In this document: piece by piece, positions 1-64,000 of the stretch
How positions within the stretch are numbered: the stretch's first letter is position 1
How the letters are laid out: the number at the start of each line of letters is the position of its first letter
Assembly: GCF_001258055.1 (NCBI RefSeq)
Contig: NZ_CVRM01000031.1
Coordinates: forward strand, 186,001 to 250,000
Length of the DNA: 64,000 nt
Direction: 5' to 3'
Source: Phaeobacter italicus
GTDB taxonomy: Bacteria > Pseudomonadota > Alphaproteobacteria > Rhodobacterales > Rhodobacteraceae
Program-made: the position numbers and the translations under genes
The notes under the pieces: generated by a model
Databases searched by the model: none
Told to the model about the DNA's origin: nothing
The model's input: only the letters and a program-made list of their open reading frames with translations

Positions 1-53
1 TCCTTGCGATGCGGCCCCTTGCGCCGGTCCTTGTAAAGCGGCACAGCTGTCAT
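1..53 (-). CDS. Possible 5' end of an unidentified gene, cut by the window edge
   Basis: Reading leftward from an ATG at 53 the frame stays open to the window edge and gives 17 residues (MTAVPLYKDRRKGPHRK). It is divergent from the FkbM gene at 121, with a 67-base gap. No strong ribosome binding site is visible in front of the ATG, and the fragment is too short to assign to a family. It could be a real truncated gene or chance. Confidence 0.28.
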   Translation of the reverse strand, partial: MTAVPLYKDRRKGPHRK

Positions 54-120
54 CAATGATAGTGCGATCCAGTGCGGTTTGGTTCCGCTGGTGGATTGGG
101 GCGAGGGCGAAAGGCAAGGC

Positions 121-882
121 ATGACCAACAATGAGACACCCCTTGATGATGGCCCTGTCGCTGAAACCGCCGACGGCTCATCCGAGGTTGCTGCCAGTTG
201 CCACGGGGTGAATGTGCCCGCGAGCCGGTTCCTCAGCGACACGCGGATCCGGCGCATCAATGCAGGGCGATACGAGGGGCAGGAAATCACCGGGGCACTG
301 CATGTCGTGCGACCTGATGACAGGGTGTTGGAGATCGGGGCCGGGATCGGACTGGTCGGTGCCATCATCGCCAATATCGCAAAGCCACAGAAAGTTGCGT
401 CCTTTGAGGCCAATCCGGAGCTGATCCCTGTCATTCAGCAGCTTTATGAGATGAACGGTTTGCAGGAGCGGATTTCGGTGCGCAATGCGGTGTTGGTCAG
501 CGGGCCTGAACGACCTGCCACTATGCCGTTTCATTTGCGCAGCAGCTATTTGGGCTCCTCGCTTTTGAACCCGTCAGAAAGGCCGTCACGCGTAGTCGAA
601 GTGCCGACCGAAGACCTGGCGCAGGTCTGTGAGGCGTTGAAGCCGACGGTTCTTGTGATGGATATCGAAGGTGGAGAGCTGGACTTGTTGCAACACATGG
701 ACCTCAGCCCGTTTCGCGCTGTGATCCTTGAGTTTCATCCAGAGGTCTATGGCGTTCCAGGGATGCGGGCCTGCAAGCGGGTGTTGCGAGACGCTGGGTT
801 TGCAAAGGAGGATGCTGTCTCTACGCGGACGGTCTGGACCTGCGTGCGCCAAGGTGCTGCACAAGACGCGCAAGGAAGCTGA
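121..882 (+). CDS. FkbM-family SAM-dependent methyltransferase
   Basis: The protein has 253 residues. The SAM-binding motif I is LEIGAGIGLVGAI, followed by the acidic FEAN that usually contacts the adenosyl moiety, and later by VMDIEGGELDLL, a hallmark of FkbM-type O-methyltransferases. In this family the acceptor is usually a sugar or polyketide hydroxyl; here it is unknown. The ATG at 121 is preferred over an in-frame TTG at 79 because a purine-rich GAAAGGCAAGG precedes it. The family call is firm, the substrate is not. It converges on the aminotransferase gene with a 25-base gap. Confidence 0.8.
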   Translation: MTNNETPLDDGPVAETADGSSEVAASCHGVNVPASRFLSDTRIRRINAGRYEGQEITGALHVVRPDDRVLEIGAGIGLVGAIIANIAKPQKVASFEANPELIPVIQQLYEMNGLQERISVRNAVLVSGPERPATMPFHLRSSYLGSSLLNPSERPSRVVEVPTEDLAQVCEALKPTVLVMDIEGGELDLLQHMDLSPFRAVILEFHPEVYGVPGMRACKRVLRDAGFAKEDAVSTRTVWTCVRQGAAQDAQGS

Positions 883-907
883 CGCCAGTCGCCAGCTTCC
901 GCTAGGG

Positions 908-2266
908 TCAGCGCGCCGCCGCCGTGAGGCCATCATCCAGCGCACCGAGGATTACATCGGCATCTGCCCCGGTCAGGATCAGGGGCGGTGACAGGATGAT
1001 ATTTGGGCCTGATACGCGCACCATGGCGCCGGATTGATAGGCGACCTCTTGAACGGTGGCGATGGTTGCCTTGTCAATTGGCGTTTTGCTTTCGCGGTCT
1101 GAAACGAGTTCGAGCGCACACATCAGACCATGTCCGCCGCGCACATCTCCGATCAGGGAATGCTTGTCGCGCAGGTCCAACAGGCCCCGATGGAGCTGTG
1201 TTCCACGTGTAGCAGCGTTTTCTGGCACGTTCAGTTTTTCGGTCTCCGCCAGGCAGGCCAGTGCGGCCGCTGCGCCAACCGGATGGCCTGAATAGGTGTA
1301 GCCATGTCCGATGGCCGCAGCACCTGTGCGGTCGTTTTCAAACACCTCAGCCACGCTGCCTGTGATCATGACCGCACCAAACGGGAAGTAGCCGTTGGTG
1401 ATTGCTTTGGCCGTCGCCATCAGATCCGGCTGCACACCCCAGTGACGCGAGCCTGACCAACTGCCGGTGCGTCCAAAGGCTGTGATGACCTCATCCGCGA
1501 TAAGCAGAATGCCGTGTTTCGTGCAGATGTCCCGCACTCCCGGCATGAAACTCTCATGCGGTGGGATCACACCACCTGCGCCTAGGATCGGTTCCATGAT
1601 GAAAGCGGCAATGGTCCCGGAGCCCTGAAAGGCGATTTCATCCTCCAGCGCCTGCAGGCACAGCTGGGCCAGTCGGGCGGGATCGCTTTCGTTGAACGGG
1701 TTGCGATAGGTGTATGGCGCCGGAATATGATGGCATCCGGGCAACAAGGGTTCGTATTGTGTCCTGAAGTTTGCATTGCCGTTTACAGAGGCCCCGCCCA
1801 TATGGGTGCCGTGGTAGCCCTTCTTGAGGCTGAGGAACTTGGTGCGTCCGGCCTCGCCGCGGATCTTGTGGTACTGACGCGCGAGACGAAGCGCCGTTTC
1901 GACGGAATCCGATCCGCCAGAGGTGAAGAACGCCCGTGTCAGCCCGTCAGGGGCAAAAAACCGGCGCAGCTCTTCTGCAAGCTGGATAACCTGATCGTTG
2001 CTGGTACCCCGAAAGGTCGAGTAGTAGGGCAGCGTATCGAGCTGTCCCGCGATGGCGTCCTTTACCGGCTGGCACGAAAACCCGAGGTTCACATTCCATA
2101 GGCCCCCAACCGCGTCGACGGTTTCATGCCCATCCAGATCGGTGATGCGAACCCCCTGGGCGCGGGTCACGATGGTGGGGGGATTGGCCTGGCTGTCGGC
2201 TGGGTGTGCCATCGGATGCCAGATGGATTTGGCGTTGTGCTCTTTGAGGAAGTTGGAGTCTTTCAT
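908..2266 (-). CDS. Class III (omega) aminotransferase, PLP-dependent
   Basis: This 452-residue protein is a fold-type I aminotransferase of class III. The Asp that contacts the PLP ring nitrogen lies in LLIADEVITAFGRTG and the Schiff-base Lys in MATAKAITNGYFP. The family moves amino groups from omega-amino acids or amines, usually to pyruvate, giving an aldehyde or keto acid. The ATG at 2266 has AAGGAG nine bases ahead, so the longer frame to 2374 is not needed. It lies 40 bases downstream of the IclR gene in the same direction, so the two are probably cotranscribed. An aldehyde dehydrogenase in the divergent operon could oxidise its product, but the substrate is unknown. Confidence 0.88.
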   Translation of the reverse strand: MKDSNFLKEHNAKSIWHPMAHPADSQANPPTIVTRAQGVRITDLDGHETVDAVGGLWNVNLGFSCQPVKDAIAGQLDTLPYYSTFRGTSNDQVIQLAEELRRFFAPDGLTRAFFTSGGSDSVETALRLARQYHKIRGEAGRTKFLSLKKGYHGTHMGGASVNGNANFRTQYEPLLPGCHHIPAPYTYRNPFNESDPARLAQLCLQALEDEIAFQGSGTIAAFIMEPILGAGGVIPPHESFMPGVRDICTKHGILLIADEVITAFGRTGSWSGSRHWGVQPDLMATAKAITNGYFPFGAVMITGSVAEVFENDRTGAAAIGHGYTYSGHPVGAAAALACLAETEKLNVPENAATRGTQLHRGLLDLRDKHSLIGDVRGGHGLMCALELVSDRESKTPIDKATIATVQEVAYQSGAMVRVSGPNIILSPPLILTGADADVILGALDDGLTAAAR

Positions 2267-2306
2267 GGCATAAGCTCCTTGATGGGCCGTTTGGCCTGCA
2301 AATGGG

Positions 2307-3086
2307 TCAGGTCGGCTCGATCTGCGGATAGTTCGCAGGGACAGAGCCGCCAATACGGTGAATGAGTGTTGCACCAGCTCGCCGTAGGGCAGCGGGAATG
2401 TGCAGTTTCTGTTGTTCGCTCATGCGTGAAACGGGGGCTGCAACCGCGAGGGCGCCGATGACTTGCCGGTCTGGTCCGAAAATTGGCACAGCATGCGAAT
2501 GGACGTCTGCCTCGAACCCGCCGATGGACTGTGCCATGCCGTCTCTGCGAACCTCGTCCAGCTGGCTGCGTACCGTCTCTGGATCGGTGATGGTCGCGGG
2601 CGTGTGTGCTTCAAGCGGCTGGGTGAGAGCAGTCTCGACAAAGGCTGGCTCGGCATACGCCAGAACGGCCAGCCCCGAGGATGTACCGTGATAGGTCAGC
2701 ACCTCTGCATCTTCCATCATGACCTTGGTGGCATGGCGTGGCGAATAGGCATGCGACAATGAACTGAGCTGTGTTCCCTGCAACAGGGACAGGTGGGTCG
2801 TCTCGCCTGTTTCGTCGCTGAGATCGCGCAAGACGCGCCGAGATACCGAGAGAATCGGTACAGACGCCTCTCGCAGCGCTGCGAGGCGCAAAACCTGCGG
2901 GCCCAGCCTGTAAGAGCGGTCTCCCTCGGCTTGTTCGACAAAGCCGCAGTCCTGCAATTCGGTCATCAGGCGAAAGACAGTGGCCTTGTTCATGCCGGAC
3001 AGCCGCGTCAGATCGCTCAGCCCGATCTCAGTGCGGCCGTGGTTGAAATAAGTCAACAAAGACAGGGCTTTGGATACGGTTCCCAT
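2307..3086 (-). CDS. IclR-family transcriptional regulator
   Basis: The protein has 259 residues. An N-terminal winged helix-turn-helix (IGLSDLTRLSGMNKATVFRL, about residues 22-41) is followed by the IclR effector-binding domain, which contains LAVLAYAEP and the C-terminal IGALAVAAPVSRM. It is divergent from the TTT transporter block, and a perfect inverted repeat at 3204-3220 sits just downstream of a good promoter for that block. The natural reading is that it controls the transport and catabolism genes in response to a carboxylate or its CoA ester. A GGAGG lies rather far (about 15 bases) from the ATG, so the start is slightly uncertain. Confidence 0.88.
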   Translation of the reverse strand: MGTVSKALSLLTYFNHGRTEIGLSDLTRLSGMNKATVFRLMTELQDCGFVEQAEGDRSYRLGPQVLRLAALREASVPILSVSRRVLRDLSDETGETTHLSLLQGTQLSSLSHAYSPRHATKVMMEDAEVLTYHGTSSGLAVLAYAEPAFVETALTQPLEAHTPATITDPETVRSQLDEVRRDGMAQSIGGFEADVHSHAVPIFGPDRQVIGALAVAAPVSRMSEQQKLHIPAALRRAGATLIHRIGGSVPANYPQIEPT

Positions 3087-3160
3087 GATCTGTCTTTTTG
3101 TCCTCCAAGGGGGATGTCAGGTGGAGAAACCCGCAGCTTGCGGGGCGATTTTCATTTTTG

Positions 3161-3189
3161 TTGACAGATAAGCGAGGGAGCGTCAATCT
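3161..3189 (+). promoter_or_regulatory. Candidate sigma-70 promoter of the TTT transporter operon
   Basis: A perfect -35 TTGACA at 3161-3166 is followed after 17 bases by a weak -10, CAATCT at 3184-3189. It points into the tctC-like gene, and the predicted start of transcription falls just in front of the palindrome at 3204. The -35 is convincing; the -10 is not. Confidence 0.5.
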
Positions 3190-3203
3190 AAAAACAAACC
3201 AAT

Positions 3204-3220
3204 GGTTCAAATAATGAACC
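3204..3220. promoter_or_regulatory. Palindromic operator, probably for the divergent IclR regulator
   Basis: GGTTCA-AATAA-TGAACC is a perfect 6+6 inverted repeat with a 5-base centre, 24 bases ahead of the tctC-like ATG. Its length and position suit an IclR-type dimer site blocking transcription. No second copy was noticed near the aminotransferase gene. Confidence 0.6.
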
Positions 3221-3243
3221 GACATACCGACCGGGAGAGACCT

Positions 3244-4200
3244 ATGAGACTGACAAGATGCATGACGGGCGCCGTGCTGAGCGCAGCGATGGTGATGGGG
3301 GCCGGTTGGGCCCCCGGCGAGGCCGCAGCGGAGTATCCGGAAAAGCCGGTGAACTTCATTGTCCCGTGGCCTCCCGGTGATCTGGAGGACGTACTGACCC
3401 GCATGATTGCCGAGGACTTTCAGCAGGAATACGGGGTTGCCGCCGCAGTGGTGAACAAGCCGGGTGGTGGCGGTGGGCCATTTCCGGGCGCAATCGAAGT
3501 CGCCAATGCCCCCAGTGATGGCTATACGATCGGCTCCTTTGTGATTGGCGTGCCTGTGATGGGGCATCAAATCGAGATCCCTCCGCTCACCCCTGCGAAA
3601 TTTGATCCGCTGGGGATTTTCCTGACCTATCCCTTTGTGATCGCCACCTCTGGGGATGCGCCATATGCCACGATGGACGAGTTGGCGGCCTATGCTCAGG
3701 ACAACGATGTGGCGCTTGGCCATTTCGGGGATGTCCTCACTCCGACCCAAGTTACCAAGGCCTATGCCAAAAACGCGGGTTTTGAGTGGGGCTCTGACGC
3801 GGCGTTTGATGCGCTGGATTGCAATACGCTGGCGTCTGGCGACGCAGATGTCATCAACACGACTTTGCAGCTGATCCTGCCCTGCCTCGATCAGGTCAAG
3901 GTGCTGGTGTCGATCACCGATGAACGTATTCCGCTGGTGCCGGATGCGCCAACCATTGGTGAGCTGGACGAAAGCCTGAACATTGCACTTTGGAATGGGC
4001 TTTTCGTGACCAAGGACACCCCGCAGGATGTGCGCGAAAAGATCATCGCGGTGGCAGAGAAAACCATGATGAGCGAACGCGCCCAGGCAGTCGCCAAAGA
4101 AACGGGTGCTTTGGTCTACTGGCAGAACGCTGACGACAGTGCTGCTCGCGTGGCTGGGGATATCGACACAATGGGGCGCATCGGTGCGCTGCTTGAGTAA
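3244..4200 (+). CDS. TTT transporter periplasmic binding protein (TctC family)
   Basis: The 318-residue precursor starts with a signal peptide: basic MRLTR, a hydrophobic stretch, and cleavage near GEAAA-EYPEKPV. The mature start YPEKPVNFIVPWPPGD is the classic TctC/Bug opening that forms the carboxylate-binding loop. The family captures di-, tricarboxylates or aromatic acids for a TctAB permease. The ATG at 3244 has GGGAGAG just ahead. Members often have G-G-x-D in the opening loop; here it is PPGDLED. The ligand cannot be told from the sequence. It is the first gene of the block, followed by a hairpin and then the tctB and tctA genes. Confidence 0.9.
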   Translation: MRLTRCMTGAVLSAAMVMGAGWAPGEAAAEYPEKPVNFIVPWPPGDLEDVLTRMIAEDFQQEYGVAAAVVNKPGGGGGPFPGAIEVANAPSDGYTIGSFVIGVPVMGHQIEIPPLTPAKFDPLGIFLTYPFVIATSGDAPYATMDELAAYAQDNDVALGHFGDVLTPTQVTKAYAKNAGFEWGSDAAFDALDCNTLASGDADVINTTLQLILPCLDQVKVLVSITDERIPLVPDAPTIGELDESLNIALWNGLFVTKDTPQDVREKIIAVAEKTMMSERAQAVAKETGALVYWQNADDSAARVAGDIDTMGRIGALLE

Positions 4201-4220
4201 CGATTGAGATGCCCCCCGGT

Positions 4221-4269
4221 GGCCCTGTCTGATCGACCTCATGTGACGTAATGAGGGTTGGGCAGGGCC
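4221..4269 (+). other. Nested RNA hairpin between the binding-protein gene and tctB
   Basis: GGCCCTGTC at 4221-4229 can pair with GGCAGGGCC at 4261-4269 (one G-U), and inside it CCTCAT (4237-4242) pairs with ATGAGG (4251-4256). There is no U-tract, so it is less likely a terminator than a structure that protects the 3' end of the tctC message or dampens transcription into tctB. Such structures are common behind periplasmic binding-protein genes. Confidence 0.45.
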
Positions 4270-4312
4270 ATCCTTCCGATGATGCTTTGATCTGAAAAGG
4301 GTGAGCCGCAAG

Positions 4313-4843
4313 ATGACAACGGAACGAGAGCGCCGTTTTGTTGGCCCGCGCCGTGGACAGCTAGTGTTTGCAGCGGTGTTCGTCGCACTGTCCGCGCTGT
4401 TGCTGGTCATGCTGCCAGAGCAGACCGCCTGGACAAAAAAGACGAAGCTATTTGCGCAACCACGGTTCTGGCCCGCCATCGCCCTTGGGGGAATGGCGCT
4501 GTTTGCGGCGCTGCATCTTTATCGCCTGCCCTGGAAAAGAGTGAGCCGCTACGACATGCGCGAAGTCCGCAAGTGGAGCGAAGCTGTCGAATATGCGGGC
4601 TGGTTCATGGCCTATGTGATCATGGTCCCGGTGATTGGCTATCTTCCCGTGACAGTGGTTTTCGTACCCGCCTTGGCATGGCGCATGGGGTATCGCAGCC
4701 GGGGGATGCTGTTGCTCAGCGTGGTTTTTGCCGTTGCTGTCGTGATCCTGTTCAAGGCGGTTCTGGCGGTCCGGATACCGGGTGCAATGCTCTATGAATA
4801 TTTCCCGTCGGCACTGCGCAGCTTTGCCATCCTGTACCTCTAA
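4313..4843 (+). CDS. TTT transporter small membrane subunit (TctB family)
   Basis: The protein has 176 residues. A basic N-terminus is followed by about four hydrophobic segments (near residues 18-36, 50-65, 90-125 in two stretches, and 135-155), the layout of TctB. TctB assists the large permease TctA; its exact role is unclear across the family. The ATG at 4313 is chosen over GTG at 4301 because AAAAGGG overlaps the GTG and is well spaced for the ATG. It lies between tctC and tctA in the standard C-B-A order. Confidence 0.82.
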   Translation: MTTERERRFVGPRRGQLVFAAVFVALSALLLVMLPEQTAWTKKTKLFAQPRFWPAIALGGMALFAALHLYRLPWKRVSRYDMREVRKWSEAVEYAGWFMAYVIMVPVIGYLPVTVVFVPALAWRMGYRSRGMLLLSVVFAVAVVILFKAVLAVRIPGAMLYEYFPSALRSFAILYL

Positions 4844-4886
4844 GGGCCTCCTTTGTGGCGGACCTTATCAATCAGACGAGTGACAG

Positions 4887-6506
4887 ATGGACCTCCTGAT
4901 TTCTGCATTTGATATCCTGCTGCGTTGGGACGTTGCGCTGGCTCTGCTGGCAGGGTCTGTTGGTGGTGTTCTGATTGGTGCGATTCCCGGGGTTGGCCCC
5001 GCGGTGGCAATCGCCATTCTGTTGCCTGCGACGTTTTCCCTGGATCCGATTGTCGGTCTGACCGTGTTGCTGGGGATCTATGGATCTTCCATGTACGGCG
5101 GTGCCATTCCGGCTATCCTGATCAATACTCCGGGAACCGCGGTCAACGCGCTGACCACCTATGATGGTCATCCAATGACTGCACGGGGTGAGCCACGGAG
5201 GGCGCTCAGCCTTGCGTATTCGGCCAGTTTCTTTGGCGGAGTGTTTTCCGTCGTGTGCCTTATCCTGTTTGCGCCGGTTCTGGCCAAGGTCGCGCCGATG
5301 TTTGGCTCTCGCGAGATCTTTCTTGCCGCCCTTTTGGGGTTGATCCTTGTTGTGGTTGCTCATCGGGGCCAGACTTTGATCGCAGGGGCGCTGGCCTGTC
5401 TGGGCATTTTCCTGAACACGATTGGGATGGAGCCGGTCAAATACACCCAACGCTACACGTTCGGGCAGGATTTTCTGGGTGGCGGTATCAACCTTATCGT
5501 TGTGGTGCTGGGCCTATTTGCCTTGTCACAGGCATTTGTGCTGCTCACGGATGAGGACGAAAAAATCCGTGTCAGCCGGTTGCGCGGTGGGCTGTTTCAA
5601 GGGCTGCGTGAACTGGCGCGTCACCCCCGTGTTGCCGGTGTGTCCGCGAGCTTTGGGGTGTTGATGGGAATGATCCCCGGTGTAGGTGAGTTCACCGCCC
5701 AGTTCATGTCCTATACCTATGCGCAAAAGACATCCAAGCGGCCGCAGGATTTTGGGCGCGGATCGTCTGAGGGGTTGATCGCGGCAGAAACGTCGAACAA
5801 CGCTGTTCCGGCCGCAGCGATGGTTCCGCTTCTGGCGCTGGGAATTCCGGGAGAGGCGCTCACCGCGATGATGTTGTCGGTGTTCTATGTCCACAACGTG
5901 GTGCCCGGCCCCGGATTGTTCCAGAATGACATGGATTTCGTCGTGGCGCTTTATCTGGCCCTTCTGATCCTCAATGTTCTGGTTCTGGTTTTCTTGCTGT
6001 TCGCAACCGGCGCGCTTGTTCAGGTCGTCCGCATTCCCAATCGTTTCCTCGGGGTCTGCATTCTGACGCTCAGCTTTGTGGGGGTCTATTCGCTGCGCAA
6101 CTCCGTCACCGATTGCCTTTTGGCAGCTGGTTTCGGGGTGTTTGGGTTTGTCCTGAAGCGACTGTCACTTCCGGCGGTGCCGATCATCCTTGGAATGGTT
6201 CTTGGCGGCATCATGGAGGTCAAGCTGCGCGCGGCCATGGCGCGGATCAAGACGCCCTTTGATTTCATTGACCGCCCGGTGGCGTTCATTCTCTTTTCTC
6301 TCATCATCATTGTGCTTGTGGCGCACGTCTTGCGGGTGCGCAAAGACCGCCTGAGCCTAAAGGAGGCCGAATGGCAGACCAAGACCGCATCAACCAGCTT
6401 CGGCGCGCTGATGTGGCGCCGCAGAAACTCTTTCTTGAAGGCGCATGGCAAGAAGGTACGGGCGCGCCACTCGAGGTTACTTCGCCGATTGACGGGACTG
6501 TTCTGA
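4887..6506 (+). CDS. TTT transporter large permease (TctA family) with a long basic tail
   Basis: The protein has 539 residues and many membrane segments. It carries the paired TctA signatures GVLIGAIPGVGPAVAIAILLP near residue 30 and MGMIPGVGEFTAQF in the second half, and LINTPGTAVNALTTYDGHPM. It is the channel of the tripartite carboxylate transporter. TctA proteins usually end near 500 residues. Here the frame runs on about 45 residues beyond the last helix (DRLSLKEAEW onward) into a very basic tail and overlaps the next gene by 136 bases. A +1-frame stop lies at 6352, so a single-base error or a real frameshift could explain it. Confidence 0.9.
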   Translation: MDLLISAFDILLRWDVALALLAGSVGGVLIGAIPGVGPAVAIAILLPATFSLDPIVGLTVLLGIYGSSMYGGAIPAILINTPGTAVNALTTYDGHPMTARGEPRRALSLAYSASFFGGVFSVVCLILFAPVLAKVAPMFGSREIFLAALLGLILVVVAHRGQTLIAGALACLGIFLNTIGMEPVKYTQRYTFGQDFLGGGINLIVVVLGLFALSQAFVLLTDEDEKIRVSRLRGGLFQGLRELARHPRVAGVSASFGVLMGMIPGVGEFTAQFMSYTYAQKTSKRPQDFGRGSSEGLIAAETSNNAVPAAAMVPLLALGIPGEALTAMMLSVFYVHNVVPGPGLFQNDMDFVVALYLALLILNVLVLVFLLFATGALVQVVRIPNRFLGVCILTLSFVGVYSLRNSVTDCLLAAGFGVFGFVLKRLSLPAVPIILGMVLGGIMEVKLRAAMARIKTPFDFIDRPVAFILFSLIIIVLVAHVLRVRKDRLSLKEAEWQTKTASTSFGALMWRRRNSFLKAHGKKVRARHSRLLRRLTGLF

Positions 6507-7855
6507 CCACGCTTTCCGGGGCTTCAGCAGCTGATGTGGACCGGGCCGTCACCTCGGCCCGGCGCGCGTTTGAGGATGGCCGCTGGTCAGCGCAATCACC
6601 AGCAGCGCGCAAAAAGATTCTGATGCGGATTGCTGAGCAGATCGAAGCGGAAGCGCTTGAGCTGGCTGTGCTGGGTGTTCGTGACAATGGCACGGAAATC
6701 AACATGGCGCTCAAGGCAGAGCCGGGGTCCGCTGCTGGAACGTTCCGCTACTATGCAGAGGCGTTGGATAAGGTCGCAGGCGAAGTTGCCCCAACCGCGG
6801 CGGACGTCCTGGGCCTTGTCCAGCGGGCGCCCGTCGGCGTGGTGGCAGCGATCGTGCCTTGGAATTTCCCTCTGATGATTGGTGCATGGAAACTCGCGCC
6901 TGCGCTTGCGATGGGCAATTCCGTTGTCTTGAAACCTGCAGAAAGCGCCTCTCTGTCTCTCCTTCGCTTGGCTGAGATCTGCGCAGATTGCGGTTTGCCG
7001 GATGGTGTCTTGAATGTCGTGACCGGAAGTGGCGCGCAAACCGGTGCAGCATTGGCTGAACATATGGATGTTGATGTGATGGTCTTCACCGGGTCCGGTG
7101 CGACCGGCCGACGCTTGTTGGAGGCCTCTGCAAGATCCAATCTCAAGCGGTGCTATCTGGAGTTGGGCGGCAAGTCTCCCAATATCGTGTTCGCCGATAC
7201 CAGGGATCTCGACCACGCGGCAAAGGTGTCCGCTATGGGTATCTTCCGAAATTCCGGTCAGGTCTGCGTTGCGGGCTCACGTCTGCTGGTGGAGGCGTCT
7301 ATCCACGACGAATTTGTCGAGCGTCTCCTATCTCATGCAGAGGCTTTGAAGGTGGGCGATCCGCTGGACTTGTCCAGTCAGATCGGGGCGGTGAATTCTG
7401 AGGGCCAATTGGCCGCAAACCTGGCCCATGTCGCAAAAGCAGTCGCGGAGGGGGGAGAGGTTGTTTGTGGCGGAGACCGGATCCTGACAGAGACAGGCGG
7501 CAGCTACATGGCACCAACCATCGTGACAGGTGTCAGGCAGCAGGCCAGCCTGTTCCAAAAGGAAGTGTTTGGGCCGGTTTTGTCAGTGACGCCATTTGAG
7601 ACCGAAGACCAGGCCCTGCAGCTGGCCAATGCGACCGACTATGGGCTCGCGGCTGGGGTCTGGACCGCCGATCTGTCGCGCGCGCACCGCTGTGTTGCGA
7701 GGATCCGTGCCGGTGTCGTTCACGTGAACACCTATGGCGGTGCGGACAACACTGTTCCTCTCGGCGGTGTCGGGCAGTCCGGCAATGGTCATGACAAATC
7801 GCTGCACGCGCTCGACAAATATGTCGATCTGAAAACCGCGTGGATCCAGTTGTGA
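6371..7855 (+). CDS. NAD(P)-dependent aldehyde dehydrogenase
   Basis: The protein has 494 residues and is a full-length ALDH superfamily member. PWNFPLMIGAWKLAPALA forms part of the cofactor site, the general-base Glu lies in ELGGKSP, and the catalytic thiol is Cys299 in NSGQVCVAGSR. EVFGPVLSV is also present. The best family resemblance is to gamma-glutamyl- or betaine-aldehyde-type enzymes, but aldehyde specificity cannot be read off. An excellent AAAGGAGG lies five bases ahead of the ATG, inside the end of the TctA gene, so this start is secure and it is the TctA end that is odd. Confidence 0.92.
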   Translation: MADQDRINQLRRADVAPQKLFLEGAWQEGTGAPLEVTSPIDGTVLTTLSGASAADVDRAVTSARRAFEDGRWSAQSPAARKKILMRIAEQIEAEALELAVLGVRDNGTEINMALKAEPGSAAGTFRYYAEALDKVAGEVAPTAADVLGLVQRAPVGVVAAIVPWNFPLMIGAWKLAPALAMGNSVVLKPAESASLSLLRLAEICADCGLPDGVLNVVTGSGAQTGAALAEHMDVDVMVFTGSGATGRRLLEASARSNLKRCYLELGGKSPNIVFADTRDLDHAAKVSAMGIFRNSGQVCVAGSRLLVEASIHDEFVERLLSHAEALKVGDPLDLSSQIGAVNSEGQLAANLAHVAKAVAEGGEVVCGGDRILTETGGSYMAPTIVTGVRQQASLFQKEVFGPVLSVTPFETEDQALQLANATDYGLAAGVWTADLSRAHRCVARIRAGVVHVNTYGGADNTVPLGGVGQSGNGHDKSLHALDKYVDLKTAWIQL

Positions 7856-7955
7856 TGCGGATTTTGCGACGGCAAAACCCGCAGCCTTCGGCGAGAGTAT
7901 TTTGGGAAAGATGACGGCGCGGGCGCGCGTCAGTGAGCGTGAGGGAGGCGAGGCA

Positions 7956-9188
7956 TTGACGGACAAGACCATTCTGATTGCAGGCACATATGACACCAAG
8001 GATGACGAACTGGGCTACTTGGCCGAGGTGATCCGCAATCAAGGCGGGCAGGTTCTGACGATGGATGTCAGCGTGCTGGGTGACCCGCGTTTGCCGACGG
8101 ACATCAGCAAACATGAGGTGGCCCAGGCTGGTGGCAGTTCAATTGAGATGGCGATTGCGTCTGGGGATGAAAACACCGCCATGCAGATCATGGGAGCAGG
8201 GGCGGCGACAAAGGCACTGGAACTGCATCGAGAGGGGCGCATTGATGGCGTTATCGTTCTGGGCGGCACCATGGGAACCGATCTGGCCCTTGATCTATGC
8301 TCTGCTCTGCCGATCGGGGTGCCGAAGTACATCGTCTCAACAGTGGCCTTTTCGCCGTTGCTGCCGCCCGATCGGCTCCCTGCAGACGTTCAGATGATCC
8401 TGTGGGCAGGTGGGCTCTATGGGTTGAACGGGATTTGCAAGGCGTCCCTGTCGCAGGCGACGGGTGCGGTTCTTGGCGCGGCGAGGGCGGTTGAGCCGCC
8501 GACCAGGGATCGCCCGCTGATCGGCATGACGTCATTTGGCAAGACGGTTCTGCGCTACATGGTCACGTTGAAACCCGAACTTGAGGCGCGCGGTTTTGAT
8601 GTGGCTGTCTTCCATGCCACCGGCATGGGGGGGCGTGCTTTCGAAAGTCTTGCGGCGGAAGGTGCCTTTGCTGCGGTAATGGATTTCGCACCGCAAGAGG
8701 TGAGCAATCATCTGTTTGGCGGGCTTTCTGCCGGTGAAAGCCGAATGACAGGGGCAGGCAAGGCCGCGACACCGCAGATGATTGCGTCCGGCTGCCATGA
8801 TCTGGTGGATTTTGTTGGTTGGCAGGCGGTGCCCCCGCAACTGGAGGGACGACCGATGCATGCCCATAATCGTTTGCTGAGTTCAGCGGTCCTGTCTCCG
8901 GCAGAGCGGGAGCAGGTGGCGCAGGAGATCGGGCGCAAGTTGTCCGGCGCGCAAGGGGCAGTGGCAGTGCTTATTCCAGATGGGGGCTGTCATGAATGGG
9001 ACCGGCCAGATGCGGATCTGCATGACGCTGAAGGGCTTCGGATATTTTGCGACGCACTGGAAGCGGCCAGCCCCACGTCAGCCGAAGTGCACCGCCTGTC
9101 CTGCCACATCAATGATCCCGCATTTGTCGATCACGTGCTGCTGATCTTTGACCGGTGGCTGGCAGAAGGGATTATCGACGCACCGTAA
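7956..9188 (+). CDS. UPF0261 / Tm-1-like ATP-binding domain protein
   Basis: The protein is about 410 residues long. It begins TDKTILIAGTYDTKDDELGYL, typical of the UPF0261 family (the N-terminal half resembles plant Tm-1), with GVIVLGGTMGTDLAL and ALIPDGGCHEWDRPDADL-type motifs further on. The biochemical activity is not established; the family often sits in catabolic operons. I place the start at TTG 7956 because GAGGGAGGCGAGG directly precedes it; upstream ATG/TTG codons (7902, 7911) lack a site. It is 100 bases after the aldehyde dehydrogenase gene. Confidence 0.82.
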   Translation: MTDKTILIAGTYDTKDDELGYLAEVIRNQGGQVLTMDVSVLGDPRLPTDISKHEVAQAGGSSIEMAIASGDENTAMQIMGAGAATKALELHREGRIDGVIVLGGTMGTDLALDLCSALPIGVPKYIVSTVAFSPLLPPDRLPADVQMILWAGGLYGLNGICKASLSQATGAVLGAARAVEPPTRDRPLIGMTSFGKTVLRYMVTLKPELEARGFDVAVFHATGMGGRAFESLAAEGAFAAVMDFAPQEVSNHLFGGLSAGESRMTGAGKAATPQMIASGCHDLVDFVGWQAVPPQLEGRPMHAHNRLLSSAVLSPAEREQVAQEIGRKLSGAQGAVAVLIPDGGCHEWDRPDADLHDAEGLRIFCDALEAASPTSAEVHRLSCHINDPAFVDHVLLIFDRWLAEGIIDAP

Positions 9189-9289
9189 CAGGCTGACGCA
9201 ACCGGGCCGGGCTTGGCAAACGCGGCTGGGGCGCGGCATCATGGGACTTGCCAGCTGCTGGGGCGGGACTTAGGGTCTGGCGCATATTT

Positions 9290-9317
9290 GCGGAATTAAA
9301 TTCCGCTTTGCGAAATT
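9290..9317. promoter_or_regulatory. Palindrome and direct repeat ahead of the beta-oxidation genes
   Basis: GCGGAATT-A-AATTCCGC (9290-9306) is a perfect 17-base palindrome. It overlaps a direct repeat: TTTGCGGAATT at 9287 and TTTGCGAAATT at 9307 are exactly 20 bases apart, on the same helix face. It lies about 110 bases before the FadJ-like gene in the only sizeable gap (225 bases) of the block. An operator for a second regulator and an internal promoter are likely; the protein is unknown. Confidence 0.45.
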
Positions 9318-9413
9318 CACGAGGTTTGCAATCATGGACAGGATGCTCTGTTCGTGTTGCGCTGCCGTCCGACCGCTGACGCAGATGGTGACCTCGAAGA
9401 GGAGGACAGATCC

Positions 9414-11507
9414 ATGACGCATGCCATCCACTACGAACGTGTCGACGACATCGCGATCCTGAAGGCGCAGAACCCACCGGTCAATGCGCTGGGGATCGAC
9501 GTGCGGCTGGGACTTCTTGCCGGGATCGAACGAGCCGAGGCAGAGGGTGCACGTGCTGTTTTGATCTATGGCGATGGTCGGACGTTTTTTGCCGGGGCGG
9601 ACATTCGCGAGTTCGGCAAGCCGATGAAAGATCCGGGCCTGCCTGATCTTTGCAATCGTATCGAGGCGGCGGATCTGATCGTTGTGTCGGCCCTGCATGG
9701 CACCGCTCTGGGTGGGGGGCTCGAGGTTGCATTGTCATCGCATTATCGTATCGCGGTGCCGAGCGCCAAGATGGGGCTACCAGAGGTGCATCTTGGAATT
9801 TTGCCGGGTGCCGGTGGGACGCAGCGACTGCCAAGGGTTGCCGGGACCGAGGCGGCCTTGGACATGATCACGTCAGGGCGCCATTTTGGCGCGGCGGAGG
9901 CACTTGAGAAGGGTGTGATCGACCGGGTGCAGGAGGGCGAGCCTCGCGAGATCGGTCTGGCCTACGCGCGTGAACTGTTGGACCAGGGCGCACCGCGCCG
10001 CCCCGTCTGCGATATGCCAGCTCCGGCGGCGGTGGATTTTGATGCGGTCTATGAAAAGACCCTCGCAAAGGGGCGTGGTCAATTGTCCCCTGCAACAGCT
10101 GTCCGGGCTGTTCAGGCGGCCTGCGAGGCTGCGAGCTTCCTTGAGGGGCTGCGTCGTGAACGCGAGCTGTTCACCGAATTGATGGAAAGCGATCAGCGTC
10201 AGGGTCTGATCCACGCGTTTTTCTCAGAGCGGGCGGTGAGCAAGCTGCCTGAACTGGCAGATGTCACACCACGCGATGTGGCCTCTGTCGGTGTCATCGG
10301 CGGCGGCACTATGGGGGCTGGTATCGCAACCGCTGCTTTGCTGGCGGGGGTGTCGGTGGTTCTGGTAGAGCGCGACGCATCCGCAGCGGAGGCCGCAGGC
10401 CAGCGCATCAGTGGCAATCTGAGCGGAGCTCTCAAGCGCGGCAAGATCAGCCAGGACCAGTTCGACACAATGACCGGGGATGCACTGGAACTGGCAACCG
10501 AGTATGGCGCACTGGGGCAGGTCGATCTGGTCATCGAAGCGGTCTTTGAAGACATGGACGTCAAGCGCGAGGTCTTTGAGGCGCTTGATGCCAACTGCAA
10601 GCCTGGCGCAATTCTTGCAAGCAACACGTCGTATCTTGATATCAACGAGATCGCGGCCGCCACCAGCCGCCCACAGGATGTGATCGGGCTGCATTTTTTC
10701 TCGCCCGCGCATGTCATGAAACTGCTGGAGGTCGTGGTGGCGGACCAGACCGATCCTGACGTGGTGGCGACGGGTTTCGCGCTTGGCAAACGGCTGCGCA
10801 AGATCTCTGTTCGCTCCGGGGTATGTGATGGTTTCATCGGCAACCGGATCATGAACGCCTACCGCAAGGCGGCGGACTACATGGTTTTGGACGGGGCCTC
10901 TCCCTATCAGATTGACCGGGTGATGACCGGGTTTGGGTTTGCAATGGGGCCTTTTGCCGTGGGTGACCTTGCCGGGCTCGATATTGGCTGGGCTGCGCGC
11001 AAGCGCCGTGCGCCACACCGGGATCCGCGTGAACGGGTCGTGCATTTCGCGGATATGCTGTGCGAAGGTGGCGACTTTGGTCAGAAGACTGGCAAAGGGT
11101 TTTATGTCTACGAGGCAGGCAAACGCGGTGGTACGCCAAATCCCGATGTCGAAAAGTACATTGCCCAGGATCAGGCCGATCAGGGTGTCAGTCCGCGCGA
11201 GTTCTCAGATGCCGAGATCCTGCGCCGCTATATGTGCGCAATGGTGAATGAAGCCGCCAAGGTGGTTGGAGAGGGCATCGCGCGGCGTCCACTGGATGTC
11301 GATATGGTTCTGCTCTTTGGCTACGGTTTCCCGCGCTACCACGGTGGCCCGCTCAAATGGGCTGATTTGCAGGGGTTGGCCGGTATCCTGGCAGATATCG
11401 AAACCTACGCCAAAGAAGACCCCTATTTCTGGCAACCTGCCCCGCTGTTGCAGACGCTGGTGGCTGAGGGGCGTTGCTTTGATGATCTCAACAAGGCGGA
11501 GAAATAA
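9414..11507 (+). CDS. Bifunctional enoyl-CoA hydratase / 3-hydroxyacyl-CoA dehydrogenase (FadJ/FadB-like)
   Basis: The protein has 697 residues. The N-terminal crotonase domain (about 1-190) carries FAGADIREF and [16 protein letters not shown], which includes the oxyanion and acid/base region. The NAD-binding Rossmann motif [20 protein letters not shown] (near residue 295) starts the 3-hydroxyacyl-CoA dehydrogenase half, with [12 protein letters not shown] and [17 protein letters not shown]. It hydrates enoyl-CoA and oxidises the 3-hydroxy product to 3-ketoacyl-CoA. The ATG at 9414 follows GAGGAGG. The next gene, thiolase, starts two bases after the stop. Confidence 0.93.
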
Positions 11508-11508
11508 C

Positions 11509-12684
11509 GTGAAGCAAGCTGTCATTGTCTCTGCCGCACGGACCGGTCTCGCGAAATCCTTTCGAGGATCGTTCAATCAGACACACGGCGCTGCAATGGG
11601 GGGCCATGTGGTAAAGGCCGCTGTCGAGCGCGCGGGGCTTGAGGGAGGAGCGGTCGAAGACTGCATCATCGGCTGTGGATTTCCGGAAGGAGCAACAGGT
11701 CATAACATCGGTCGCCAGATCGCGCTGCGGGCGGGCTTGCCGGACAGTGCGTCCGGTATGACCGTCAACCGGTTTTGCGCCTCGGGTTTGCAGACGATTG
11801 CCCTCGCGGCGCAGCAGATCACCGCAGAGGGTGCAGGTCCGATGGTCGCGGGTGGGGTCGAGAGCATTTCGATGGTCCAGCCCAACGTCAAACAGATCCA
11901 GGACCCTTGGCTGCGTGAACACCGGCCCGAAGTCTACATGACGATGATCGACACAGCCGATGTGGTCGCAGACCGTTACGGGATCAGCCGCGAGGCGCAG
12001 GACGCCTATGGTCTGCGCAGCCAGCAGAGGATCGCTGCGGCGCAGGCGGGCGGTCATTTTGCCGATGAAATCGTGCCTATGAGCACAACCATGGCAGTCA
12101 AGGACAAGGAAACCGGAGAGGTCAGCACCCGCGACGTCGTGGTGGACCGGGACGAATGCAACCGCCCTCAGACGACGCTGGACGGGCTGGCTGCGCTGGA
12201 GCCAGTGCGAGGCCCCGAGAAATTCATCACCGCAGGCAACGCCAGCCAGCTGTCTGACGGGGCCGCTGCCGTTGTCATGATGGAAGCAGATGAGGCGAGC
12301 CGCCGGGGGCTGGAGCCGATGGGTGCGTTTCGCGGATTTTGCGTTGCAGGATGTGCGCCGGATGAAATGGGGATCGGGCCTGTCTATGCTGTGCCGCGCC
12401 TTCTGGAGCGTCATGGGCTCAAGGTCGAGGACATTGATCTGTGGGAACTGAACGAAGCCTTCGCCAGTCAGGCGCTTTATTGTCGTGACACACTGGGCAT
12501 TCCGGACGAGATCTGCAACGTGAGCGGTGGTTCAATTGCGATCGGCCACCCCTTTGGCATGACTGGGGCCCGTATGGTTGGCCACATCCTGCGCGAGGGA
12601 AGCCGCCGCGGCGCGAAACTGGGTGTAGTCACCATGTGTATCGGCGGCGGAATGGGCGCTGCAGGCCTGTTTGAAATCTACTGA
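11509..12684 (+). CDS. Acetyl-CoA acyltransferase (thiolase)
   Basis: The protein has 391 residues, the usual thiolase length. The acylated nucleophile is Cys90 in NRFCASGLQ. The catalytic His is in [15 protein letters not shown] and the second Cys in [14 protein letters not shown]. It cleaves 3-ketoacyl-CoA to acetyl-CoA and a shortened acyl-CoA. The GTG at 11509 is chosen because the conserved thiolase N-terminus [15 protein letters not shown] begins exactly there, two bases after the FadJ stop. A perfect hairpin follows the gene. Confidence 0.93.
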
Positions 12685-12702
12685 CAAACAAGACAGCAAT
12701 CA

Positions 12703-12726
12703 CCTGCCCCGACCTATCGGGGCAGG
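12703..12726 (+). terminator. Strong hairpin after the thiolase gene
   Basis: CCTGCCCCGA (12703-12712) pairs perfectly with TCGGGGCAGG (12717-12726) around a CCTA loop. There is no U-run behind it, so it may act as an attenuator or mRNA 3' stabiliser between the thiolase and acyl-CoA dehydrogenase genes rather than as a full terminator. Confidence 0.5.
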
Positions 12727-12795
12727 GCCGGTCTTGGGGAGAGACCGCAAAAAGGGGACGAACACAAAGCCAAGGCACAGGGAGGTGCATGCGGT

Positions 12796-13995
12796 ATGGA
12801 TCTGAACTATTCGGCCGAAGAACTGGCTTTCCGCGATGAGGTCCGCGAATTTCTGCGAGAAGAGCTGCCGACGGATCTGTCCGATGCCGTTCGCGAGGGG
12901 CGCAGCATCGGCAAGGAGGGGCACGAGCGCTGGCACAGCATTCTTAATGCCCGTGGCTGGCTCGCTCCGAACTGGCCTCGCGCCTACGGTGGCTGTGCTT
13001 GGAACGCCGTGCAGCGGCATATTTTTGAAGAAGAATGCTGTCGCGCCCATGCGCCACGCATCGTGCCTTTTGGTCTGACCATGCTTGGTCCCGTCTTGCA
13101 GAAATTTGGCTCTGACGCGCAGCGTGACTATTTTCTGCCCCGCATCCTGTCGGGAGAGCACTGGTGGTGTCAGGGTTATTCGGAGCCCGGCGCGGGTTCT
13201 GATCTCGCCAGCTTGCGGACGCGGGCCGTGCGTGATGGTGACCACTACGTCGTTAACGGCCAAAAGACTTGGACCACATTGGGCCAATACGCCAATTGGA
13301 TTTTCTGCCTCGTGCGGACAGACCCTGACGCAAAGCAGCAGGAGGGCATTTCCTTTCTGCTGATCGACATGGACACGCCGGGCATCGAAGTACGGCCGAT
13401 CATCTTGCTGGACGGCACGCATGAGGTAAACGAAGTCTGGTTCACGGATGTGCGGGTGCCGGTTGAAAACCTCGTGGGTGAGGAAAACCAAGGTTGGACA
13501 TACGCCAAATATCTGTTGACCCACGAACGGACCAACATTGCCGGTGTCGGATTTAGTCAGGCCGGGTTGGATGCCGTCAAACGCCTTGCCCGCCAACAAA
13601 TGCACCGTGGACGACCTCTTGCCGAGAGCCCACATTTCGCGGCGCGGCTTGCCCAGGTCGAAATTGACCTGATGGCGATGGCGACAACGAACTTGCGGAT
13701 CATTTCGGCGGCGGCTGCAGGGCAGGCACCGGGTGTCGAAAGTTCGATGCTGAAGGTCAAAGGCACTGAAATCCGCCAGGAGATCAACGATCTGGCAAGG
13801 CGGGCAGCAGGGGCTTATGCCCTGCCCTTTGCCTCTGAGGCGCTGGAGGGCGACAACAGCAACCTTGCCCAGCCGGAGGGGACCTCCGCCGTCTCCGCTC
13901 AGTATTTCAACAATCGCAAACTGTCGATTTTCGGGGGCTCCAACGAGATCCAGAAGAACATTATCGCCAAGGTCAAACTGGGAGGTCGGACATGA
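12796..13995 (+). CDS. Acyl-CoA dehydrogenase, probable catalytic member of a pair
   Basis: The protein has 399 residues and the whole ACAD fold: an N-terminal helical domain, QGYSEPGAGSDLASL and YVVNGQKTWTT in the flavin-binding middle, and the C-terminal RKLSIFGGSNEIQKNIIAK. The usual C-terminal catalytic Glu (as in YEGT) is replaced by Gly, so the base is probably the Glu in the THERTNIAG helix, as in isovaleryl- and long-chain-type enzymes. It oxidises acyl-CoA to enoyl-CoA and passes electrons to ETF. GGGAGG lies about ten bases before the ATG. It overlaps the next ACAD gene by four bases. Confidence 0.92.
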   Translation: MDLNYSAEELAFRDEVREFLREELPTDLSDAVREGRSIGKEGHERWHSILNARGWLAPNWPRAYGGCAWNAVQRHIFEEECCRAHAPRIVPFGLTMLGPVLQKFGSDAQRDYFLPRILSGEHWWCQGYSEPGAGSDLASLRTRAVRDGDHYVVNGQKTWTTLGQYANWIFCLVRTDPDAKQQEGISFLLIDMDTPGIEVRPIILLDGTHEVNEVWFTDVRVPVENLVGEENQGWTYAKYLLTHERTNIAGVGFSQAGLDAVKRLARQQMHRGRPLAESPHFAARLAQVEIDLMAMATTNLRIISAAAAGQAPGVESSMLKVKGTEIRQEINDLARRAAGAYALPFASEALEGDNSNLAQPEGTSAVSAQYFNNRKLSIFGGSNEIQKNIIAKVKLGGRT

Positions 13996-15125
13996 ACTTT
14001 CAGCTGAGCGAAGAGCGTCAGATGATGCAGGACAGTCTGCGCCGGTTTCTGGCCGACCGTTATTCTGCCGCCCAACGCGACGAAAGCGTCAGCAATGCAA
14101 TCGGGTTTGCGCCGCAGATTTGGGCGCAGCTCGCAGATCTTGGGATCCTTGGCGCGTTGCTGCCGGAAGATGTCGGCGGATACGGCGGTAAAGGTTTTGA
14201 CCTGTCGACCGTGTTTGAGGAACTGGGCCGCGCAGGTGTTGTGGAACCGGTTCTGGATACGGCTGTCTTGTGCGGAACATTGTTGGCATCAGATCCGCAA
14301 GGGAAGGGTGCCGCGCTGATCGAGGGTCTGATTGCGGGCAATGTGCAGCTGGCCTTTGCCCATGGTGAAGTAAACAGCCGATATGAACGACTATGGGTCG
14401 AGACCCGCGCCTCTGCTTACGGCGATGATATCGTGCTGATTGGCCGGAAATCCGTTATCGTAAACGCTGCAGGGGCCGATCACCTGATCGTTTCAGCACG
14501 CGAAAGTGGGGACACCGATGATCGTGAGGGGCTTTCGCTGTTCCTTGTCGACACCAAGGCCGAGGGCTTGCAGATGCGCAGCTCGGCCCTCATGGCCGGG
14601 GGCTGTGCCGCGGAAATCGATTTCGACAATTTGCGCATTCCGTCCTCTGCCCGTATCGGTCCTGCTGGTGGTGCCTCTGAGATGATCGAGGCGGCATTGG
14701 CGGCTGCCGAGGTTGCGCTGGCGGCAGAGACGCTTGGGGCGATGGAAACCGCCACACAGCTGACTATGGACTACCTTGGAACCCGCCAGCAGTTCGGTCG
14801 CCCGATTGGCAGTTTTCAGGCGCTTCAGCATCGGGTGGCAGATATGTTGATCGAATTGGAGCAGGCCCGCTCTGCCGTGATCAATGCAGCCGGCCACTTG
14901 GAGGAACAGCCCGCTGTGCGGGATCGGCACATCGCGGCGGCCCGCAATCTTATTGCGCGGGCTGGTCGCAAGATTGCAGAGGAAGCGATCCAGCTGCACG
15001 GTGGGATCGCAATGACCGCGGAATACGAACTGGCCCATTTTGCCAAGCGGATCATTCTGGCAGAGCACCGGTTCGGCGATGCTGATACGCAATTGGAGCG
15101 GTTCATTGACCTCTCGGCAGCCTGA
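13992..15125 (+). CDS. Acyl-CoA dehydrogenase, second member of the pair
   Basis: The protein has 377 residues and is ACAD-like throughout: DLGILGALLPEDVGGYG, the TRQQFGRPIGSFQALQHRVADM helix, and EEAIQLHGGIAMTAEYELAH near the C-terminus. It lacks an EGT-type catalytic Glu, and no clear substitute Glu-Arg pair is seen. ATGA coupling to the preceding ACAD suggests the two are made in equal amounts and form a heteromer, as known for some steroid-degrading FadE pairs. That is an inference; a separate homomeric enzyme remains possible. Confidence 0.9.
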   Translation: MNFQLSEERQMMQDSLRRFLADRYSAAQRDESVSNAIGFAPQIWAQLADLGILGALLPEDVGGYGGKGFDLSTVFEELGRAGVVEPVLDTAVLCGTLLASDPQGKGAALIEGLIAGNVQLAFAHGEVNSRYERLWVETRASAYGDDIVLIGRKSVIVNAAGADHLIVSARESGDTDDREGLSLFLVDTKAEGLQMRSSALMAGGCAAEIDFDNLRIPSSARIGPAGGASEMIEAALAAAEVALAAETLGAMETATQLTMDYLGTRQQFGRPIGSFQALQHRVADMLIELEQARSAVINAAGHLEEQPAVRDRHIAAARNLIARAGRKIAEEAIQLHGGIAMTAEYELAHFAKRIILAEHRFGDADTQLERFIDLSAA

Positions 15126-15525
15126 CGCGCAAATCCGGCTCATTGATGATCCGGGGTGTCAGCAGATGGTTGGCTACAGAACAGAGATCGATCTGGCGAC
15201 GGGCGATTGTGAGGTGACGCTGGACCTTGGCCCGCAGCATCTCAATCGCAACGGGCTCCTGCACGGCGGGATCGTCGCCACTCTCATGGATGTGGTCTGC
15301 GGAAACACGGCATCGCAACATTTCGACCCGCAAGCGCATCCGCCCGTGGTCACGGTTTCGCTCACCCTGTCCTATGTCGCGGCTGTTCAGGCGGGACGCG
15401 TTCGCGCAACAGCCGCTGCGCAGGGGGGCGGGGCGTCGCTCGCATATGTCAGTGGCGCGCTTCATGGCGAGGATGGCACGTTGTTGGCGACGGCAAGTGG
15501 GGTCTTCAAACGCATCAAGCGCTAG
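15106..15525 (+). CDS. PaaI-type hotdog-fold acyl-CoA thioesterase
   Basis: With a TTG start at 15106 the protein is 139 residues, the normal size of a PaaI-like hotdog thioesterase. The signature LNRNGLLHGGIVATLMDVVCGN (about residues 46-67) has the conserved HGG, followed by VVTVSLTLSYVAAV. The family hydrolyses acyl- or aryl-CoA, often to release CoA from dead-end intermediates. The TTG has GGAGCG seven bases ahead and overlaps the ACAD gene by 20 bases; no ATG in a sensible position is available. Confidence 0.85.
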   Translation: MTSRQPDAQIRLIDDPGCQQMVGYRTEIDLATGDCEVTLDLGPQHLNRNGLLHGGIVATLMDVVCGNTASQHFDPQAHPPVVTVSLTLSYVAAVQAGRVRATAAAQGGGASLAYVSGALHGEDGTLLATASGVFKRIKR

Positions 15526-15591
15526 CGGCGCGGGCAGACGATTATCAAGAGAGAAAACACTTCGGGACTACGGCAAGCCGGGAGGATCACA

Positions 15592-17112
15592 ATGACAGCA
15601 TGGCATGCTCATCTGGAGCCGCATTTACGGGACCGGCCAGAGGCTATCGCATTTCGTGACAGCCTGGGGGAGATCTGGAGCTTTGCCGCACTTGATCGCG
15701 CCTGCGGAGATCTGGCTGAGCTGCTTGCATCCGCTGGTGTCCGTCCGCGTGATCGGGTGGTTGTGTTGTGCGAAAACGCCTGTGTCACCGTCGCGGCCCT
15801 CTTTGCGATTTCCCGGCTGGGAGCGGTTGCTGTTCCGGTGAATGCCCGAATGCAGGGGGCCGAGATCGACCGGATCCTCAGCCATGCGGCGCCACGGATC
15901 GTGCTGATGACATCCGCCGCGTCAAAGGAAGCAGAGGATCACGCCAAACGCCTGCGGGCCGCGCATAGAGGCACCCGATGGGAGGGGTGTTTTGGCTGTC
16001 TCGACGTTGCTTTTCTTCCCGAAACAGGGGCCACTGATGGCGGCGATGTTCCACAGGACCTTGCGGTACTTCTTTACACCACAGGAACAACCGGCGACCC
16101 CAAGGGCGTGATGCTGAGCCACCGGAACCTGGCCTTTGGTGGCGGGGCGTCGGCCCAGTTGAGGGATATGACCGCTCGGGATGTGGTCTATGGGACGCTG
16201 CCGCTTAGCCATGTGTTTGGTCTGGCCTCGGTTTTGACGGCATCTGTCATGATCGGTGCTGAGGTGCGGTTGGAAGCCCGGTTTTCGGCGCAGAAGTTTT
16301 ATGAGGCGCTGCGCTCAGGCATCACCCTCGTCTCAGCAGTGCCGCAGATGCATGCGCTGGTGATGCAATATGCCAAAGAGCAGGGGCTGCAAACTCTGGG
16401 CAGCCCCGACCTGCGGTATGTGTCCTCTGGCGCGGCGCCTCTCGATCCGGATTGGAAAACTCGTGCAGAGGCATTTTATGGTGTCGCCTTGCAAAACGGC
16501 TACGGCATGACCGAAGCAACCGCGGGCATCTGCGCTACACGCAGTGCAATTGGTGATCCCGATGTCTCTGTTGGCCCGCCCTTGCCAGGGGTTGAAGTGC
16601 GCTTGGATCAGACTGTGTCAGGTGGCGGCGATGGACTGGGGGAGGTGTGCCTGCGCGGAGACAACGTGATGCTTGGATATTTCCGCAACCCCGCCGCTTC
16701 GGCAGAGGTGCTGAGCGCAGATGGCTGGTTGCGCAGCGGGGATATGGGCTGGATGGATGCGGCAGGGCATTTGCATATCGATGGGCGATCCAAGGAACTG
16801 ATCATCCACGGCGGTTTCAATGTGTTTCCGCCAGAGGTGGAAGCCGCTCTGAATGCCCATCCACAGGTGGTCCAATCCGCTGTTGTCGGCCGTCCTATCA
16901 AGGGTGATGAAGAGGTCATCGCCTTTGTGCAGCACGCGGCGGGCGATACCCCTGATGTGATGGAACTGCGCTCTTTCGTGGCAGAGCGTCTGGCGGGGTA
17001 CAAACGACCGGCCCATATTGTCCTGACCCTCGCGCTGCCTGCTGCGCCTACCGGGAAAATCCTGAAACACAGGTTGCTGGGACATTTTGCAGATCGGCTA
17101 CCTGCCACGTGA
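15592..17112 (+). CDS. Acyl-CoA synthetase (AMP-forming, class I adenylate-forming enzyme)
   Basis: The protein has 506 residues. The AMP-binding P-loop LLYTTGTTGDPKGVMLSHRN lies near residue 165. It also has NGYGMTEATAG and the hinge region SGDMGWMDAAGHLHIDGRSKE, and the C-terminal catalytic Lys is in APTGKILKHRL. It activates a carboxylic acid with ATP and CoA. It closes the block, so the acid imported by the TTT transporter, or a product of the aldehyde dehydrogenase, is probably its substrate. GGGAGG precedes the ATG. Confidence 0.92.
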   Translation: MTAWHAHLEPHLRDRPEAIAFRDSLGEIWSFAALDRACGDLAELLASAGVRPRDRVVVLCENACVTVAALFAISRLGAVAVPVNARMQGAEIDRILSHAAPRIVLMTSAASKEAEDHAKRLRAAHRGTRWEGCFGCLDVAFLPETGATDGGDVPQDLAVLLYTTGTTGDPKGVMLSHRNLAFGGGASAQLRDMTARDVVYGTLPLSHVFGLASVLTASVMIGAEVRLEARFSAQKFYEALRSGITLVSAVPQMHALVMQYAKEQGLQTLGSPDLRYVSSGAAPLDPDWKTRAEAFYGVALQNGYGMTEATAGICATRSAIGDPDVSVGPPLPGVEVRLDQTVSGGGDGLGEVCLRGDNVMLGYFRNPAASAEVLSADGWLRSGDMGWMDAAGHLHIDGRSKELIIHGGFNVFPPEVEAALNAHPQVVQSAVVGRPIKGDEEVIAFVQHAAGDTPDVMELRSFVAERLAGYKRPAHIVLTLALPAAPTGKILKHRLLGHFADRLPAT

Positions 17113-17125
17113 CCCCGCAAAAGAA

Positions 17126-17149
17126 AGAGGCGCCCGGGCGGACGCCTCT
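17126..17149 (-). terminator. Terminator between the acyl-CoA synthetase and rpe genes
   Basis: AGAGGCG (17126-17132) pairs with CGCCTCT (17143-17149), with further GC pairs possible in the loop. On the reverse strand the stem is followed by TTTCTTTT, a good U-tract, so it mainly ends rpe transcription. On the forward strand it may also help stop the catabolic operon. Confidence 0.7.
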
Positions 17150-17175
17150 CTATTAGGTGATCTGCCCGCTGGGTC

Positions 17176-17865
17176 TTAGGCCCAGACGCCGTTTGCTGCG
17201 GCGCGGATGTTGCGAATGTTCTCGCCGTAGGCCTCTGGGTTGTCGACAGAGCCCCCTTTGAAGACAGCGGAGCCTGCTACCAGAACGTCGGCACCGGCTT
17301 CGGCAACCAGCGGTGCGGTTTTCGGATCAACGCCACCGTCGATTTCAATGTGGATCGGTCGGTCGCCGATCATATCGCGCAGCGCACGGATCTTGCCGGT
17401 CATGTCGATGAATTTCTGACCACCAAATCCGGGGTTCACGGTCATCACGCAGATCAGATCGGTCAGGTCGAGAAGATGGGCAACTGCCTCGGCCGGGGTG
17501 CCGGGGTTGAGCGCAACGCCGGCCTTCATGCCAGCACCGCGGATGGCCTGCAGGGTGCGGTGAATATGCGGGCCTGCCTCTACATGGGCGGTCAGAACGT
17601 CAGCGCCTGCATCGGCGTAGGCGTCAATGTAGGGATCGACCGGGGCGATCATCAGGTGCACGTCCATAACGGTTTTCACATGCGGGCGGAACGCTTTCAC
17701 AGCCATCGGGCCAAATGTGAGGTTCGGCACAAAGTGCCCATCCATCACATCCACATGGACCCAGTCGGCCCCCTGGGCTTCGATGGCTTGGATTTCCTGG
17801 CCAAAGTTGGCGAAGTCGGCGGACAGGATTGAAGGCGCAATCTTGATCTGACGGTCGAAAGACAT
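17176..17865 (-). CDS. rpe: Ribulose-phosphate 3-epimerase
   Basis: The 229-residue TIM-barrel protein has every Rpe landmark: IAPSILSADFANFGQE at the start, WVHVDVMDGHFVPNLTFGP with metal-binding His and Asp residues, MTVNPGFGGQKFI for the phosphate and flexible loop, and HIEIDGGV with the second catalytic Asp. It interconverts ribulose 5-phosphate and xylulose 5-phosphate. AAGGAAA precedes the ATG. It is divergent from phnC. No special link to phosphonates is needed, though C-P lyase cycles carbon through ribose phosphates. Confidence 0.96.
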   Translation of the reverse strand: MSFDRQIKIAPSILSADFANFGQEIQAIEAQGADWVHVDVMDGHFVPNLTFGPMAVKAFRPHVKTVMDVHLMIAPVDPYIDAYADAGADVLTAHVEAGPHIHRTLQAIRGAGMKAGVALNPGTPAEAVAHLLDLTDLICVMTVNPGFGGQKFIDMTGKIRALRDMIGDRPIHIEIDGGVDPKTAPLVAEAGADVLVAGSAVFKGGSVDNPEAYGENIRNIRAAANGVWA

Positions 17866-17961
17866 TGCAGCGGTTTCCTTGGTTCAATGGAAGAGCGTCT
17901 TGGCGCCATATAGCGGCTTCGGCCCTGCGCGCCTAGGGGGGCAAGGCTGATCGGGCAAGGG

Positions 17962-17990
17962 GCGTTACAAAACTTTCACCGCCCTGACAC
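17962..17990 (+). promoter_or_regulatory. Pho box (three 7-bp repeats) upstream of phnC
   Basis: GCGTTAC at 17962, CTTTCAC at 17973 and CTGACAC at 17984 are spaced exactly 11 bases apart. This is the direct-repeat geometry bound by PhoB (consensus about CTGTCAC with 4-base spacers). It lies 54 bases ahead of the phnC start and faces it. No clear -10 is visible at the phoA-like distance. Phosphate-starvation control of phosphonate uptake is the expected biology. Confidence 0.72.
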
Positions 17991-18043
17991 AGAACCTTTG
18001 ATCCGCTGGCATATCCCCCTGTCCAAAGAGACGGGAGCCCGAC

Positions 18044-18862
18044 GTGCTGCGAATTGACAAACTGACCAAGAGATTCGGTGACAAGGTTGCGGTGGACACT
18101 GCGACGCTGGACATCGACAAGCCCTGCATGATCGGCATCATTGGCCGCTCTGGTGCTGGCAAATCCACCCTGCTTCGGATGATCAACCGACTGGGCGATG
18201 CCACTGAAGGCCGGATCCTGTTCGACGGTCGGGACGTCACCCAGTTGCGCGGCAAGGAAAAGCGGGCCTGGCAGTCTGAGTGCGCGATGATCTTTCAGCA
18301 GTTCAATCTGGTGCCGCGTATGGATGTTGTCTCCAACGTACTGCATGGCACGCTGAACCGGCGCTCGACACTTGCGACCCTCTTCAATCTTTACCCGATG
18401 GACGACATCCACCGCGCCATCGATATTCTCGATCGTCTCGGAATTGCCGAACACGCCGCAAAGCGGGCCGAGGCCTTGTCTGGCGGTCAACAGCAGCGTG
18501 TCGCGATTGCGCGGGCCCTGATGCAGGATCCATCAATCATTCTGGCGGATGAACCGATCGCCTCGCTTGATCCGATGAACGCCCAAACCGTGATGGAGGC
18601 CCTGCGCCGCATTCACGAAGAAGACGGCCGCACTGTCATTGCCAACCTTCATACGCTGGATACTGCCCGCCGTTACTGCGACCGGGTGGTCGGCATGCGC
18701 GACGGGCGGATCGTTTTTGATGGCTTGCCTGAGCAGCTGACCACCGGCGTTGCCCGCGAGATCTATGGCGCTGGAGCCGACTTCTCCGAGGCGGCGACGT
18801 CAACCGAAATTGAAACCCTGAACCGCACGCACCCACGCAAAGAGCCTGTTGCGGTTTTGTGA
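18044..18862 (+). CDS. phnC: Phosphonate ABC transporter ATP-binding protein
   Basis: The protein has 272 residues. Walker A is GRSGAGKST, the signature [15 protein letters not shown], and Walker B IILADEP with the H-loop His in [20 protein letters not shown] and [12 protein letters not shown] are characteristic of PhnC. It powers import of phosphonates (and possibly phosphate esters or phosphite) through PhnE. The GTG start follows ACGGGAG. It is first of four genes in the order C-D-E1-E2, downstream of a Pho box. A hairpin follows before phnD. Confidence 0.95.
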
Positions 18863-18878
18863 GCCCTTTCCCACCACG

Positions 18879-18904
18879 CCCGGTCACGGTCGTGCCGGGA
18901 TTTT
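18879..18904 (+). terminator. Hairpin with short U-tract between phnC and phnD
   Basis: CCCGG-T-CACG pairs with CGTG-CCGGG (18879-18899, one bulged T) and is followed by ATTTT. It looks like a leaky intrinsic terminator or attenuator. It sits 20 bases ahead of the phnD start. Confidence 0.5.
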
Positions 18905-18923
18905 CAATCAGAGAGATGACATC

Positions 18924-19832
18924 ATGAAACGTCTGTTTGCTGCCATTCTGGCCACCACTGCGATGACTGCTCCGGCTGTTGCTGAGACCACCGAAATCAA
19001 GGAATTCCGCATCGGTATCCTTGGCGGCGAGAACGCCCAGGACCGTCTGAACAACAATGAATGTCTGCGCGAGCGCACTGAAGCGCTGCTGGGTGTCGAA
19101 ACCAAGCTGTTTGCTCCGGCTGACTACAACGGTGTCATCCAGGGTCTGCTTGGCGGCACCATCGACATGGCTTGGCTTGGCGCATCCGGTTACGCCAAAA
19201 CCTACCTGTCGGACCCCGAAGCGGTTGAGCCGATCCTCGTGAAGGTGAACAACGATGGCGGCTATGGCTACTACTCAGTTGGCTTTGCCCGCAAGGACAG
19301 CGGAATTACCTCTCTGGAAGATGTCAAAGGCAAAGTCTTTGGTTTCGGTGATCCGAATTCGACCTCCGGCTTCCTGATCCCCTCCATCGAAATTCCCAAC
19401 GCCATTGGCGCGACCATGACATCCGGTGATTACTTTGGTGAGGTGAAATTCACCGGTGGCCACGAACAGACGATTGTTGCTGTGAACAACGGTGACGTGG
19501 ACGCGGGTGTCACCTGGGCCGATGGTCTGGGCGAATGGGAAGATGGCTACAACTCGGGCGCGCTGCGCCGCGCGGTTGATGCCGGTCTCGTTGACATGAA
19601 CGACATGGTGCAGATCTGGCAGTCCAAGCCGATCCCCGAAGGTCCGGTTGTTCTGCGTCGCGATCTGCCCGAAGACGTCAAACTGAAGATGACCGGCCTG
19701 ATGGCGTCCTTGAAGTCCATGGATGCAGACTGCTTCTACGGTGTGGCCGCGGGCGAAGCGAAAGGTTTCATGCCGATCACCCACGACGCCTACGAAGTCA
19801 TCATCGAAGCGCGTAAGCTGAAGTCCAACTAA
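18924..19832 (+). CDS. phnD: Phosphonate ABC transporter periplasmic binding protein
   Basis: The 302-residue precursor has a clear signal peptide, MKRLFAAILATTAMTAPAVA, cleaved before ETTEIKEF. The mature protein follows the PhnD family: FRIGILGGENAQDRL, YNGVIQGLLGGTIDMAWLG with a ligand-contacting aromatic, and FGFGDPNSTSGFLIPS, whose Ser/Thr cluster binds the phosphonate group. It lies between hairpins on both sides. GAGAGATGACATC precedes the ATG, and the upstream in-frame ATG at 18849 is rejected because it would bury the signal peptide. Confidence 0.96.
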   Translation: MKRLFAAILATTAMTAPAVAETTEIKEFRIGILGGENAQDRLNNNECLRERTEALLGVETKLFAPADYNGVIQGLLGGTIDMAWLGASGYAKTYLSDPEAVEPILVKVNNDGGYGYYSVGFARKDSGITSLEDVKGKVFGFGDPNSTSGFLIPSIEIPNAIGATMTSGDYFGEVKFTGGHEQTIVAVNNGDVDAGVTWADGLGEWEDGYNSGALRRAVDAGLVDMNDMVQIWQSKPIPEGPVVLRRDLPEDVKLKMTGLMASLKSMDADCFYGVAAGEAKGFMPITHDAYEVIIEARKLKSN

Positions 19833-19849
19833 TTTTAGCACCAAGGCGT

Positions 19850-19888
19850 GCGGGGTTCGGAGCGTGAGTGCCGGACCCCGCCATTTTT
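19850..19888 (+). terminator. Intrinsic terminator or attenuator after phnD
   Basis: GCGGGGTTCGG (19850-19860) pairs with CCGGACCCCGC (19871-19881; ten pairs plus one G-U), followed by CATTTTT. This is the most terminator-like structure inside the uptake operon. It probably lets the binding protein be made in excess over the permeases. Confidence 0.68.
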
Positions 19889-19957
19889 CGACAGATCAGT
19901 TCCAAACCGCAGGTTCATCTGACGGCATTTGCCCAGATCCTGCCTGTCAGGGCTGAC

Positions 19958-20854
19958 ATGTCCAGCACGACGCAGGTTTCCCTCATGACAGATGTAAGTG
20001 CCGAGGCCCCGAATGTGGCCGATATCCGGGCAGACTACGCCGCGCTGATCCAGCGCAAGCGACTATATGGCGGGGCGCTGCTTGCAGTGTTCGTTGCCAT
20101 GATGGTGGCGGGCTTTCGTGTTGCAGATGATCGCAACGCAGGATCCTTCAGCGATGGGTTCACCCGGATCTTCGACTACCCCGGAGAAGTGCTGAGCGAG
20201 GCCACTGAAAAAGCGGCACAGCTGCCGGGCCATGTCATGACCTTCTTTCCAGCTTTGGTCGAGACGCTGAATATTGCAGCGGCGGCGACCCTGCTGGGGG
20301 CAATCGCAGGCACGGTTCTGTCGTTGCTTGCAACCCGTGGCCTGGCGCGCTGGCCGTCCCTTATTCCGCTGTTCCGCAGGGTGCTGGATATCTGCCGTGC
20401 CATTCCGGAGATCGTCATCGCGCTCGTGCTGATCTTCCTTCTCGGGGGAGGGCCGGTCCCGGCCATGATCGCCATTGCGATCCACACGGCTGGCGCTCTG
20501 GGCAAGCTCTTTTCCGAGGTGAACGAGAACGCGTCGTTGAAGCCGGTTGAGGGGCTGTCATCGGTTGGTGCCAGTTGGGCACAGCGTATGGTTTTGGGCG
20601 TCTTCCCGCAGGTTGGTCCGAACTACGTCAGCTACGCGCTCTTGCGGTTTGAGATCAACATCCGCGCCTCTGCGATCCTCGGCTTCGTGGGCGCGGGCGG
20701 CATCGGCTACGAGCTGCGCAATGCGATGTCCTGGGGGCAGGGCCGCTATGACGAGGCTGCGGCCATTTTCCTGCTTTTGTTCCTGACCATCGTTTTGGTC
20801 GATCAACTGTCCGGCAAACTGCGTGACCGGCTGACCTATGGAGCCCAGTCATGA
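19958..20854 (+). CDS. phnE: Phosphonate ABC transporter permease PhnE, first copy
   Basis: The protein has 298 residues with about six membrane segments. The binding-protein-dependent permease loop (EVNENASLKPVEGLSSVGASWAQR region, EAA-like) contacts PhnC, and GFVGAGGIGYELRNAMSW near the C-terminus is diagnostic of PhnE. Two starts are possible: ATG 19958 with AGGG five bases ahead (chosen) and ATG 19985 with a weaker site. It overlaps the second permease gene by four bases (ATGA), so the pair likely forms a heterodimeric channel. Confidence 0.93.
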   Translation: MSSTTQVSLMTDVSAEAPNVADIRADYAALIQRKRLYGGALLAVFVAMMVAGFRVADDRNAGSFSDGFTRIFDYPGEVLSEATEKAAQLPGHVMTFFPALVETLNIAAAATLLGAIAGTVLSLLATRGLARWPSLIPLFRRVLDICRAIPEIVIALVLIFLLGGGPVPAMIAIAIHTAGALGKLFSEVNENASLKPVEGLSSVGASWAQRMVLGVFPQVGPNYVSYALLRFEINIRASAILGFVGAGGIGYELRNAMSWGQGRYDEAAAIFLLLFLTIVLVDQLSGKLRDRLTYGAQS

Positions 20855-22227
20855 CCACTTTTGATACGTCCGTTCCGCCGACACTGCGCAAGCTGGACAT
20901 GGAACGGCTGTTCCTGCGCAAGCGATTGGTGAGCCTGGCCTTTCCGCTGATCATCCTGGCCTATCTGGTCTACGTCTTTTTTGCCTTTGACGTTCCGGGC
21001 CTTGCTGAGCGGCTGAACCCTCAGAACGCCCGCACCTTGGTGGCGGACAGCTACAGCTACAAGACCCACGTCACCAGGGACAATCGCAGCGGAGAGGTCA
21101 GTGTCGCCATCGAAGGTGAGCGCAAGGGCGCCTATCCGCAGGGTGAAGCACCGGAATGGGTCCAGCTGGCCACCGCGTCCTCAGATGTCACGATAATTGA
21201 TCTGGAGGACGGCTATGTGGTTCGTTTCGGATCTGAAACGGTTGAGTTTGACATCCCCGGCTATGGGACGATCCGTGCAACCCCCAGTCGGAGCGCGGGG
21301 GTTCAGGCAGAATTTCCCGCAGGCGATCTGCCGGATTGGATCAATGCCTCCAAGAACCGCCTTGCAATCACGACAGAGGCGGGTCGCCTGACTGTGACCC
21401 GCAACCGGGCCGAGGTCTTTCGCTACTTCGCAGGCTGGGAACTGTTCTTTTTCACGTTGGACAGCCCCTACCACGGTGTGGGTTTGGGCAAGCTGATGAC
21501 GTTGGCTGCGACCGGAGAAGCTGGCGCAATCTTCCACGACTTCTGGACCAACAAGATGTGGCGCCATCAGGACGTGGCCTGGGCAATTTTCGAAACCCTT
21601 CTGATGGCCTTTCTGGGCACAATGGGGGCTGGCATGATCGCCTTGCCTCTGGCCTTCGCGGCCACCCGTAACTTCATGCCGCTGCGCACCATCCGTTTTG
21701 CGACCCGGCGGCTGTTCGACTTTGTGCGCGGCGTCGACTCTCTGATCTGGACGGTTGTTCTGGCCCGCGCCTTTGGCCCCGGCCCGCTGACCGGCGCGCT
21801 GGCCATTCTGGTGACGGACACCGGCACCTTCGGCAAGATCTTCTCTGAGGCGTTGGAAAACGTCGACCAGAAGCAGATCGAAGGGGTGGCCTCTACCGGG
21901 GCAAAGCCCGCGCAACGCTATCGGTTTGGTGTCATCCCACAGATCACGCCAATTCTGCTGAGCCAGCTTCTCTACTTTCTCGAATCCAACACCCGGTCTG
22001 CCACCATTATCGGTGCCATCACGGGGGGCGGCATCGGTCTGCTGCTGACGCAGGCGATCATCACCCAGAAAGACTGGGAAGAAGTTGCTTACTACATTGT
22101 CCTGATCATTTTGATGGTCATGCTGATGGACTGGCTGTCTGGCTGGTTGCGCAGCCGCCTGATCAAGGGCGAGCAAGGCCGCAAGGGACGTAAAACCAAA
22201 TCGGGCAAAGCCCTACTGCTGCCCTGA
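20851..22227 (+). CDS. phnE: Phosphonate ABC transporter permease PhnE, second copy, with a large periplasmic insert
   Basis: The protein has 458 residues, well over the roughly 270 of a simple PhnE. After one N-terminal helix (about 28-48) comes a soluble stretch of about 150 residues with beta-rich sequence, such as SGEVSVAIEGERKG and VRFGSETVEFDI. The usual permease core follows from about residue 245. The core has the EAA loop (EALENVDQKQIEGVASTGAK) and AITGGGIGLLLTQAI. The insert should face the periplasm. A similar long second PhnE is known in other alphaproteobacteria. It is translationally coupled to the first copy. Confidence 0.92.
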   Translation: MTTFDTSVPPTLRKLDMERLFLRKRLVSLAFPLIILAYLVYVFFAFDVPGLAERLNPQNARTLVADSYSYKTHVTRDNRSGEVSVAIEGERKGAYPQGEAPEWVQLATASSDVTIIDLEDGYVVRFGSETVEFDIPGYGTIRATPSRSAGVQAEFPAGDLPDWINASKNRLAITTEAGRLTVTRNRAEVFRYFAGWELFFFTLDSPYHGVGLGKLMTLAATGEAGAIFHDFWTNKMWRHQDVAWAIFETLLMAFLGTMGAGMIALPLAFAATRNFMPLRTIRFATRRLFDFVRGVDSLIWTVVLARAFGPGPLTGALAILVTDTGTFGKIFSEALENVDQKQIEGVASTGAKPAQRYRFGVIPQITPILLSQLLYFLESNTRSATIIGAITGGGIGLLLTQAIITQKDWEEVAYYIVLIILMVMLMDWLSGWLRSRLIKGEQGRKGRKTKSGKALLLP

Positions 22228-22303
22228 TCCCACCTCGGTCCCGGACGGCTGGCGTATGTTTGCCAGCTGTCCGCTGTCCCCATGTCTGATGCGAGAACGT
22301 CCC

Positions 22304-22918
22304 ATGCCGCGCTTATCTGCCGATACTCCGGTGTTTCATCCAAACAGCCAGATCACCAACAGCGTGTTTGGTGCCTATGTCGAAATCGGTGCCGACACCC
22401 GCATTCTCAACAGCGAGTTCGGGGACTACAGCTATTGCGACAGGGGCTGTGATATTGCCAACGCCCGGATTGGAAAGTTCTCCAACATCGCAAGTGCAAC
22501 CCGGATCGGTGCGACCGATCATCCGCTGGAGAAGGCATCGCTGCACCATTTCCTCTACCGCTCATCCAGCTACTGGGATGATATCGAGGATGATGCAGAA
22601 TGGTTTCAGCACCGGGCCAGCAGGCTTGCGTACATAGGCCATGACACATGGATCGGTCACGGTGCACTGATAAAACCCGAGGTGACAATCGGCCATGGCG
22701 CCGTCGTCGCCTCTGGCAGTGTCGTGACCAAGGATGTCGCGCCCTATACCATTGTCGGTGGCAACACCGCCCGCCTCATCCGTCGCCGATATACCGATGT
22801 GGTCGCTGCAAGAATGATGGAGCTGGCATGGTGGGACTGGGACAATGACAGGATCAAGGCGGCAGTTCCGGATTTTCGCGCGTTGAGTGCAGAGGCATTC
22901 CTGGAAAAATACGCCTGA
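22304..22918 (+). CDS. Hexapeptide-repeat acyltransferase of phosphonate operons
   Basis: The protein has 204 residues. Left-handed beta-helix repeats ([LIV]-G-x-x-x-x) run from ITNSVFGAYVEIGADTRI through RIGKFSNIASATRIGA to AYIGHDTWIGHGALIKPEVTIGHGAVVASGSVVTKDV. The insert with TDHPLEKASLHHFLYR is typical of xenobiotic-type acetyltransferases. Members next to phn genes probably N-acetylate aminophosphonates, the job done by the unrelated GNAT enzyme PhnO in E. coli; that function is inferred. The ATG at 22304 is chosen for its match to the family start, though its ribosome site is weak. Confidence 0.86.
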   Translation: MPRLSADTPVFHPNSQITNSVFGAYVEIGADTRILNSEFGDYSYCDRGCDIANARIGKFSNIASATRIGATDHPLEKASLHHFLYRSSSYWDDIEDDAEWFQHRASRLAYIGHDTWIGHGALIKPEVTIGHGAVVASGSVVTKDVAPYTIVGGNTARLIRRRYTDVVAARMMELAWWDWDNDRIKAAVPDFRALSAEAFLEKYA

Positions 22919-22959
22919 GAGGGACACCCTGTTCGCCAGTTATGAGGGGGGATTGCAGT

Positions 22960-23682
22960 CTAGCCCAGATCACCGTCCTCACCGACAGTGAGGGTGACAC
23001 GATCGCCTGCAAACCATGTCCGGCCAAATTCGACAGGCACACCATCCGGATCAGCATTGACCCCTGTGGTCCGCAGGATGGGGCTGCCCTCTGATATCTG
23101 CAGATGCAGCGCCTGCGTCGCAGTAGCGAGCTTGGCGGTGATGCGGGTCTGTACGCGAGTGTAGTCCTCGACTCCGCATCTGCTTAGCGCTGCGGTCACG
23201 GATCGTGTCTCTGTCAGGGCGGCGGGCAGATCGGGAAACCGTTCTGCGGGGAATACGCTCTGAAACAGGGCGATTGGCTGATCGTCGGCCAGGGACAGCC
23301 CGTCGTAGACATGGACAAGCGCACCCGGATCCAGATCCAGGGCCTCGCCCTCTCGTGGACCCGCCGCACGGGTTTCCATAGACAGGATTTTCTTGGCGGG
23401 CGTGCGGCCAAGACGTCCGAGGTTCTGGTGAAACCTCACCCTTTTGCCGATCGGGTAGTCTGTGGGCCGCGAGGCCACAAACACGCCTGCACCCCTGCGC
23501 GCGTGCAACAGACCTTCTTCTGCCATCTCAGCCAGCGCTCTGCGGACCGTGTGGCGGTTGACACCAAAGCGACTGGCCAGCTGCGCCTCAGAAGGCAGCT
23601 TGTCCCCGGTCTGGTAGCGATGCTGCCCGATGTCGTCGGTCAGGGCGATGGCGATGGACTTCCAAACAGGGGTGCGGGCCAT
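22960..23682 (-). CDS. phnF: GntR/HutC-family regulator of phosphonate metabolism
   Basis: The protein has 240 residues. The winged-helix domain KLPSEAQLASRFGVNRHTVR (about 26-45) is followed by a UTRA ligand-binding domain that ends with GVPVEFGRTWFAGDRVTLTV. It is divergent from phnG, and an extended dyad at 23737-23769 is its likely operator. A Pho box overlaps its start codon, so phnF expression and PhoB binding may interfere. In related systems PhnF represses the C-P lyase genes, with an unknown or phosphonate-related signal. Confidence 0.9.
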   Translation of the reverse strand: MARTPVWKSIAIALTDDIGQHRYQTGDKLPSEAQLASRFGVNRHTVRRALAEMAEEGLLHARRGAGVFVASRPTDYPIGKRVRFHQNLGRLGRTPAKKILSMETRAAGPREGEALDLDPGALVHVYDGLSLADDQPIALFQSVFPAERFPDLPAALTETRSVTAALSRCGVEDYTRVQTRITAKLATATQALHLQISEGSPILRTTGVNADPDGVPVEFGRTWFAGDRVTLTVGEDGDLG

Positions 23683-23698
23683 GTCACGAAACTTTCAC
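23681..23698 (+). promoter_or_regulatory. Pho box facing phnG, overlapping the phnF start codon
   Basis: ATGTCAC (23681-23687) and CTTTCAC (23692-23698) are 11 bases apart with a GAAA spacer, matching the 18-bp Pho box. It faces the phnG-N operon, 93 bases ahead of phnG. The first two bases belong to the phnF ATG. No good -10 lies at the phoA spacing. Confidence 0.68.
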
Positions 23699-23736
23699 AA
23701 GGTAAGCGTTGCGCGGTCTTGGGAGACTCAGTTAAT

Positions 23737-23769
23737 ATTTGTCTAGTTGTATAGATCATGTAGACAAAT
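23737..23769. promoter_or_regulatory. Extended dyad between phnF and phnG, probable PhnF operator
   Basis: ATTTGTCTA (23737) and TAGACAAAT (23761) are perfect 9-base arms with a 15-base centre. Inside it, TCTA-GTTGTA-TAGA (23742-23755) is a second dyad. The TNTAGA half-sites fit GntR/HutC operators. It lies 21 bases ahead of phnG, where binding would block transcription. Confidence 0.6.
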
Positions 23770-23790
23770 CGGCCAAGAGGCTTTGAGAGT

Positions 23791-24267
23791 ATGACCAACG
23801 AAAATGACATGACGGCGAGCGGCGCCGAGCTGCGGCAAAGCCGCAAAAGCTGGATGAGCCTCCTCGCAACAGCGGATGAAGCGCGTCTGCGTGATCTCTG
23901 GGCGGGTTTTGACCGGAACCCCGATCACAGTTGGCTGCGGGCCCCAGAGGCGGGCGGCGTCATGGTGCGGGGACGAATGGGAGCTGCGGGCGCGCCATTC
24001 AATCTGGGTGAAATGACTGTAACCCGTTGCGCCTTGACCTTGGCCGACGGAACAGTTGGGCACGGTTATGTCCAAGGTCGCAGCAAGGCCAAGGCGGAAA
24101 TCGCCGCCAAGATCGACGCGATGATGCAGACCGATGCTGCAGATGACCTGCACCGGACCATTCTCGTGCCGCTCCTGAAAGCCAAGGAAGACCACCGGAT
24201 GCAGCGCGCCGCCAAAGCGGCTGCAACCAAGGTTGATTTTTTCACAATGGTGCGGGGAGAGGACTGA
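23791..24267 (+). CDS. phnG: C-P lyase core subunit PhnG
   Basis: The protein has 158 residues. It matches the PhnG family over most of its length: RKSWMSLLATADEARL, then GAPFNLGEMTVTRCALTLADGTVGHGYVQGRSKAKAE, which is highly conserved. PhnG is part of the PhnGHIJ core that, with PhnL, replaces adenine of ATP by alkylphosphonate. It is first of the co-directional set, with its stop overlapping the phnH start by one base (TGATG). Confidence 0.95.
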   Translation: MTNENDMTASGAELRQSRKSWMSLLATADEARLRDLWAGFDRNPDHSWLRAPEAGGVMVRGRMGAAGAPFNLGEMTVTRCALTLADGTVGHGYVQGRSKAKAEIAAKIDAMMQTDAADDLHRTILVPLLKAKEDHRMQRAAKAAATKVDFFTMVRGED

Positions 24268-24863
24268 TGACCGCGCAGACATCAAATTCGCATTTTTCAG
24301 GCGGCTTCCGTGATCCGGCCATTCAATCGTCCCACGTGTTTCGTGCTGCAATGACAGCAATGGCGCGCCCGGGTGAGATCAAACCGATCACGGGTGCGAC
24401 CCCGCCAGAGGGTTTGTCGATTGCGGCTGGTTGTCTTCTGCTGACGCTGTGTGACCCTGAAACCAGTCTCTATCTTGCGCCTGATGTCGATCATCCGGCC
24501 GTACGGGATTGGATCACCTTCCATACAGGCGCCCCATTTGTTCCTGCGCAAGATGCGGATTTTGCGGTTGGGGGATGGGCCGCGCTGACCCCGTTTGATC
24601 GCTTCCGCATCGGGACGTCCGAATATCCCGACCGCTCCGCCACACTGATCGTTGAACTGCCGTCCTTTGATGCCCCGAATGCCGAATTGAGCGGACCGGG
24701 CATCAAGACACGTGCCGAAATCACGCTGCCCGATATCGAAGTGCTGCAGGCCAATGCCGCGCTGTTTCCGCTGGGCTTTGACACCTATTTCACCGCCGCC
24801 AGTGACATCTGCGCGTTGCCACGGTCCAGCCGGATCGAACCGCTGCTCATGAAGGAGGGCTGA
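24267..24863 (+). CDS. phnH: C-P lyase core subunit PhnH
   Basis: The protein has 198 residues. Family landmarks are GGFRDPAIQSSHVFRAAMTAMARPG at the N-terminus, LTLCDPETSLYL, and GIKTRAEITLP. PhnH has a PLP-transferase-like fold but no bound PLP in E. coli, and is needed in the PhnGHIJ complex. It begins one base inside the phnG stop codon and is followed by phnI after three bases. Confidence 0.95.
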   Translation: MTAQTSNSHFSGGFRDPAIQSSHVFRAAMTAMARPGEIKPITGATPPEGLSIAAGCLLLTLCDPETSLYLAPDVDHPAVRDWITFHTGAPFVPAQDADFAVGGWAALTPFDRFRIGTSEYPDRSATLIVELPSFDAPNAELSGPGIKTRAEITLPDIEVLQANAALFPLGFDTYFTAASDICALPRSSRIEPLLMKEG

Positions 24864-24866
24864 GAG

Positions 24867-25976
24867 ATGTATGTTGCCGTAAAAGGGGGCGAGCGGGCGA
24901 TTGACAATGCCCACGCCTGGCTGGCCGAGGAGCGCCGGGGAGATACTTCGATTGCCGAACTCAGCCTCGCACAGATCCGCGAACAACTGGGCCTCGCGGT
25001 AAACCGCGTGATGGCTGAGGGCTCGCTTTATGATCCGGATCTCGCGGCGCTGGCGATCAAGCAGGCACGTGGGGATCTGATTGAAGCGATTTTCCTGATC
25101 CGCGCCTACCGCACCACCCTGCCGCGTTTCGGCGCATCTGACCCGGTGGACACCGGCCGCATGAGCTGTGACCGCCGGATCTCTGCCACCTTCAAGGATG
25201 CGCCCGGTGGGCAGGTTCTTGGGCCGACGTTCGATTACACCCATCGTTTGCTGGATTTCAAATTGGCAGCCGAGAGCGACCGCGAAGATCTGCCAGAGAC
25301 CCAGACCGCTGAGCCGCGTAGCGAAGACACACCACATATCCTGTCGTTTCTGGATGGCGAGAACATCATTGAACAGGAACCACGGACGGACGCAGAGCCG
25401 GGCGATTTGACCCGTGAACCAATGTCCTTTCCTGCCGGGCGGGCGGTGCGTTTGCAGTCGCTGACCCGCGGAGATGAGGGCTTTATTCTAGGCATGGCCT
25501 ATTCCACGCAGCGCGGCTACGCCCGCAACCATGCCTTTGTTGGCGAGTTGCGGATCGGCAGCGTGCCGGTGGAAATGGAGATCCCGGAACTCGGCTTTGC
25601 CATTGAGATCGGCGAGATAGAGCTGACCGAATGCGAGACCGTGAACCAGTTCAAAGGCTCCAAGACAGTGCCGCCACAGTTTACCCGCGGCTACGGGCTG
25701 GTGTTCGGTCAGTCAGAGCGAAAATCCATTGCCATGGCGCTGGTCGACCGGGCGCTGCGCTGGGAGGAACTGGGCGAAGACAACCTTGGTGCCCCTGCCC
25801 AGGATGAAGAATTCGTCCTGAGCCACGCCGACAACATCCAGGCCACCGGTTTCCTCGAGCATATCAAGCTGCCGCATTACGTGGATTTCCAATCCGAACT
25901 GGAACTGGTGCGCAAACTGCGCCGCGAGGCGGCGGAGCTGGCGGAACAAATGGCCGCAAGGGAGGCGGCACAATGA
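24867..25976 (+). CDS. phnI: C-P lyase core subunit PhnI
   Basis: The protein has 369 residues, the usual PhnI length. MYVAVKGGERAIDNAH is the conserved start, and MAYSTQRGYARNHAFVGELRIG, GEIELTECETVNQF and LPHYVDFQSELELVRKLR are family signatures. PhnI is the nucleosidase-like subunit that, with G, H and L, forms ribose 1-phosphonate 5-triphosphate from ATP. The gap to phnJ is about 40 bases and contains the phnJ ribosome site. Confidence 0.96.
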   Translation: MYVAVKGGERAIDNAHAWLAEERRGDTSIAELSLAQIREQLGLAVNRVMAEGSLYDPDLAALAIKQARGDLIEAIFLIRAYRTTLPRFGASDPVDTGRMSCDRRISATFKDAPGGQVLGPTFDYTHRLLDFKLAAESDREDLPETQTAEPRSEDTPHILSFLDGENIIEQEPRTDAEPGDLTREPMSFPAGRAVRLQSLTRGDEGFILGMAYSTQRGYARNHAFVGELRIGSVPVEMEIPELGFAIEIGEIELTECETVNQFKGSKTVPPQFTRGYGLVFGQSERKSIAMALVDRALRWEELGEDNLGAPAQDEEFVLSHADNIQATGFLEHIKLPHYVDFQSELELVRKLRREAAELAEQMAAREAAQ

Positions 25977-26018
25977 ACGGCGTATGCCAAAGGGCCAATT
26001 TCACGAAAGGTGCCCAAG

Positions 26019-26876
26019 ATGTCTGACTACAACTTTGCATATCTCGACGAACAGACCAAGCGGATGATCCGCAGGGCAATCCTGAAGGGGCTGGCGGTGC
26101 CGGGCTATCAGGTCCCTTTTGCCAGCCGTGAAATGCCCATGCCCTACGGCTGGGGCACGGGGGGCGTGCAGGTATCGGCTGCGACATTGACACCGGAGGA
26201 TACGCTGAAGGTCATTGATCAGGGTGCCGATGACACCACGAATGCGGTTTCCATCCGCAAGTTCTTTGAAAACACCGCTGGCGTGGCCACCACCGAAGAA
26301 ACCGAAAAGGCCAGTGTGATCCAGACCCGGCACAGGATTCCGGAGGCCGAGCTGAGTGAGGATCAGATCCTTGTCTATCAGGTCCCGATCCCGGAGCCGC
26401 TGCGTTTTCTTGAGCCCCGTGAAACCGAAACGCGCAAGATGCACGCCTTGCAGGAATATGGGCTGATGCACGTGAAACTCTACGAAGACATCAGCCAGCA
26501 TGGCGCCATTGCCACCTCATATGCGTATCCCGTGAAGGTCGCAGGTCGCTATGTGACGGATCCCTCGCCGATCCCGAAATTCGACAATCCGAAAATGAAC
26601 ATGGCTGCGATCCAACTGTTTGGCGCGGGACGTGAACAGCGGATCTATGCAGTGCCGCCTTACACCGAAGTCGTCTCGCTTGATTTCGAGGATTTCCCGT
26701 TTGAGGCCAGCAAGGCCGATCATCCCTGTGATCTCTGCGCGGCAGAGGACAGCTATCTGGATGAGGTGATCCTGGATGATGCGGGGAACCGGATGTTTGT
26801 CTGCTCGGATACGGATTATTGCCGGTCCCGGCGCGATGCGGGCCATATGGGTCGCCTGAGTGAGGAGGCCGCGTGA
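26019..26876 (+). CDS. phnJ: C-P lyase radical-SAM enzyme PhnJ
   Basis: The protein has 285 residues. The diagnostic cysteine cluster is intact near the C-terminus: Cys237 and Cys240 (CDLC), Cys262 and Cys268, spaced C-x2-C-x21-C-x5-C as in E. coli PhnJ. The first three hold the [4Fe-4S] cluster and the last is the radical-transfer Cys. It cleaves the carbon-phosphorus bond of ribose 1-alkylphosphonate 5-phosphate, releasing the alkane (methane from methylphosphonate) and a 1,2-cyclic ribose phosphate. GAAAGG eight bases before ATG 26019 supports that start over the GTG at 26010. Confidence 0.97.
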   Translation: MSDYNFAYLDEQTKRMIRRAILKGLAVPGYQVPFASREMPMPYGWGTGGVQVSAATLTPEDTLKVIDQGADDTTNAVSIRKFFENTAGVATTEETEKASVIQTRHRIPEAELSEDQILVYQVPIPEPLRFLEPRETETRKMHALQEYGLMHVKLYEDISQHGAIATSYAYPVKVAGRYVTDPSPIPKFDNPKMNMAAIQLFGAGREQRIYAVPPYTEVVSLDFEDFPFEASKADHPCDLCAAEDSYLDEVILDDAGNRMFVCSDTDYCRSRRDAGHMGRLSEEAA

Positions 26877-27646
26877 TGACGCCGCTGTTGCAAGTAAAGA
26901 ACCTGGCCAAGATGTATGGTGCCCGAATTGGCTGCACGGATGTGAGCTTTGACCTTTATCCGGGCGAGGTCATGGGCATCGTTGGGGAAAGCGGATCGGG
27001 CAAATCGACCCTGCTGAACAGCATGGCCGGGCATCTGACACCGGATCGTGGCGAAGTGATTTTTGACACCCGGGCAGACGGGCCTGTGGACACGGTGACC
27101 ATGTCCGAACCGGCACGCCGCATGTTGGGGCGCACGGATTGGGCCTTTGTGCATCAGCACGCCCGCGATGGGTTGCGGATGTCTGTGTCAGCTGGCGGCA
27201 ATATCGGGGAACGGCTGATGGCGGTGGGGGATCGCAACTATGGCAACATCCGCGCCCGCGCAGCCGATTGGCTGGGCCGTGTCGAGATTGCCGAAAGTCG
27301 GATTGATGATCGTCCTTCCGCTTTCTCCGGTGGGATGCAGCAGCGGTTGCAGATTGCCCGCAACCTCGTCACCGGGCCGCGGCTTGTCTTTATGGATGAG
27401 CCGACGGGCGGGCTGGATGTTTCGGTTCAGGCGCGCCTTTTGGATCTGCTGCGTAACCTTGTGCGCGAAATGGGGTTGAGCGCGATCATCGTGACCCATG
27501 ATCTCGCGGTGGTGCGTCTTTTGGCGGATCGGCTGATGGTGATGAAAGATGGCCGTGTCGTGGAAACCGGTCTCACCGATCAGGTGCTGGATGATCCGCA
27601 GCACGCCTACACCCAGTTGCTGGTTTCCAGCGTTCTTCAGGTCTGA
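26876..27646 (+). CDS. phnK: C-P lyase ABC-type protein PhnK
   Basis: The protein has 256 residues. Walker A is GESGSGKST, the signature FSGGMQQRLQIARNL, Walker B LVFMDEPTGGLD and the H-loop IIVTHD. PhnK resembles peptide-transporter ATPases, but binds the PhnGHIJ core and is not part of an importer. GAGGAGG lies seven bases before ATG 26876, so the GTG at 26873 is not used. The ATG overlaps the phnJ stop by one base. Confidence 0.95.
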   Translation: MTPLLQVKNLAKMYGARIGCTDVSFDLYPGEVMGIVGESGSGKSTLLNSMAGHLTPDRGEVIFDTRADGPVDTVTMSEPARRMLGRTDWAFVHQHARDGLRMSVSAGGNIGERLMAVGDRNYGNIRARAADWLGRVEIAESRIDDRPSAFSGGMQQRLQIARNLVTGPRLVFMDEPTGGLDVSVQARLLDLLRNLVREMGLSAIIVTHDLAVVRLLADRLMVMKDGRVVETGLTDQVLDDPQHAYTQLLVSSVLQV

Positions 27647-27655
27647 GGATCCGAG

Positions 27656-28339
27656 ATGATTGAACTTCAAAACGTGAGCAAGAGCTTTACCCTGCACAAT
27701 CAGGGCGGCGCCGTCATCCCGGTGATGGAGGGGGCAAGTCTTGGCGTCGCGCCGGGAGAATGCATTGGTCTGACCGGTGCCTCGGGGGCCGGGAAATCGA
27801 CCCTGATGCGGGTGATTTATGGAAATTACCTCGCAGCATCCGGCCGTGTGATGGTGGGGGGCGTCGACGTCGCCAAGGCAGCGCCGCGTGACATTCTGGC
27901 GTTGCGTCGCGAGACACTTGGCTATGTGAGTCAGTTCTTGCGCGTCGTGCCACGGGTGCCGACGTTGGATGTCGTAGCAGAGCCGCTGCTGGCGGTGGGC
28001 GTTGCGCCTGATGCCGCGCGGGACCGCGCCGCGACGTTGTTGGCAGGGCTGAACATCCCGGAACGGCTGTGGCAGCTGAGCCCGACGACGTTTTCTGGCG
28101 GCGAGCAACAGCGGGTCAATATCGCGCGGGGGTTTGCACATAGCTATCCGGCGATGCTGCTGGATGAGCCGACCGCCAGTCTGGACGCTCAGAACAGAGC
28201 TACGGTCCTGCGGTTGATCGAGGAAGCCAAGGCGCGCGGTGCCGCCATCATCGGAATTTTCCACGACGAGGCTGCGCGCGAGCAGGTCTGCGATCGATGT
28301 GTTGATGTGTCGGCCTTCACTCCAAAGGTTGCAGCATGA
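27656..28339 (+). CDS. phnL: C-P lyase ABC-type protein PhnL
   Basis: The protein has 227 residues. Walker A is GASGAGKST, the signature FSGGEQQRVNIARGF and Walker B AMLLDEPTASLD. It also has VSQFLRVVPRVPTLDVVAEPL, which is typical of PhnL. It is required with PhnGHI for the nucleophilic transfer of phosphonate onto ATP. It overlaps phnN by four bases (ATGA). Confidence 0.95.
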   Translation: MIELQNVSKSFTLHNQGGAVIPVMEGASLGVAPGECIGLTGASGAGKSTLMRVIYGNYLAASGRVMVGGVDVAKAAPRDILALRRETLGYVSQFLRVVPRVPTLDVVAEPLLAVGVAPDAARDRAATLLAGLNIPERLWQLSPTTFSGGEQQRVNIARGFAHSYPAMLLDEPTASLDAQNRATVLRLIEEAKARGAAIIGIFHDEAAREQVCDRCVDVSAFTPKVAA

Positions 28340-28908
28340 GCCCGCGACCCGTCAAAGCGCCAGTCATCGCAGTTGTTGGGCCATCCGGTGTCGGCAAAGA
28401 CAGCCTGATGGATGCGATGCTGACACGTATTCCCGGTTTGAAAAAACAGCGCAGGGTCATCACCCGCGCACCGGAACTTGGGGGCGAAGACTATGTGGCT
28501 GTGAGCGAGACACAGTTTGCAGACCTTTGTGCTGAGCGCAGTTTTGCGCTGCACTGGCAGGCGCATGGGCTCTATTATGCGATCCCGCGTGAGATTGACG
28601 CCTTGCGCCGCTCGGCATCCGGCGTCGTCGTCAACCTGTCCCGCAAAGCGCTTTTGGAGGCGCAGGATGTTTTCAGTACATTGATTGTGCTGTCGGTAAC
28701 AGCCACGCCAGAGGTATTGGCTGCCCGGCTGAATGCGCGCGGGCGCGAAGATCGCGCGGAGGTCGAGCGTAGGCTTGCCCGCGCGTCGACGCCGCTCCCT
28801 GCGGGGCTTCTGCATGTGGTCGAGATCGACAACAGCGGCCCGCTTGACGCGGCGGTAGCGGCCGCCGAGGCGGCCCTGACCCCCTGGCTTCAGCCCGAGA
28901 GGGCCTGA
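28336..28908 (+). CDS. phnN: Ribose 1,5-bisphosphate phosphokinase
   Basis: The protein has 190 residues with a guanylate-kinase-like P-loop, VVGPSGVGKDSLMDAML, at the N-terminus, and ITRAPELGGEDYVAVSE as in PhnN. It phosphorylates ribose 1,5-bisphosphate to PRPP, returning C-P lyase ribose to nucleotide synthesis. Its last 19 bases overlap the 3' end of the reverse-strand DUF1045 gene. phnM, normally in the same run, comes only after that gene. Confidence 0.94.
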   Translation: MSPRPVKAPVIAVVGPSGVGKDSLMDAMLTRIPGLKKQRRVITRAPELGGEDYVAVSETQFADLCAERSFALHWQAHGLYYAIPREIDALRRSASGVVVNLSRKALLEAQDVFSTLIVLSVTATPEVLAARLNARGREDRAEVERRLARASTPLPAGLLHVVEIDNSGPLDAAVAAAEAALTPWLQPERA

Positions 28909-29573
28909 CGATGGATAAGGTGGAATCGACCGTTGCTGTCTTCGCCGACCAAGGCGAGATCATCGATGACAAAAGGTGTCGGAATTTCGGGAAGCAGACG
29001 TTCCTGCAGGAACGCTTCGATTGCGGGCAATTCGGCCTTCGGGCGTTTGCCGCTCAGCGTGATGTGAAAGCGGAAACTGTCGCCAACATAGGGATAGCCC
29101 CAGGACACCAGCGCCTGTTCCTGCGCCGCGCTCAGACCACCTGCGCGCCGCTTTTCCAGCTCTGCCGTCGAGGCAGGGGCGCGAAACTCGTCCAGATCCC
29201 GCACGCAGTTGAATGCCAGCCTGTTCAGCGCCAGCTGATCCCCGGTCGGGCAAAGCGCAAGAAAACGGCCAAGCCGGGTCAGCGACAGCCCTTCCAACGT
29301 GACCGGTGCGGCCTGCGCCGCGAAATCGGCAAAACGGTCTGCCAATCCATCGGCACTCATGCCTGCAGCCAGCCGGAACGGCGGTTTGATCGTCGCGTGC
29401 AGCCCGTATTTGCGCGGCACCTCGGTAATGGCCGCCACATCCAGATCTGTGCCCGTCGGGTGATCCAGCGGTTGCCCCTCATGCAGATCCCAGCCCAGCC
29501 AGCTGGATGCAAATCGGCTCCATTCCGCCTGTTTGGGCGGCACAAAATAGATCGCGTATCGCGTGAATGTCAC
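28890..29573 (-). CDS. DUF1045 phosphonate-metabolism protein, 2H-phosphoesterase-like
   Basis: The protein has 227 residues. Two His-x-Thr motifs, LHATIKPPF (about residue 55) and RFHITLSGKR (about 165), are the paired catalytic signature of the 2H phosphoesterase fold that acts on cyclic phosphates. Proteins of this family travel with C-P lyase genes. No phnP is present in the window, so it may open 5-phosphoribosyl 1,2-cyclic phosphate to ribose 1,5-bisphosphate, the PhnN substrate; that is an inference. The GTG start has AGGAGG five bases ahead. It lies opposite the operon with its own Pho-type promoter. Confidence 0.87.
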   Translation of the reverse strand: MTFTRYAIYFVPPKQAEWSRFASSWLGWDLHEGQPLDHPTGTDLDVAAITEVPRKYGLHATIKPPFRLAAGMSADGLADRFADFAAQAAPVTLEGLSLTRLGRFLALCPTGDQLALNRLAFNCVRDLDEFRAPASTAELEKRRAGGLSAAQEQALVSWGYPYVGDSFRFHITLSGKRPKAELPAIEAFLQERLLPEIPTPFVIDDLALVGEDSNGRFHLIHRQALSG

Positions 29574-29597
29574 AATGGCCTCCTAGGTGTGGCCCGT

Positions 29598-29632
29598 TCT
29601 ATAGCTCAAATCGTGTGAAAGTCAGATGACAG
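29598..29632 (-). promoter_or_regulatory. phoA-like Pho promoter of the DUF1045 gene, overlapping the phnM start
   Basis: On the reverse strand CTGTCAT (29632-29626) and CTTTCAC (29621-29615) are separated by four bases, making an 18-bp Pho box. Eleven bases further is TATAGA (29603-29598) as a -10. This is the arrangement of a classical PhoB-activated promoter. The first repeat coincides with the ATG of phnM on the other strand. Confidence 0.78.
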
Positions 29633-30768
29633 AACCTTTGATCCTTGCCAATGCCACGCTTGTTCTGCCGGGAGAGACCCGTACAGGTTCCATCACGCTG
29701 AAAGATGGGCTGTTCGCCGATATTGCTGACGGCACTTCCGTCCCTGCCGGTGCTTTGGACATGGAGGGGGACTATGTCAGTCCCGGTCTGGTAGAGCTGC
29801 ACACCGACAATCTCGAACGTCACATCCAGCCCCGTCCAAAGGTCGACTGGCCCCATGCCGCCGCCATCATTGCCCATGATGCGGAACTGGCCGGAACTGG
29901 AATTACGACGGTGTTTGATGCGATGCGGGTGGGGTCGATCAAGGCCACGGAGTCCCGCTACGGCGCCTATGCCCGAAGCCTTGCAAGCGAATTGCTGGAG
30001 CTGAGGCATCAGGATGCGTTGAAAATCAGCCACTTCCTACATCTGCGCGCGGAGGTCTGTTCGGAGACGCTGGTGGCCGAACTGGATGAGTTTGGCGATG
30101 CCGATCGCGTGGGGCTGGTTTCTTTGATGGATCACACACCAGGCCAGCGTCAGTTTCGCGACATGTCCAAACTGGAAGCCTACGTCAAAGGCAAGCACGG
30201 GTTCGACGACGAGGGGTTCAAGGCGCATGTTGCTGGGCTAAAGCGAATGCGGGACACCTATGGCGATCTGCACGAGGTGGAGGCAGTCAAGGCTGCGCGT
30301 CGTTTTGGTGCTGTGCTGGCAAGCCACGATGACACGACCGAAGCGCAGGTCGCGGTTTCCGCCGGGCACGGCATCCATCTGGCAGAGTTCCCAACAACGG
30401 TTGAGGCTGCGCGCGCCTGTCACGACCATGAGATCAAGGTCATGATGGGGGCGCCCAACCTCATTCGTGGCGGGTCCCATTCCGGAAACGTCGCCGCACG
30501 TGAGCTGGCCGAACTGGAACTACTGGATATCCTGTCATCTGACTACGTGCCTGCGGCTTTGCTGTTGGCCGCAGCGCAGTTGGGCGAGATCTGGGGCGAT
30601 ATGGCCAGAGGGCTGGCAACAGTCACCGCAGCACCTGCGGATGCTGTCAAACTGGCAGATCGCGGACGGATCGACATCGGGAAACGCGCAGATTTGATCC
30701 GTTTCCGTATGCGGGCCGGGGTTCCTGCACTGCGGGCAGTCTGGTCGCGTGGCAATCGGGTGGCTTGA
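29626..30768 (+). CDS. phnM: Alpha-D-ribose 1-methylphosphonate 5-triphosphate diphosphatase
   Basis: The protein has 380 residues of the amidohydrolase superfamily. GLVELHTDNLERHIQPRP carries the metal-binding His residues, followed by TTVFDAMRVGS, SLMDHTPGQRQF and ASHDDTTEAQV, all PhnM signatures. It removes pyrophosphate from the 5-triphosphate so PhnJ can act. The ribosome site (GAAAG) is modest. It stands apart from phnG-N because of the intervening reverse gene, so it needs its own promoter or readthrough past that gene. A hairpin follows. Confidence 0.95.
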   Translation: MTEPLILANATLVLPGETRTGSITLKDGLFADIADGTSVPAGALDMEGDYVSPGLVELHTDNLERHIQPRPKVDWPHAAAIIAHDAELAGTGITTVFDAMRVGSIKATESRYGAYARSLASELLELRHQDALKISHFLHLRAEVCSETLVAELDEFGDADRVGLVSLMDHTPGQRQFRDMSKLEAYVKGKHGFDDEGFKAHVAGLKRMRDTYGDLHEVEAVKAARRFGAVLASHDDTTEAQVAVSAGHGIHLAEFPTTVEAARACHDHEIKVMMGAPNLIRGGSHSGNVAARELAELELLDILSSDYVPAALLLAAAQLGEIWGDMARGLATVTAAPADAVKLADRGRIDIGKRADLIRFRMRAGVPALRAVWSRGNRVA

Positions 30769-30792
30769 TTGCTGCGAAAGCTGAAACAAGAA

Positions 30793-30818
30793 ACGCCCCG
30801 GACCTTTGGTCGGGGCGT
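30793..30818. terminator. Bidirectional terminator between phnM and the glycan operon
   Basis: ACGCCCC-GGACC (from 30793) pairs with GGTC-GGGGCGT (to 30818), with one bulged G and a TTT loop. On the reverse strand it is followed by TTTCTTGTTT, ending the glycosyltransferase operon. Forward, phnM transcripts meet only a mixed TCTGAATTCTT tail. Confidence 0.75.
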
Positions 30819-30838
30819 CTGAATTCTTCGGCCGCAGA

Positions 30839-31318
30839 CTAGCCTGCGCGATAAAAAAGGTAGCGACCTGGCGGGATGCCTTCTGGGCCGCTCAGCTCCT
30901 CAAACCCGACGAGCGGCTGGCCAGAGACGATGATGCCACCTGGCGCCATCACTGCTGCAATCGCAGGAGAGAGCGCTGCGGCTTCTGCCACGTCCTTTTC
31001 CTTGACACCAAATCCCAGATCGTAGTGGGCCAGCACAACAGGGGCGTTTTCCTGTGCAAGCTGTTCCAGCATCGGGCGGGCCTCGCCCTGTAGAAAATCC
31101 GCCTCCGGCGGCACGCAGGAGGGATGACATTGCAGCACCCGGTCAATGACGCGAACCCTGCGGTCGGGCAGTGTTTCGCGCAAATGATCGTAGGTGCGCC
31201 CATTGCCCAAGCCGATATCAAGAACATCGCCTTTGAGGTCGGCGACTTGTGCAGCTGCCCAGTTGAGACCGTCGCGTTGTGCAGTCAGTCGACGCAACAT
31301 GGAATCCAGTCGGCTCAT
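30839..31318 (-). CDS. Small SAM-dependent methyltransferase-like protein
   Basis: The protein has 159 residues. DVLDIGLGNGRTYDHLRE (near residue 35) is a SAM-binding motif I, followed by VIDRV (acidic adenosyl contact) and VLAHYDLGFG; it is small for a methyltransferase. A second member lies at 47704, sharing GLGNGRT and the C-terminal APGG-x-x-VS region. It ends the seven-gene glycan operon, starting just after the deacetylase-like stop, with AGGAAAA ahead of ATG 31318. Its acceptor is unknown, and some such proteins are annotated only as hypothetical. Confidence 0.75.
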   Translation of the reverse strand: MSRLDSMLRRLTAQRDGLNWAAAQVADLKGDVLDIGLGNGRTYDHLRETLPDRRVRVIDRVLQCHPSCVPPEADFLQGEARPMLEQLAQENAPVVLAHYDLGFGVKEKDVAEAAALSPAIAAVMAPGGIIVSGQPLVGFEELSGPEGIPPGRYLFYRAG

Positions 31319-31319
31319 G

Positions 31320-32078
31320 TCAGCTTTTCCTTTCTTCAAAAACCCAAGGCCGGGCAGGGCCTGCCAGCAGGCGACGCAAGAGATCCTCGCAAAAGGCCCA
31401 GATGGCGTCATCGTGGACAAGATGGTGGGTGAGGATGCCATAGGGCTCATCATTGTCGGCCTTACCCAGCCTGCGATCGGCCAATTGTTTGACCAGCTGA
31501 GACAGCAAGAGGGTAGGCGCCACCAGTGAACGGGTTCCCTTCCAGTCGATCGGGTCAAGATGCGTGTTGACCCGCAAAAGCCCGGGAGCCGCCTTGACCT
31601 GGCTGCGCGGGGTAAAGGTCGACAGCGCGCTATAACCAAGCCCGGCAAGCCAGGGTTCCAGATCCTCTGACAGGCGGTTCCAAGGGGGGACGAACATCGG
31701 TTGCAGCCCTGAGCCAAAGAGACGCTCCAGCGTTTTCAGGCCACGTTCTGCGTCATCAAGAGCGTCATCCACCACCCGATCCGCACCGAATTCGGATTTC
31801 TTCTGGTCGGGGGCGGCGTGGTTTTCATGGGCCCAGCCGTGCACAACCGGAATTGCAGTTGCAGTTCCTGACAGGCGCTTTGCAAGTTCGGGCGTCGCGT
31901 CACGGGGGATGATTGCAAGGTGAACGGGGAGTGAAAGCTGTTCTGACAAAGCCAACAACTGCTCCAACTGTGGTGTCGGGGCAATCGCGTCGTCATCGCG
32001 CCACCAGATCGGAAGGGTCATCCCCGCCTCCTGCCAGCGAGCAAGCTCCTGATCCAAAGCAGTCCAGTCCGGTGTCAT
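31320..32078 (-). CDS. Polysaccharide-deacetylase-like protein
   Basis: The protein has 252 residues of the NodB/carbohydrate esterase 4-like fold. PIWWRDDDAIAPT has the catalytic Asp cluster, VVHGWAHENHA the zinc His pair, and PMFVPPWNRLSEDLEPWLAGLGYSALS the later motif. No signal peptide is seen, so it may act on a cytoplasmic lipid-linked or nucleotide-linked sugar. It overlaps the upstream glycosyltransferase gene by four bases and directly precedes the small methyltransferase. Confidence 0.8.
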   Translation of the reverse strand: MTPDWTALDQELARWQEAGMTLPIWWRDDDAIAPTPQLEQLLALSEQLSLPVHLAIIPRDATPELAKRLSGTATAIPVVHGWAHENHAAPDQKKSEFGADRVVDDALDDAERGLKTLERLFGSGLQPMFVPPWNRLSEDLEPWLAGLGYSALSTFTPRSQVKAAPGLLRVNTHLDPIDWKGTRSLVAPTLLLSQLVKQLADRRLGKADNDEPYGILTHHLVHDDAIWAFCEDLLRRLLAGPARPWVFEERKS

Positions 32079-33211
32079 GCGCGCTCCTGTGCCATGTTGG
32101 CGGCAATCTCTACCGTTCGGGCGGCGCCGTCAAACCGGAAGCTGTCGCAGTCCCGCGCAGGGGCTGCGAGCACGCTGTCCAGCGATTGGCAAAGGGTCTT
32201 GCCCGTCAGATCCTTGGCGCGCAGCGCCGCGAACCCGTCAAGCGGCGCGAGGCTTTGGGCGCGCAGAGATTGCTCGACCTCGTTTCCTGCATCGAAGGGC
32301 ACAATGACGGCGGGCAATCCGGTCTGCAGCAGGTCCAATGCGGTGTTGTAGCCGCACATGCTGACAGAGGCTTTGGCGTGGCACAGCATCTGACGAAAAT
32401 CCGGGCGGGCCGGTTCCAGAATAGCGGGGGCGGTCGGGTCTTTCAGATCATCAATCCGCGACGTGGCATCCGCCCCGCCGACAAGCAGACGCCACGTCAG
32501 ATCAGGCCGCAGGGTGGAGGCCTCGATTGCCGCACGGTACAGCGCATCACCAACGCTGCCGCCCCCTGCGCTGACCAGAATTTCGCCTGCTCCTGCACCA
32601 TCCGGATGAGGTGTCGGCGCTGCGGGGGCAACGTAGCCGGTGTAATGTAATTTTGCAGCAAGGGCCGGGCTAACGGGCCAGGACACCTCCAGCCGGGTGG
32701 CTTGGGGGTCGGAATGCACAAGAACGCCGTCATAGTAGCGCGAGATGATCTCTTCGGCCTGTTCTGCCTTTTTGGGCTTGGAGGGTGGCGCCAGAATATC
32801 GCGGATAGAGGCGAGCACGATCGGGCGACGGGGCAGGCGATGTGCGGCCTCAAGCAAGGCATTGAACTCAGCTCGCAGACTGCGCCGCCCAAAGGGGTAG
32901 AGCTCGGTTATCAATATGTCCGGCTGCATGGTCTGCAACGCTGCGCAGGCCATGTCGCGTCGGGAACGGTGGTAAAGCTCGTCCGCGACACTGCCATCCG
33001 GCGTGAGCAGGCGGGTGAAATCCACCCCGTCCGATCGCAGCGGCGGCAGCTGCAAGAGATCCACGCCGGAGTGGTCAAGCTGGGGCGCGGGGCCGCCTCC
33101 TGACAGAATCTGCACCTTGTGACCCTGGGCAACAAAAGCGCGCGCAAGTGTCAGGGCGCGGGCCAGATGCCCGGTGCCCAAGAGGTGGGTGACAGCGATC
33201 AGAACGTTCAT
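32075..33211 (-). CDS. Glycosyltransferase, MurG/GT28-like fold (COG4671 type)
   Basis: The protein has 378 residues. The N-terminus ITHLLGTGHLARALTLA has the GxGHxxR motif of GT-B enzymes, and the C-terminal nucleotide-sugar site reads SMCGYNTALDLLQTGLPAVIVPF. It should transfer a sugar from a UDP-like donor to an unknown acceptor at the inner face of the membrane. It is related in design to the first gene of the operon (36151-37362), with the same GGYNT/CGYNT signature. It is ATGA-coupled to its neighbours on both sides. Confidence 0.84.
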   Translation of the reverse strand: MNVLIAVTHLLGTGHLARALTLARAFVAQGHKVQILSGGGPAPQLDHSGVDLLQLPPLRSDGVDFTRLLTPDGSVADELYHRSRRDMACAALQTMQPDILITELYPFGRRSLRAEFNALLEAAHRLPRRPIVLASIRDILAPPSKPKKAEQAEEIISRYYDGVLVHSDPQATRLEVSWPVSPALAAKLHYTGYVAPAAPTPHPDGAGAGEILVSAGGGSVGDALYRAAIEASTLRPDLTWRLLVGGADATSRIDDLKDPTAPAILEPARPDFRQMLCHAKASVSMCGYNTALDLLQTGLPAVIVPFDAGNEVEQSLRAQSLAPLDGFAALRAKDLTGKTLCQSLDSVLAAPARDCDSFRFDGAARTVEIAANMAQERA

Positions 33212-33795
33212 GAAGCGTCCCGTTTCAGCAGGCGCACGGGCTCTTCGACAGGGCGGAGGCTGCTGCCGTCCAGCTCCACGATGAACAGTCGGTTTCGTTT
33301 GATCCGAAACGGTGCGGGCCCGTCAAAATTCCAGCCATGTGCCTTGGCCAGGATCATACGCATGATGCCGATATGACAGACTGCTACGCTGTCACGGGTC
33401 AGGCCTGCGAGCCAGGGCTCGATCCTGTCCCAGACATCCTGCGGGCTTTCGCCATTGGGTGGGCGATAGTGCCAGCCCCAGTCCTCGATATCGCGAAACC
33501 CGCTGTCAGGATCGGCCTTGAGGTCGACACCCTGTTTGCCTTCCCAATCCCCCCAGTTCATTTCAATCAGAGCGGCGGAGGTCTTGGGCGCGTGGCTTGC
33601 GACCAGTTCTGCGGTTTCTGCGGCCCGCATCAGAGGGCTGGCCCAGAGTTCGGCCTTGTCCCAGGGAGTGGGCAGGGTCTGGGCCGCGAGCTCGGCGCGG
33701 GCATCTTCGTCCAACGCGATATCGCTGCGCCCCTGAATGCGGCCTGCGCGGTTCCAGGGTGTGTGGCCGTGGCGCAAGAGGGCAAGGCGGATCAT
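33208..33795 (-). CDS. Histidine phosphatase (phosphoglycerate-mutase-like)
   Basis: The protein has 195 residues. The phosphorylated His lies in ALLRHGHTPWN near the N-terminus, and the second catalytic His in VAVCHIGIMRM, with EMNWGDWEGK between, as in the broad phosphatase branch. It may dephosphorylate a sugar phosphate or a lipid-linked intermediate of the pathway. ATG 33795 overlaps the upstream glycosyltransferase stop by four bases and follows GGAG, so the longer upstream extension is rejected. Confidence 0.88.
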   Translation of the reverse strand: MIRLALLRHGHTPWNRAGRIQGRSDIALDEDARAELAAQTLPTPWDKAELWASPLMRAAETAELVASHAPKTSAALIEMNWGDWEGKQGVDLKADPDSGFRDIEDWGWHYRPPNGESPQDVWDRIEPWLAGLTRDSVAVCHIGIMRMILAKAHGWNFDGPAPFRIKRNRLFIVELDGSSLRPVEEPVRLLKRDAS

Positions 33796-34910
33796 GGTGT
33801 CTGCTCCATCAGGTGGGTTAGGGTGTGCCACAGGGTTTCGGTGGCGGCCGGGGCAAGGTGGCGCGCTGCTATGCGTTGTCTCGACCGCTCGGCCTGACTG
33901 CGCCGTTTGGCGGGATCGGCCAGTGCCAGGCGCAGGGCTGCGCCATACGCGGCGGCGCCAAGATCAGGTTTGGGCATCATGTCTGGATCGCTCCATGGCG
34001 CAACCACATCTCGCAACCCCGGTCGGTCTTGTGCCAGGACCGGGACGCCATGAGATTGCGCCTCGAGATAGACCATGCCGAAGGCCTCGTTCACGCCCGG
34101 CCAGACGAACAGGCTGGCGCTTTCGTAGACGTGTTGCAGGGCGTCACGGTCAAGCTGGCCCAAAAACTGCACCCTCGGGCCGAACTTTGCCATCTTTGCT
34201 TCGACCTCAGAACGGGCAGGGCCGTCACCGACGATTTGTAGCGACCAGTATTCTTGAAGGGTCGTCAGAGCCTCGGCAAGAAGCGCATATGACGCAAGTT
34301 TGTCCCCTGCGCGCATCATCCCCACGGCCAACATCGGCCCAGTAAGGTCACTTTGTTTTGGGAGGTGGTCGTAGGGCAGAAAGGGGGCAAGATGGATCAG
34401 GCGCTGTTGCCCGGCACGATCCCGTAGCAGCGTTTCGTGATCCTGCTCAGTAAGATAAAAAATCGCATCTGCCGCATCTGCCGCCTGATGGGCCGCCTGT
34501 GCGAATCCAGACCACGGTCCGGTCAACCGCTTGCGAGCACGGGTCGATTCAACCTGTACATATGGAATGGCGAGCCGTTTAGCGATGACCGGCCCGATCA
34601 GATCCGGCGCCTTATAGTAGTTGTGGTATGTGAGCCAAAGCTGTGGGCGTGTTTGCTGTGGCGTGCTGCTCAGTTCCGTGAGGATCCGGTCGATTTCGGC
34701 TTTGGCTTTTGCGCGCAGCGTCTCTTGAGTTTGGGCAGAGCCGGTTTTGTCGAATATGCGTAACTCGCTGCAGAGGCTGACTGCAGCTCCCGTTGCTTCC
34801 AACCGGGTGATCAGATTGCGCGCCATTTCCCGATCACCAGAAGGAACGGGGTGGCGCGGAGATTTCATCGGCGCGTAAAAGGCAATCCTGTGGCCCGCGC
34901 CATTTTTCAT
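33792..34910 (-). CDS. Glycosyltransferase family 4
   Basis: The protein has 372 residues with a GT-B fold. The C-terminal donor site EAFGMVYLEAQSHGVPVLAQD shows the retaining-enzyme EX7E motif, and LQIVGDGPARSEVEA precedes it. An N-terminal KSPRHPVPSGDREMAR takes the place of the usual glycine loop. It is coupled by ATGA to the second GT4 gene upstream and to the phosphatase downstream. Donor and acceptor are unknown. Confidence 0.87.
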   Translation of the reverse strand: MKNGAGHRIAFYAPMKSPRHPVPSGDREMARNLITRLEATGAAVSLCSELRIFDKTGSAQTQETLRAKAKAEIDRILTELSSTPQQTRPQLWLTYHNYYKAPDLIGPVIAKRLAIPYVQVESTRARKRLTGPWSGFAQAAHQAADAADAIFYLTEQDHETLLRDRAGQQRLIHLAPFLPYDHLPKQSDLTGPMLAVGMMRAGDKLASYALLAEALTTLQEYWSLQIVGDGPARSEVEAKMAKFGPRVQFLGQLDRDALQHVYESASLFVWPGVNEAFGMVYLEAQSHGVPVLAQDRPGLRDVVAPWSDPDMMPKPDLGAAAYGAALRLALADPAKRRSQAERSRQRIAARHLAPAATETLWHTLTHLMEQTP

Positions 34911-36154
34911 GCGCGCTGCATCATGGATGTGAGACGTTCGGACAGACGGGCAATGCCTGGGTCCATTCCAAAATCCCGGCGCAAACGCATCAGGGCGGCT
35001 TCGGCCATATCTGTTGCAGTTTCGGGGTTCTGGCTCAGGTAGAGGATCGCCTCTGCCAGCGCGTCTGGGCTGTCGTCGCTCAACAACCCATGAGTGCCAC
35101 TGTCGATGAATTCCGGGATGGCCGAAACGGCAGTCGACAGAATGGGGAGCCGCTGAGAGGCCGCTTCCATCAGGACGTTGGGCAGGCCATCACGGTCACC
35201 ATCCTTGGCAATGCGGCTGGGCAAAACAAAAATGTCCGAGGCGCGCATCGCTGCGATGACTTCGGGCTGATCACAGGCACCACGCCAGGTGATCCGATCT
35301 GCAACGCCAGCATCCTCGGCCATGCCCTGCAGCAGATCTCCCATGTCCCCACCTCCGATGTGGGTCCAGTGCCAGTCCAGCGTCGCAGGCAGCAGAGCCA
35401 GAGCACCGATTAGCCGATCAAAGCCCTTTTTCTCGACCAGGCGACCGACCGACATCAGATGCAGCGGATCACCCGGGGCGCGGTACTTGCGCTGTGGCGG
35501 AGCAGGAAAGCGGCTGAGATCCAGTCCATGGTAGATCAAATCGACCCGATCACGCCGGTCCGCGAGGTCCTGCAGGTGTTTTGCGCCAAAGCCCGTGCAT
35601 GTTGCCCCAAAAACTGCGCCGTGGTGCTCGGCAGACAGTTTTTCCCGCAGTTCCCATTCCGGAGAGGTCCAGATGTCCTTGGCGTGGGCGGAAAAGCTCC
35701 AGGGTAGTCCGCGCATGATGGCGGCATATCGGGCGACTGAGGACGGCGTGTGCAGGAAATGAGCATAAAGGCCCAGCACCTCATCCGGCATTTCTGCTGC
35801 CAGAACACAGGCCTGACCAAAGCGGCGAATGCGGTTGCGGCTGGGATCGCGACGCAGATCCTCTCGCCAGATCCGATAGGCCGTTTGGTAGCCGGGCATC
35901 TTGTGGGCCTTCTGCCGTGCAGCCCAGACCCTGTCCGGCTCTTGATAGAGGTATTCTGGCAGATAGCGCACGGCTGCCTGCAGGCGATCATGTAGCGGAT
36001 GCCGTTTGCGATCAGTTGGGTGGCGCAGCGACCAGATTTCGAAACTCTGCCCTGCATCCTCAAGCGCGACCAGCTCCTGGGCGATAAAGGTCTCTGACAG
36101 ACGGGGCCAGCCCTTGACGATGACGGCAAGAGGGGGGCGGCCTTGGTTGGTCAT
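34907..36154 (-). CDS. Glycosyltransferase family 4 (colanic-acid-type)
   Basis: The protein has 415 residues. It starts VIVKGWPRLSETFIAQELVALEDAG, a form seen in WcaL/colanic-acid GT4 enzymes, and has LMSVGRLVEKKGFDRLI, HIGGGDMGDLL and DRDGLPNVLMEAASQRLPILST (EX7E site). It presumably adds a hexose to an exported glycan or glycolipid. It overlaps both neighbours by four bases. Confidence 0.89.
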   Translation of the reverse strand: MTNQGRPPLAVIVKGWPRLSETFIAQELVALEDAGQSFEIWSLRHPTDRKRHPLHDRLQAAVRYLPEYLYQEPDRVWAARQKAHKMPGYQTAYRIWREDLRRDPSRNRIRRFGQACVLAAEMPDEVLGLYAHFLHTPSSVARYAAIMRGLPWSFSAHAKDIWTSPEWELREKLSAEHHGAVFGATCTGFGAKHLQDLADRRDRVDLIYHGLDLSRFPAPPQRKYRAPGDPLHLMSVGRLVEKKGFDRLIGALALLPATLDWHWTHIGGGDMGDLLQGMAEDAGVADRITWRGACDQPEVIAAMRASDIFVLPSRIAKDGDRDGLPNVLMEAASQRLPILSTAVSAIPEFIDSGTHGLLSDDSPDALAEAILYLSQNPETATDMAEAALMRLRRDFGMDPGIARLSERLTSMMQRA

Positions 36155-37362
36155 TTCGTGGTCTTTCCGGCTTGGGCGTGCAGCAATGCATCCACGCGGT
36201 CTGTCACGTAGTCGAGCCCGTCCAGCAGCCCGTCCGGGATTGCAGCAGACGGCGGTGGCTGGTCTGCGAGCGCGCGGATGGCACGCACCATTGCTTCGGG
36301 GGTCCAGCCATCACGGTTTTCGTCCAGCATTGCAGTCAGGCCCAGTTCTTCGGCCCGGCTGGCGCGGATCCATTGTTCCAGACGCGGGGTTGTGCGCGGC
36401 ACGATCACCGCGGGTTTGTCAAACGACAGAACCTCGCAGAACGTGTTGTAGCCACCCATGCAGACAACACCCTGTGCCCCGGCAAACAAGGTTTCGATCT
36501 GGGATTCAAACCCAACGGCCGTTACCCGCCCATTGAGCGCAGCGACGCGAGTTTCAAATTCAGTCCGGGTGTCACCCGACAGGAACGGGCCGTAAACCAG
36601 CATCGCCCGCGGGGCGAGGTCGGGGTCACGTTCATATGCGGTCAGGACAAGATCCACCATCATTGCCCCATCACCGCCACCACCGGGAGTGATCAAAACA
36701 TACGGTTGTTCCGGTGGGGTGCCCAATTCCCCCAGATCCCGGCGCAGATAGCCTGTCCAGTGCATCCGCGCGTGGGCCTCGGGGCTGAGCGGCAGGCCCG
36801 CAGTTGGATCATAAACTGAGCGGGTGCCATAGACCCAGATCTCGTCATAGTAGGTTTCTGTAGCGGAAACTGCGTCTTTGCGTTGCCATTCGGCGGCAAG
36901 AACATCCGGCTCATCCAGAACATCGCGCAACCCAAGCACCATCTGTGTGCCACCACATTCCTGCAGATCTTGCAGGGTTGGCAGCAATTCGCCGCGAAAA
37001 CCGGTTGGTTCCTTGTCCACGATCAGCACGTCAGGTGCGTATTGGCGGGCGGTAGAGCGGATCAGTTCGGCCCGCAGCGTCGTGGTCTCTTCAATCGACA
37101 TGCCCATGGTCCGCGAGGCGTATGACCCGTCAGACCGTTTGATGACGCCGGGCAGACGCACGTGGTCCACCCGCGAGGGAAACGCAAACCGGCCAGCAAC
37201 CGGAGAGCCGGTCAGGATGAGTGCGGACGCACTTGGGTCGGCTGACGTGATCGCACTGGCAAGCGCGCGCGAGCGACGCAGATGGCCGAGACCAAAGGTG
37301 TCGTGGCTATAAAGCATGACGCGCGCACCGCGTGTTGCGCTCTTGGGGGCGTTGCTTGTCAT
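36151..37362 (-). CDS. Glycosyltransferase, COG4671 type, first gene of the glycan operon
   Basis: The protein has 403 residues. MLYSHDTFGLGHLRRSRALA is the nucleotide-sugar GT-B opening, ITPGGGGDGAMM the inter-domain hinge, and VVCMGGYNTFCEVLSFDKPAVIVPR the donor site. The start at ATG 37362 is chosen because the upstream extension to 37578 is arginine- and proline-rich with no family resemblance; no strong ribosome site precedes it. It is the promoter-proximal gene of seven. The gap upstream is divergent with the mechanosensitive channel gene. Confidence 0.84.
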   Translation of the reverse strand: MTSNAPKSATRGARVMLYSHDTFGLGHLRRSRALASAITSADPSASALILTGSPVAGRFAFPSRVDHVRLPGVIKRSDGSYASRTMGMSIEETTTLRAELIRSTARQYAPDVLIVDKEPTGFRGELLPTLQDLQECGGTQMVLGLRDVLDEPDVLAAEWQRKDAVSATETYYDEIWVYGTRSVYDPTAGLPLSPEAHARMHWTGYLRRDLGELGTPPEQPYVLITPGGGGDGAMMVDLVLTAYERDPDLAPRAMLVYGPFLSGDTRTEFETRVAALNGRVTAVGFESQIETLFAGAQGVVCMGGYNTFCEVLSFDKPAVIVPRTTPRLEQWIRASRAEELGLTAMLDENRDGWTPEAMVRAIRALADQPPPSAAIPDGLLDGLDYVTDRVDALLHAQAGKTTK

Positions 37363-37775
37363 TGCGGGGCCTGCGTCTGTGAAAGAGGAGAGAGATGCCA
37401 CTGTGCCTTTTGCTGGACCCATCGCAACAGGTCCGCAGAGCCTGCGGGGGTGCGTGTCTGCTCGGCTGTCTTCCGCCTCAGCATGGTCTCGCCTCAGGTT
37501 GCGCGGCCTGACACGCAAAGGGCCAAGGCACTGGTCATCACTGCGTCTACGTGCAGAAGGCAAACAACGTGGTGGCACGGATGGCCCCGAAGCTGTCTAA
37601 ACCTGCGCATAGTCACGCTGATTTTCTATAGCGTGGGGCACGGTCAGTTGCAATCAAGCGCTGCAATCCTCGCATTTTTGTGGTGCAGAGCTGCCATTTC
37701 CACCCTCAGGCTTGATATTTTGGGGATTTTGCTGGCTTGGTGAAAGACAAGAAAGATAGGGGAGGGCGCGTTTTG
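37363..37775. other. 413-base divergent intergenic region
   Basis: No credible gene is seen. It must hold the promoters of the glycan operon (leftward) and of the MscS gene (rightward). CACGCT (37614) and AGCGTG (37630) form a 6-base inverted repeat with a 10-base AT-rich centre. No Pho box with 11-base period was found. GGGGAGGG at 37759-37766 is the MscS ribosome site. Confidence 0.5.
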
Positions 37776-40109
37776 GTGCTGCAGTTTGTTTCACGATTTC
37801 TGATATCTGCATTTGTTGCGCTCGTGCTGGCGGCTGCGACTGGCGGGTCTGCGATGGCCCAAAGCAGCAGCGAAGCTGATCCCCTCGCCAAGGCCATTGA
37901 ACAGGCAGCCGACAGTGGTGTCGGTGTCATCATTGTCGACAGCCGCGGCCAGTTGGTCGGTGCGGGTGACACGCCAAGCGACGCAAACGTCGTTCCCGGG
38001 ACCGACAAGATGGAGGGTGCCTCTGCCCTGATGAAAGCGCAGTCGGAAGTAGATCAGTTCGGCGAAGCCCTGCGCAGCCGTCTGGAGGCGATGCCTTATT
38101 CCATCTTTGAAGTGCAGTATATCCTGCGGCAAACCAGCCCCGATGGACGCATCATCACATATGTCAAAGTCCTCGGCTGGAGCCTGTTGTTCCTCTTCAT
38201 CGGGCGTTGGCTTTCGGTCGAGATCTACGGCAAGCGGATCGCCAAGCGCCATGTAGTGGCGCGTATCAAGGAAGCCCCCGAAGGCTACGAGGACAAGATG
38301 CCTTTCTTGGTCTTCCGCTTTCTGATGGGTGTGGGTGGGACCATCTTTGCGATGGTGTTCGCTTTGTTGACCTCGTACCTGATCTTTGGCAGGTCCGAGA
38401 ATTCCTCGGTGCAGTTCACGGTCACGGCAATCTACACCGCGTTTTTCCTGTCACGCACGGTGTCGGATCTGTGGCGGATGGTGCTGTCCCCCTATCTGAG
38501 CCAGTACCGGATTCCGATCTTTTCGGACGGGGATGCACGCAAGTTGTATTTCTGGGCCTCCGCCCTTGCGACATACGATATCTGTTCGGTTCTCTTTGCG
38601 ACCTGGGTGGGTGACTTTGGCCTGAACTACAATGTTTACGCATTGGTCTATGGCGTGCTTGCCCTGGTCGGGACATTCGGCAACCTGCTGATGGTTGTTG
38701 TCAATGCTGGTGCGATTTCCAATGCCATTCGGGCCGGGCGCAGCAAGGAAGACTGTTCCTGGCTGGTGCGTTTTCTTTCGCTGGCCTGGGCACCGGTTGT
38801 TGTTGTCTACATCACCTTTGGCTGGCTGGAGCTGGCATTCGATCTGGTTCTGGAACGCGATATGTCGCTGCCATTGATGGCGGGAACCTACTCCGTTCTG
38901 ACGTCGATCCTCGTGGTTTATGGCATCATCAACTATGTCATTGAACGCTATTTCAACCGTTCCAAACTGCCTGTGATCGCGCCTTCTGAGGACGGTGAAG
39001 AAACAGGTGACGACATGGAAGACGAGGCTGAAATGGCCCCGGAACCCGTTCGCCACCCGATCAGCACCTACGAGGATCTGGCCCGGAGGATCGCGGGGAT
39101 TTTGGCATTTACGGTTGGCTTCTTTGCTCTGATCGGGATCTGGAATCCGGATTCAGCCTGGATGGAAGACAGCCGGGTGGACCGCGTTCGCGATATCATC
39201 GTCATCCTCTTCATCGGGTACATCGTCTACCACATGGCGCGGATCTGGATCGACAGCAAGATCGATGAAGAGGTCGGCGACATGCCGGTTGGAGAACTGG
39301 GCGACGAAGGCGGTGCGGGTGGCGCCAGCCGACTGGCCACGCTGCTGCCACTGTTTCGCGGTGCCATCCTTGCCGTGGTCGTGGTGTCGATAATTCTGAT
39401 CGTTCTGCTTGAACTGGGGATCAATGTCAGCCCGCTGTTTGCCGGTGCGGGTGTTGTCGGTCTGGCCGTCGGTTTTGGCTCGCAAACTCTGGTGCGGGAT
39501 ATCTTCTCCGGAGCCTTCTTCCTCGTGGACGATGCCTTTCGCAAGGGCGAGTACATCGACATTGGGGACGTGAAAGGCACCGTTGAGCGGATCTCAGTGA
39601 GATCTTTCCAGCTGCGCCATCACCTTGGCGCATTGCACACCATCCCGTTTGGGGAAATCCGGGTGCTGACGAACTATTCGCGGGACTGGGTGATGATGAA
39701 GCTGCCTTTGCGGGTGACCTATGACACCGATGTCGAAAAGGTTCGTAAGCTCATCAAGAAACTCGGCCAGCAACTCTTGGATGATCCCGTGATTGGGGAC
39801 ACCTTCATTCAGCCGCTGAAATCTCAGGGCGTGATCGAGATGCAGGACTCGGCAATGATTATCCGCGTCAAGTTCATGACCAAGCCGGGTGACCAGTGGT
39901 TGGTCCGCAAGAAGGTGTTCCAGGAAATCCGGGATCTGTTTGCGCGTGAAGGCATCAAGTTCGCCCACCGTGAGGTCACGGTTCGACTGGCGGAGGATCA
40001 AGCGGGTGACGCGCCAAAGGACAAGAAAGACCTGGCAGTAGGCGCTGTTCAGGCGGCGATCGACGAGGATCTGATGGATTTCAATGACGGTGGTGGGGAT
40101 GACCGCTAA
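37776..40109 (+). CDS. Large MscS-family mechanosensitive channel
   Basis: The protein is about 777 residues, of the long MscS class. A signal peptide ends near GGSAMA-QSSS, and a periplasmic stretch is followed by about ten membrane segments. The pore helix and beta domain are GVVGLAVGFGSQTLVRDIFSGAFF and DAFRKGEYIDIGDVKGTVERI, followed by HTIPFGEI and a C-terminal alpha/beta domain. It should protect against hypoosmotic shock. The start is TTG 37773 or GTG 37776 behind GGGGAGGG; an in-frame TTG at 37737 would disrupt the signal peptide. Confidence 0.92.
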   Translation: MLQFVSRFLISAFVALVLAAATGGSAMAQSSSEADPLAKAIEQAADSGVGVIIVDSRGQLVGAGDTPSDANVVPGTDKMEGASALMKAQSEVDQFGEALRSRLEAMPYSIFEVQYILRQTSPDGRIITYVKVLGWSLLFLFIGRWLSVEIYGKRIAKRHVVARIKEAPEGYEDKMPFLVFRFLMGVGGTIFAMVFALLTSYLIFGRSENSSVQFTVTAIYTAFFLSRTVSDLWRMVLSPYLSQYRIPIFSDGDARKLYFWASALATYDICSVLFATWVGDFGLNYNVYALVYGVLALVGTFGNLLMVVVNAGAISNAIRAGRSKEDCSWLVRFLSLAWAPVVVVYITFGWLELAFDLVLERDMSLPLMAGTYSVLTSILVVYGIINYVIERYFNRSKLPVIAPSEDGEETGDDMEDEAEMAPEPVRHPISTYEDLARRIAGILAFTVGFFALIGIWNPDSAWMEDSRVDRVRDIIVILFIGYIVYHMARIWIDSKIDEEVGDMPVGELGDEGGAGGASRLATLLPLFRGAILAVVVVSIILIVLLELGINVSPLFAGAGVVGLAVGFGSQTLVRDIFSGAFFLVDDAFRKGEYIDIGDVKGTVERISVRSFQLRHHLGALHTIPFGEIRVLTNYSRDWVMMKLPLRVTYDTDVEKVRKLIKKLGQQLLDDPVIGDTFIQPLKSQGVIEMQDSAMIIRVKFMTKPGDQWLVRKKVFQEIRDLFAREGIKFAHREVTVRLAEDQAGDAPKDKKDLAVGAVQAAIDEDLMDFNDGGGDDR

Positions 40110-40118
40110 GAACCGTCT

Positions 40119-40144
40119 GGCGTGGTGGCTAGGGCCACCGCGCC
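40119..40144 (+). terminator. Hairpin between the MscS and CoA-transferase genes
   Basis: GGCGTGGTGGC (40119-40129) pairs with GCCACCGCGCC (40134-40144), 11 pairs with one G-U, around a TAGG loop, followed by CTTT. It overlaps the last codons of the convergent CoA-transferase gene. It is a probable terminator for MscS, with a short U-tract. Confidence 0.55.
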
Positions 40145-41493
40145 TTTGCCGAGCCCGAAGCCTTGGCAGGATGATCCCAGAGCAACGATGCGGCCCCGAC
40201 GGTGAGAGGGGAACGTAGCCGCTGGCCTGCACCCCAGCTGGTGAGTTCCGTTTCCTCGCAGTAGTCCCGGTCTTCGGCCCCTGTCAGTACTGCGCCTGTG
40301 GCGTCATCGGATCCGTTACTCAGGTCCTTCAGCGCTTGGGCCGTCCGCGCAAGGGAAAGCTGCGCATCAGCCACCTTGTCGCCTCGTGCCGCCGAGCCAA
40401 GCGCACGCAGTACGGCGGCGGCCATCAGATAACCCGTGGCATGGTCCAGCGCCTGTACCGGCAGGGGATTGGGGCGGGCATCGCTGGGTGGCGCGGTGGC
40501 GCCTGCCGCCGAGTAGCGTCCGCGATCCGCAATGCCACTGCTCATCTGTACGAGGCTGTCGAACCCACGCCGCTTGGCCCAAGGGCCAGTCCAGCCATAG
40601 GCATTCAGGCGCACGTCAATCAGGTGCGGAGCAATCTGCCTTAGCGTCTCTGATGTGAACCCCAACGCGTCCAAGGCTCCCGGTCGGTAGCCGTGGACCA
40701 AAACATCGGCCTCGCTCAGCAAGCGTTCCAGTGTCGCCTTCCCATCGGTGGACTTCAGGTCCAGTGCGGCCATATGTTTGCCCAGAGCGACGTCGGTCAA
40801 AACGCCGGGTTCGTCCCAGCCTGGGGGATCAATTCGCAAAACCGTGGCGCCAAAACCGGCAAGGGTGCGCGTCGCGACAGGGCCGGCCAGAACACGGGTC
40901 AGGTCTAGAACACGTAACCCTGCCAGCGGGCGGGCAGGGGTTGCCTCTGGCCGTGGACGCAATGCGATGTGGCGCGGATCTTGCCAGGCAATCAGCGGCT
41001 CCTTTGCAACGGCCTGCCCTTGTGGATGGGCGGCCCAAGCCGCTTCGCTGCGCATGGCGGCTGCCACGCCGCCGTGCTTGACCACTTCCTGCTCCAACGC
41101 ATCGGAACCCCATCCTGCAACGGCCGTCCTGACAGCCTCTGGCCGGGCCTCACAGCCAAGCGCATGGAGGGCGGCGTCACGGTGATGGGGCAGGTTGGTA
41201 TGAAGACGAATCCAGCCGTCCTGTGTCGGGTAATCTCCTGCCAGCGGATCCCAAAGCGCAGGCATCTCCCACCCGCTCGGGCGGAAGCTGTATTTGAACC
41301 AGAGCGCTGTGAGCCGCTGGTCGACCGTGATCTGGGGCCGTTCGGAACAAAGAGCCGTCGCCACCATCAGCTCAGCCAGCGCATCTCCAACTGCCGCAAC
41401 CGATCGGTTCGCCAGTTGGTCAACGGCATAGCAGCTTGCCCAGCGGGCAGGGGTCACGACTGAAACGCCTTGTGGAATTGCAAGGTTCTGCAT
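40129..41493 (-). CDS. CaiB/BaiF-type (family III) CoA-transferase
   Basis: The protein has 454 residues. The second half holds the family core: LAGLRVLDLTRVLAGPVATRTLAGFGATVLRIDPPGWDE, DLKSTDGKATLERLLSEADVLVHGYRPGALDALG and GFDSLVQMSSGIA. It transfers CoA between acids; the substrate is unknown. The N-terminal 190 residues are a weaker, partly duplicated copy. It lies 41 bases behind the ABC permease genes in the same direction and may be the first intracellular step on the imported compound. GGAGAG precedes the ATG. Confidence 0.86.
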   Translation of the reverse strand: MQNLAIPQGVSVVTPARWASCYAVDQLANRSVAAVGDALAELMVATALCSERPQITVDQRLTALWFKYSFRPSGWEMPALWDPLAGDYPTQDGWIRLHTNLPHHRDAALHALGCEARPEAVRTAVAGWGSDALEQEVVKHGGVAAAMRSEAAWAAHPQGQAVAKEPLIAWQDPRHIALRPRPEATPARPLAGLRVLDLTRVLAGPVATRTLAGFGATVLRIDPPGWDEPGVLTDVALGKHMAALDLKSTDGKATLERLLSEADVLVHGYRPGALDALGFTSETLRQIAPHLIDVRLNAYGWTGPWAKRRGFDSLVQMSSGIADRGRYSAAGATAPPSDARPNPLPVQALDHATGYLMAAAVLRALGSAARGDKVADAQLSLARTAQALKDLSNGSDDATGAVLTGAEDRDYCEETELTSWGAGQRLRSPLTVGAASLLWDHPAKASGSAKARWP

Positions 41494-41534
41494 GTGCTCT
41501 CCGATGGTTACGGGGCAGGGGCGGCTTGAAATGT

Positions 41535-42689
41535 CTAGTGCTGATACGGATCAAGACTGTCCCGCAGGCCATCACCGAGGAAGTTGAAGGCGAGGACTAC
41601 AACGACGATTGGCAGCATCGGAATCGCCGTCCAGGGATAGATCTCAATCGAGGCAAGGTTTTGGGCATCATTCAGCATGACCCCCCAGCTCACTGCCGGG
41701 GCACGAAGGCCAAGACCGAGGAAGGACAGCGCAGTTTCCCCAAGGATCATCGCAGGAATGGACAGTGCCGCAGATGCGATCAGGTGGGACATGAAGTTTG
41801 GCAGCAGATGCTTACGTATAACCCGCCCGGAGGAGGCCCCCATCATTTCTGCGGCGCGGACGTATTCCTCTTCTCGTAAGGACAGGAACTTCGCGCGCAC
41901 GGATCGTGCGAGGCCGGGCCAATCCAAAATGCCAAGGATCACAGAAATGATGAAAAAGACCGCGACGGGCGACCAGTTGGACGGCACCGCAGCCGAGAGC
42001 GCCAGCCATAAAGGCAGCTCTGGCAGCGATCTCAGGATCTCGATCATGCGGTTGATGGTCCAGTCCAGTTTCCCCCCGAAGTAACCTGCCAACGATCCAA
42101 AGAAGATCCCAAGCACAAAGGAAACAGTGATCCCGATCAGACCGACGGTCAAAGACAACTGTGCCCCATAAAGGATGCGGCTGAAGACGTCCCGGCCCAG
42201 CCGGTCCGACCCCCACAGAAACAATGTCGCGCCTTCCGGGGCGCAGAACAGATGGGTGTTCGACTCGATCAGGCCGGCAATCTTGTAGGTGGCGCCTTCA
42301 CAAAAGTACTGCAGAGATTGCGGGTTCTCCAGATCGGGTTTGAAGACCCATTGAAAGGTCTCCAGATCTGCCTCGGACGTCATCGGATAGATGAATGGCG
42401 CCCGCAGCTCGCCATTGTGAAAGATATTCACTGACTGCGGTGGAGAGTAGATATGTTCGCTGTCCCGTTCGTTCGGTCCGTAGGGGGCGATGAAACCCAC
42501 AACCGGCAGCAGGAGATAGCAGACAAGCAGGAAGACACCTGATGTGAGCCCCAGCTTGTGCGTCTTGAACTTTCGCCAGATCAATACCCAGTTGGGCGCA
42601 TCCAGATCCTTGCGCTCCAGCTCCTGCAGGGCTGCGTTGGGGTCATAGGGGCGCGTATCGACAAATCGGTTATCTGGCTGGGTGCTCAT
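41535..42689 (-). CDS. Peptide-type ABC transporter permease (YejE-like)
   Basis: The protein has 384 residues. A cytoplasmic N-terminus with KFKTHKLGLTSG is followed by one helix, a periplasmic loop containing PPQSVNIFHNGELRAPFIYPMTSEADLET, and the OppC-like core with LRSLPELPLWLALSA and the EAA loop EYVRAAEMMGASSGRVIRKHLLPN. The large loop and the phrase GSDRLGRDVFSRILYG are those of YejE. It overlaps the YejB-like gene by four bases. Confidence 0.9.
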   Translation of the reverse strand: MSTQPDNRFVDTRPYDPNAALQELERKDLDAPNWVLIWRKFKTHKLGLTSGVFLLVCYLLLPVVGFIAPYGPNERDSEHIYSPPQSVNIFHNGELRAPFIYPMTSEADLETFQWVFKPDLENPQSLQYFCEGATYKIAGLIESNTHLFCAPEGATLFLWGSDRLGRDVFSRILYGAQLSLTVGLIGITVSFVLGIFFGSLAGYFGGKLDWTINRMIEILRSLPELPLWLALSAAVPSNWSPVAVFFIISVILGILDWPGLARSVRAKFLSLREEEYVRAAEMMGASSGRVIRKHLLPNFMSHLIASAALSIPAMILGETALSFLGLGLRAPAVSWGVMLNDAQNLASIEIYPWTAIPMLPIVVVVLAFNFLGDGLRDSLDPYQH

Positions 42690-43714
42690 CGCTGGCGTTC
42701 CTCATAGCGGATGCGCGGGTCCAGCATCACGAGCAATACATCTGAAATCATGGTTCCGATAAGGGTCAATAGGGCGACAAACATCAAAACAAAACCTGAC
42801 AGGAACATGTCCTGGGTCTTGAGCGCGGTCAGCAAGGTGGGGCCGATTGTTTGCAGTCCCAGAACCACGGACACCAAAACCGACCCTGAGATCATGGCAG
42901 GTAGCAGGTTTCCGATATCGGCGACAAAGGGATTGAAGGCCACGCGCAGTGGATATTTTGTCAGCATGCGTGAGGGCGACATGCCTTTTGCAACTGCGGT
43001 TTCCACATAGGGTTTACCCAGTTCATCCAGCATATTGGCGCGCAACCGCTGCATCATGGCAGAGGCGCCTGATGTGCCGATCACAAATGTCGGAACGATC
43101 AAGTGGATCAGGATGGACTTCACCTTTTCCCAACTCATCGGCTCGCCTTCCATCGCGGGATCCATCAAGCCGCCGATGGGCAAGTCGAAGTATTTGTGGC
43201 CGTAGTAGAACAGGATCAACGCGAGCAGGAAATTCGGTGTCGCAAGGCCCAGATAGCCAACAAAGGCCGATGTGTAGTCCACCCAAGTCCGGGCGCGCGC
43301 AGCGGCCAGAACACCCAGAGGCAGCGCAACCAGGTAAACAAACAGAACCGCAGCCACATTGACCAAAACAGTAAGCCATAGGCTTTCGCCAACGATCTCG
43401 GCCACGGGGCGGTCAAATTCGAAGGACCAGCCAAAGTTGCCCTGGATCATGCCGGAAAACCCATGCGGGCCGGGCATGAACCCCATCCAGATCATGTATT
43501 GCTGCCATAGTGGCTTATCCAGCGCGTATTCCTTGCGCAGGAATTCGGCCTTTTCCACACCAGATGACTGGCCTGAAGCCCGCAGTTCCGCGATCTGGTT
43601 CGACAAGTAGTCGCCAGGGGGCAGGTTGATGATGACAAAGATCAGCACCGAAACCACGAGCAAGGTCAGCAGCATGGTTCCAAACCGATAGATGGCGTAG
43701 CGCAGGATCTCCAT
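42686..43714 (-). CDS. Peptide-type ABC transporter permease (YejB-like)
   Basis: The protein has 342 residues, an OppB-type permease. It starts MEILRYAIYRFGTMLLTLLVVSVLIFVIINLPPGD, and the EAA loop is KPYVETAVAKGMSPSRMLTKYPLRVAFNP. About six membrane segments are visible. It pairs with the YejE-like subunit to form the inner-membrane channel. The order on the reverse strand is ATPase, binding protein, YejB, YejE. Confidence 0.9.
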   Translation of the reverse strand: MEILRYAIYRFGTMLLTLLVVSVLIFVIINLPPGDYLSNQIAELRASGQSSGVEKAEFLRKEYALDKPLWQQYMIWMGFMPGPHGFSGMIQGNFGWSFEFDRPVAEIVGESLWLTVLVNVAAVLFVYLVALPLGVLAAARARTWVDYTSAFVGYLGLATPNFLLALILFYYGHKYFDLPIGGLMDPAMEGEPMSWEKVKSILIHLIVPTFVIGTSGASAMMQRLRANMLDELGKPYVETAVAKGMSPSRMLTKYPLRVAFNPFVADIGNLLPAMISGSVLVSVVLGLQTIGPTLLTALKTQDMFLSGFVLMFVALLTLIGTMISDVLLVMLDPRIRYEERQR

Positions 43715-43728
43715 CAGGTGGCGCCCCC

Positions 43729-45669
43729 TCAGCCTTTGCCATCGACAAAGTAAAATTCATCCGGCCGATAAATGCCGAAATGTGCGCCGGGATCCCAGGC
43801 CCAGATGCCTTTTTCCGGGACATTGCGCAGGCGGTTGCTGACGACAACGGGCTGCGGCGCGCCTGCGACGATACCGATGGCATAAACTTCCTCGGCGTGG
43901 ATTTGCAGCATTTCGGTCCATGCAGCGGTGCGTTCTTCGTCTGTTTGTGCCGCTTCCCAGGCGTGCCAAAGATCCATCAATCTCTTGGCGGCGTCCATGT
44001 CGGGGGCTTCTCCAACATCGCCGCCAGTCTGGTGATATTGGCCCCACTTGGGCCAGGACAGGAACACCTGGTCAGTCGGGGCGAGATAGGCCGGAGACGT
44101 GTAGATCTGCGGCAGCCCATTGTCCCAGCCATACCAGACTGATGCCATCGTCGTGCCCGAGAAAACCCGATTTCGCAGAATGTCGCGGTCCAGCGGTCGC
44201 ATCACCAGCTTGACCCCGACGTCGCGCCAGTCATCAGAGATGATCTGCAGTGCGTTCTCTACCTCCTGACGCTCACCAGCGGTTTCAACCACCAACTCCA
44301 TCGGGCGACCGTCTGGCAATTTTCGAATGCCGTATCCGTCCCGCTGATCAAGGCCTGCCTCGTCCAACAACTTGTTGGCAAGCTCCGGATCATATTGCGC
44401 GTTCTTTTCCCGCAGCTCGGGATCAAAGAAGGGGCTGGCTTCCAGAACGGTCATCCCGCCGGGTTTGGCGAGCTTGAAGTAGAGCGCCTTGTTGATGCCT
44501 GCGCGATTGATCGCAACCGAAAGGGCCTGGCGCACCCGCTTGTCGCGCAGGACTGCGCGCCATTGGTCATCGTTCACATTGAGGTTGGGATAAATTGCAA
44601 TCTGCGATGCGGTGCCATTGCCCCAGAGGTAGGTCTTGTAGTCCGCACCATCGCTTTCACCTTTGCGCAGGATGGGAATATCGCGAAACCCAAGGCCGCG
44701 GGCCTGCAGTTCGGATTCTCCGGCGTTGGTCTTTGCTGCAACCAGCCCGCCTGCCACGATTTCCATTTCGACCGTGTCGATATAGGGCAACTGAACGCCA
44801 TTGCTGTCGATGCGGTGATAGAACGGGTTACGGACGAACTGATGGCGGATTTTCTTGCCGGATGTGGCATTTAGCCAGGGCTGCAAAGTCGGCAGTTCGT
44901 GATTGTCGAACTTGTACATGTTGTCGAGCTTGTTGTGCAGCGCGGCCCAGCTTTTGACGCGGGCATAGTCGACTTCTTCTGCCAGCTTCTCAGGGTCTGC
45001 GTAGTCGGCATGGAACTGCTTCAGGTAGGCAGACGGGCGGTAGATAAAGGGAGGAGCGGCCTGCGCCAGCGAATGAAGAAAGCTGGGATTGGGGCTTTGC
45101 CACTCATAAATGACTGTCGTTTCATCGGGAAAGCTGACGGTTGGCAGTTCTCCGTCAACGCGCAGGTAATCTGGCGCGCCTGTTGTGTTCAACAGTGGAT
45201 TGTTGGCAACATCCTTCCACCAGTACTCGAAGTCGGCGGATGTGAAGGGGTCCCCGTTTGACCAGCGGTGACCCGGTCGCAGCTTCAGCGTAAAGCGGCG
45301 GTTGTCTTCGACCTCATACCCCAAAAGAATATCGGGCTGGAGTTGGTAGTTCTCGTCATAGCCCGCCAAACGCGCGTAACCGTAGACCACCATTTGCCGG
45401 ATGTCCTTGGAACGGGTCACCATAGTGTTCAGCGTGCCGCCTTGCACTCCGGGTGTGCGCCCCTTTGCTTCAAGGTCAACGATCAGCGGGGTTTCAGGGA
45501 TCCGTTCGGCTGCTGGTGGCAGATCGCCTGCTTTTACTTCGGCAGACCAAAAATTGCTTTCCTGCACATCGGGTGCGGCGGCAACAGACAACGCCAGTGC
45601 GGACACGAAAGCGGGCGCCAATGCGGCAGCGCGGGCGAGGGATGAAAACGACGAGCGCAAGTCAAACAT
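43729..45669 (-). CDS. ABC transporter periplasmic binding protein, family 5 (YejA-like)
   Basis: The 646-residue precursor has a signal peptide (MFDLRSSFSSLARAAALAPAF and a second hydrophobic run ending SVAAA). The solute-binding family 5 signature appears as DNRRFTLKLRPGHRWSNGDPFTSADFEYWW. Family members bind oligopeptides or related compounds; YejA in E. coli takes up microcin C and peptides. ATG 45669 follows AAGGTA and overlaps the ATPase gene by eight bases; the upstream extension is inside that gene and not credible. Confidence 0.91.
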   Translation of the reverse strand: MFDLRSSFSSLARAAALAPAFVSALALSVAAAPDVQESNFWSAEVKAGDLPPAAERIPETPLIVDLEAKGRTPGVQGGTLNTMVTRSKDIRQMVVYGYARLAGYDENYQLQPDILLGYEVEDNRRFTLKLRPGHRWSNGDPFTSADFEYWWKDVANNPLLNTTGAPDYLRVDGELPTVSFPDETTVIYEWQSPNPSFLHSLAQAAPPFIYRPSAYLKQFHADYADPEKLAEEVDYARVKSWAALHNKLDNMYKFDNHELPTLQPWLNATSGKKIRHQFVRNPFYHRIDSNGVQLPYIDTVEMEIVAGGLVAAKTNAGESELQARGLGFRDIPILRKGESDGADYKTYLWGNGTASQIAIYPNLNVNDDQWRAVLRDKRVRQALSVAINRAGINKALYFKLAKPGGMTVLEASPFFDPELREKNAQYDPELANKLLDEAGLDQRDGYGIRKLPDGRPMELVVETAGERQEVENALQIISDDWRDVGVKLVMRPLDRDILRNRVFSGTTMASVWYGWDNGLPQIYTSPAYLAPTDQVFLSWPKWGQYHQTGGDVGEAPDMDAAKRLMDLWHAWEAAQTDEERTAAWTEMLQIHAEEVYAIGIVAGAPQPVVVSNRLRNVPEKGIWAWDPGAHFGIYRPDEFYFVDGKG

Positions 45670-47437
45670 GGCAACGTACCTTATGTCCGGGCTCCACTTG
45701 CACCAGCGGCGGGGCCGAGATGCCGGAGAATTTGAAACGATCAGGCCAGCTGTCGGGCGATCCGGCACCCTGGGCAACCAGCTTGAGATTGATGGGGCGA
45801 TCGATGCTTGGCTCTGGCTGGGCGGCAATCAGTGCCTTTGTATAGGGATGCTGAGGATTATAGAACAGCGTCTCAGGCGGGGCCTGTTCAACCACCATGC
45901 CACGGCGCATCACCGCCACTTCATCTGCGATCCGCGCAACAACGGCGAGGTCATGACTGATGAAAAGATAGGACAGATTCTGTCGGTCGCGAATGTCTTC
46001 GAGCAGCTGCAGGATCTGTTCCTGCACCGAAACGTCAAGCGCTGAGGTCGGCTCGTCGCAGACGATGAGGGATGGATCGAGCATGAGCGCGCGAGCAATC
46101 GACAGGCGCTGACGCTGCCCGCCGGAAAAGGCATGCGGATAGCGCAGAAGCATCTCTGGCTTCAGGCCGACCAGTCGAAGCATTTCAGCAGCACGGTCTC
46201 TGCGGCTGCTGCGATCTCCGAGATTGTGGATCTCAAGCGGCTCCACCATCGCGTCTTGCACGCGCATCCGCGGGGACAGGGACGAGTAGGGATCCTGAAA
46301 CACCATCTGTGCATCCCGTTGGAACGCGGTGCGTGTTGCGCGATCCATTGCATGGACGGCGACTGGCTCTGCCGTCGCGGTTGGCCGAAACAGAACCTCT
46401 CCGCCCGGATCGGGCAGCTCTGCCCCCAGTGCGATGCGGGCTGCCGTTGTCTTGCCTGATCCGCTTTCACCCACAATCGCCAGGGTTTTCCCGCGTGTTA
46501 GAGACAGATTGAGCCCCATACAGGCGTTGACGATGGTTGGCTTCGCCCATGCTTTTCCGGCCCGCAGCGTGTAGGTCTTGGACACGTCTTTCATCTGCAG
46601 GATCAAATCCTCCCTGGGGAGGGGGGGCGCTGGTGTCGGGGTCGCGGGGATTTGGGGCGCGGCATTGAACAGGGCCTGGGTGTAGGGGTGCGCCGGAGCT
46701 CCGAGCACGTCGGCAGCGCTCCCGGACTCCATGACGCGCCCCTTGTGCATGACGACCACTTGTTCTGCCATATTTGCCACGACCCCAAGGTCATGGGTCA
46801 CCAGGATCATCGCCATCCCGGTCTCTTGCTGCAGCTCTTTCATCAGGCCGAGCACTTGGGCCTGCGTGGTCACATCCAGCGCGGTTGTCGGCTCGTCCGC
46901 GATCAGGAGATCAGGTTTGGCCACCATGGCCATCGCGATCATCGCGCGCTGACGCATCCCGCCCGACAGTTCAAAAGGATAGGACTTATAGGTGCGCTCA
47001 GGGTCGGGAAATCCCACGCGCTCGAAGCATTCCAGCACTTCCTTGCGGGCGGCGCTTTCGCTTTTGCCGCCGTGAAGCCACAGAACCTCACCCACCTGGT
47101 TGCCGATCCGATGCAGTGGCGACAGAGAGCGCATGGGTTCCTGGAAGATCATGGCGATTTCATTGCCGCGCAGATCCCGCATCTGGCGTTCGGGTAGGCT
47201 GCGCAGGTCGCGAGCCGCTCCTCCGGTTCCGCGCCAGATCATCTTGCCGCTTCGGATCTGAGCGGCCTTTGGCAGGATGCGCAACACGGCGCGACAGCTG
47301 ATGGTTTTCCCAGAGCCGCTTTCGCCAACTAGGGCGATGGTCTCTCCCGGAGAAACCGAAAAATTCACGTCCTGCACGACCGGCTCTTCGTGGCCGAACC
47401 CGATGCTGAGGTTTTCGACAGACAGCAGTGGCGTCAT
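45662..47437 (-). CDS. Dual ATP-binding protein of a peptide ABC transporter (YejF-like)
   Basis: The 591-residue protein has two complete ABC domains. Domain 1 has GESGSGKTISC, LSGGMRQRAMIAMAM and LLIADEPTTALD. Domain 2 has GESGSGKTTAARIAL, FSGGQRQRLSIARAL and LIVCDEPTSALD. The fused form matches YejF and GsiA-type proteins. It energises import by the YejABE-like proteins encoded behind it and is the first gene of that operon. No strong ribosome site is seen before the ATG. Confidence 0.93.
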   Translation of the reverse strand: MTPLLSVENLSIGFGHEEPVVQDVNFSVSPGETIALVGESGSGKTISCRAVLRILPKAAQIRSGKMIWRGTGGAARDLRSLPERQMRDLRGNEIAMIFQEPMRSLSPLHRIGNQVGEVLWLHGGKSESAARKEVLECFERVGFPDPERTYKSYPFELSGGMRQRAMIAMAMVAKPDLLIADEPTTALDVTTQAQVLGLMKELQQETGMAMILVTHDLGVVANMAEQVVVMHKGRVMESGSAADVLGAPAHPYTQALFNAAPQIPATPTPAPPLPREDLILQMKDVSKTYTLRAGKAWAKPTIVNACMGLNLSLTRGKTLAIVGESGSGKTTAARIALGAELPDPGGEVLFRPTATAEPVAVHAMDRATRTAFQRDAQMVFQDPYSSLSPRMRVQDAMVEPLEIHNLGDRSSRRDRAAEMLRLVGLKPEMLLRYPHAFSGGQRQRLSIARALMLDPSLIVCDEPTSALDVSVQEQILQLLEDIRDRQNLSYLFISHDLAVVARIADEVAVMRRGMVVEQAPPETLFYNPQHPYTKALIAAQPEPSIDRPINLKLVAQGAGSPDSWPDRFKFSGISAPPLVQVEPGHKVRCHV

Positions 47438-47703
47438 CTAAACTGCGCCGCCCGGCCCTTGAGGCGCTTCCATAGCGGTTCCATATCCCTGTTTTTCGCC
47501 CACTGTCGCGCGCCAGTAGGTCAATAGTCAAATCCGATTTCGATCTGATCAACGTGGATGTCGAAAAATTGAGCCCGCGCGAGCAGTGGCATGATGGAGG
47601 GTGCTGTCTGAATTTAACGTCAATGTGCTACACATTCGCGACGATCTCTGTCACTTCTGTCGCAAAGACACCCGAGCAGACCGCACGGATCAGGAGAGCC
47701 TAC

Positions 47704-48213
47704 ATGAGCGAGCAGCCATCCATCACCCGCCTGGATCTATTCATTGATCGCATGGTGTCACAACGGGCCTGTCTGGATGATGCGATTGCGCGCACAAAGG
47801 GACGGACCGAACCGGTTTTCGAACTCGGGCTGGGCAATGGCCGTACGTTCCACCACATGCGCGAGCGGATCCGGGACCGTGACATCTATGTTTTTGAACG
47901 GGCGGTCGCGTCGCACCCCGACAGTACCCCAGCCGAAGAGCTGACCATTCTTGGGGATGTCCGTGAAACTCTGCCCGCGGCACTTGATCGTTTTCCAACC
48001 GGCGCAAGTCTGATCCATGCGGATCTCGGCGGCCACAGCCGTGAGAAGAACGACGCTTTTGCGCGCATGGTGTCCCCCCTGATCGAACCGCTGCTGGCCC
48101 CCGGTGGCCTTATGGTGTCGTCTGATCGGATGTATTTTACAAATCTCGTCGAGCAGCCGCTGCCGGAAGGGGCGGTTGAAGGTCGCTGCTTTACATATCT
48201 TCGCATTGAGTGA
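47704..48213 (+). CDS. Small SAM-dependent methyltransferase-like protein, second copy
   Basis: The protein has 169 residues. Motif I is VFELGLGNGRTFHHMRE, followed by FERAVASHP and SLIHADLGGHS, and the C-terminal APGGLMVSSDRMY. It aligns by eye along its length with the 159-residue protein at 30839-31318. AGGAGA precedes ATG 47704; the open frame upstream to 47554 has no family match. The two are paralogues, one in the glycan operon and one alone here; the function is unknown. Confidence 0.76.
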   Translation: MSEQPSITRLDLFIDRMVSQRACLDDAIARTKGRTEPVFELGLGNGRTFHHMRERIRDRDIYVFERAVASHPDSTPAEELTILGDVRETLPAALDRFPTGASLIHADLGGHSREKNDAFARMVSPLIEPLLAPGGLMVSSDRMYFTNLVEQPLPEGAVEGRCFTYLRIE

Positions 48214-48215
48214 CT

Positions 48216-48245
48216 TTCAGCGACGTAGGGTAAGCTTTCGCTGAA
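48216..48245. repeat. Inverted repeat behind the small methyltransferase gene
   Basis: TTCAGCGA (48216-48223) and TCGCTGAA (48238-48245) are perfect 8-base arms with a 14-base loop. It starts just after the methyltransferase stop. It may be a weak terminator or an operator for the GST gene downstream; there is no U-run. Confidence 0.4.
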
Positions 48246-48248
48246 TTG

Positions 48249-48263
48249 ACTGGCCCAGCCAGT
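48249..48263. promoter_or_regulatory. Short palindrome ahead of the GST gene
   Basis: ACTGGC-CCA-GCCAGT is a perfect 6+6 inverted repeat with a 3-base centre, 56 bases upstream of the GST start. It has the size of a dimer operator. The regulator is unknown; the TetR gene downstream is one candidate. Confidence 0.35.
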
Positions 48264-48319
48264 GTCTGGCACCTAGGCTGATCTTGTGCACAGCAGCACG
48301 CAGCCTAGGGAGGATCCCA

Positions 48320-48949
48320 GTGATTTTCTATGATTGCAGCACAGCCCCAAACCCCAGACGCGCCCGGATGTTTATTGCCGAAAAGGGGCTGGAGATCGAA
48401 AGCCGCGAAATTTCCATCGCGGAGCGACAACAATTGTCAGCCGATTTCCTTGTGATCAATCCACATGGCACCATCCCGGTTCTGACGACGGACGATGGTG
48501 CGACGCTGACGGAAAACCTGGCGATTGCGCGATATCTTGAGCTTCTTCATCCAGACCCGCCTTTGATGGGCAGTTCCGCGCGTGAGGAAGCGGAGGTGCT
48601 GATGTGGAATGCCATCGTCGAAGCACAGGGCGGCCACCCAATCGCAGAGGCGCTGCGCAACAGCCATCCCGCATTTGAAAACCGGGCCATTCCAGGGCCG
48701 GACAACCATGCCCAAGTTCCGGAATTGGCAGAGCGTGGTTTTCGCCGGGTTGCGCGGTTTTTTGATCTACTGGATGCCCGGCTGAGCGATAGCCCCTATC
48801 TTGCAGGCAATTTCTTCAGCCTTGCTGATATTTCGGCCTTCGTCTTTGTGGATTTCGCCAGGGTGATCAAGATGCGGATCCCTGCAGAGCATAGCGGGAC
48901 CCAGCGTTGGTTCGATACCATCTCGCAACGACCAAGCGCGGCACTCTAG
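48320..48949 (+). CDS. Glutathione S-transferase family protein
   Basis: The protein has 209 residues. A thioredoxin-like N-terminal domain begins IFYDCSTAPNPRRARMFIAEKGL, with NPHGTIPVLTTDDGATLTENLAIARYLE holding the cis-Pro and the glutathione-contacting Glu. The helical C-terminal domain ends DISAFVFVDFARVIKM. The likely role is conjugation or reduction with glutathione; the substrate is unknown. The GTG at 48320 follows AGGGAGGA, which excludes the longer reading from 48284. Confidence 0.88.
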   Translation: MIFYDCSTAPNPRRARMFIAEKGLEIESREISIAERQQLSADFLVINPHGTIPVLTTDDGATLTENLAIARYLELLHPDPPLMGSSAREEAEVLMWNAIVEAQGGHPIAEALRNSHPAFENRAIPGPDNHAQVPELAERGFRRVARFFDLLDARLSDSPYLAGNFFSLADISAFVFVDFARVIKMRIPAEHSGTQRWFDTISQRPSAAL

Positions 48950-48994
48950 ACCCTGGCCTTGCCTGAATTTTACGCTGCAGCGGGCTTTCTTGCG

Positions 48995-49007
48995 TGGTAA
49001 CACCACT
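48995..49007. promoter_or_regulatory. Short palindrome ahead of the TetR gene
   Basis: GTGGT-AAC-ACCAC is a perfect inverted repeat 47 bases before the regulator start. TetR proteins often repress themselves through such sites. The arms are short, so chance is possible. Confidence 0.3.
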
Positions 49008-49054
49008 GCAGGGCTGCCACCTGTGCGCCTGGTTCGACAACAACGAGGCATCAA

Positions 49055-49720
49055 ATGGCCGAAAAACCGATCTTGCACCGTGACAACCCAGATGCTGAAC
49101 CGCTGATTGGCAATATCAAGGTGACGCGCACGGATTGGCTGAACGTTGCGATGGACGTGCTAGTCACCGACGGTGTGGAGCAGGTAAAGGTTCTGGCCCT
49201 GGCTGAGCGGATGGGAGTGTCTCGCTCGTCCTTTTATTGGTATTTCAAGTCCCGCCAAGAACTGCTTGATGCTTTGCTGACAAGCTGGGACCAGACAAAT
49301 ACGGCCGGATTGATCACGCAGGCGGAAACCCCGGCAGAGACAATCACGGCGGCAGTCCTCAATGTCTTTCGCTGTACCACGAACCCTGAACTGTTCAACA
49401 CAGCGCTTGATTTTGCCATCCGCGACTGGTCGCGCAGATCGGGGCCGGTGCGTAATCTCCTGGATGCCTCAGACGCCCGCCGTGTACAGGCTCTCGCCGA
49501 TATGTTCCGGCGTTTCGACTATCCCGATTTGGAGGCACGCACCCGTGCCAGGGTTCTATATTACATGCAGCTCGGCTATGACATGGCGGGTCTGAACGAA
49601 CCCTATGAACAGCGGGTGTCGATGACCGGATCCTATCTGGAAGTCTTCACCGGCAAACCGGCCAACCCGGATGAGCTGGCCGAATTTGCGGTCTACGCCA
49701 AACAATATTGGCGCGCCTGA
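49055..49720 (+). CDS. TetR-family transcriptional regulator
   Basis: The protein has 221 residues. The N-terminal helix-turn-helix reads VKVLALAERMGVSRSSFYWYFKSRQELLDALL (about residues 49-80), typical of TetR, followed by a divergent all-helical ligand domain. It may control the neighbouring GST gene (same direction, 105 bases upstream) or the convergent oxidoreductase; the sequence does not decide. CGAGG precedes the ATG. Confidence 0.88.
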   Translation: MAEKPILHRDNPDAEPLIGNIKVTRTDWLNVAMDVLVTDGVEQVKVLALAERMGVSRSSFYWYFKSRQELLDALLTSWDQTNTAGLITQAETPAETITAAVLNVFRCTTNPELFNTALDFAIRDWSRRSGPVRNLLDASDARRVQALADMFRRFDYPDLEARTRARVLYYMQLGYDMAGLNEPYEQRVSMTGSYLEVFTGKPANPDELAEFAVYAKQYWRA

Positions 49721-49729
49721 GCGGGTAGA

Positions 49730-49746
49730 CCGGGCTCAGAGCCCGG
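49730..49746. terminator. Short hairpin between the TetR and oxidoreductase genes
   Basis: CCGGGCT-CAG-AGCCCGG is a perfect 7-base stem with a 3-base loop, at the convergent ends of the two genes, overlapping the last codons of the reverse one. There is no U-tract on either strand. Confidence 0.35.
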
Positions 49747-52700
49747 CCAGCAGCGCGTCGACCTCGGCGCGGGTCTTTTCTGCGGCTTCCATACGCACGG
49801 GCCCATAGCCACGAATGTCCATAGGGGCGGAGAGCACCGCCAGCCAGCTTTCGTGTTTGTCGGCATCGTAGCGCTTGGCCGCAGCATTCAAGACCTCCCG
49901 GTACCATTGCAGAAGGTCGCGATGCAGCCGGGCCTCTTCGTGGTAGGCAAAGGGGTTGAAACGGCTGTTGCGCAGGCGACGGCCTTTGGACAGAACCTTT
50001 AGTGCCGGGCGCAACCATTGCCCAAACTGCATCTTTCTGGGCCGACCACGCGCGTCTGTCTTACGGCTGAGCAGCGCTGGAGCGAGGTGGTATTTGACCT
50101 TGAAATCACCCTCAAACTCGGTGCTGAGCTGGTGAGCAAAGCTGTCTGTGCTCAGTAGGCGGGCGACTTCGAACTCGTCCTTGTAGGCCATCAGTTTGAA
50201 CAGCGCACGGGCGGCCGCAGTGGTCAGCTCCTCTGCCTTTTGTTCTGGCAGCGCATTGTAGAGGGCGTCCAATGCAGCAGTGTAGGACCTGGCGTAGTCC
50301 ACATCCTGATACCCGGTGAGGAACGTCGCCCGTCGATCGATCAGATCTTTCAAGGATTCTTCTGTCGCGGGCTCTTCGGCGTAATGCTGGGCAAGGCGTG
50401 ACGGGTCAGCCGCAAGAGCCCGCCCGATGGCGAGGGCCAGACGGTTCTTTTCAATCGCAACACCATTCAGAACGATTGCCTGGTCCAGCGCTCCTGCGCT
50501 TACGGGGACCAATCCCTTCTGCCAGGCAAATCCCAGCATCATCACGTTGGCCAATACTGCGTCGCCGAGCAGCGTTTCTGCAGCCTCATTGGCGTCAAAC
50601 CCCGACAGGTTTTCTGCCCCGATGACGTTGGCAATTTCGCTTTCACGCAGTGATGCCATGAGGTCGGCATCCCGACGCAAGACCAGATCACCAGTTGGCA
50701 TCTCAGCATGGTTCAAGACCATCTTTGTGCCGGGCCGGTAGTGAGCCGATGCCTTTGGAGCTGAGCTGACGACCACGTCGCAGCCGATCACTGCGTCCGC
50801 GGCGCTTTGGTCGATGCGCACCTGATTCAGGGTGTCGGGAGAGTTGGACAGGCGAATATATCCCAAGACGGTGCCGAACTTTTGCGCAAATCCGGTGAAG
50901 TCCAGAACACTTGCTCCCTTGCCCTCCAAATGCGCAGCCATTGTGATCAGGGCGCCAACCGTAACAACGCCGGTCCCGCCAACGCCTGTGACCAGAAGGT
51001 CAAACGGAGTATCCAGGCGTGGCAGCTGAGGCGTCGGCAGCCCGGCCATCAGCGCGTTGGCGTTGAGATCTGCGATTTGTTTCTTTCGCCGCTCAGCGCC
51101 CTCAACGGTTACGAAGCTGGGGCAAAAACCGTTCAGGCAGGAGAAATCCTTGTTGCAGCTCGACAGGTTGATTTTGCGCTTACGCCCAAATGGCGTTTCC
51201 TTGGGCTCCACGCTCAGGCAGTTGGATTCGACAGAACAATCGCCGCAACCCTCGCAGACGAGATCATTGATAAAGGCGAACTTCTTCGGATCCTCCATCT
51301 TGCCCCGCTTGCGGCGGCGACGTTTCTCTGTGGCGCAGGTCTGTTCGTAGATCAGGACGGTGACGCCGGGAATGTCACGCAGTTCCCGCTGCAGGACATC
51401 CATCTCACTGCGATCATGAAAGCTGGTATTCGCTGGAAAGTCGGCAGGCGAGAATTTGGCGATATCGTCAGATACCAACGCGATGCGTTCAACGCCCTCG
51501 GCGCGGCAGGTTTGCGCGATGCCAGAGACGCTGACCGGGCCATCCACAGGTTGCCCACCCGTCATTGCAACAGCGTCGTTGTAAAGGATCTTGTAAGTTA
51601 TGTTGGTGCCTGCGGCGACGGCTTGGCGGATGGCGAGAGAGCCAGAGTGATACCAGGTGCCTTCACCAAGGTTCTGGAACACATGCTTGCCCCCGTTGTA
51701 TTGCGAAGCAACCGTCCACGGCACGCCTTCGCCGCCCATCTGCGCATAGCCTGCCGTGTCCCGGTCCATCCAGCTTGCCATGACATGGCAGCCAATTCCG
51801 GAATTGGCTTTGCTTCCTTCGGGCAGCTTCGTCGAGGTGTTGTGAGGGCATCCCGAGCAGAAATAGGGGGTGCGGGTCGCGCCCGGAATATTCAGCAATT
51901 TAGGGGGCTGCTCGGTCAGGGCGCGTGCCTTTTCCAGCAGCTTTTCTTCCGGAAAGAAGCGGTTCAGGCGTTCGGCGACAATCGGAACAAGGGTCAATGG
52001 TGACAGCTCCCCGGTCCAGGGGATCAGCGGGTTGCCCTGGCTGTCGTGTTTGCCAACCATGCGTTGGGGTTTGTCGCCCGGCCAGTCATAGAAATATTCC
52101 TTGAACTGGCTCTCAATGATGCCTCGCTTTTCTTCAACGACCAGCACCTCTTGTTTACCCTTCACGAACCGCAGCGCTTCGGTGCGGGCGAGCGGCCAGA
52201 CCATTCCTACCTTGTAGATGTCGATCCCAAGGCGTTTGCAGGCCGTTTCATCCAGCCCAAGCAGTCGCAGGGCCTCCATCAGATCGAGATGCCCCTTGCC
52301 TGTCGTGACAAAGCCAAATGGTGCATCAGGGATATCATAGACCCGACGGTCAATCGGATTTGCCTCGGCAAAGGCGCGTACCGCCCGCAGTTTGGCATGG
52401 ATCCGCGTCTCAATTTCGGGGGATGGCAGATCGGACCGGCGAATATGCAGCCCGCCGGGATAGTCTGGCAGCTCCGGATAGGTGAATGTGCGATCTGCTT
52501 GCAGGTCGACAGAGCGCGCACTCTCGACTGTTTCGGACACCGCCTTGAAACCCACCCAAGTGCCGGAATAGCGCGACAGGGCAAATCCGTATTCACCGAA
52601 ACTCAGGAATTCCGCCACATCTGCCGGATTGAGAACCGGCATGAACCACGACATGAAAGCCACATCAGATTGGTGCGGCATGGAGGAGCTGACGCAGCCA

Positions 52701-53158
52701 TGGTCGTCACCGGCAACGACCAGAACGCCGCCTTTTTCAGACGATCCATAGGCGTTGCCGTGTTTCAGCGCATCGCCGGATCTGTCGACACCGGGTCCTT
52801 TGCCGTACCACATGGAAAAGACCCCTTCGACCTCGCAGTGCGGATCAAGAATGGCCTGCTGTGCGCCCAGGACGGCGGTTGCGCCAAGATCTTCATTCAC
52901 GGCAGGCATGAAGGTGATCTTGTTTTCTTCCATCCGCTTTTTTGAGCGCCAGAATTCGAGATCAACACCGCCAAGCGGCGATCCACGGTAGCCGGAGACA
53001 AAGCCAGCAGTGTTCAGACCGGCCTCACGGTCGCGGCGCGCCTGATCCAACATGATCCGGGCCAACGCCTGGGTGCCGGTCAGGAAAACCCGGCCACTGG
53101 TCAGATTGTATCGGTCTTCCAGCTGATAGCTGCAGAAGTCATGGTTGAGCTGGGTCAT
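49736..53158 (-). CDS. Indolepyruvate ferredoxin oxidoreductase, fused IorA-IorB type
   Basis: The protein has 1140 residues. The TPP-binding region contains SGCPHNTSTKLPEGSKANSGIGCH. A ferredoxin-like segment, LVCEGCGDCSVESNCLSVEP, follows, and the gamma domain begins DLLVTGVGGTGVVTVGALI. It oxidatively decarboxylates aryl 2-oxo acids (from aromatic or branched amino acids) to acyl-CoA and reduced ferredoxin. ATG 53158 follows AAGGGATC; the ATG at 53179 is less likely. It is divergent from an Lrp/AsnC regulator, which usually controls it. Confidence 0.94.
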   Translation of the reverse strand: MTQLNHDFCSYQLEDRYNLTSGRVFLTGTQALARIMLDQARRDREAGLNTAGFVSGYRGSPLGGVDLEFWRSKKRMEENKITFMPAVNEDLGATAVLGAQQAILDPHCEVEGVFSMWYGKGPGVDRSGDALKHGNAYGSSEKGGVLVVAGDDHGCVSSSMPHQSDVAFMSWFMPVLNPADVAEFLSFGEYGFALSRYSGTWVGFKAVSETVESARSVDLQADRTFTYPELPDYPGGLHIRRSDLPSPEIETRIHAKLRAVRAFAEANPIDRRVYDIPDAPFGFVTTGKGHLDLMEALRLLGLDETACKRLGIDIYKVGMVWPLARTEALRFVKGKQEVLVVEEKRGIIESQFKEYFYDWPGDKPQRMVGKHDSQGNPLIPWTGELSPLTLVPIVAERLNRFFPEEKLLEKARALTEQPPKLLNIPGATRTPYFCSGCPHNTSTKLPEGSKANSGIGCHVMASWMDRDTAGYAQMGGEGVPWTVASQYNGGKHVFQNLGEGTWYHSGSLAIRQAVAAGTNITYKILYNDAVAMTGGQPVDGPVSVSGIAQTCRAEGVERIALVSDDIAKFSPADFPANTSFHDRSEMDVLQRELRDIPGVTVLIYEQTCATEKRRRRKRGKMEDPKKFAFINDLVCEGCGDCSVESNCLSVEPKETPFGRKRKINLSSCNKDFSCLNGFCPSFVTVEGAERRKKQIADLNANALMAGLPTPQLPRLDTPFDLLVTGVGGTGVVTVGALITMAAHLEGKGASVLDFTGFAQKFGTVLGYIRLSNSPDTLNQVRIDQSAADAVIGCDVVVSSAPKASAHYRPGTKMVLNHAEMPTGDLVLRRDADLMASLRESEIANVIGAENLSGFDANEAAETLLGDAVLANVMMLGFAWQKGLVPVSAGALDQAIVLNGVAIEKNRLALAIGRALAADPSRLAQHYAEEPATEESLKDLIDRRATFLTGYQDVDYARSYTAALDALYNALPEQKAEELTTAAARALFKLMAYKDEFEVARLLSTDSFAHQLSTEFEGDFKVKYHLAPALLSRKTDARGRPRKMQFGQWLRPALKVLSKGRRLRNSRFNPFAYHEEARLHRDLLQWYREVLNAAAKRYDADKHESWLAVLSAPMDIRGYGPVRMEAAEKTRAEVDALLAGL

Positions 53159-53199
53159 CGCGAAGATCCCTTGCGCCAAAGGTGAGTGTGGTGGTCAAT

Positions 53200-53281
53200 T
53201 TGCGCAAGGCTATCCCGAATTCGGTGGAAAATTTCACCAGATCGTGTTTCAGTTTGCGTGAAATCGGATAGAATTTCCGAT
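53200..53281. promoter_or_regulatory. Cluster of inverted repeats between the oxidoreductase and Lrp genes
   Basis: In 82 bases there are TTGCGCAA (53200), CCGAATTCGG (53215), ATTTCAC with GTGAAAT (53231 and 53258) and ATCGGA-N7-TCCGAT (53263-53281). The last is nearest the Lrp gene and has the length and AT-rich centre of Lrp-type sites. These probably serve the Lrp/AsnC protein for both promoters; which one is bound is not known. Confidence 0.5.
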
Positions 53282-53311
53282 ATGTATGTTGAATTCGGAT
53301 AAGGTTTTTAC

Positions 53312-53776
53312 ATGGCCGTTGTTTTGGATGATCGTGACCGCAGGATCCTCACCCTGCTGCAACAGGACGCACGGACGTCTAACGCGGAGCTGGCAGAGGC
53401 CGTGGGGATGTCGGCGTCGGCGTTTTGGCGGCGTGTTCGGGCACTGGAAGAGGCAGGCGTCATCGAACGATATGGCGCGGTTGTGAACCCCGCTGCGATG
53501 GGGTTGGGGTTCCATGCCATCGTTCATGTGCACCTCACACGGCACGATCCTGACAAGCTCACGGATTTCATTCGCGCAGTTGAGACAAACGATCTGGTCC
53601 AGGAATGTTATGCAACAACAGGGCAGGCTGACTATCACCTACGTGTGTTGGCGCCGGACCTGGACGCGTACAACCGTTTTCTGGAGTCTTTTCTGTTTCG
53701 CTTGCCTGCGGTGGCAAGTGCGCAAACCAATGTCGTGTTGCGCACGATCAAGCGGGACAAGCCTGTGCGCCCCTGA
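53312..53776 (+). CDS. Lrp/AsnC-family regulator
   Basis: The protein has 154 residues. LQQDARTSNAELAEAVGMSASAFWRRVRALEEAGVI (about 14-49) is the helix-turn-helix, followed by the RAM ligand-binding domain with VQECYATTGQADYHLRVLAPDLDAYNRFL. An amino acid or aryl pyruvate is the expected effector. It is divergent from the indolepyruvate oxidoreductase gene, the usual target arrangement. Confidence 0.93.
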   Translation: MAVVLDDRDRRILTLLQQDARTSNAELAEAVGMSASAFWRRVRALEEAGVIERYGAVVNPAAMGLGFHAIVHVHLTRHDPDKLTDFIRAVETNDLVQECYATTGQADYHLRVLAPDLDAYNRFLESFLFRLPAVASAQTNVVLRTIKRDKPVRP

Positions 53777-53801
53777 TCGGGCTGGCCGGGTCTGACCGGG
53801 G

Positions 53802-54260
53802 CTAGGCCGCGACGAAATACACCCAGGCGGCGGCCATCGCGAGATATGTCAGTTGATGCAGGGCCTGATCTGTTCCCATCGCGCGCCAGAAGGTGGCCAT
53901 GTTGGGCGAGAGGCATTTCTTTTCAGAATAGCAAGCCTTGCCGTAGTCGATGTTGAAGTGCGCGATCCACTCAAGTGCGCAGACAATCAGGATGAACCCA
54001 ACCGGCGCCCCCATGATGACAAAGGCAAGGATTGATCCCAAAGCATGGACGCCAGCATGCTGTGCACGTCCGGCGTGGAAATATTCGCCCCGCCCGGACA
54101 GCATCTTGGGAGTTTGCAGATAGAAGTCGGCAAACATGTGCTTGATCTGGAACAAGCAGATTAGTCCCAAAAGGGAACCGACGTGTTCTGGCAAGGGTCC
54201 GGCCTCATTTGCTTTCGCGCACTCTGAAACCTTACGGATTTTTTCAGCACTGGCAAACAC
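53802..54260 (-). CDS. DUF3307-like membrane protein
   Basis: The protein is up to 152 residues. After a polar N-terminus, LLGLICLFQIKHMFADFYLQTPKML opens the DUF3307 domain. The later segment HALGSILAFVIMGAPVGFILIVCALEWIAHFNIDYGK and a C-terminal helix give about four membrane passes. The function is unknown. The GTG at 54260 is the longest option; an internal TTG at 54194 is possible. It is divergent from the ABC-like gene with a 147-base gap. Confidence 0.7.
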   Translation of the reverse strand: MFASAEKIRKVSECAKANEAGPLPEHVGSLLGLICLFQIKHMFADFYLQTPKMLSGRGEYFHAGRAQHAGVHALGSILAFVIMGAPVGFILIVCALEWIAHFNIDYGKACYSEKKCLSPNMATFWRAMGTDQALHQLTYLAMAAAWVYFVAA

Positions 54261-54407
54261 CGTCTCGTGTCTTGGACCAACGACGCCCCGTCAGGCTATC
54301 GTGCAGCAATCTGAAACAGGCGCTGTCGCGGTCAGACCATTGCCTGTCCACAGCGATCCGGCTACCCATGAAGGGATAGGTTTCGCCAGCCACTTCGGAG
54401 CGGTCCC

Positions 54408-57400
54408 ATAGAACGCACACTCTTTCAGTTTATCTGGAAATACTCCAAGCGCGATCAACTCGTTCTGCTGGTTGTGACAGCCTGCCTGTTTCCGCTGCTC
54501 TACCTGACCCTTGAATTGCCAAAGCGGATTATCAATGACGCGATCGGTGCCCAGAGTGGCCTGATTGATGTCTTCGGCTATGAGCTGGAGCAACTGCATT
54601 ATCTGTGGCTTTTGTGCGGTGCTTTCCTGCTGGCAGTTTTGGCGCACGGGCTGTTGAAGATGCGGATCAACACCATGAAGGGCGTGCTGGCAGAGCGTAT
54701 GCTACGCCGCTTTCGCTATCGGTTGATCTCGCGGGTCCTGCGCTTTCCGCAACCCTATTTTGAACGGGTTAGTCAGGGCGAACTGGTCTCGATGATCACT
54801 TCGGAAAGCGAACCGATGGGTGGTTTGATGGGGGATGCGGTGAGCCAGCCTGTCTTGCAGGCGGGACAGATGCTGACCATCCTCTACTTTCTGTTCATGC
54901 AGAATGTCTGGTTCGGACTTGCAGCGGTCGCCCTTATTCCGTTGCAGGGATGGCTGATCCCGATGCTTCAACGGCAGATCAACCTGCTGAACAAGAAGCG
55001 GATCAAGCAGGTCAGGGCGCTTGCGTCCGAAATTGGCGAAAGTGCTGCTGGGGCCGCCACGCTGAGGCTGAATGGCGGGTGGCGGTACCGCATGGCGGTG
55101 ATCACGGATCGGCTCGGCAATCTCTACGACATCCGGTTCGAGATCTATCAGAAGAAATTCTTCATGAAGTTTCTCAATAACTTCATCACCCAGCTGACGC
55201 CGTTCCTGTTTTACGCAGTTGGCGGATATCTCGTGCTTGAAGGCAAAGTTTCATTGGGGGCGCTGGTGGCGGCGTTGGCGGCCTACAAGGATCTGGCCTC
55301 ACCTTGGAAAGAGCTCCTTGCCTATTACAACCAGACGCAGGACATGGCCCTGCGCTGGGAAGTCATACTTGAGCGGTTCGACCCGGCCGGTATGGTGAAT
55401 GAAGACCTGATGACGGGCTCACCTGATAAGCTCACACGGCTGCACGGTGACATTGTCATCAAAGGGGTCAACGTCCGCGACGCTGACGGCAATCTTGTGC
55501 TTGAAGATCTGAACGCGAGTTTTCCGTCTGGTCGTGTTATCGGCGTTGCAGCCCCATCGGAAGAAGATCGCAGGGCGCTGGCGGGGGTGCTGACACGCGA
55601 ACTGCTGCCCTCGGCGGGTGAGGTTAGTATTGGCGGCCAGGACATGCGTGAGATCCATCAGGCCGTCATTGCGGCACGCATCGGCCACGCCAACTCCCGA
55701 CCGGTCCTGTTTCAGGGGTCGTTTGGGGACAATGTAATGATGCCGATCCGGCAACGTCCGCTGAGCGGGGCGCGGGATGTGCGGCGATATGATGTTGCGC
55801 AGCGGGCAGGCAACAGCCCGGATCCGCTGGACGCCTCCTGGCTGGATCCCGCTCTGGCCGGCTTCTCAAGCGAGAGTGAGCTGCGCGATTGGTGGCTGAA
55901 ACTTGTTGCAGGTATCGGCTCTGATACGGCTCTTTTCCGGCGTGGGGTCGAGCAACGCTTTGATCCCAAGACCCACAAGAAGCTGGCAGAGCGGCTGGTA
56001 GAGCTGCGCCCGACCGTCCAGAGAGCGATCGATGATGCGGGGCTTTCGGCCTATGTCCATTTTCTCGACCGCGAAACCTACAACCCCGCATTGCCGGTGG
56101 CAGAGAACCTCCTTTACGCAACATCGCCTGTTCGGATTACCGAAGACGTCCTGCGGGAACAGGATGACTTCCTCGATCAGCTGCGCGAGTTGAAGCTGGA
56201 TAGCGACCTTGTCGCGCTTAGCCGCGATGTCGTTGAAATGCTGCGGCAGATCTTTGGTATCGATGGCACGGATCATCCGCTGTTTCGCAAACTGGGGCTT
56301 GAGGCATCGGCGTATGAGGGGGCGTTGTCCCTTGTCGCCAAAAGCCGCGATGCAGGTGTCGGCGCACTGAGCCACGAGGAACTGGCGCGGTTGTTGATCG
56401 TTCCTTTCAGTATTTCCGCCGAACAGATTGGGGCTGCGTTTGGTGACGAGATAGCGGATCGCATTCTCGCATTCCGCAAGAGCCACTCGAAACAGCTGAT
56501 GGATACCATCGGCGACATTTTCGAACCTCTTGACCCTGCCAGTTTCGCGCCGGGCCTGAATGTGCTTGAAAACGCGCTGTTTGGTAAAGTGTCCGACACT
56601 GCGGGCGCACGGGCTGAGGAAGTTCAGAAAAAGGTGTCGGAAGTGCTGGCCGACAGCGGTGTGCGCGATCTGGTGGTAGAGCTGATCTTTGACCTGCCGA
56701 TTGCGTTGGGTGGGCAGGGGCTGGCTGCGAGCTTTGCCGAGCCGCTCGCATTTTCCCGCGCTTCAATCAAGCGCCCTGACATCCTGATCCTGGACAGCGC
56801 AATGGCGAGTTATGATCTCGACACCCGCATAGCGATCCACAAGAACCTCCGCAAATTGCTTCCTGAAACCACGTTGATCTATCTTGGAAGCGGTTTTGAA
56901 AGCCCCGAAGTCTTTGACAGCTATTACGAGCTGCGTCAGGGGCGGTTGGTCAGCGAACTGCCTGCTGCAGAGGCCACGACGGATGGGGCGGGCAGCGCGG
57001 ATCTTGCCCGCAAATTGCGCGCGCTCGAACAGACAGAGCTGTTTTCTGGCCTGAACCGCCGCCAGATGCGTCTCCTCGCATTTGGCGCGCGCTGGTACAC
57101 CGCCAAGGCTGGTGACAGTGTGTTTCTCAAGGATGATGAGGCGAGTGATGGCGCCTATATGGTGCTGGAGGGCGAAGCAGGTCTGTATCTGCCGCAGGAA
57201 GGGGCTGACCGGCTGGTTGCAAAGGTCGGCCCTGGGCGGCTCGTTGGCGAACTGGGGTTGATCCGAAAAGAGCCGCGCGCATTGAGCATGCTGGCAGAGA
57301 CGGATCTGACCTGTCTTCGCATTGGCGAGGAAGAGTTCCTCGCAGTGGTGGAAAACGACGCCGCAACCGCATTCAAACTTTTGCAGGTGGTTGCGGGGTA

Positions 57401-57413
57401 CGTCTCTAATTGA
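54408..57413 (+). CDS. ABC-exporter-like protein with a degenerate ATPase domain and a C-terminal cNMP-binding domain
   Basis: The protein is about 1001 residues from a proposed ATA start (979 from GTG 54474). An exporter-type membrane domain (about 30-320) is followed by an NBD in which Walker A reads GVAAPSEEDRRA with no GKS (near 379). A Q-loop-like VLFQGSFGDNVM follows near 430, then about 270 inserted residues, a changed signature (ALGGQGLAASFAEPLAFSRA, near 768), a Walker B without Glu (ILILDSAMASYD) and no H-loop His. A CRP-like domain follows (about 875-1000). ATP hydrolysis looks impossible; the role is unknown. GGAG precedes the ATA by seven bases. Confidence 0.82.
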   Translation: MERTLFQFIWKYSKRDQLVLLVVTACLFPLLYLTLELPKRIINDAIGAQSGLIDVFGYELEQLHYLWLLCGAFLLAVLAHGLLKMRINTMKGVLAERMLRRFRYRLISRVLRFPQPYFERVSQGELVSMITSESEPMGGLMGDAVSQPVLQAGQMLTILYFLFMQNVWFGLAAVALIPLQGWLIPMLQRQINLLNKKRIKQVRALASEIGESAAGAATLRLNGGWRYRMAVITDRLGNLYDIRFEIYQKKFFMKFLNNFITQLTPFLFYAVGGYLVLEGKVSLGALVAALAAYKDLASPWKELLAYYNQTQDMALRWEVILERFDPAGMVNEDLMTGSPDKLTRLHGDIVIKGVNVRDADGNLVLEDLNASFPSGRVIGVAAPSEEDRRALAGVLTRELLPSAGEVSIGGQDMREIHQAVIAARIGHANSRPVLFQGSFGDNVMMPIRQRPLSGARDVRRYDVAQRAGNSPDPLDASWLDPALAGFSSESELRDWWLKLVAGIGSDTALFRRGVEQRFDPKTHKKLAERLVELRPTVQRAIDDAGLSAYVHFLDRETYNPALPVAENLLYATSPVRITEDVLREQDDFLDQLRELKLDSDLVALSRDVVEMLRQIFGIDGTDHPLFRKLGLEASAYEGALSLVAKSRDAGVGALSHEELARLLIVPFSISAEQIGAAFGDEIADRILAFRKSHSKQLMDTIGDIFEPLDPASFAPGLNVLENALFGKVSDTAGARAEEVQKKVSEVLADSGVRDLVVELIFDLPIALGGQGLAASFAEPLAFSRASIKRPDILILDSAMASYDLDTRIAIHKNLRKLLPETTLIYLGSGFESPEVFDSYYELRQGRLVSELPAAEATTDGAGSADLARKLRALEQTELFSGLNRRQMRLLAFGARWYTAKAGDSVFLKDDEASDGAYMVLEGEAGLYLPQEGADRLVAKVGPGRLVGELGLIRKEPRALSMLAETDLTCLRIGEEEFLAVVENDAATAFKLLQVVAGYVSN

Positions 57414-57419
57414 TCAACA

Positions 57420-57439
57420 AGCCCCGAGAGACGGGGGCT
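57420..57439. terminator. Hairpin between the ABC-like and enolase-superfamily genes
   Basis: AGCCCC (57420) pairs with GGGGCT (57434-57439), with CG pairs extending inward. It lies at the convergent gene ends. The reverse tail TGTTG is only weakly U-rich. Confidence 0.45.
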
Positions 57440-57444
57440 GCGCC

Positions 57445-58677
57445 TCAGTCCTTGGACGGTGGGGCGCCGCCGACGAAGGTGTTTCCCTCGGCATAGTTGC
57501 AGGGGGCATCCTGCATGTTCAGGTGCAGGTCGTCACCTGTGAACGGGTGCGCACGCGCGAGGTCTTCGTCCACGTCGATCCCCAATCCGGGGGCATCTGA
57601 CGGGATCACAAACCCGTCTTCTACGGTGATTGTGTTTTTGATCAGGTCAGAATGGAAAGGGGTTTCGATGGTTTCGATCATCAACAGATTGGGGATCGAG
57701 GCTGCGAGTTGAATGTTGGCTGCCCATTCGACCGGACCTGCGTAAAGATGTGGCGCCATCTGCGCACCAAAGACTTCGGCGATGGCGGCAATCTTCTTGG
57801 TCTCCCACAGGCCACCGGCCCGACCCAGAGCAGGTTGCAAAATTTCGGCTGCGCCCGCACGCAGGACGGCAGCGAATTCTGTCTTGGTGGTCAGCCGCTC
57901 GCCTGTGGCTACGGGGATACGCACCTGGGCTGCAACGCGGGCCATGTCCTCGATCATGTCCGGAGGCGTGGGCTCTTCGAACCACAGCGGCTGATATGGC
58001 TCCAGCGCCTGACCAAGCCGGATTGCGCCAGCCGGGGTGAACTGGCCATGTGTGCCAAACAGCAGATCGGCCCGCTCGCCAACGGCATCGCGAATGGCAC
58101 GGCAAAAGGCAACGGATTGGGCGATGTCGCTTTGGGCAGGCATATGACCACCGCGCATCGTGTAGGGACCAGCCGGATCAAATTTCACTGCCGTATAGCC
58201 CTTGGCGACCATCGCGGCTGCGGATTCGGCAGCTAGGTCCGGGTCGTTCCAGAAGGCATCGATATCATGGCCGTCCTGGGGGTAGAGGTACGTGTATGCG
58301 CGCAGGCGATCATTCATTCGCCCGCCCATCAGCGCATGGACCGGGCGATCACGGTCTTTGCCAAGGATATCCCAACACGCGATTTCAAGCCCGCTAAACG
58401 CGCCCATCACGGTAAGATCAGGCCGTTGTGTGAAGCCGGATGAATAGACCCTGCGGAACATCCACTCGATGTTTTCTGGGGATTGTCCCTGCATATGGCG
58501 GTTGAAAACGTCTTCGATCACATGGCGCATGGCCTCTGGACCAATCGTCGCGGCATAGCATTCGCCCCATCCGGTGATGCCTGTGTCCGTGGTCAATTTG
58601 ACCAAAATCCAATAGCGCCCTCCCCAACCGGGAGCAGGTGGGGCGGTGATGATCACGTCGAGGTCTTGGAGTTTCAT
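57445..58677 (-). CDS. Enolase-superfamily (mandelate racemase/MLE) sugar-acid enzyme
   Basis: The protein has 410 residues. The capping domain is followed by a barrel with the Lys of YTAVKFDPAG, the Glu ligands in PLWFEEPTPP and VATGERLTT, and MAPHLYAGP with a catalytic-type His. Where many members have Asp-x-His (first metal ligand), this one reads FGTHGQFT, so the usual Asp is not obvious. The closest families are acid-sugar dehydratases and cycloisomerases. The alcohol dehydrogenase gene lies 31 bases upstream in the same direction. The substrate is not assignable. Confidence 0.86.
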   Translation of the reverse strand: MKLQDLDVIITAPPAPGWGGRYWILVKLTTDTGITGWGECYAATIGPEAMRHVIEDVFNRHMQGQSPENIEWMFRRVYSSGFTQRPDLTVMGAFSGLEIACWDILGKDRDRPVHALMGGRMNDRLRAYTYLYPQDGHDIDAFWNDPDLAAESAAAMVAKGYTAVKFDPAGPYTMRGGHMPAQSDIAQSVAFCRAIRDAVGERADLLFGTHGQFTPAGAIRLGQALEPYQPLWFEEPTPPDMIEDMARVAAQVRIPVATGERLTTKTEFAAVLRAGAAEILQPALGRAGGLWETKKIAAIAEVFGAQMAPHLYAGPVEWAANIQLAASIPNLLMIETIETPFHSDLIKNTITVEDGFVIPSDAPGLGIDVDEDLARAHPFTGDDLHLNMQDAPCNYAEGNTFVGGAPPSKD

Positions 58678-58708
58678 CAGGATCTAACCTTGGGATTAGG
58701 GTCTATTC

Positions 58709-59803
58709 TTACGCGCGATCGAACAAGATGACGTTGCGGCGGGCCGCGCCTGTCTTGGTGTCGGCAATCGCTTCGTTGATCTGTTCCAAAGACCAGCGCC
58801 CGGAAATCAGCTCGTCCAGTTTCAGCCGCCCCTGCTGGTAGAGGTCGATCATCCACGGGATGTCACGCTGAATGACCACATCGCCCATCTTTGAGCCGAT
58901 CATGCCTTGTCCGATGGCGGCCATGATGACGGGCTCATAGGTCGCGGTCTCACCCGAGTGAGGCATGCCGATCATGATCATCCGGCCACCGCGGCCCATG
59001 TAACGGGCCGCCTGTTCGTAGGCAGGAATAGCCCCGACGGTGACGAGCACCACTTCAGCCCCCTTGCCGCCAAGCGCCTTGTAGCTGGCTTTCCATGGCG
59101 ATTTGAGCGAGGCAAGCACGCCGTCGGTTGCGCCGAATTCCTTGGCGATCTCGAGTTTCTCTTCGCTCATGTCGACCGCAATGATCCGTCTGGCACCTGC
59201 GATGCGCGCACCCTGGATTGCATTCAGACCAACACCGCCTGCGCCGATTACCACAACGTCCTGACCTGGCCGCAACTGCGCTGCATTGACCGCTGCTCCA
59301 ACACCGGTGATGACCCCGCATGACACGAGCGCGGCAACGTCCTTGGCCATGTCGGACGGGATCTTGACGATTTGGCGGTGGTCAACCACGACCTTTTCGG
59401 CAAAGGCGCCACAGGCCATCGCTTGCGACAGCGGCTTGCCATCCACCGTGCTGAGCGGGCCGTTTTTGTCGTCGTAAGGCGTTTCGCACAACGTCGGTGC
59501 ACCGCCTGCGCAGCTGGGGCATATCCCGCAGGACCGGATGAGCGTCACCACAACACTGTCACCTTCGCCAAAGCCTGTGACGCCTTCACCTACTGCGCTG
59601 ACGGTTCCGGCGGCCTCGTGCCCATAAACCGCGGGAAGGAATCCGCCCCAGGCCCCATCGGCGAAGGAAATGTCGCTGTGACAGATTGCGACTGCATCAA
59701 GCGTGACCTCGACTTCGCCGCTTTTGGGGGCTGCCAGCTGCACCTCTTCAATCACAAGAGGCGCGCCAAATTCGTGACAGACTGCGGCTTTGATCGTCGG
59801 CAT
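58709..59803 (-). CDS. Zinc-dependent alcohol dehydrogenase (MDR family)
   Basis: The protein has 364 residues. The catalytic zinc site is AICHSDIS and GHEAAGTV, and the structural zinc cysteines lie in CGICPSCAGGAPTLCET. The NAD-binding GAGGVGLNAIQGARIAGA has an acidic residue after it (AVDMSEEKLE), indicating NAD. It may oxidise the product of the enolase-superfamily enzyme encoded just behind it. ATG 59803 follows GGGAGAAGAG; the longer frame upstream has no family resemblance. Confidence 0.91.
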   Translation of the reverse strand: MPTIKAAVCHEFGAPLVIEEVQLAAPKSGEVEVTLDAVAICHSDISFADGAWGGFLPAVYGHEAAGTVSAVGEGVTGFGEGDSVVVTLIRSCGICPSCAGGAPTLCETPYDDKNGPLSTVDGKPLSQAMACGAFAEKVVVDHRQIVKIPSDMAKDVAALVSCGVITGVGAAVNAAQLRPGQDVVVIGAGGVGLNAIQGARIAGARRIIAVDMSEEKLEIAKEFGATDGVLASLKSPWKASYKALGGKGAEVVLVTVGAIPAYEQAARYMGRGGRMIMIGMPHSGETATYEPVIMAAIGQGMIGSKMGDVVIQRDIPWMIDLYQQGRLKLDELISGRWSLEQINEAIADTKTGAARRNVILFDRA

Positions 59804-59931
59804 GTGCTCTTCTCCCTGTTTGAGGCCACGGTGGACCGCAGCGGGACAGCTCGCAAGTCTGAAACAGGCAACGTTGCGTCGTGTCCGCTGCCGTGGCGTT
59901 CCAGGCACATGTCGGGGGAGAGATACCCCGT

Positions 59932-61260
59932 TTAGAGCGCCTTGCAGGCCTCGGCAAAGTTGCGCGCCTCCTGCGGCGCCTGTCCAAGCTGATTTTGCGC
60001 AGAAAAGACGGGGTCAAGATCAAGGTCCGGGTAGGCTTCCGTTGCCAGATCCTGCAAGGAGCGACCCGTGGAAATTGCGGTCTGGCACAGGGTTTTCACA
60101 GCGGCCTGTGCCTCTGGTCTGCGCATCACACGGGCCAGTTCAAAGGTCAGCGCCTCGGCAAAGATCGTTGCGCCAGTGCCCTCGAAAACAGCGTCCATCT
60201 GTCCGGTGTTTGGGGAAATCTCACCTGTCAGACCTTTTGCCGTTTGGGCGGCACTCGCGGCGCAGAACACGATCTGCGGCAGGCTGAGCCACTCGCCAAA
60301 CCAGCTTGCACCGTCGCGTTGGTGCTGAGGGCTGGCCGAGGTATGCAAGGCAGAAAGCTGTGCGCTCGCTTGATGAGCCAGTGCCACCAAGGCAGAGGCA
60401 GAGACCGGGTTTTGCTTTTGCGGCATGGTCGAGGACGCACCGCCAGAGGACAGGTTGATTTCTCCAACGCTGCTCTGGCTCAGTCCGATCACGTCGTTTC
60501 CGAGTTTGCCAAGGCAAACCGACACGCGCGTAAACCAATCCGCGATGCGTAAAACCGGTGTGCGGTCGCTGTGCCAGCTGCGCTTGGGATCGGTGAGCGC
60601 GAGACCCTCAGCCAGGCGCTTGCGCAGGTCTGCTGCTTCATGACCAAGGGCGCTGGCGGTTCCTGCGGCACCTGACAGGGACACCAGCAGGCAAGAGCGT
60701 CGCAACGTTGCCAGTTCCTCGAGCAGCGACAAGAGCGGCGTGCCCCATCCGGCCACAATCGCGCCGTAACTGGTGGGCGTTGCGATCTGCCCGTAGGTCC
60801 GGCCTGCAATCGGCTGCATGGCGTATGTTTCCGCCATCGGACCGAGTTGTGCGAGGATCGCCTTCAGGTCCGTCTCAACTGCAGCCATTGCCTGGCGCAG
60901 ACGCAACATCAGGCCCGTGTCCATGATATCCTGCGAAGTGGCGCCCCAATGGACGTATTGCGCATGTTCAGGCGCATTCATTTCCTCGCGCAGCGCCGCC
61001 ACCAGCGCTGGAACCGGGACACCGTTCCTGCCGGTTTCACGGGTCAATGCACCTGGGTCAAGCGCGACCTCCATCACGGCACGCCCGATTGCGGCAGCGC
61101 TGTCCTCGGGAATGAGCCCCATCGCGCCCTGGGCCTTGGCCAAAGCTCCCTCGACCAGCAGCATAGCCCGGATTTCGGCGCTGTCAGAGAATAGGCGAGA
61201 GACATCTCCTGTCTTGAACAGGTTGGCATAAAGTTGGCTGTCAAAGAGGGAGGCGGCCAT
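59932..61260 (-). CDS. pcaB: 3-carboxy-cis,cis-muconate cycloisomerase
   Basis: The protein has 442 residues of the fumarase/aspartase superfamily. VHWGATSQDIMDTGLMLRLR holds the conserved TSQD motif, and SSGGASSTMPQKQNPVSA is the superfamily signature loop. The length and motifs fit PcaB, which converts 3-carboxymuconate to 4-carboxymuconolactone in protocatechuate breakdown. Its ATG overlaps the stop of the upstream hydrolase gene by one base. Protocatechuate dioxygenase (pcaGH) is not in the window. Confidence 0.88.
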   Translation of the reverse strand: MAASLFDSQLYANLFKTGDVSRLFSDSAEIRAMLLVEGALAKAQGAMGLIPEDSAAAIGRAVMEVALDPGALTRETGRNGVPVPALVAALREEMNAPEHAQYVHWGATSQDIMDTGLMLRLRQAMAAVETDLKAILAQLGPMAETYAMQPIAGRTYGQIATPTSYGAIVAGWGTPLLSLLEELATLRRSCLLVSLSGAAGTASALGHEAADLRKRLAEGLALTDPKRSWHSDRTPVLRIADWFTRVSVCLGKLGNDVIGLSQSSVGEINLSSGGASSTMPQKQNPVSASALVALAHQASAQLSALHTSASPQHQRDGASWFGEWLSLPQIVFCAASAAQTAKGLTGEISPNTGQMDAVFEGTGATIFAEALTFELARVMRRPEAQAAVKTLCQTAISTGRSLQDLATEAYPDLDLDPVFSAQNQLGQAPQEARNFAEACKAL

Positions 61261-61979
61261 TACATATCTTTCGTAATTGTGGCAATCAGGCCGGCAAGCT
61301 CTTGCGGCGCTGAGAAAAAGGGAGAATGCGAACGGGCAAGCGCGTGTACTGTTTCAGGATGCCAGTCTGCTACCATTTGGGCTTGGTACTCTGGTGGGAT
61401 CACCCGATCCTGCGTGCAGCGGATATACGCCTTTGGGGTTTCTGCCCATGTGGCGTCGGGATGATACGGGGTGTCTTGGGGCGTGATCGACTGGGCGCAC
61501 AGGCGCGGCAACGCATAGTCGACAACCTCGGCAGAGCAGTCGTGATAAAGCAGTTCGGCAGCAAACTCAGACGCAAAGCGATAGCTGGCTCCGTCAGCCG
61601 ATTTCCGGGTCTTGCCCGTCAGAGTCTGCCGTGGGCTGGCCTTGCGCATGTCGATCATGGACAGGCCCGGCTTCGGAACATAGGCGCAGAGGTAGATCAA
61701 TCCACGAAGCCGCTCTCCCAGATCTGCAGCCGCAGAAATGGGGTATCCCCCCCAGGAATGGCCCAAAACGATTGTCTCGGCCGATGTGTGGGCGCGAATG
61801 GCCTTGGCCGTGTCCTCCAGCGAAATCGCGGCCAAATCCGTTGTCTCTGTCTGATCTGCGCCATGACCGGGCAGGTCAAGCGTTCGGGCGCTGATGCCCC
61901 GTTCTGTCAGGGCCGGAATCAGATCCCGCCAGCACCATGCCCCATGGCAGGATCCATGCACCAAGAGCAGATCAGTCAA
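61260..61979 (-). CDS. Alpha/beta hydrolase, esterase or hydroxynitrile-lyase-like
   Basis: The protein has 239 residues. The oxyanion loop is LVHGSCHGAWCW, the nucleophile Ser lies in VLGHSWGGYPISA, and the Asp and His are in RCTQDRVIPPE and ARSHSPFFSAP. The overall form is that of methylesterase-type enzymes (SABP2-like). A TTG start at 61979 behind GAGGTGGGG overlaps pcaD by eight bases. A role in hydrolysing an aromatic ester to feed the pca genes is possible but unproven. Confidence 0.84.
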   Translation of the reverse strand: MTDLLLVHGSCHGAWCWRDLIPALTERGISARTLDLPGHGADQTETTDLAAISLEDTAKAIRAHTSAETIVLGHSWGGYPISAAADLGERLRGLIYLCAYVPKPGLSMIDMRKASPRQTLTGKTRKSADGASYRFASEFAAELLYHDCSAEVVDYALPRLCAQSITPQDTPYHPDATWAETPKAYIRCTQDRVIPPEYQAQMVADWHPETVHALARSHSPFFSAPQELAGLIATITKDM

Positions 61980-62763
61980 TGTGCCCCACCTCGCGCAGGA
62001 ATGTGATCAGATGATCGCTGAAAATGTCGGGTTGTTCGACGCAGGGCAGATGGCCTGCGCGTCGGATCAGTTCGAATTTCGACCCTGGGATCAAATCAAC
62101 GGTTTCGCGAACCAGATCCGCGGGTGTGGCGCCATCATCCGATCCCGCTATTCCAAGCGTCGGAAGGCGCAATCCGCTGGTTGGCGTGTAGAAGTCCGTC
62201 CCGGCAATTGCCGCACAGCATCCCACGTAGCCTTCGCTTGACTGGCGCAGCAGAGTATCGCGCCATTTCGGAACCTGGCCCGATTTCTGAAAGGCGGGGG
62301 CGAACCAACGCTCCATCACTGCGTCGGCAATACTGTCGAGCCCAGAAGAGCGAACGGAGTCTATTCGCGCTTGCCAGTTGGCAGCGGTTCCGATTTTCGC
62401 AGCTGTATTCGACAAAACCAGCCCACGCATCAGGTCAAGCCGCTTGACGGCCAACCCCTGTGCGATCATCCCGCCGATGGAAAGACCGACAAAGATGCAG
62501 TCGCGCACTTCCAGCTGGTCCAGAAGACGCTCAGCATCACGGACCAGCGCGCCCATGGAATACGGGGCAGGGGGCACGGAAGAGCGGCCGTGCCCGCGCA
62601 GATCGTATCGAACAATGCGCAGATCTTTGGGGAGGCGGTCGACAACCTCATCCCACAGATGCAGATCTGTTCCCAGAGAGTTTGCAAAAACGATCGGCCG
62701 ACCTGATGGGCTGCCGTCTTCACGATAGTTCAGCTGGACATCGCCCAGGTCCGCAATCTGCAT
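61972..62763 (-). CDS. pcaD: 3-oxoadipate enol-lactonase
   Basis: The protein has 263 residues. The alpha/beta hydrolase core starts LNYREDGSPSGRPIVFANSLGTDLHLWDEVV, with FANSLG and LRIVRYDLRGHGRSSVP typical of PcaD, the Ser in FVGLSIGGMIAQGLA and the His in RRAGHLPCVEQP. It hydrolyses the enol-lactone to 3-oxoadipate. It is first of the coupled pcaD-hydrolase-pcaB group; pcaC and pcaGH are not visible here. Confidence 0.89.
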   Translation of the reverse strand: MQIADLGDVQLNYREDGSPSGRPIVFANSLGTDLHLWDEVVDRLPKDLRIVRYDLRGHGRSSVPPAPYSMGALVRDAERLLDQLEVRDCIFVGLSIGGMIAQGLAVKRLDLMRGLVLSNTAAKIGTAANWQARIDSVRSSGLDSIADAVMERWFAPAFQKSGQVPKWRDTLLRQSSEGYVGCCAAIAGTDFYTPTSGLRLPTLGIAGSDDGATPADLVRETVDLIPGSKFELIRRAGHLPCVEQPDIFSDHLITFLREVGHID

Positions 62764-62862
62764 AAAGGTCTCCCGGTCTTGCTTGGTGGGAGCATTATCG
62801 CGCCCCCATCACAAGGTAAAGCAGCGCGACCCTGATGCAAACCGCAGTCCCAAAAGCCTGTA

Positions 62863-63837
62863 TCAGCCGTATTTTCCAAGCGCTTCGGCAAAGATGACAG
62901 GATCGACATTGCCGCCGGTCGCAACGGCAATTGCCACCGGCATGCTCAGCGCGTCTGGATGGAACAGCGCCGCCGCAAGGGCCACCGCGCCTCCCGGCTC
63001 CAGCACGATCTTCAAACGGGTAAAGGCAAGAGCCATCGCATGCAGCGCCTCGTCTTCGGTCACGACGATCCCGCTTGCGCAGGTCTGTTTCAGGATGGGA
63101 AAGGTCAAATCACCTGGTGACGGGGTCAGGATCGCATCGCAAATGGACCCGGACGTTGTCGCGTTTCGGCAGATCTCTCCCGTTGCGAGAGAGCGGGTGA
63201 CGTCATCAAACCCTTCCGGCTCGCATGGGTGAACGGCCATATCTGGGGCGCGTTCCTTCAATGCGATGGAGACACCTGCGGTCAGACCTCCGCCACCACA
63301 ACAGACGAGCACATCAGCCTCTTTGATGCCCAGTGCTTTGGCTTGATCTGCGATTTCAAGCCCCACAGTGCCCTGACCGGCAATGACTTGTTCGTCATCA
63401 TAGGGTTTCACAAGGGTCAACCCACGGGTCTGCGCCAGATCCGCGCCGATCCGGTCCCGATCCTCTGTGGCGCGATCATACAGTACCACTTCGGCGCCAA
63501 GGGCGCGGGTGTTGGCAATTTTGATCGCAGGCGCGTCCTGGGGCATGACAATCACGGCAGGCGCATCATGTGCGGCCGCTGCGGCCGCGACTCCCTGCGC
63601 GTGATTGCCGCTGGAGTAGGCCAGAACACCCTTGCTGCGTTGTTCTGGTGTGAGGGCGGACAGCGCGGCCCATCCGCCGCGGAACTTGAATGAGCCGGTG
63701 TGCTGTAGGCATTCCGCTTTGACCAAGACTTGGCGGCCAGCGATGTCGTCGAGAAATGGTGATGACAAAAGCGGCGTACAGCGGGCGTGACCGGCCAGCC
63801 GGTCAGCGGCTTTGGAAATGGCGGCGAAAGTGCTCAT
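62863..63837 (-). CDS. Threonine/serine dehydratase-like PLP enzyme
   Basis: The protein has 324 residues of fold type II. The Schiff-base Lys is in HTGSFKFRGG, the substrate loop in AYSSGNHAQGVA, and the PLP phosphate loop in VCCGGGGLTAGVSIALK. There is no C-terminal regulatory domain, so it resembles catabolic threonine dehydratase, serine racemase or hydroxyaspartate dehydratase; the choice is open. It is coupled by ATGA to an alpha/beta hydrolase gene upstream, and 99 bases separate it from pcaD. Confidence 0.88.
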   Translation of the reverse strand: MSTFAAISKAADRLAGHARCTPLLSSPFLDDIAGRQVLVKAECLQHTGSFKFRGGWAALSALTPEQRSKGVLAYSSGNHAQGVAAAAAAHDAPAVIVMPQDAPAIKIANTRALGAEVVLYDRATEDRDRIGADLAQTRGLTLVKPYDDEQVIAGQGTVGLEIADQAKALGIKEADVLVCCGGGGLTAGVSIALKERAPDMAVHPCEPEGFDDVTRSLATGEICRNATTSGSICDAILTPSPGDLTFPILKQTCASGIVVTEDEALHAMALAFTRLKIVLEPGGAVALAAALFHPDALSMPVAIAVATGGNVDPVIFAEALGKYG

Positions 63838-64000
63838 TCAATCTGGTCCAATACGTTTTTGATCAGGGCAAGGGCGGCAGGTTCGTCAAGAAAGGGAACA
63901 TGGCCGCGGTTGGCAACTTCGACAGCCTCCAGTTCTGGCAGGCGTCTTTGCATCTCAGAGAAGGTGTCCCGGCTCAAGATATCGGAATTCTCTCCTCTGA
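63834..64000 (-). CDS. Alpha/beta hydrolase, C-terminal part only (cut by window edge)
   Basis: Reading in from the right edge, the last 54 or so residues are present, including RGENSDILSRDTFSEMQRRL and VANRGHVPFLDEPAAL, where the His of NRGH is the catalytic histidine of an alpha/beta hydrolase. The stop overlaps the next gene's ATG by four bases. The rest lies outside the window. Confidence 0.75.
   Translation of the reverse strand, partial: RGENSDILSRDTFSEMQRRLPELEAVEVANRGHVPFLDEPAALALIKNVLDQIE

Follow-up and report, generated by a model that had tools for sequence, protein, structure and literature searches.

A DUF1045 2H phosphoesterase as a candidate replacement for PhnP in the C-P lyase cluster of Phaeobacter italicus, and its pairing with PhnM in genomes lacking phnJ

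The window, by which we mean the whole 64,000-nucleotide stretch of Phaeobacter italicus DNA that was analyzed, carries a full C-P lyase cluster around the gene of a DUF1045 protein, as judged by profile searches. The features are as follows.

18044-22227, plus strand: phnC, phnD, phnE and phnE2 transporter genes (profile search)
22256-22918, plus strand: phosphonate-associated hexapeptide transferase (TIGR03308, a hypothetical equivalog)
22960-23682, minus strand: phnF regulator (profile search)
23791-24267, plus strand: phnG (profile search)
24267-24863, plus strand: phnH (profile search)
24867-25976, plus strand: phnI (PF05861, 544 bits)
26010-26876, plus strand: phnJ, the C-P lyase (PF06007, 471 bits)
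26873-27646, plus strand: phnK (profile search)
27656-28339, plus strand: phnL (profile search)
28336-28908, plus strand: phnN, ribose 1,5-bisphosphokinase (TIGR02322, 164.6 bits over a cut-off of 156)
28890-29573, minus strand: DUF1045 2H phosphoesterase of 227 amino acids with H59xT61 and H170xT172, a proposed phosphoribosyl 1,2-cyclic phosphate phosphodiesterase
29615-29632, minus strand: Pho-box-like site CTGTCATCTGACTTTCAC, oriented towards the DUF1045 gene, with two mismatches to CTGTCATNNNNCTGTCAT
29626-30768, plus strand: phnM (TIGR02318, 418.5 bits over a cut-off of 390.55)

The initial annotation had placed a DUF1045 protein of a C-P lyase cluster between phnN and phnM, and the reading frame, the match to the DUF1045 profile PF06299 (174.6 bits, cut-off 24.3) and the phn neighbors bear this out; that annotation did not state that the gene lies on the minus strand, converging on phnN, with which its end overlaps by 19 bases, and diverging from phnM, whose start is 52 bases from its own. 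This back-to-back arrangement of DUF1045 and phnM is common in the family of the window organism, and among the best 80 of 590 DUF1045 loci there are 50 where phnN, a divergent phnM and two or more of the core genes phnG-L are within reach. The closest relatives within the same best 80 of 590 include proteins of Ruegeria, Pseudophaeobacter and Leisingera, at 60-66% identity, which places the organism in the Roseobacter group. The phn cluster is adjoined by a run of glycosyltransferase-like genes on the minus strand (32075-37578), which includes a histidine-phosphatase gene.

The DUF1045 gene begins with a GTG codon, preceded by an AGGAGG ribosome site a few bases upstream. Its product aligns with positions 2-227 of the 228 in TIGR03223, 'putative phosphonate metabolism protein' (E 1.4e-73), scoring 247.3 bits against a cut-off of 248.95, 1.7 bits short. 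The 2H profile PF02834 reaches 26.1 bits, above its cut-off of 23.3, though no single stretch passed, and PF13563 reaches 25.0 bits, below its cut-off of 27; at E ≤ 0.01 the two profiles are found in 23/37 and 31/37 DUF1045 members, respectively. TIGR03307, the PhnP model, is absent among the profile matches of the window protein. The two His-x-Thr motifs that had been reported near residues 55 and 165 lie at H59-A-T61 and H170-I-T172, and across 77 aligned rows (the best match from each of 76 loci, plus the window) H59 is kept in 77, T61 in 74, H170 in 76 and T172 in 72, the sole row without H170 being a truncated sequence. Such conservation argues that the motifs are not there by chance. Arg-5 and Arg-131 are invariant in DUF1045, and Lys-63 and Arg-142 nearly so. 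Two HxT/S motifs, a predicted 2H fold and a 2H profile match place the protein in the 2H superfamily, and a cyclic phosphodiesterase activity is predicted for it.

The best structural matches of DUF1045 are E. coli LigT and B. subtilis YjcG, which share the 2H fold, and the predicted fold also matches the Arabidopsis CPDase (1jh6, 1fsi); a search for a solved DUF1045 structure found none, the single weak match being YjcG (E 0.23). LigT is described as an enzyme for cyclic phosphates of nucleotides or RNA (PMC5283653). The Arabidopsis enzyme resembles DUF1045 in its fold and its substrate contains a ribose 1,2-cyclic phosphate, but the two are 10-13% identical and that substrate is ADP-ribose cyclic phosphate. 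According to the relevant passages of two papers, PhnJ produces ribose 1,2-cyclic phosphate and PhnP supplies PhnN with ribose 1,5-bisphosphate (PMC3840354, PMC10574752). The product of PhnJ has the same kind of cyclic phosphate as the CPDase substrate, so the regiochemistry known for the 2H fold is the one needed; fold and context together suggest that it matches the PhnP step. We infer the substrate, the regiochemistry, the roles of single residues and the regulation of DUF1045 as follows. Acting as a 2H-fold cyclic phosphodiesterase, the protein would open the ring of the PhnJ product, 5-phosphoribosyl 1,2-cyclic phosphate (PRcP), by hydrolysis and give ribose 1,5-bisphosphate for PhnN to phosphorylate to PRPP, the PhnP step being carried out by an unrelated fold. 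One HxT histidine would activate a water molecule and the other would protonate the O2 leaving group, so that the phosphate stays on C1, and Arg-5, Arg-131, Lys-63 and Arg-142 may hold the two phosphates. The gene would have a transcript of its own, running against the main operon, and a PhoB-type promoter may drive it.

PhnP itself is a phosphodiesterase of the metallo-beta-lactamase fold, unrelated to DUF1045 in fold and in sequence. DUF1045 may work like PhnP yet is not a PhnP, having a predicted 2H fold. A different non-PhnP answer to ribose 1,2-cyclic phosphate is PhnPP of Eggerthella lenta, a PHP-domain enzyme that makes ribose 5-phosphate and is unrelated to DUF1045. That DUF1045 replaces PhnP has been proposed in earlier publications. 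Podzelinska 2009, a 2014 review and Mazumder 2002 are said to have been the first to propose it or to define the superfamily, and the label of putative phosphoribosyl cyclic phosphodiesterase reportedly goes back to a 2014 review by Hove-Jensen and colleagues. In excerpts from the published accounts, which cite older work, a 2H protein is called likely to do the work of PhnP (PMC3840354); rcsF is reported in 16 phnP-lacking operons among 54 surveyed (PMC10574752); and DUF1045 carries the above label after that paper's reference 26 (PMC8235418). To judge from these portions of the cited papers, 'RcsF' and DUF1045 are one family, and the 'RcsF', TIGR03223 or DUF1045 proteins of C-P lyase operons in Sinorhizobium, Aminobacter, Phaeobacter and marine fosmids are the same kind of protein, in the same cluster and with the same proposed role. 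Nothing essential sets the window apart from those operons; its gene lies on the strand opposite to the operon, which is common in its family. Our literature search found no published enzymatic assay of a DUF1045 protein.

No PhnP exceeds the cut-off in the genome from which the window comes, the best match to TIGR03307 scoring 56.2 bits against the required 272.25, and on this score the candidate of a true PhnP elsewhere in the genome was rejected. A phnP elsewhere that is needed for growth on methylphosphonate was what the initial annotation had named as evidence against its proposal, and the genome-wide search returned none over the cut-off. A single set of 398 Pseudomonadota genomes was tallied for phnJ, DUF1045 and PhnP, taking scores over the curated cut-offs. 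Among the 83 genomes with phnJ, 62 have DUF1045, 19 have PhnP, none has both and two have neither (G374 and G377, with C-P lyase clusters at L015 and L016), DUF1045 and PhnP, for which the same step is proposed, being mutually exclusive across the 398. Fisher tests, which ignore kinship, give 3e-44 for phnJ with DUF1045 and 8e-17 for DUF1045 against PhnP, the latter overstating the exclusion because the split largely follows lineage; f43 is the one family with both kinds (DUF1045 in G246, PhnP in G366). In the family of the window organism, sampled with 179 genomes at nearly one per genus, DUF1045 is found in 79 of the 80 phnJ genomes (one of which, G548, has only broken phnJ pieces), the exception being G522, whose phnJ lies on a 5.1-kb contig. 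Since G374, G377 and G522 have phnJ without DUF1045, and the first two without PhnP as well, another enzyme can fill the PhnP step.

The two proteins differ in their attachment to the lyase. PhnP occurs in 0/315 phnJ-less genomes compared with 9/315 for DUF1045 (two of them weak matches), and it always lies near phnJ, at 3.9-4.6 kb in 19/19 genomes, whereas of 78 DUF1045 places 48 have a phnJ no more than 20 kb away. Of the other 30 places, at least seven adjoin phnM and phnN elsewhere in the genome (L020, L023, L024, L052, L053, L056 and L057). The 78-place tally leaves out the G194:C103 pieces and the under-cut-off matches of G249:C44 and G371; the locus tables leave out L001-L005; and G210 and G288 were kept among the 71 DUF1045 genomes, tblastn with the window protein giving no match in loci L013 and L014. 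The tie to C-P lyase that marks PhnP does not hold for DUF1045, and in four phnJ genomes of the window organism's family (G299, G325, G321 and G319) it would have to act in trans, because no copy was found there except one remote from the phn genes. In G194, a second phn cluster contains broken pieces of DUF1045.

Upstream of the DUF1045 gene, the Pho-box-like site was scored against CTGTCATNNNNCTGTCAT, which we take to be the Pho-box consensus. It overlaps the phnM start codon and is followed about ten bases on by a TATAG-like -10 element. With up to three mismatches allowed, the pattern has 10 matches in the whole window against 4.9 expected, a number reached in 3/100 shuffles, and a second match with two mismatches (8734-8751) falls inside an unrelated ORF; on both grounds the single site is weak. 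We therefore set a conservation mark of at least 11 of 14 letters within 200 bases upstream of DUF1045, which about 1% of single-letter shuffles reach. The mark is reached in 25/64 C-P-lyase-linked relatives, leaving 39/64 short of 11 letters, in 6/17 relatives with phnJ elsewhere in the genome, and in 0/27 DUF1045 loci of phnJ-less genomes (L128, which is truncated, L161, whose upstream region is short, and L179 being left out), with Fisher values against the phnJ-less set, kinship ignored, of 5e-5 and 0.002 for the linked and the phnJ-elsewhere groups, respectively. This conservation among relatives is better evidence than the single site in the window. The first half-site alone proves little because it coincides in part with the phnM start codon read in reverse, and no second half-site was seen by eye in the stand-alone phnM/DUF1045 pairs of phnJ-less genomes. 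In Phaeobacter MED193, a DUF1045 protein is tabled with PhnI, J, L and M in the P-stress response, according to the table concerned (PMC10132767).

The fold, the motifs, the exclusion with PhnP, the near-constant presence in the family, the position and the Pho-box-like site together support the protein as the candidate that the initial annotation had proposed, and we consider it probable that DUF1045 replaces PhnP, hydrolyzing the cyclic ribose phosphate made by PhnJ. Counting against this are the lineage split behind the exclusion, the phnJ genomes that lack DUF1045, the four with a remote copy only, the intact copies in phnJ-less genomes, the narrow miss of the TIGR03223 cut-off, and the equally good Pho-box match in an unrelated ORF together with the 39/64 relatives below the mark.

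The presence of DUF1045 without C-P lyase bears on a different reading, in which the protein acts generally in the repair or salvage of ribose phosphates, works with a PhnM-family protein, was recruited by C-P lyase clusters, and performs the PhnP step along with something else. One possible substrate for such a role is the cyclic phosphate that arises from spontaneous PRPP breakdown. Within the family of the window organism, 34/99 phnJ-less genomes keep DUF1045: with PhnM-family genes called at E ≤ 1e-40, 29 have both, 5 DUF1045 alone, 3 a PhnM-family gene alone and 62 neither, a co-occurrence (Fisher, kinship ignored) of 1.3e-16, or 3.3e-16 without G483, an assembly gap in which the contig begins at phnK. 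PhnM exceeds its cut-off in 11 of the 29, G483 included, and in eight of these (L180-L187) phnM and DUF1045 form a divergent adjacent pair like that of the window, and none of phnG-L was seen next to it (in L187 the contig stops at DUF1045). A phnF homologue is close by in L180 and L186; L187 is the least sure of the eight, because its contig ends at DUF1045 and its genome is in 690 contigs. In the 398-genome set, a PhnM-family gene is present in six of the seven phnJ-less genomes with a strong DUF1045 match, compared with 0/20 genomes lacking both phnJ and DUF1045, these 20 being the first listed, all of the class of the window organism, and not a random draw. Our search found no literature on a DUF1045/PhnM pairing or on a role without C-P lyase.

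Similar cases appear among the best 80 of 590 loci, where 28 have no core genes nearby; in 13 of them the genome has phnJ elsewhere, and in 15 none was found. Tropicimonas isoalkanivorans (L168) keeps phnM, DUF1045 and phnN, and no phnJ was found in it. In L012 (G322), too, phnM, DUF1045 and phnN are adjacent, with no phnJ match listed for G322, and in its relative L040 the genes phnF to phnL sit between phnM and DUF1045. In L143, phnM and DUF1045 are about 5 kb apart without C-P lyase core genes, and in the phnJ-less L182 a protein recognized from its sequence as PHP-domain phosphoesterase-like follows phnM.

The stand-alone copies are not decayed, an explanation rejected on the retention of both histidines and both threonines in 27/27 phnJ-less rows; the 13-position signature is full in 25/27, and the other two differ at Arg-142 only. 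Nor are they one separate subfamily, since the phnJ-less rows are scattered over the tree. In the 110-row family tree (without L179, also left out of the signature count, and without the truncated L128) they need 21 changes, at least 11 of them forced by well supported branches, with the bootstrap unsettled, and in the wider 77-row tree 16 orphans need 9 changes, at least 6 of them forced. Second DUF1045 copies in family f10 (L055, L059 and L062) lack both threonines as well as further conserved residues, all of which are kept by the phn-linked copy that each of these genomes also has.

Genomes without phnJ still carry DUF1045 with an intact active site, so in some organisms at least it must have a substrate other than PhnJ-derived PRcP. 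The pattern suggests a second role beside PhnM, and repair or salvage of ribose phosphates is our guess for it. Tentatively, and as something that may well prove otherwise, DUF1045 and a PhnM-family protein might form a C-P-lyase-independent ribose-phosphate salvage or repair pair, kept by many Rhodobacteraceae after losing or without C-P lyase and without a recognizable Pho box, with C-P lyase clusters using the same enzyme for the PhnJ product; PhnM too would then have a substrate outside phosphonate breakdown. The general-enzyme reading set out above we regard as unlikely. PhnN is missing from six of the seven strong phnJ-less DUF1045 genomes, so ribose bisphosphate would not reach PRPP that way; the five phnJ-less genomes with DUF1045 and no PhnM-family gene count against it, as does the fact that phnJ can be missed in drafts, as in G483 and perhaps G550 (89% complete, 690 contigs).

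The window organism has a second PhnM-like gene (G000:C37:108975-109976), which at about 270 bits is under the TIGR02318 cut-off. The same gene occurs in three phnJ-less relatives (L086, L087 and L088) with purK-like and Nudix-like genes nearby, and in two of the three it adjoins groEL-like genes, these names being recognized from sequence. Second phnM copies outside the operon are noted in a passage of the literature (PMC9381506).

It is very improbable that DUF1045 acts on ADP-ribose or RNA cyclic phosphates in RNA repair, as the fold match to the Arabidopsis CPDase and LigT might indicate: this would leave the phnM/phnN link and the exclusion with PhnP unexplained, and KptA (PF01885), the maker of ADP-ribose cyclic phosphate, is absent from the genome of the window and from six of the seven strong phnJ-less DUF1045 genomes, on which absence a protein mainly serving the KptA product was rejected. 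We give equally little credence to DUF1045 being an accessory or regulatory protein of C-P lyase while a housekeeping PhnP-like gene does the PhnP step, as such a gene is present (C10:5500-6273, adjoining tatD-like and holB-like genes, names again recognized from sequence) but is the 56-bit match given above, which means little because TIGR03307 matches all 14 control genomes at E ≤ 1 (one over the cut-off), and neither the conservation of the 2H active site nor the exclusion between DUF1045 and PhnP would be explained.

What is new here is the pairing of DUF1045 with PhnM independent of C-P lyase, which we take to be real and which is less expected than the replacement of PhnP; phnM/DUF1045 pairs without the lyase raise the question of which cyclic or triphosphorylated ribose is handled where no phosphonate is broken down. 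In the sea, C-P lyase converts methylphosphonate to methane and phosphate. For the phosphate-recovering step most of the surveyed phnJ genomes (62/83) carry DUF1045 and not the E. coli enzyme PhnP, and the assignment of DUF1045 to that step, a proposal for over a decade, is made firmer by the present counts.
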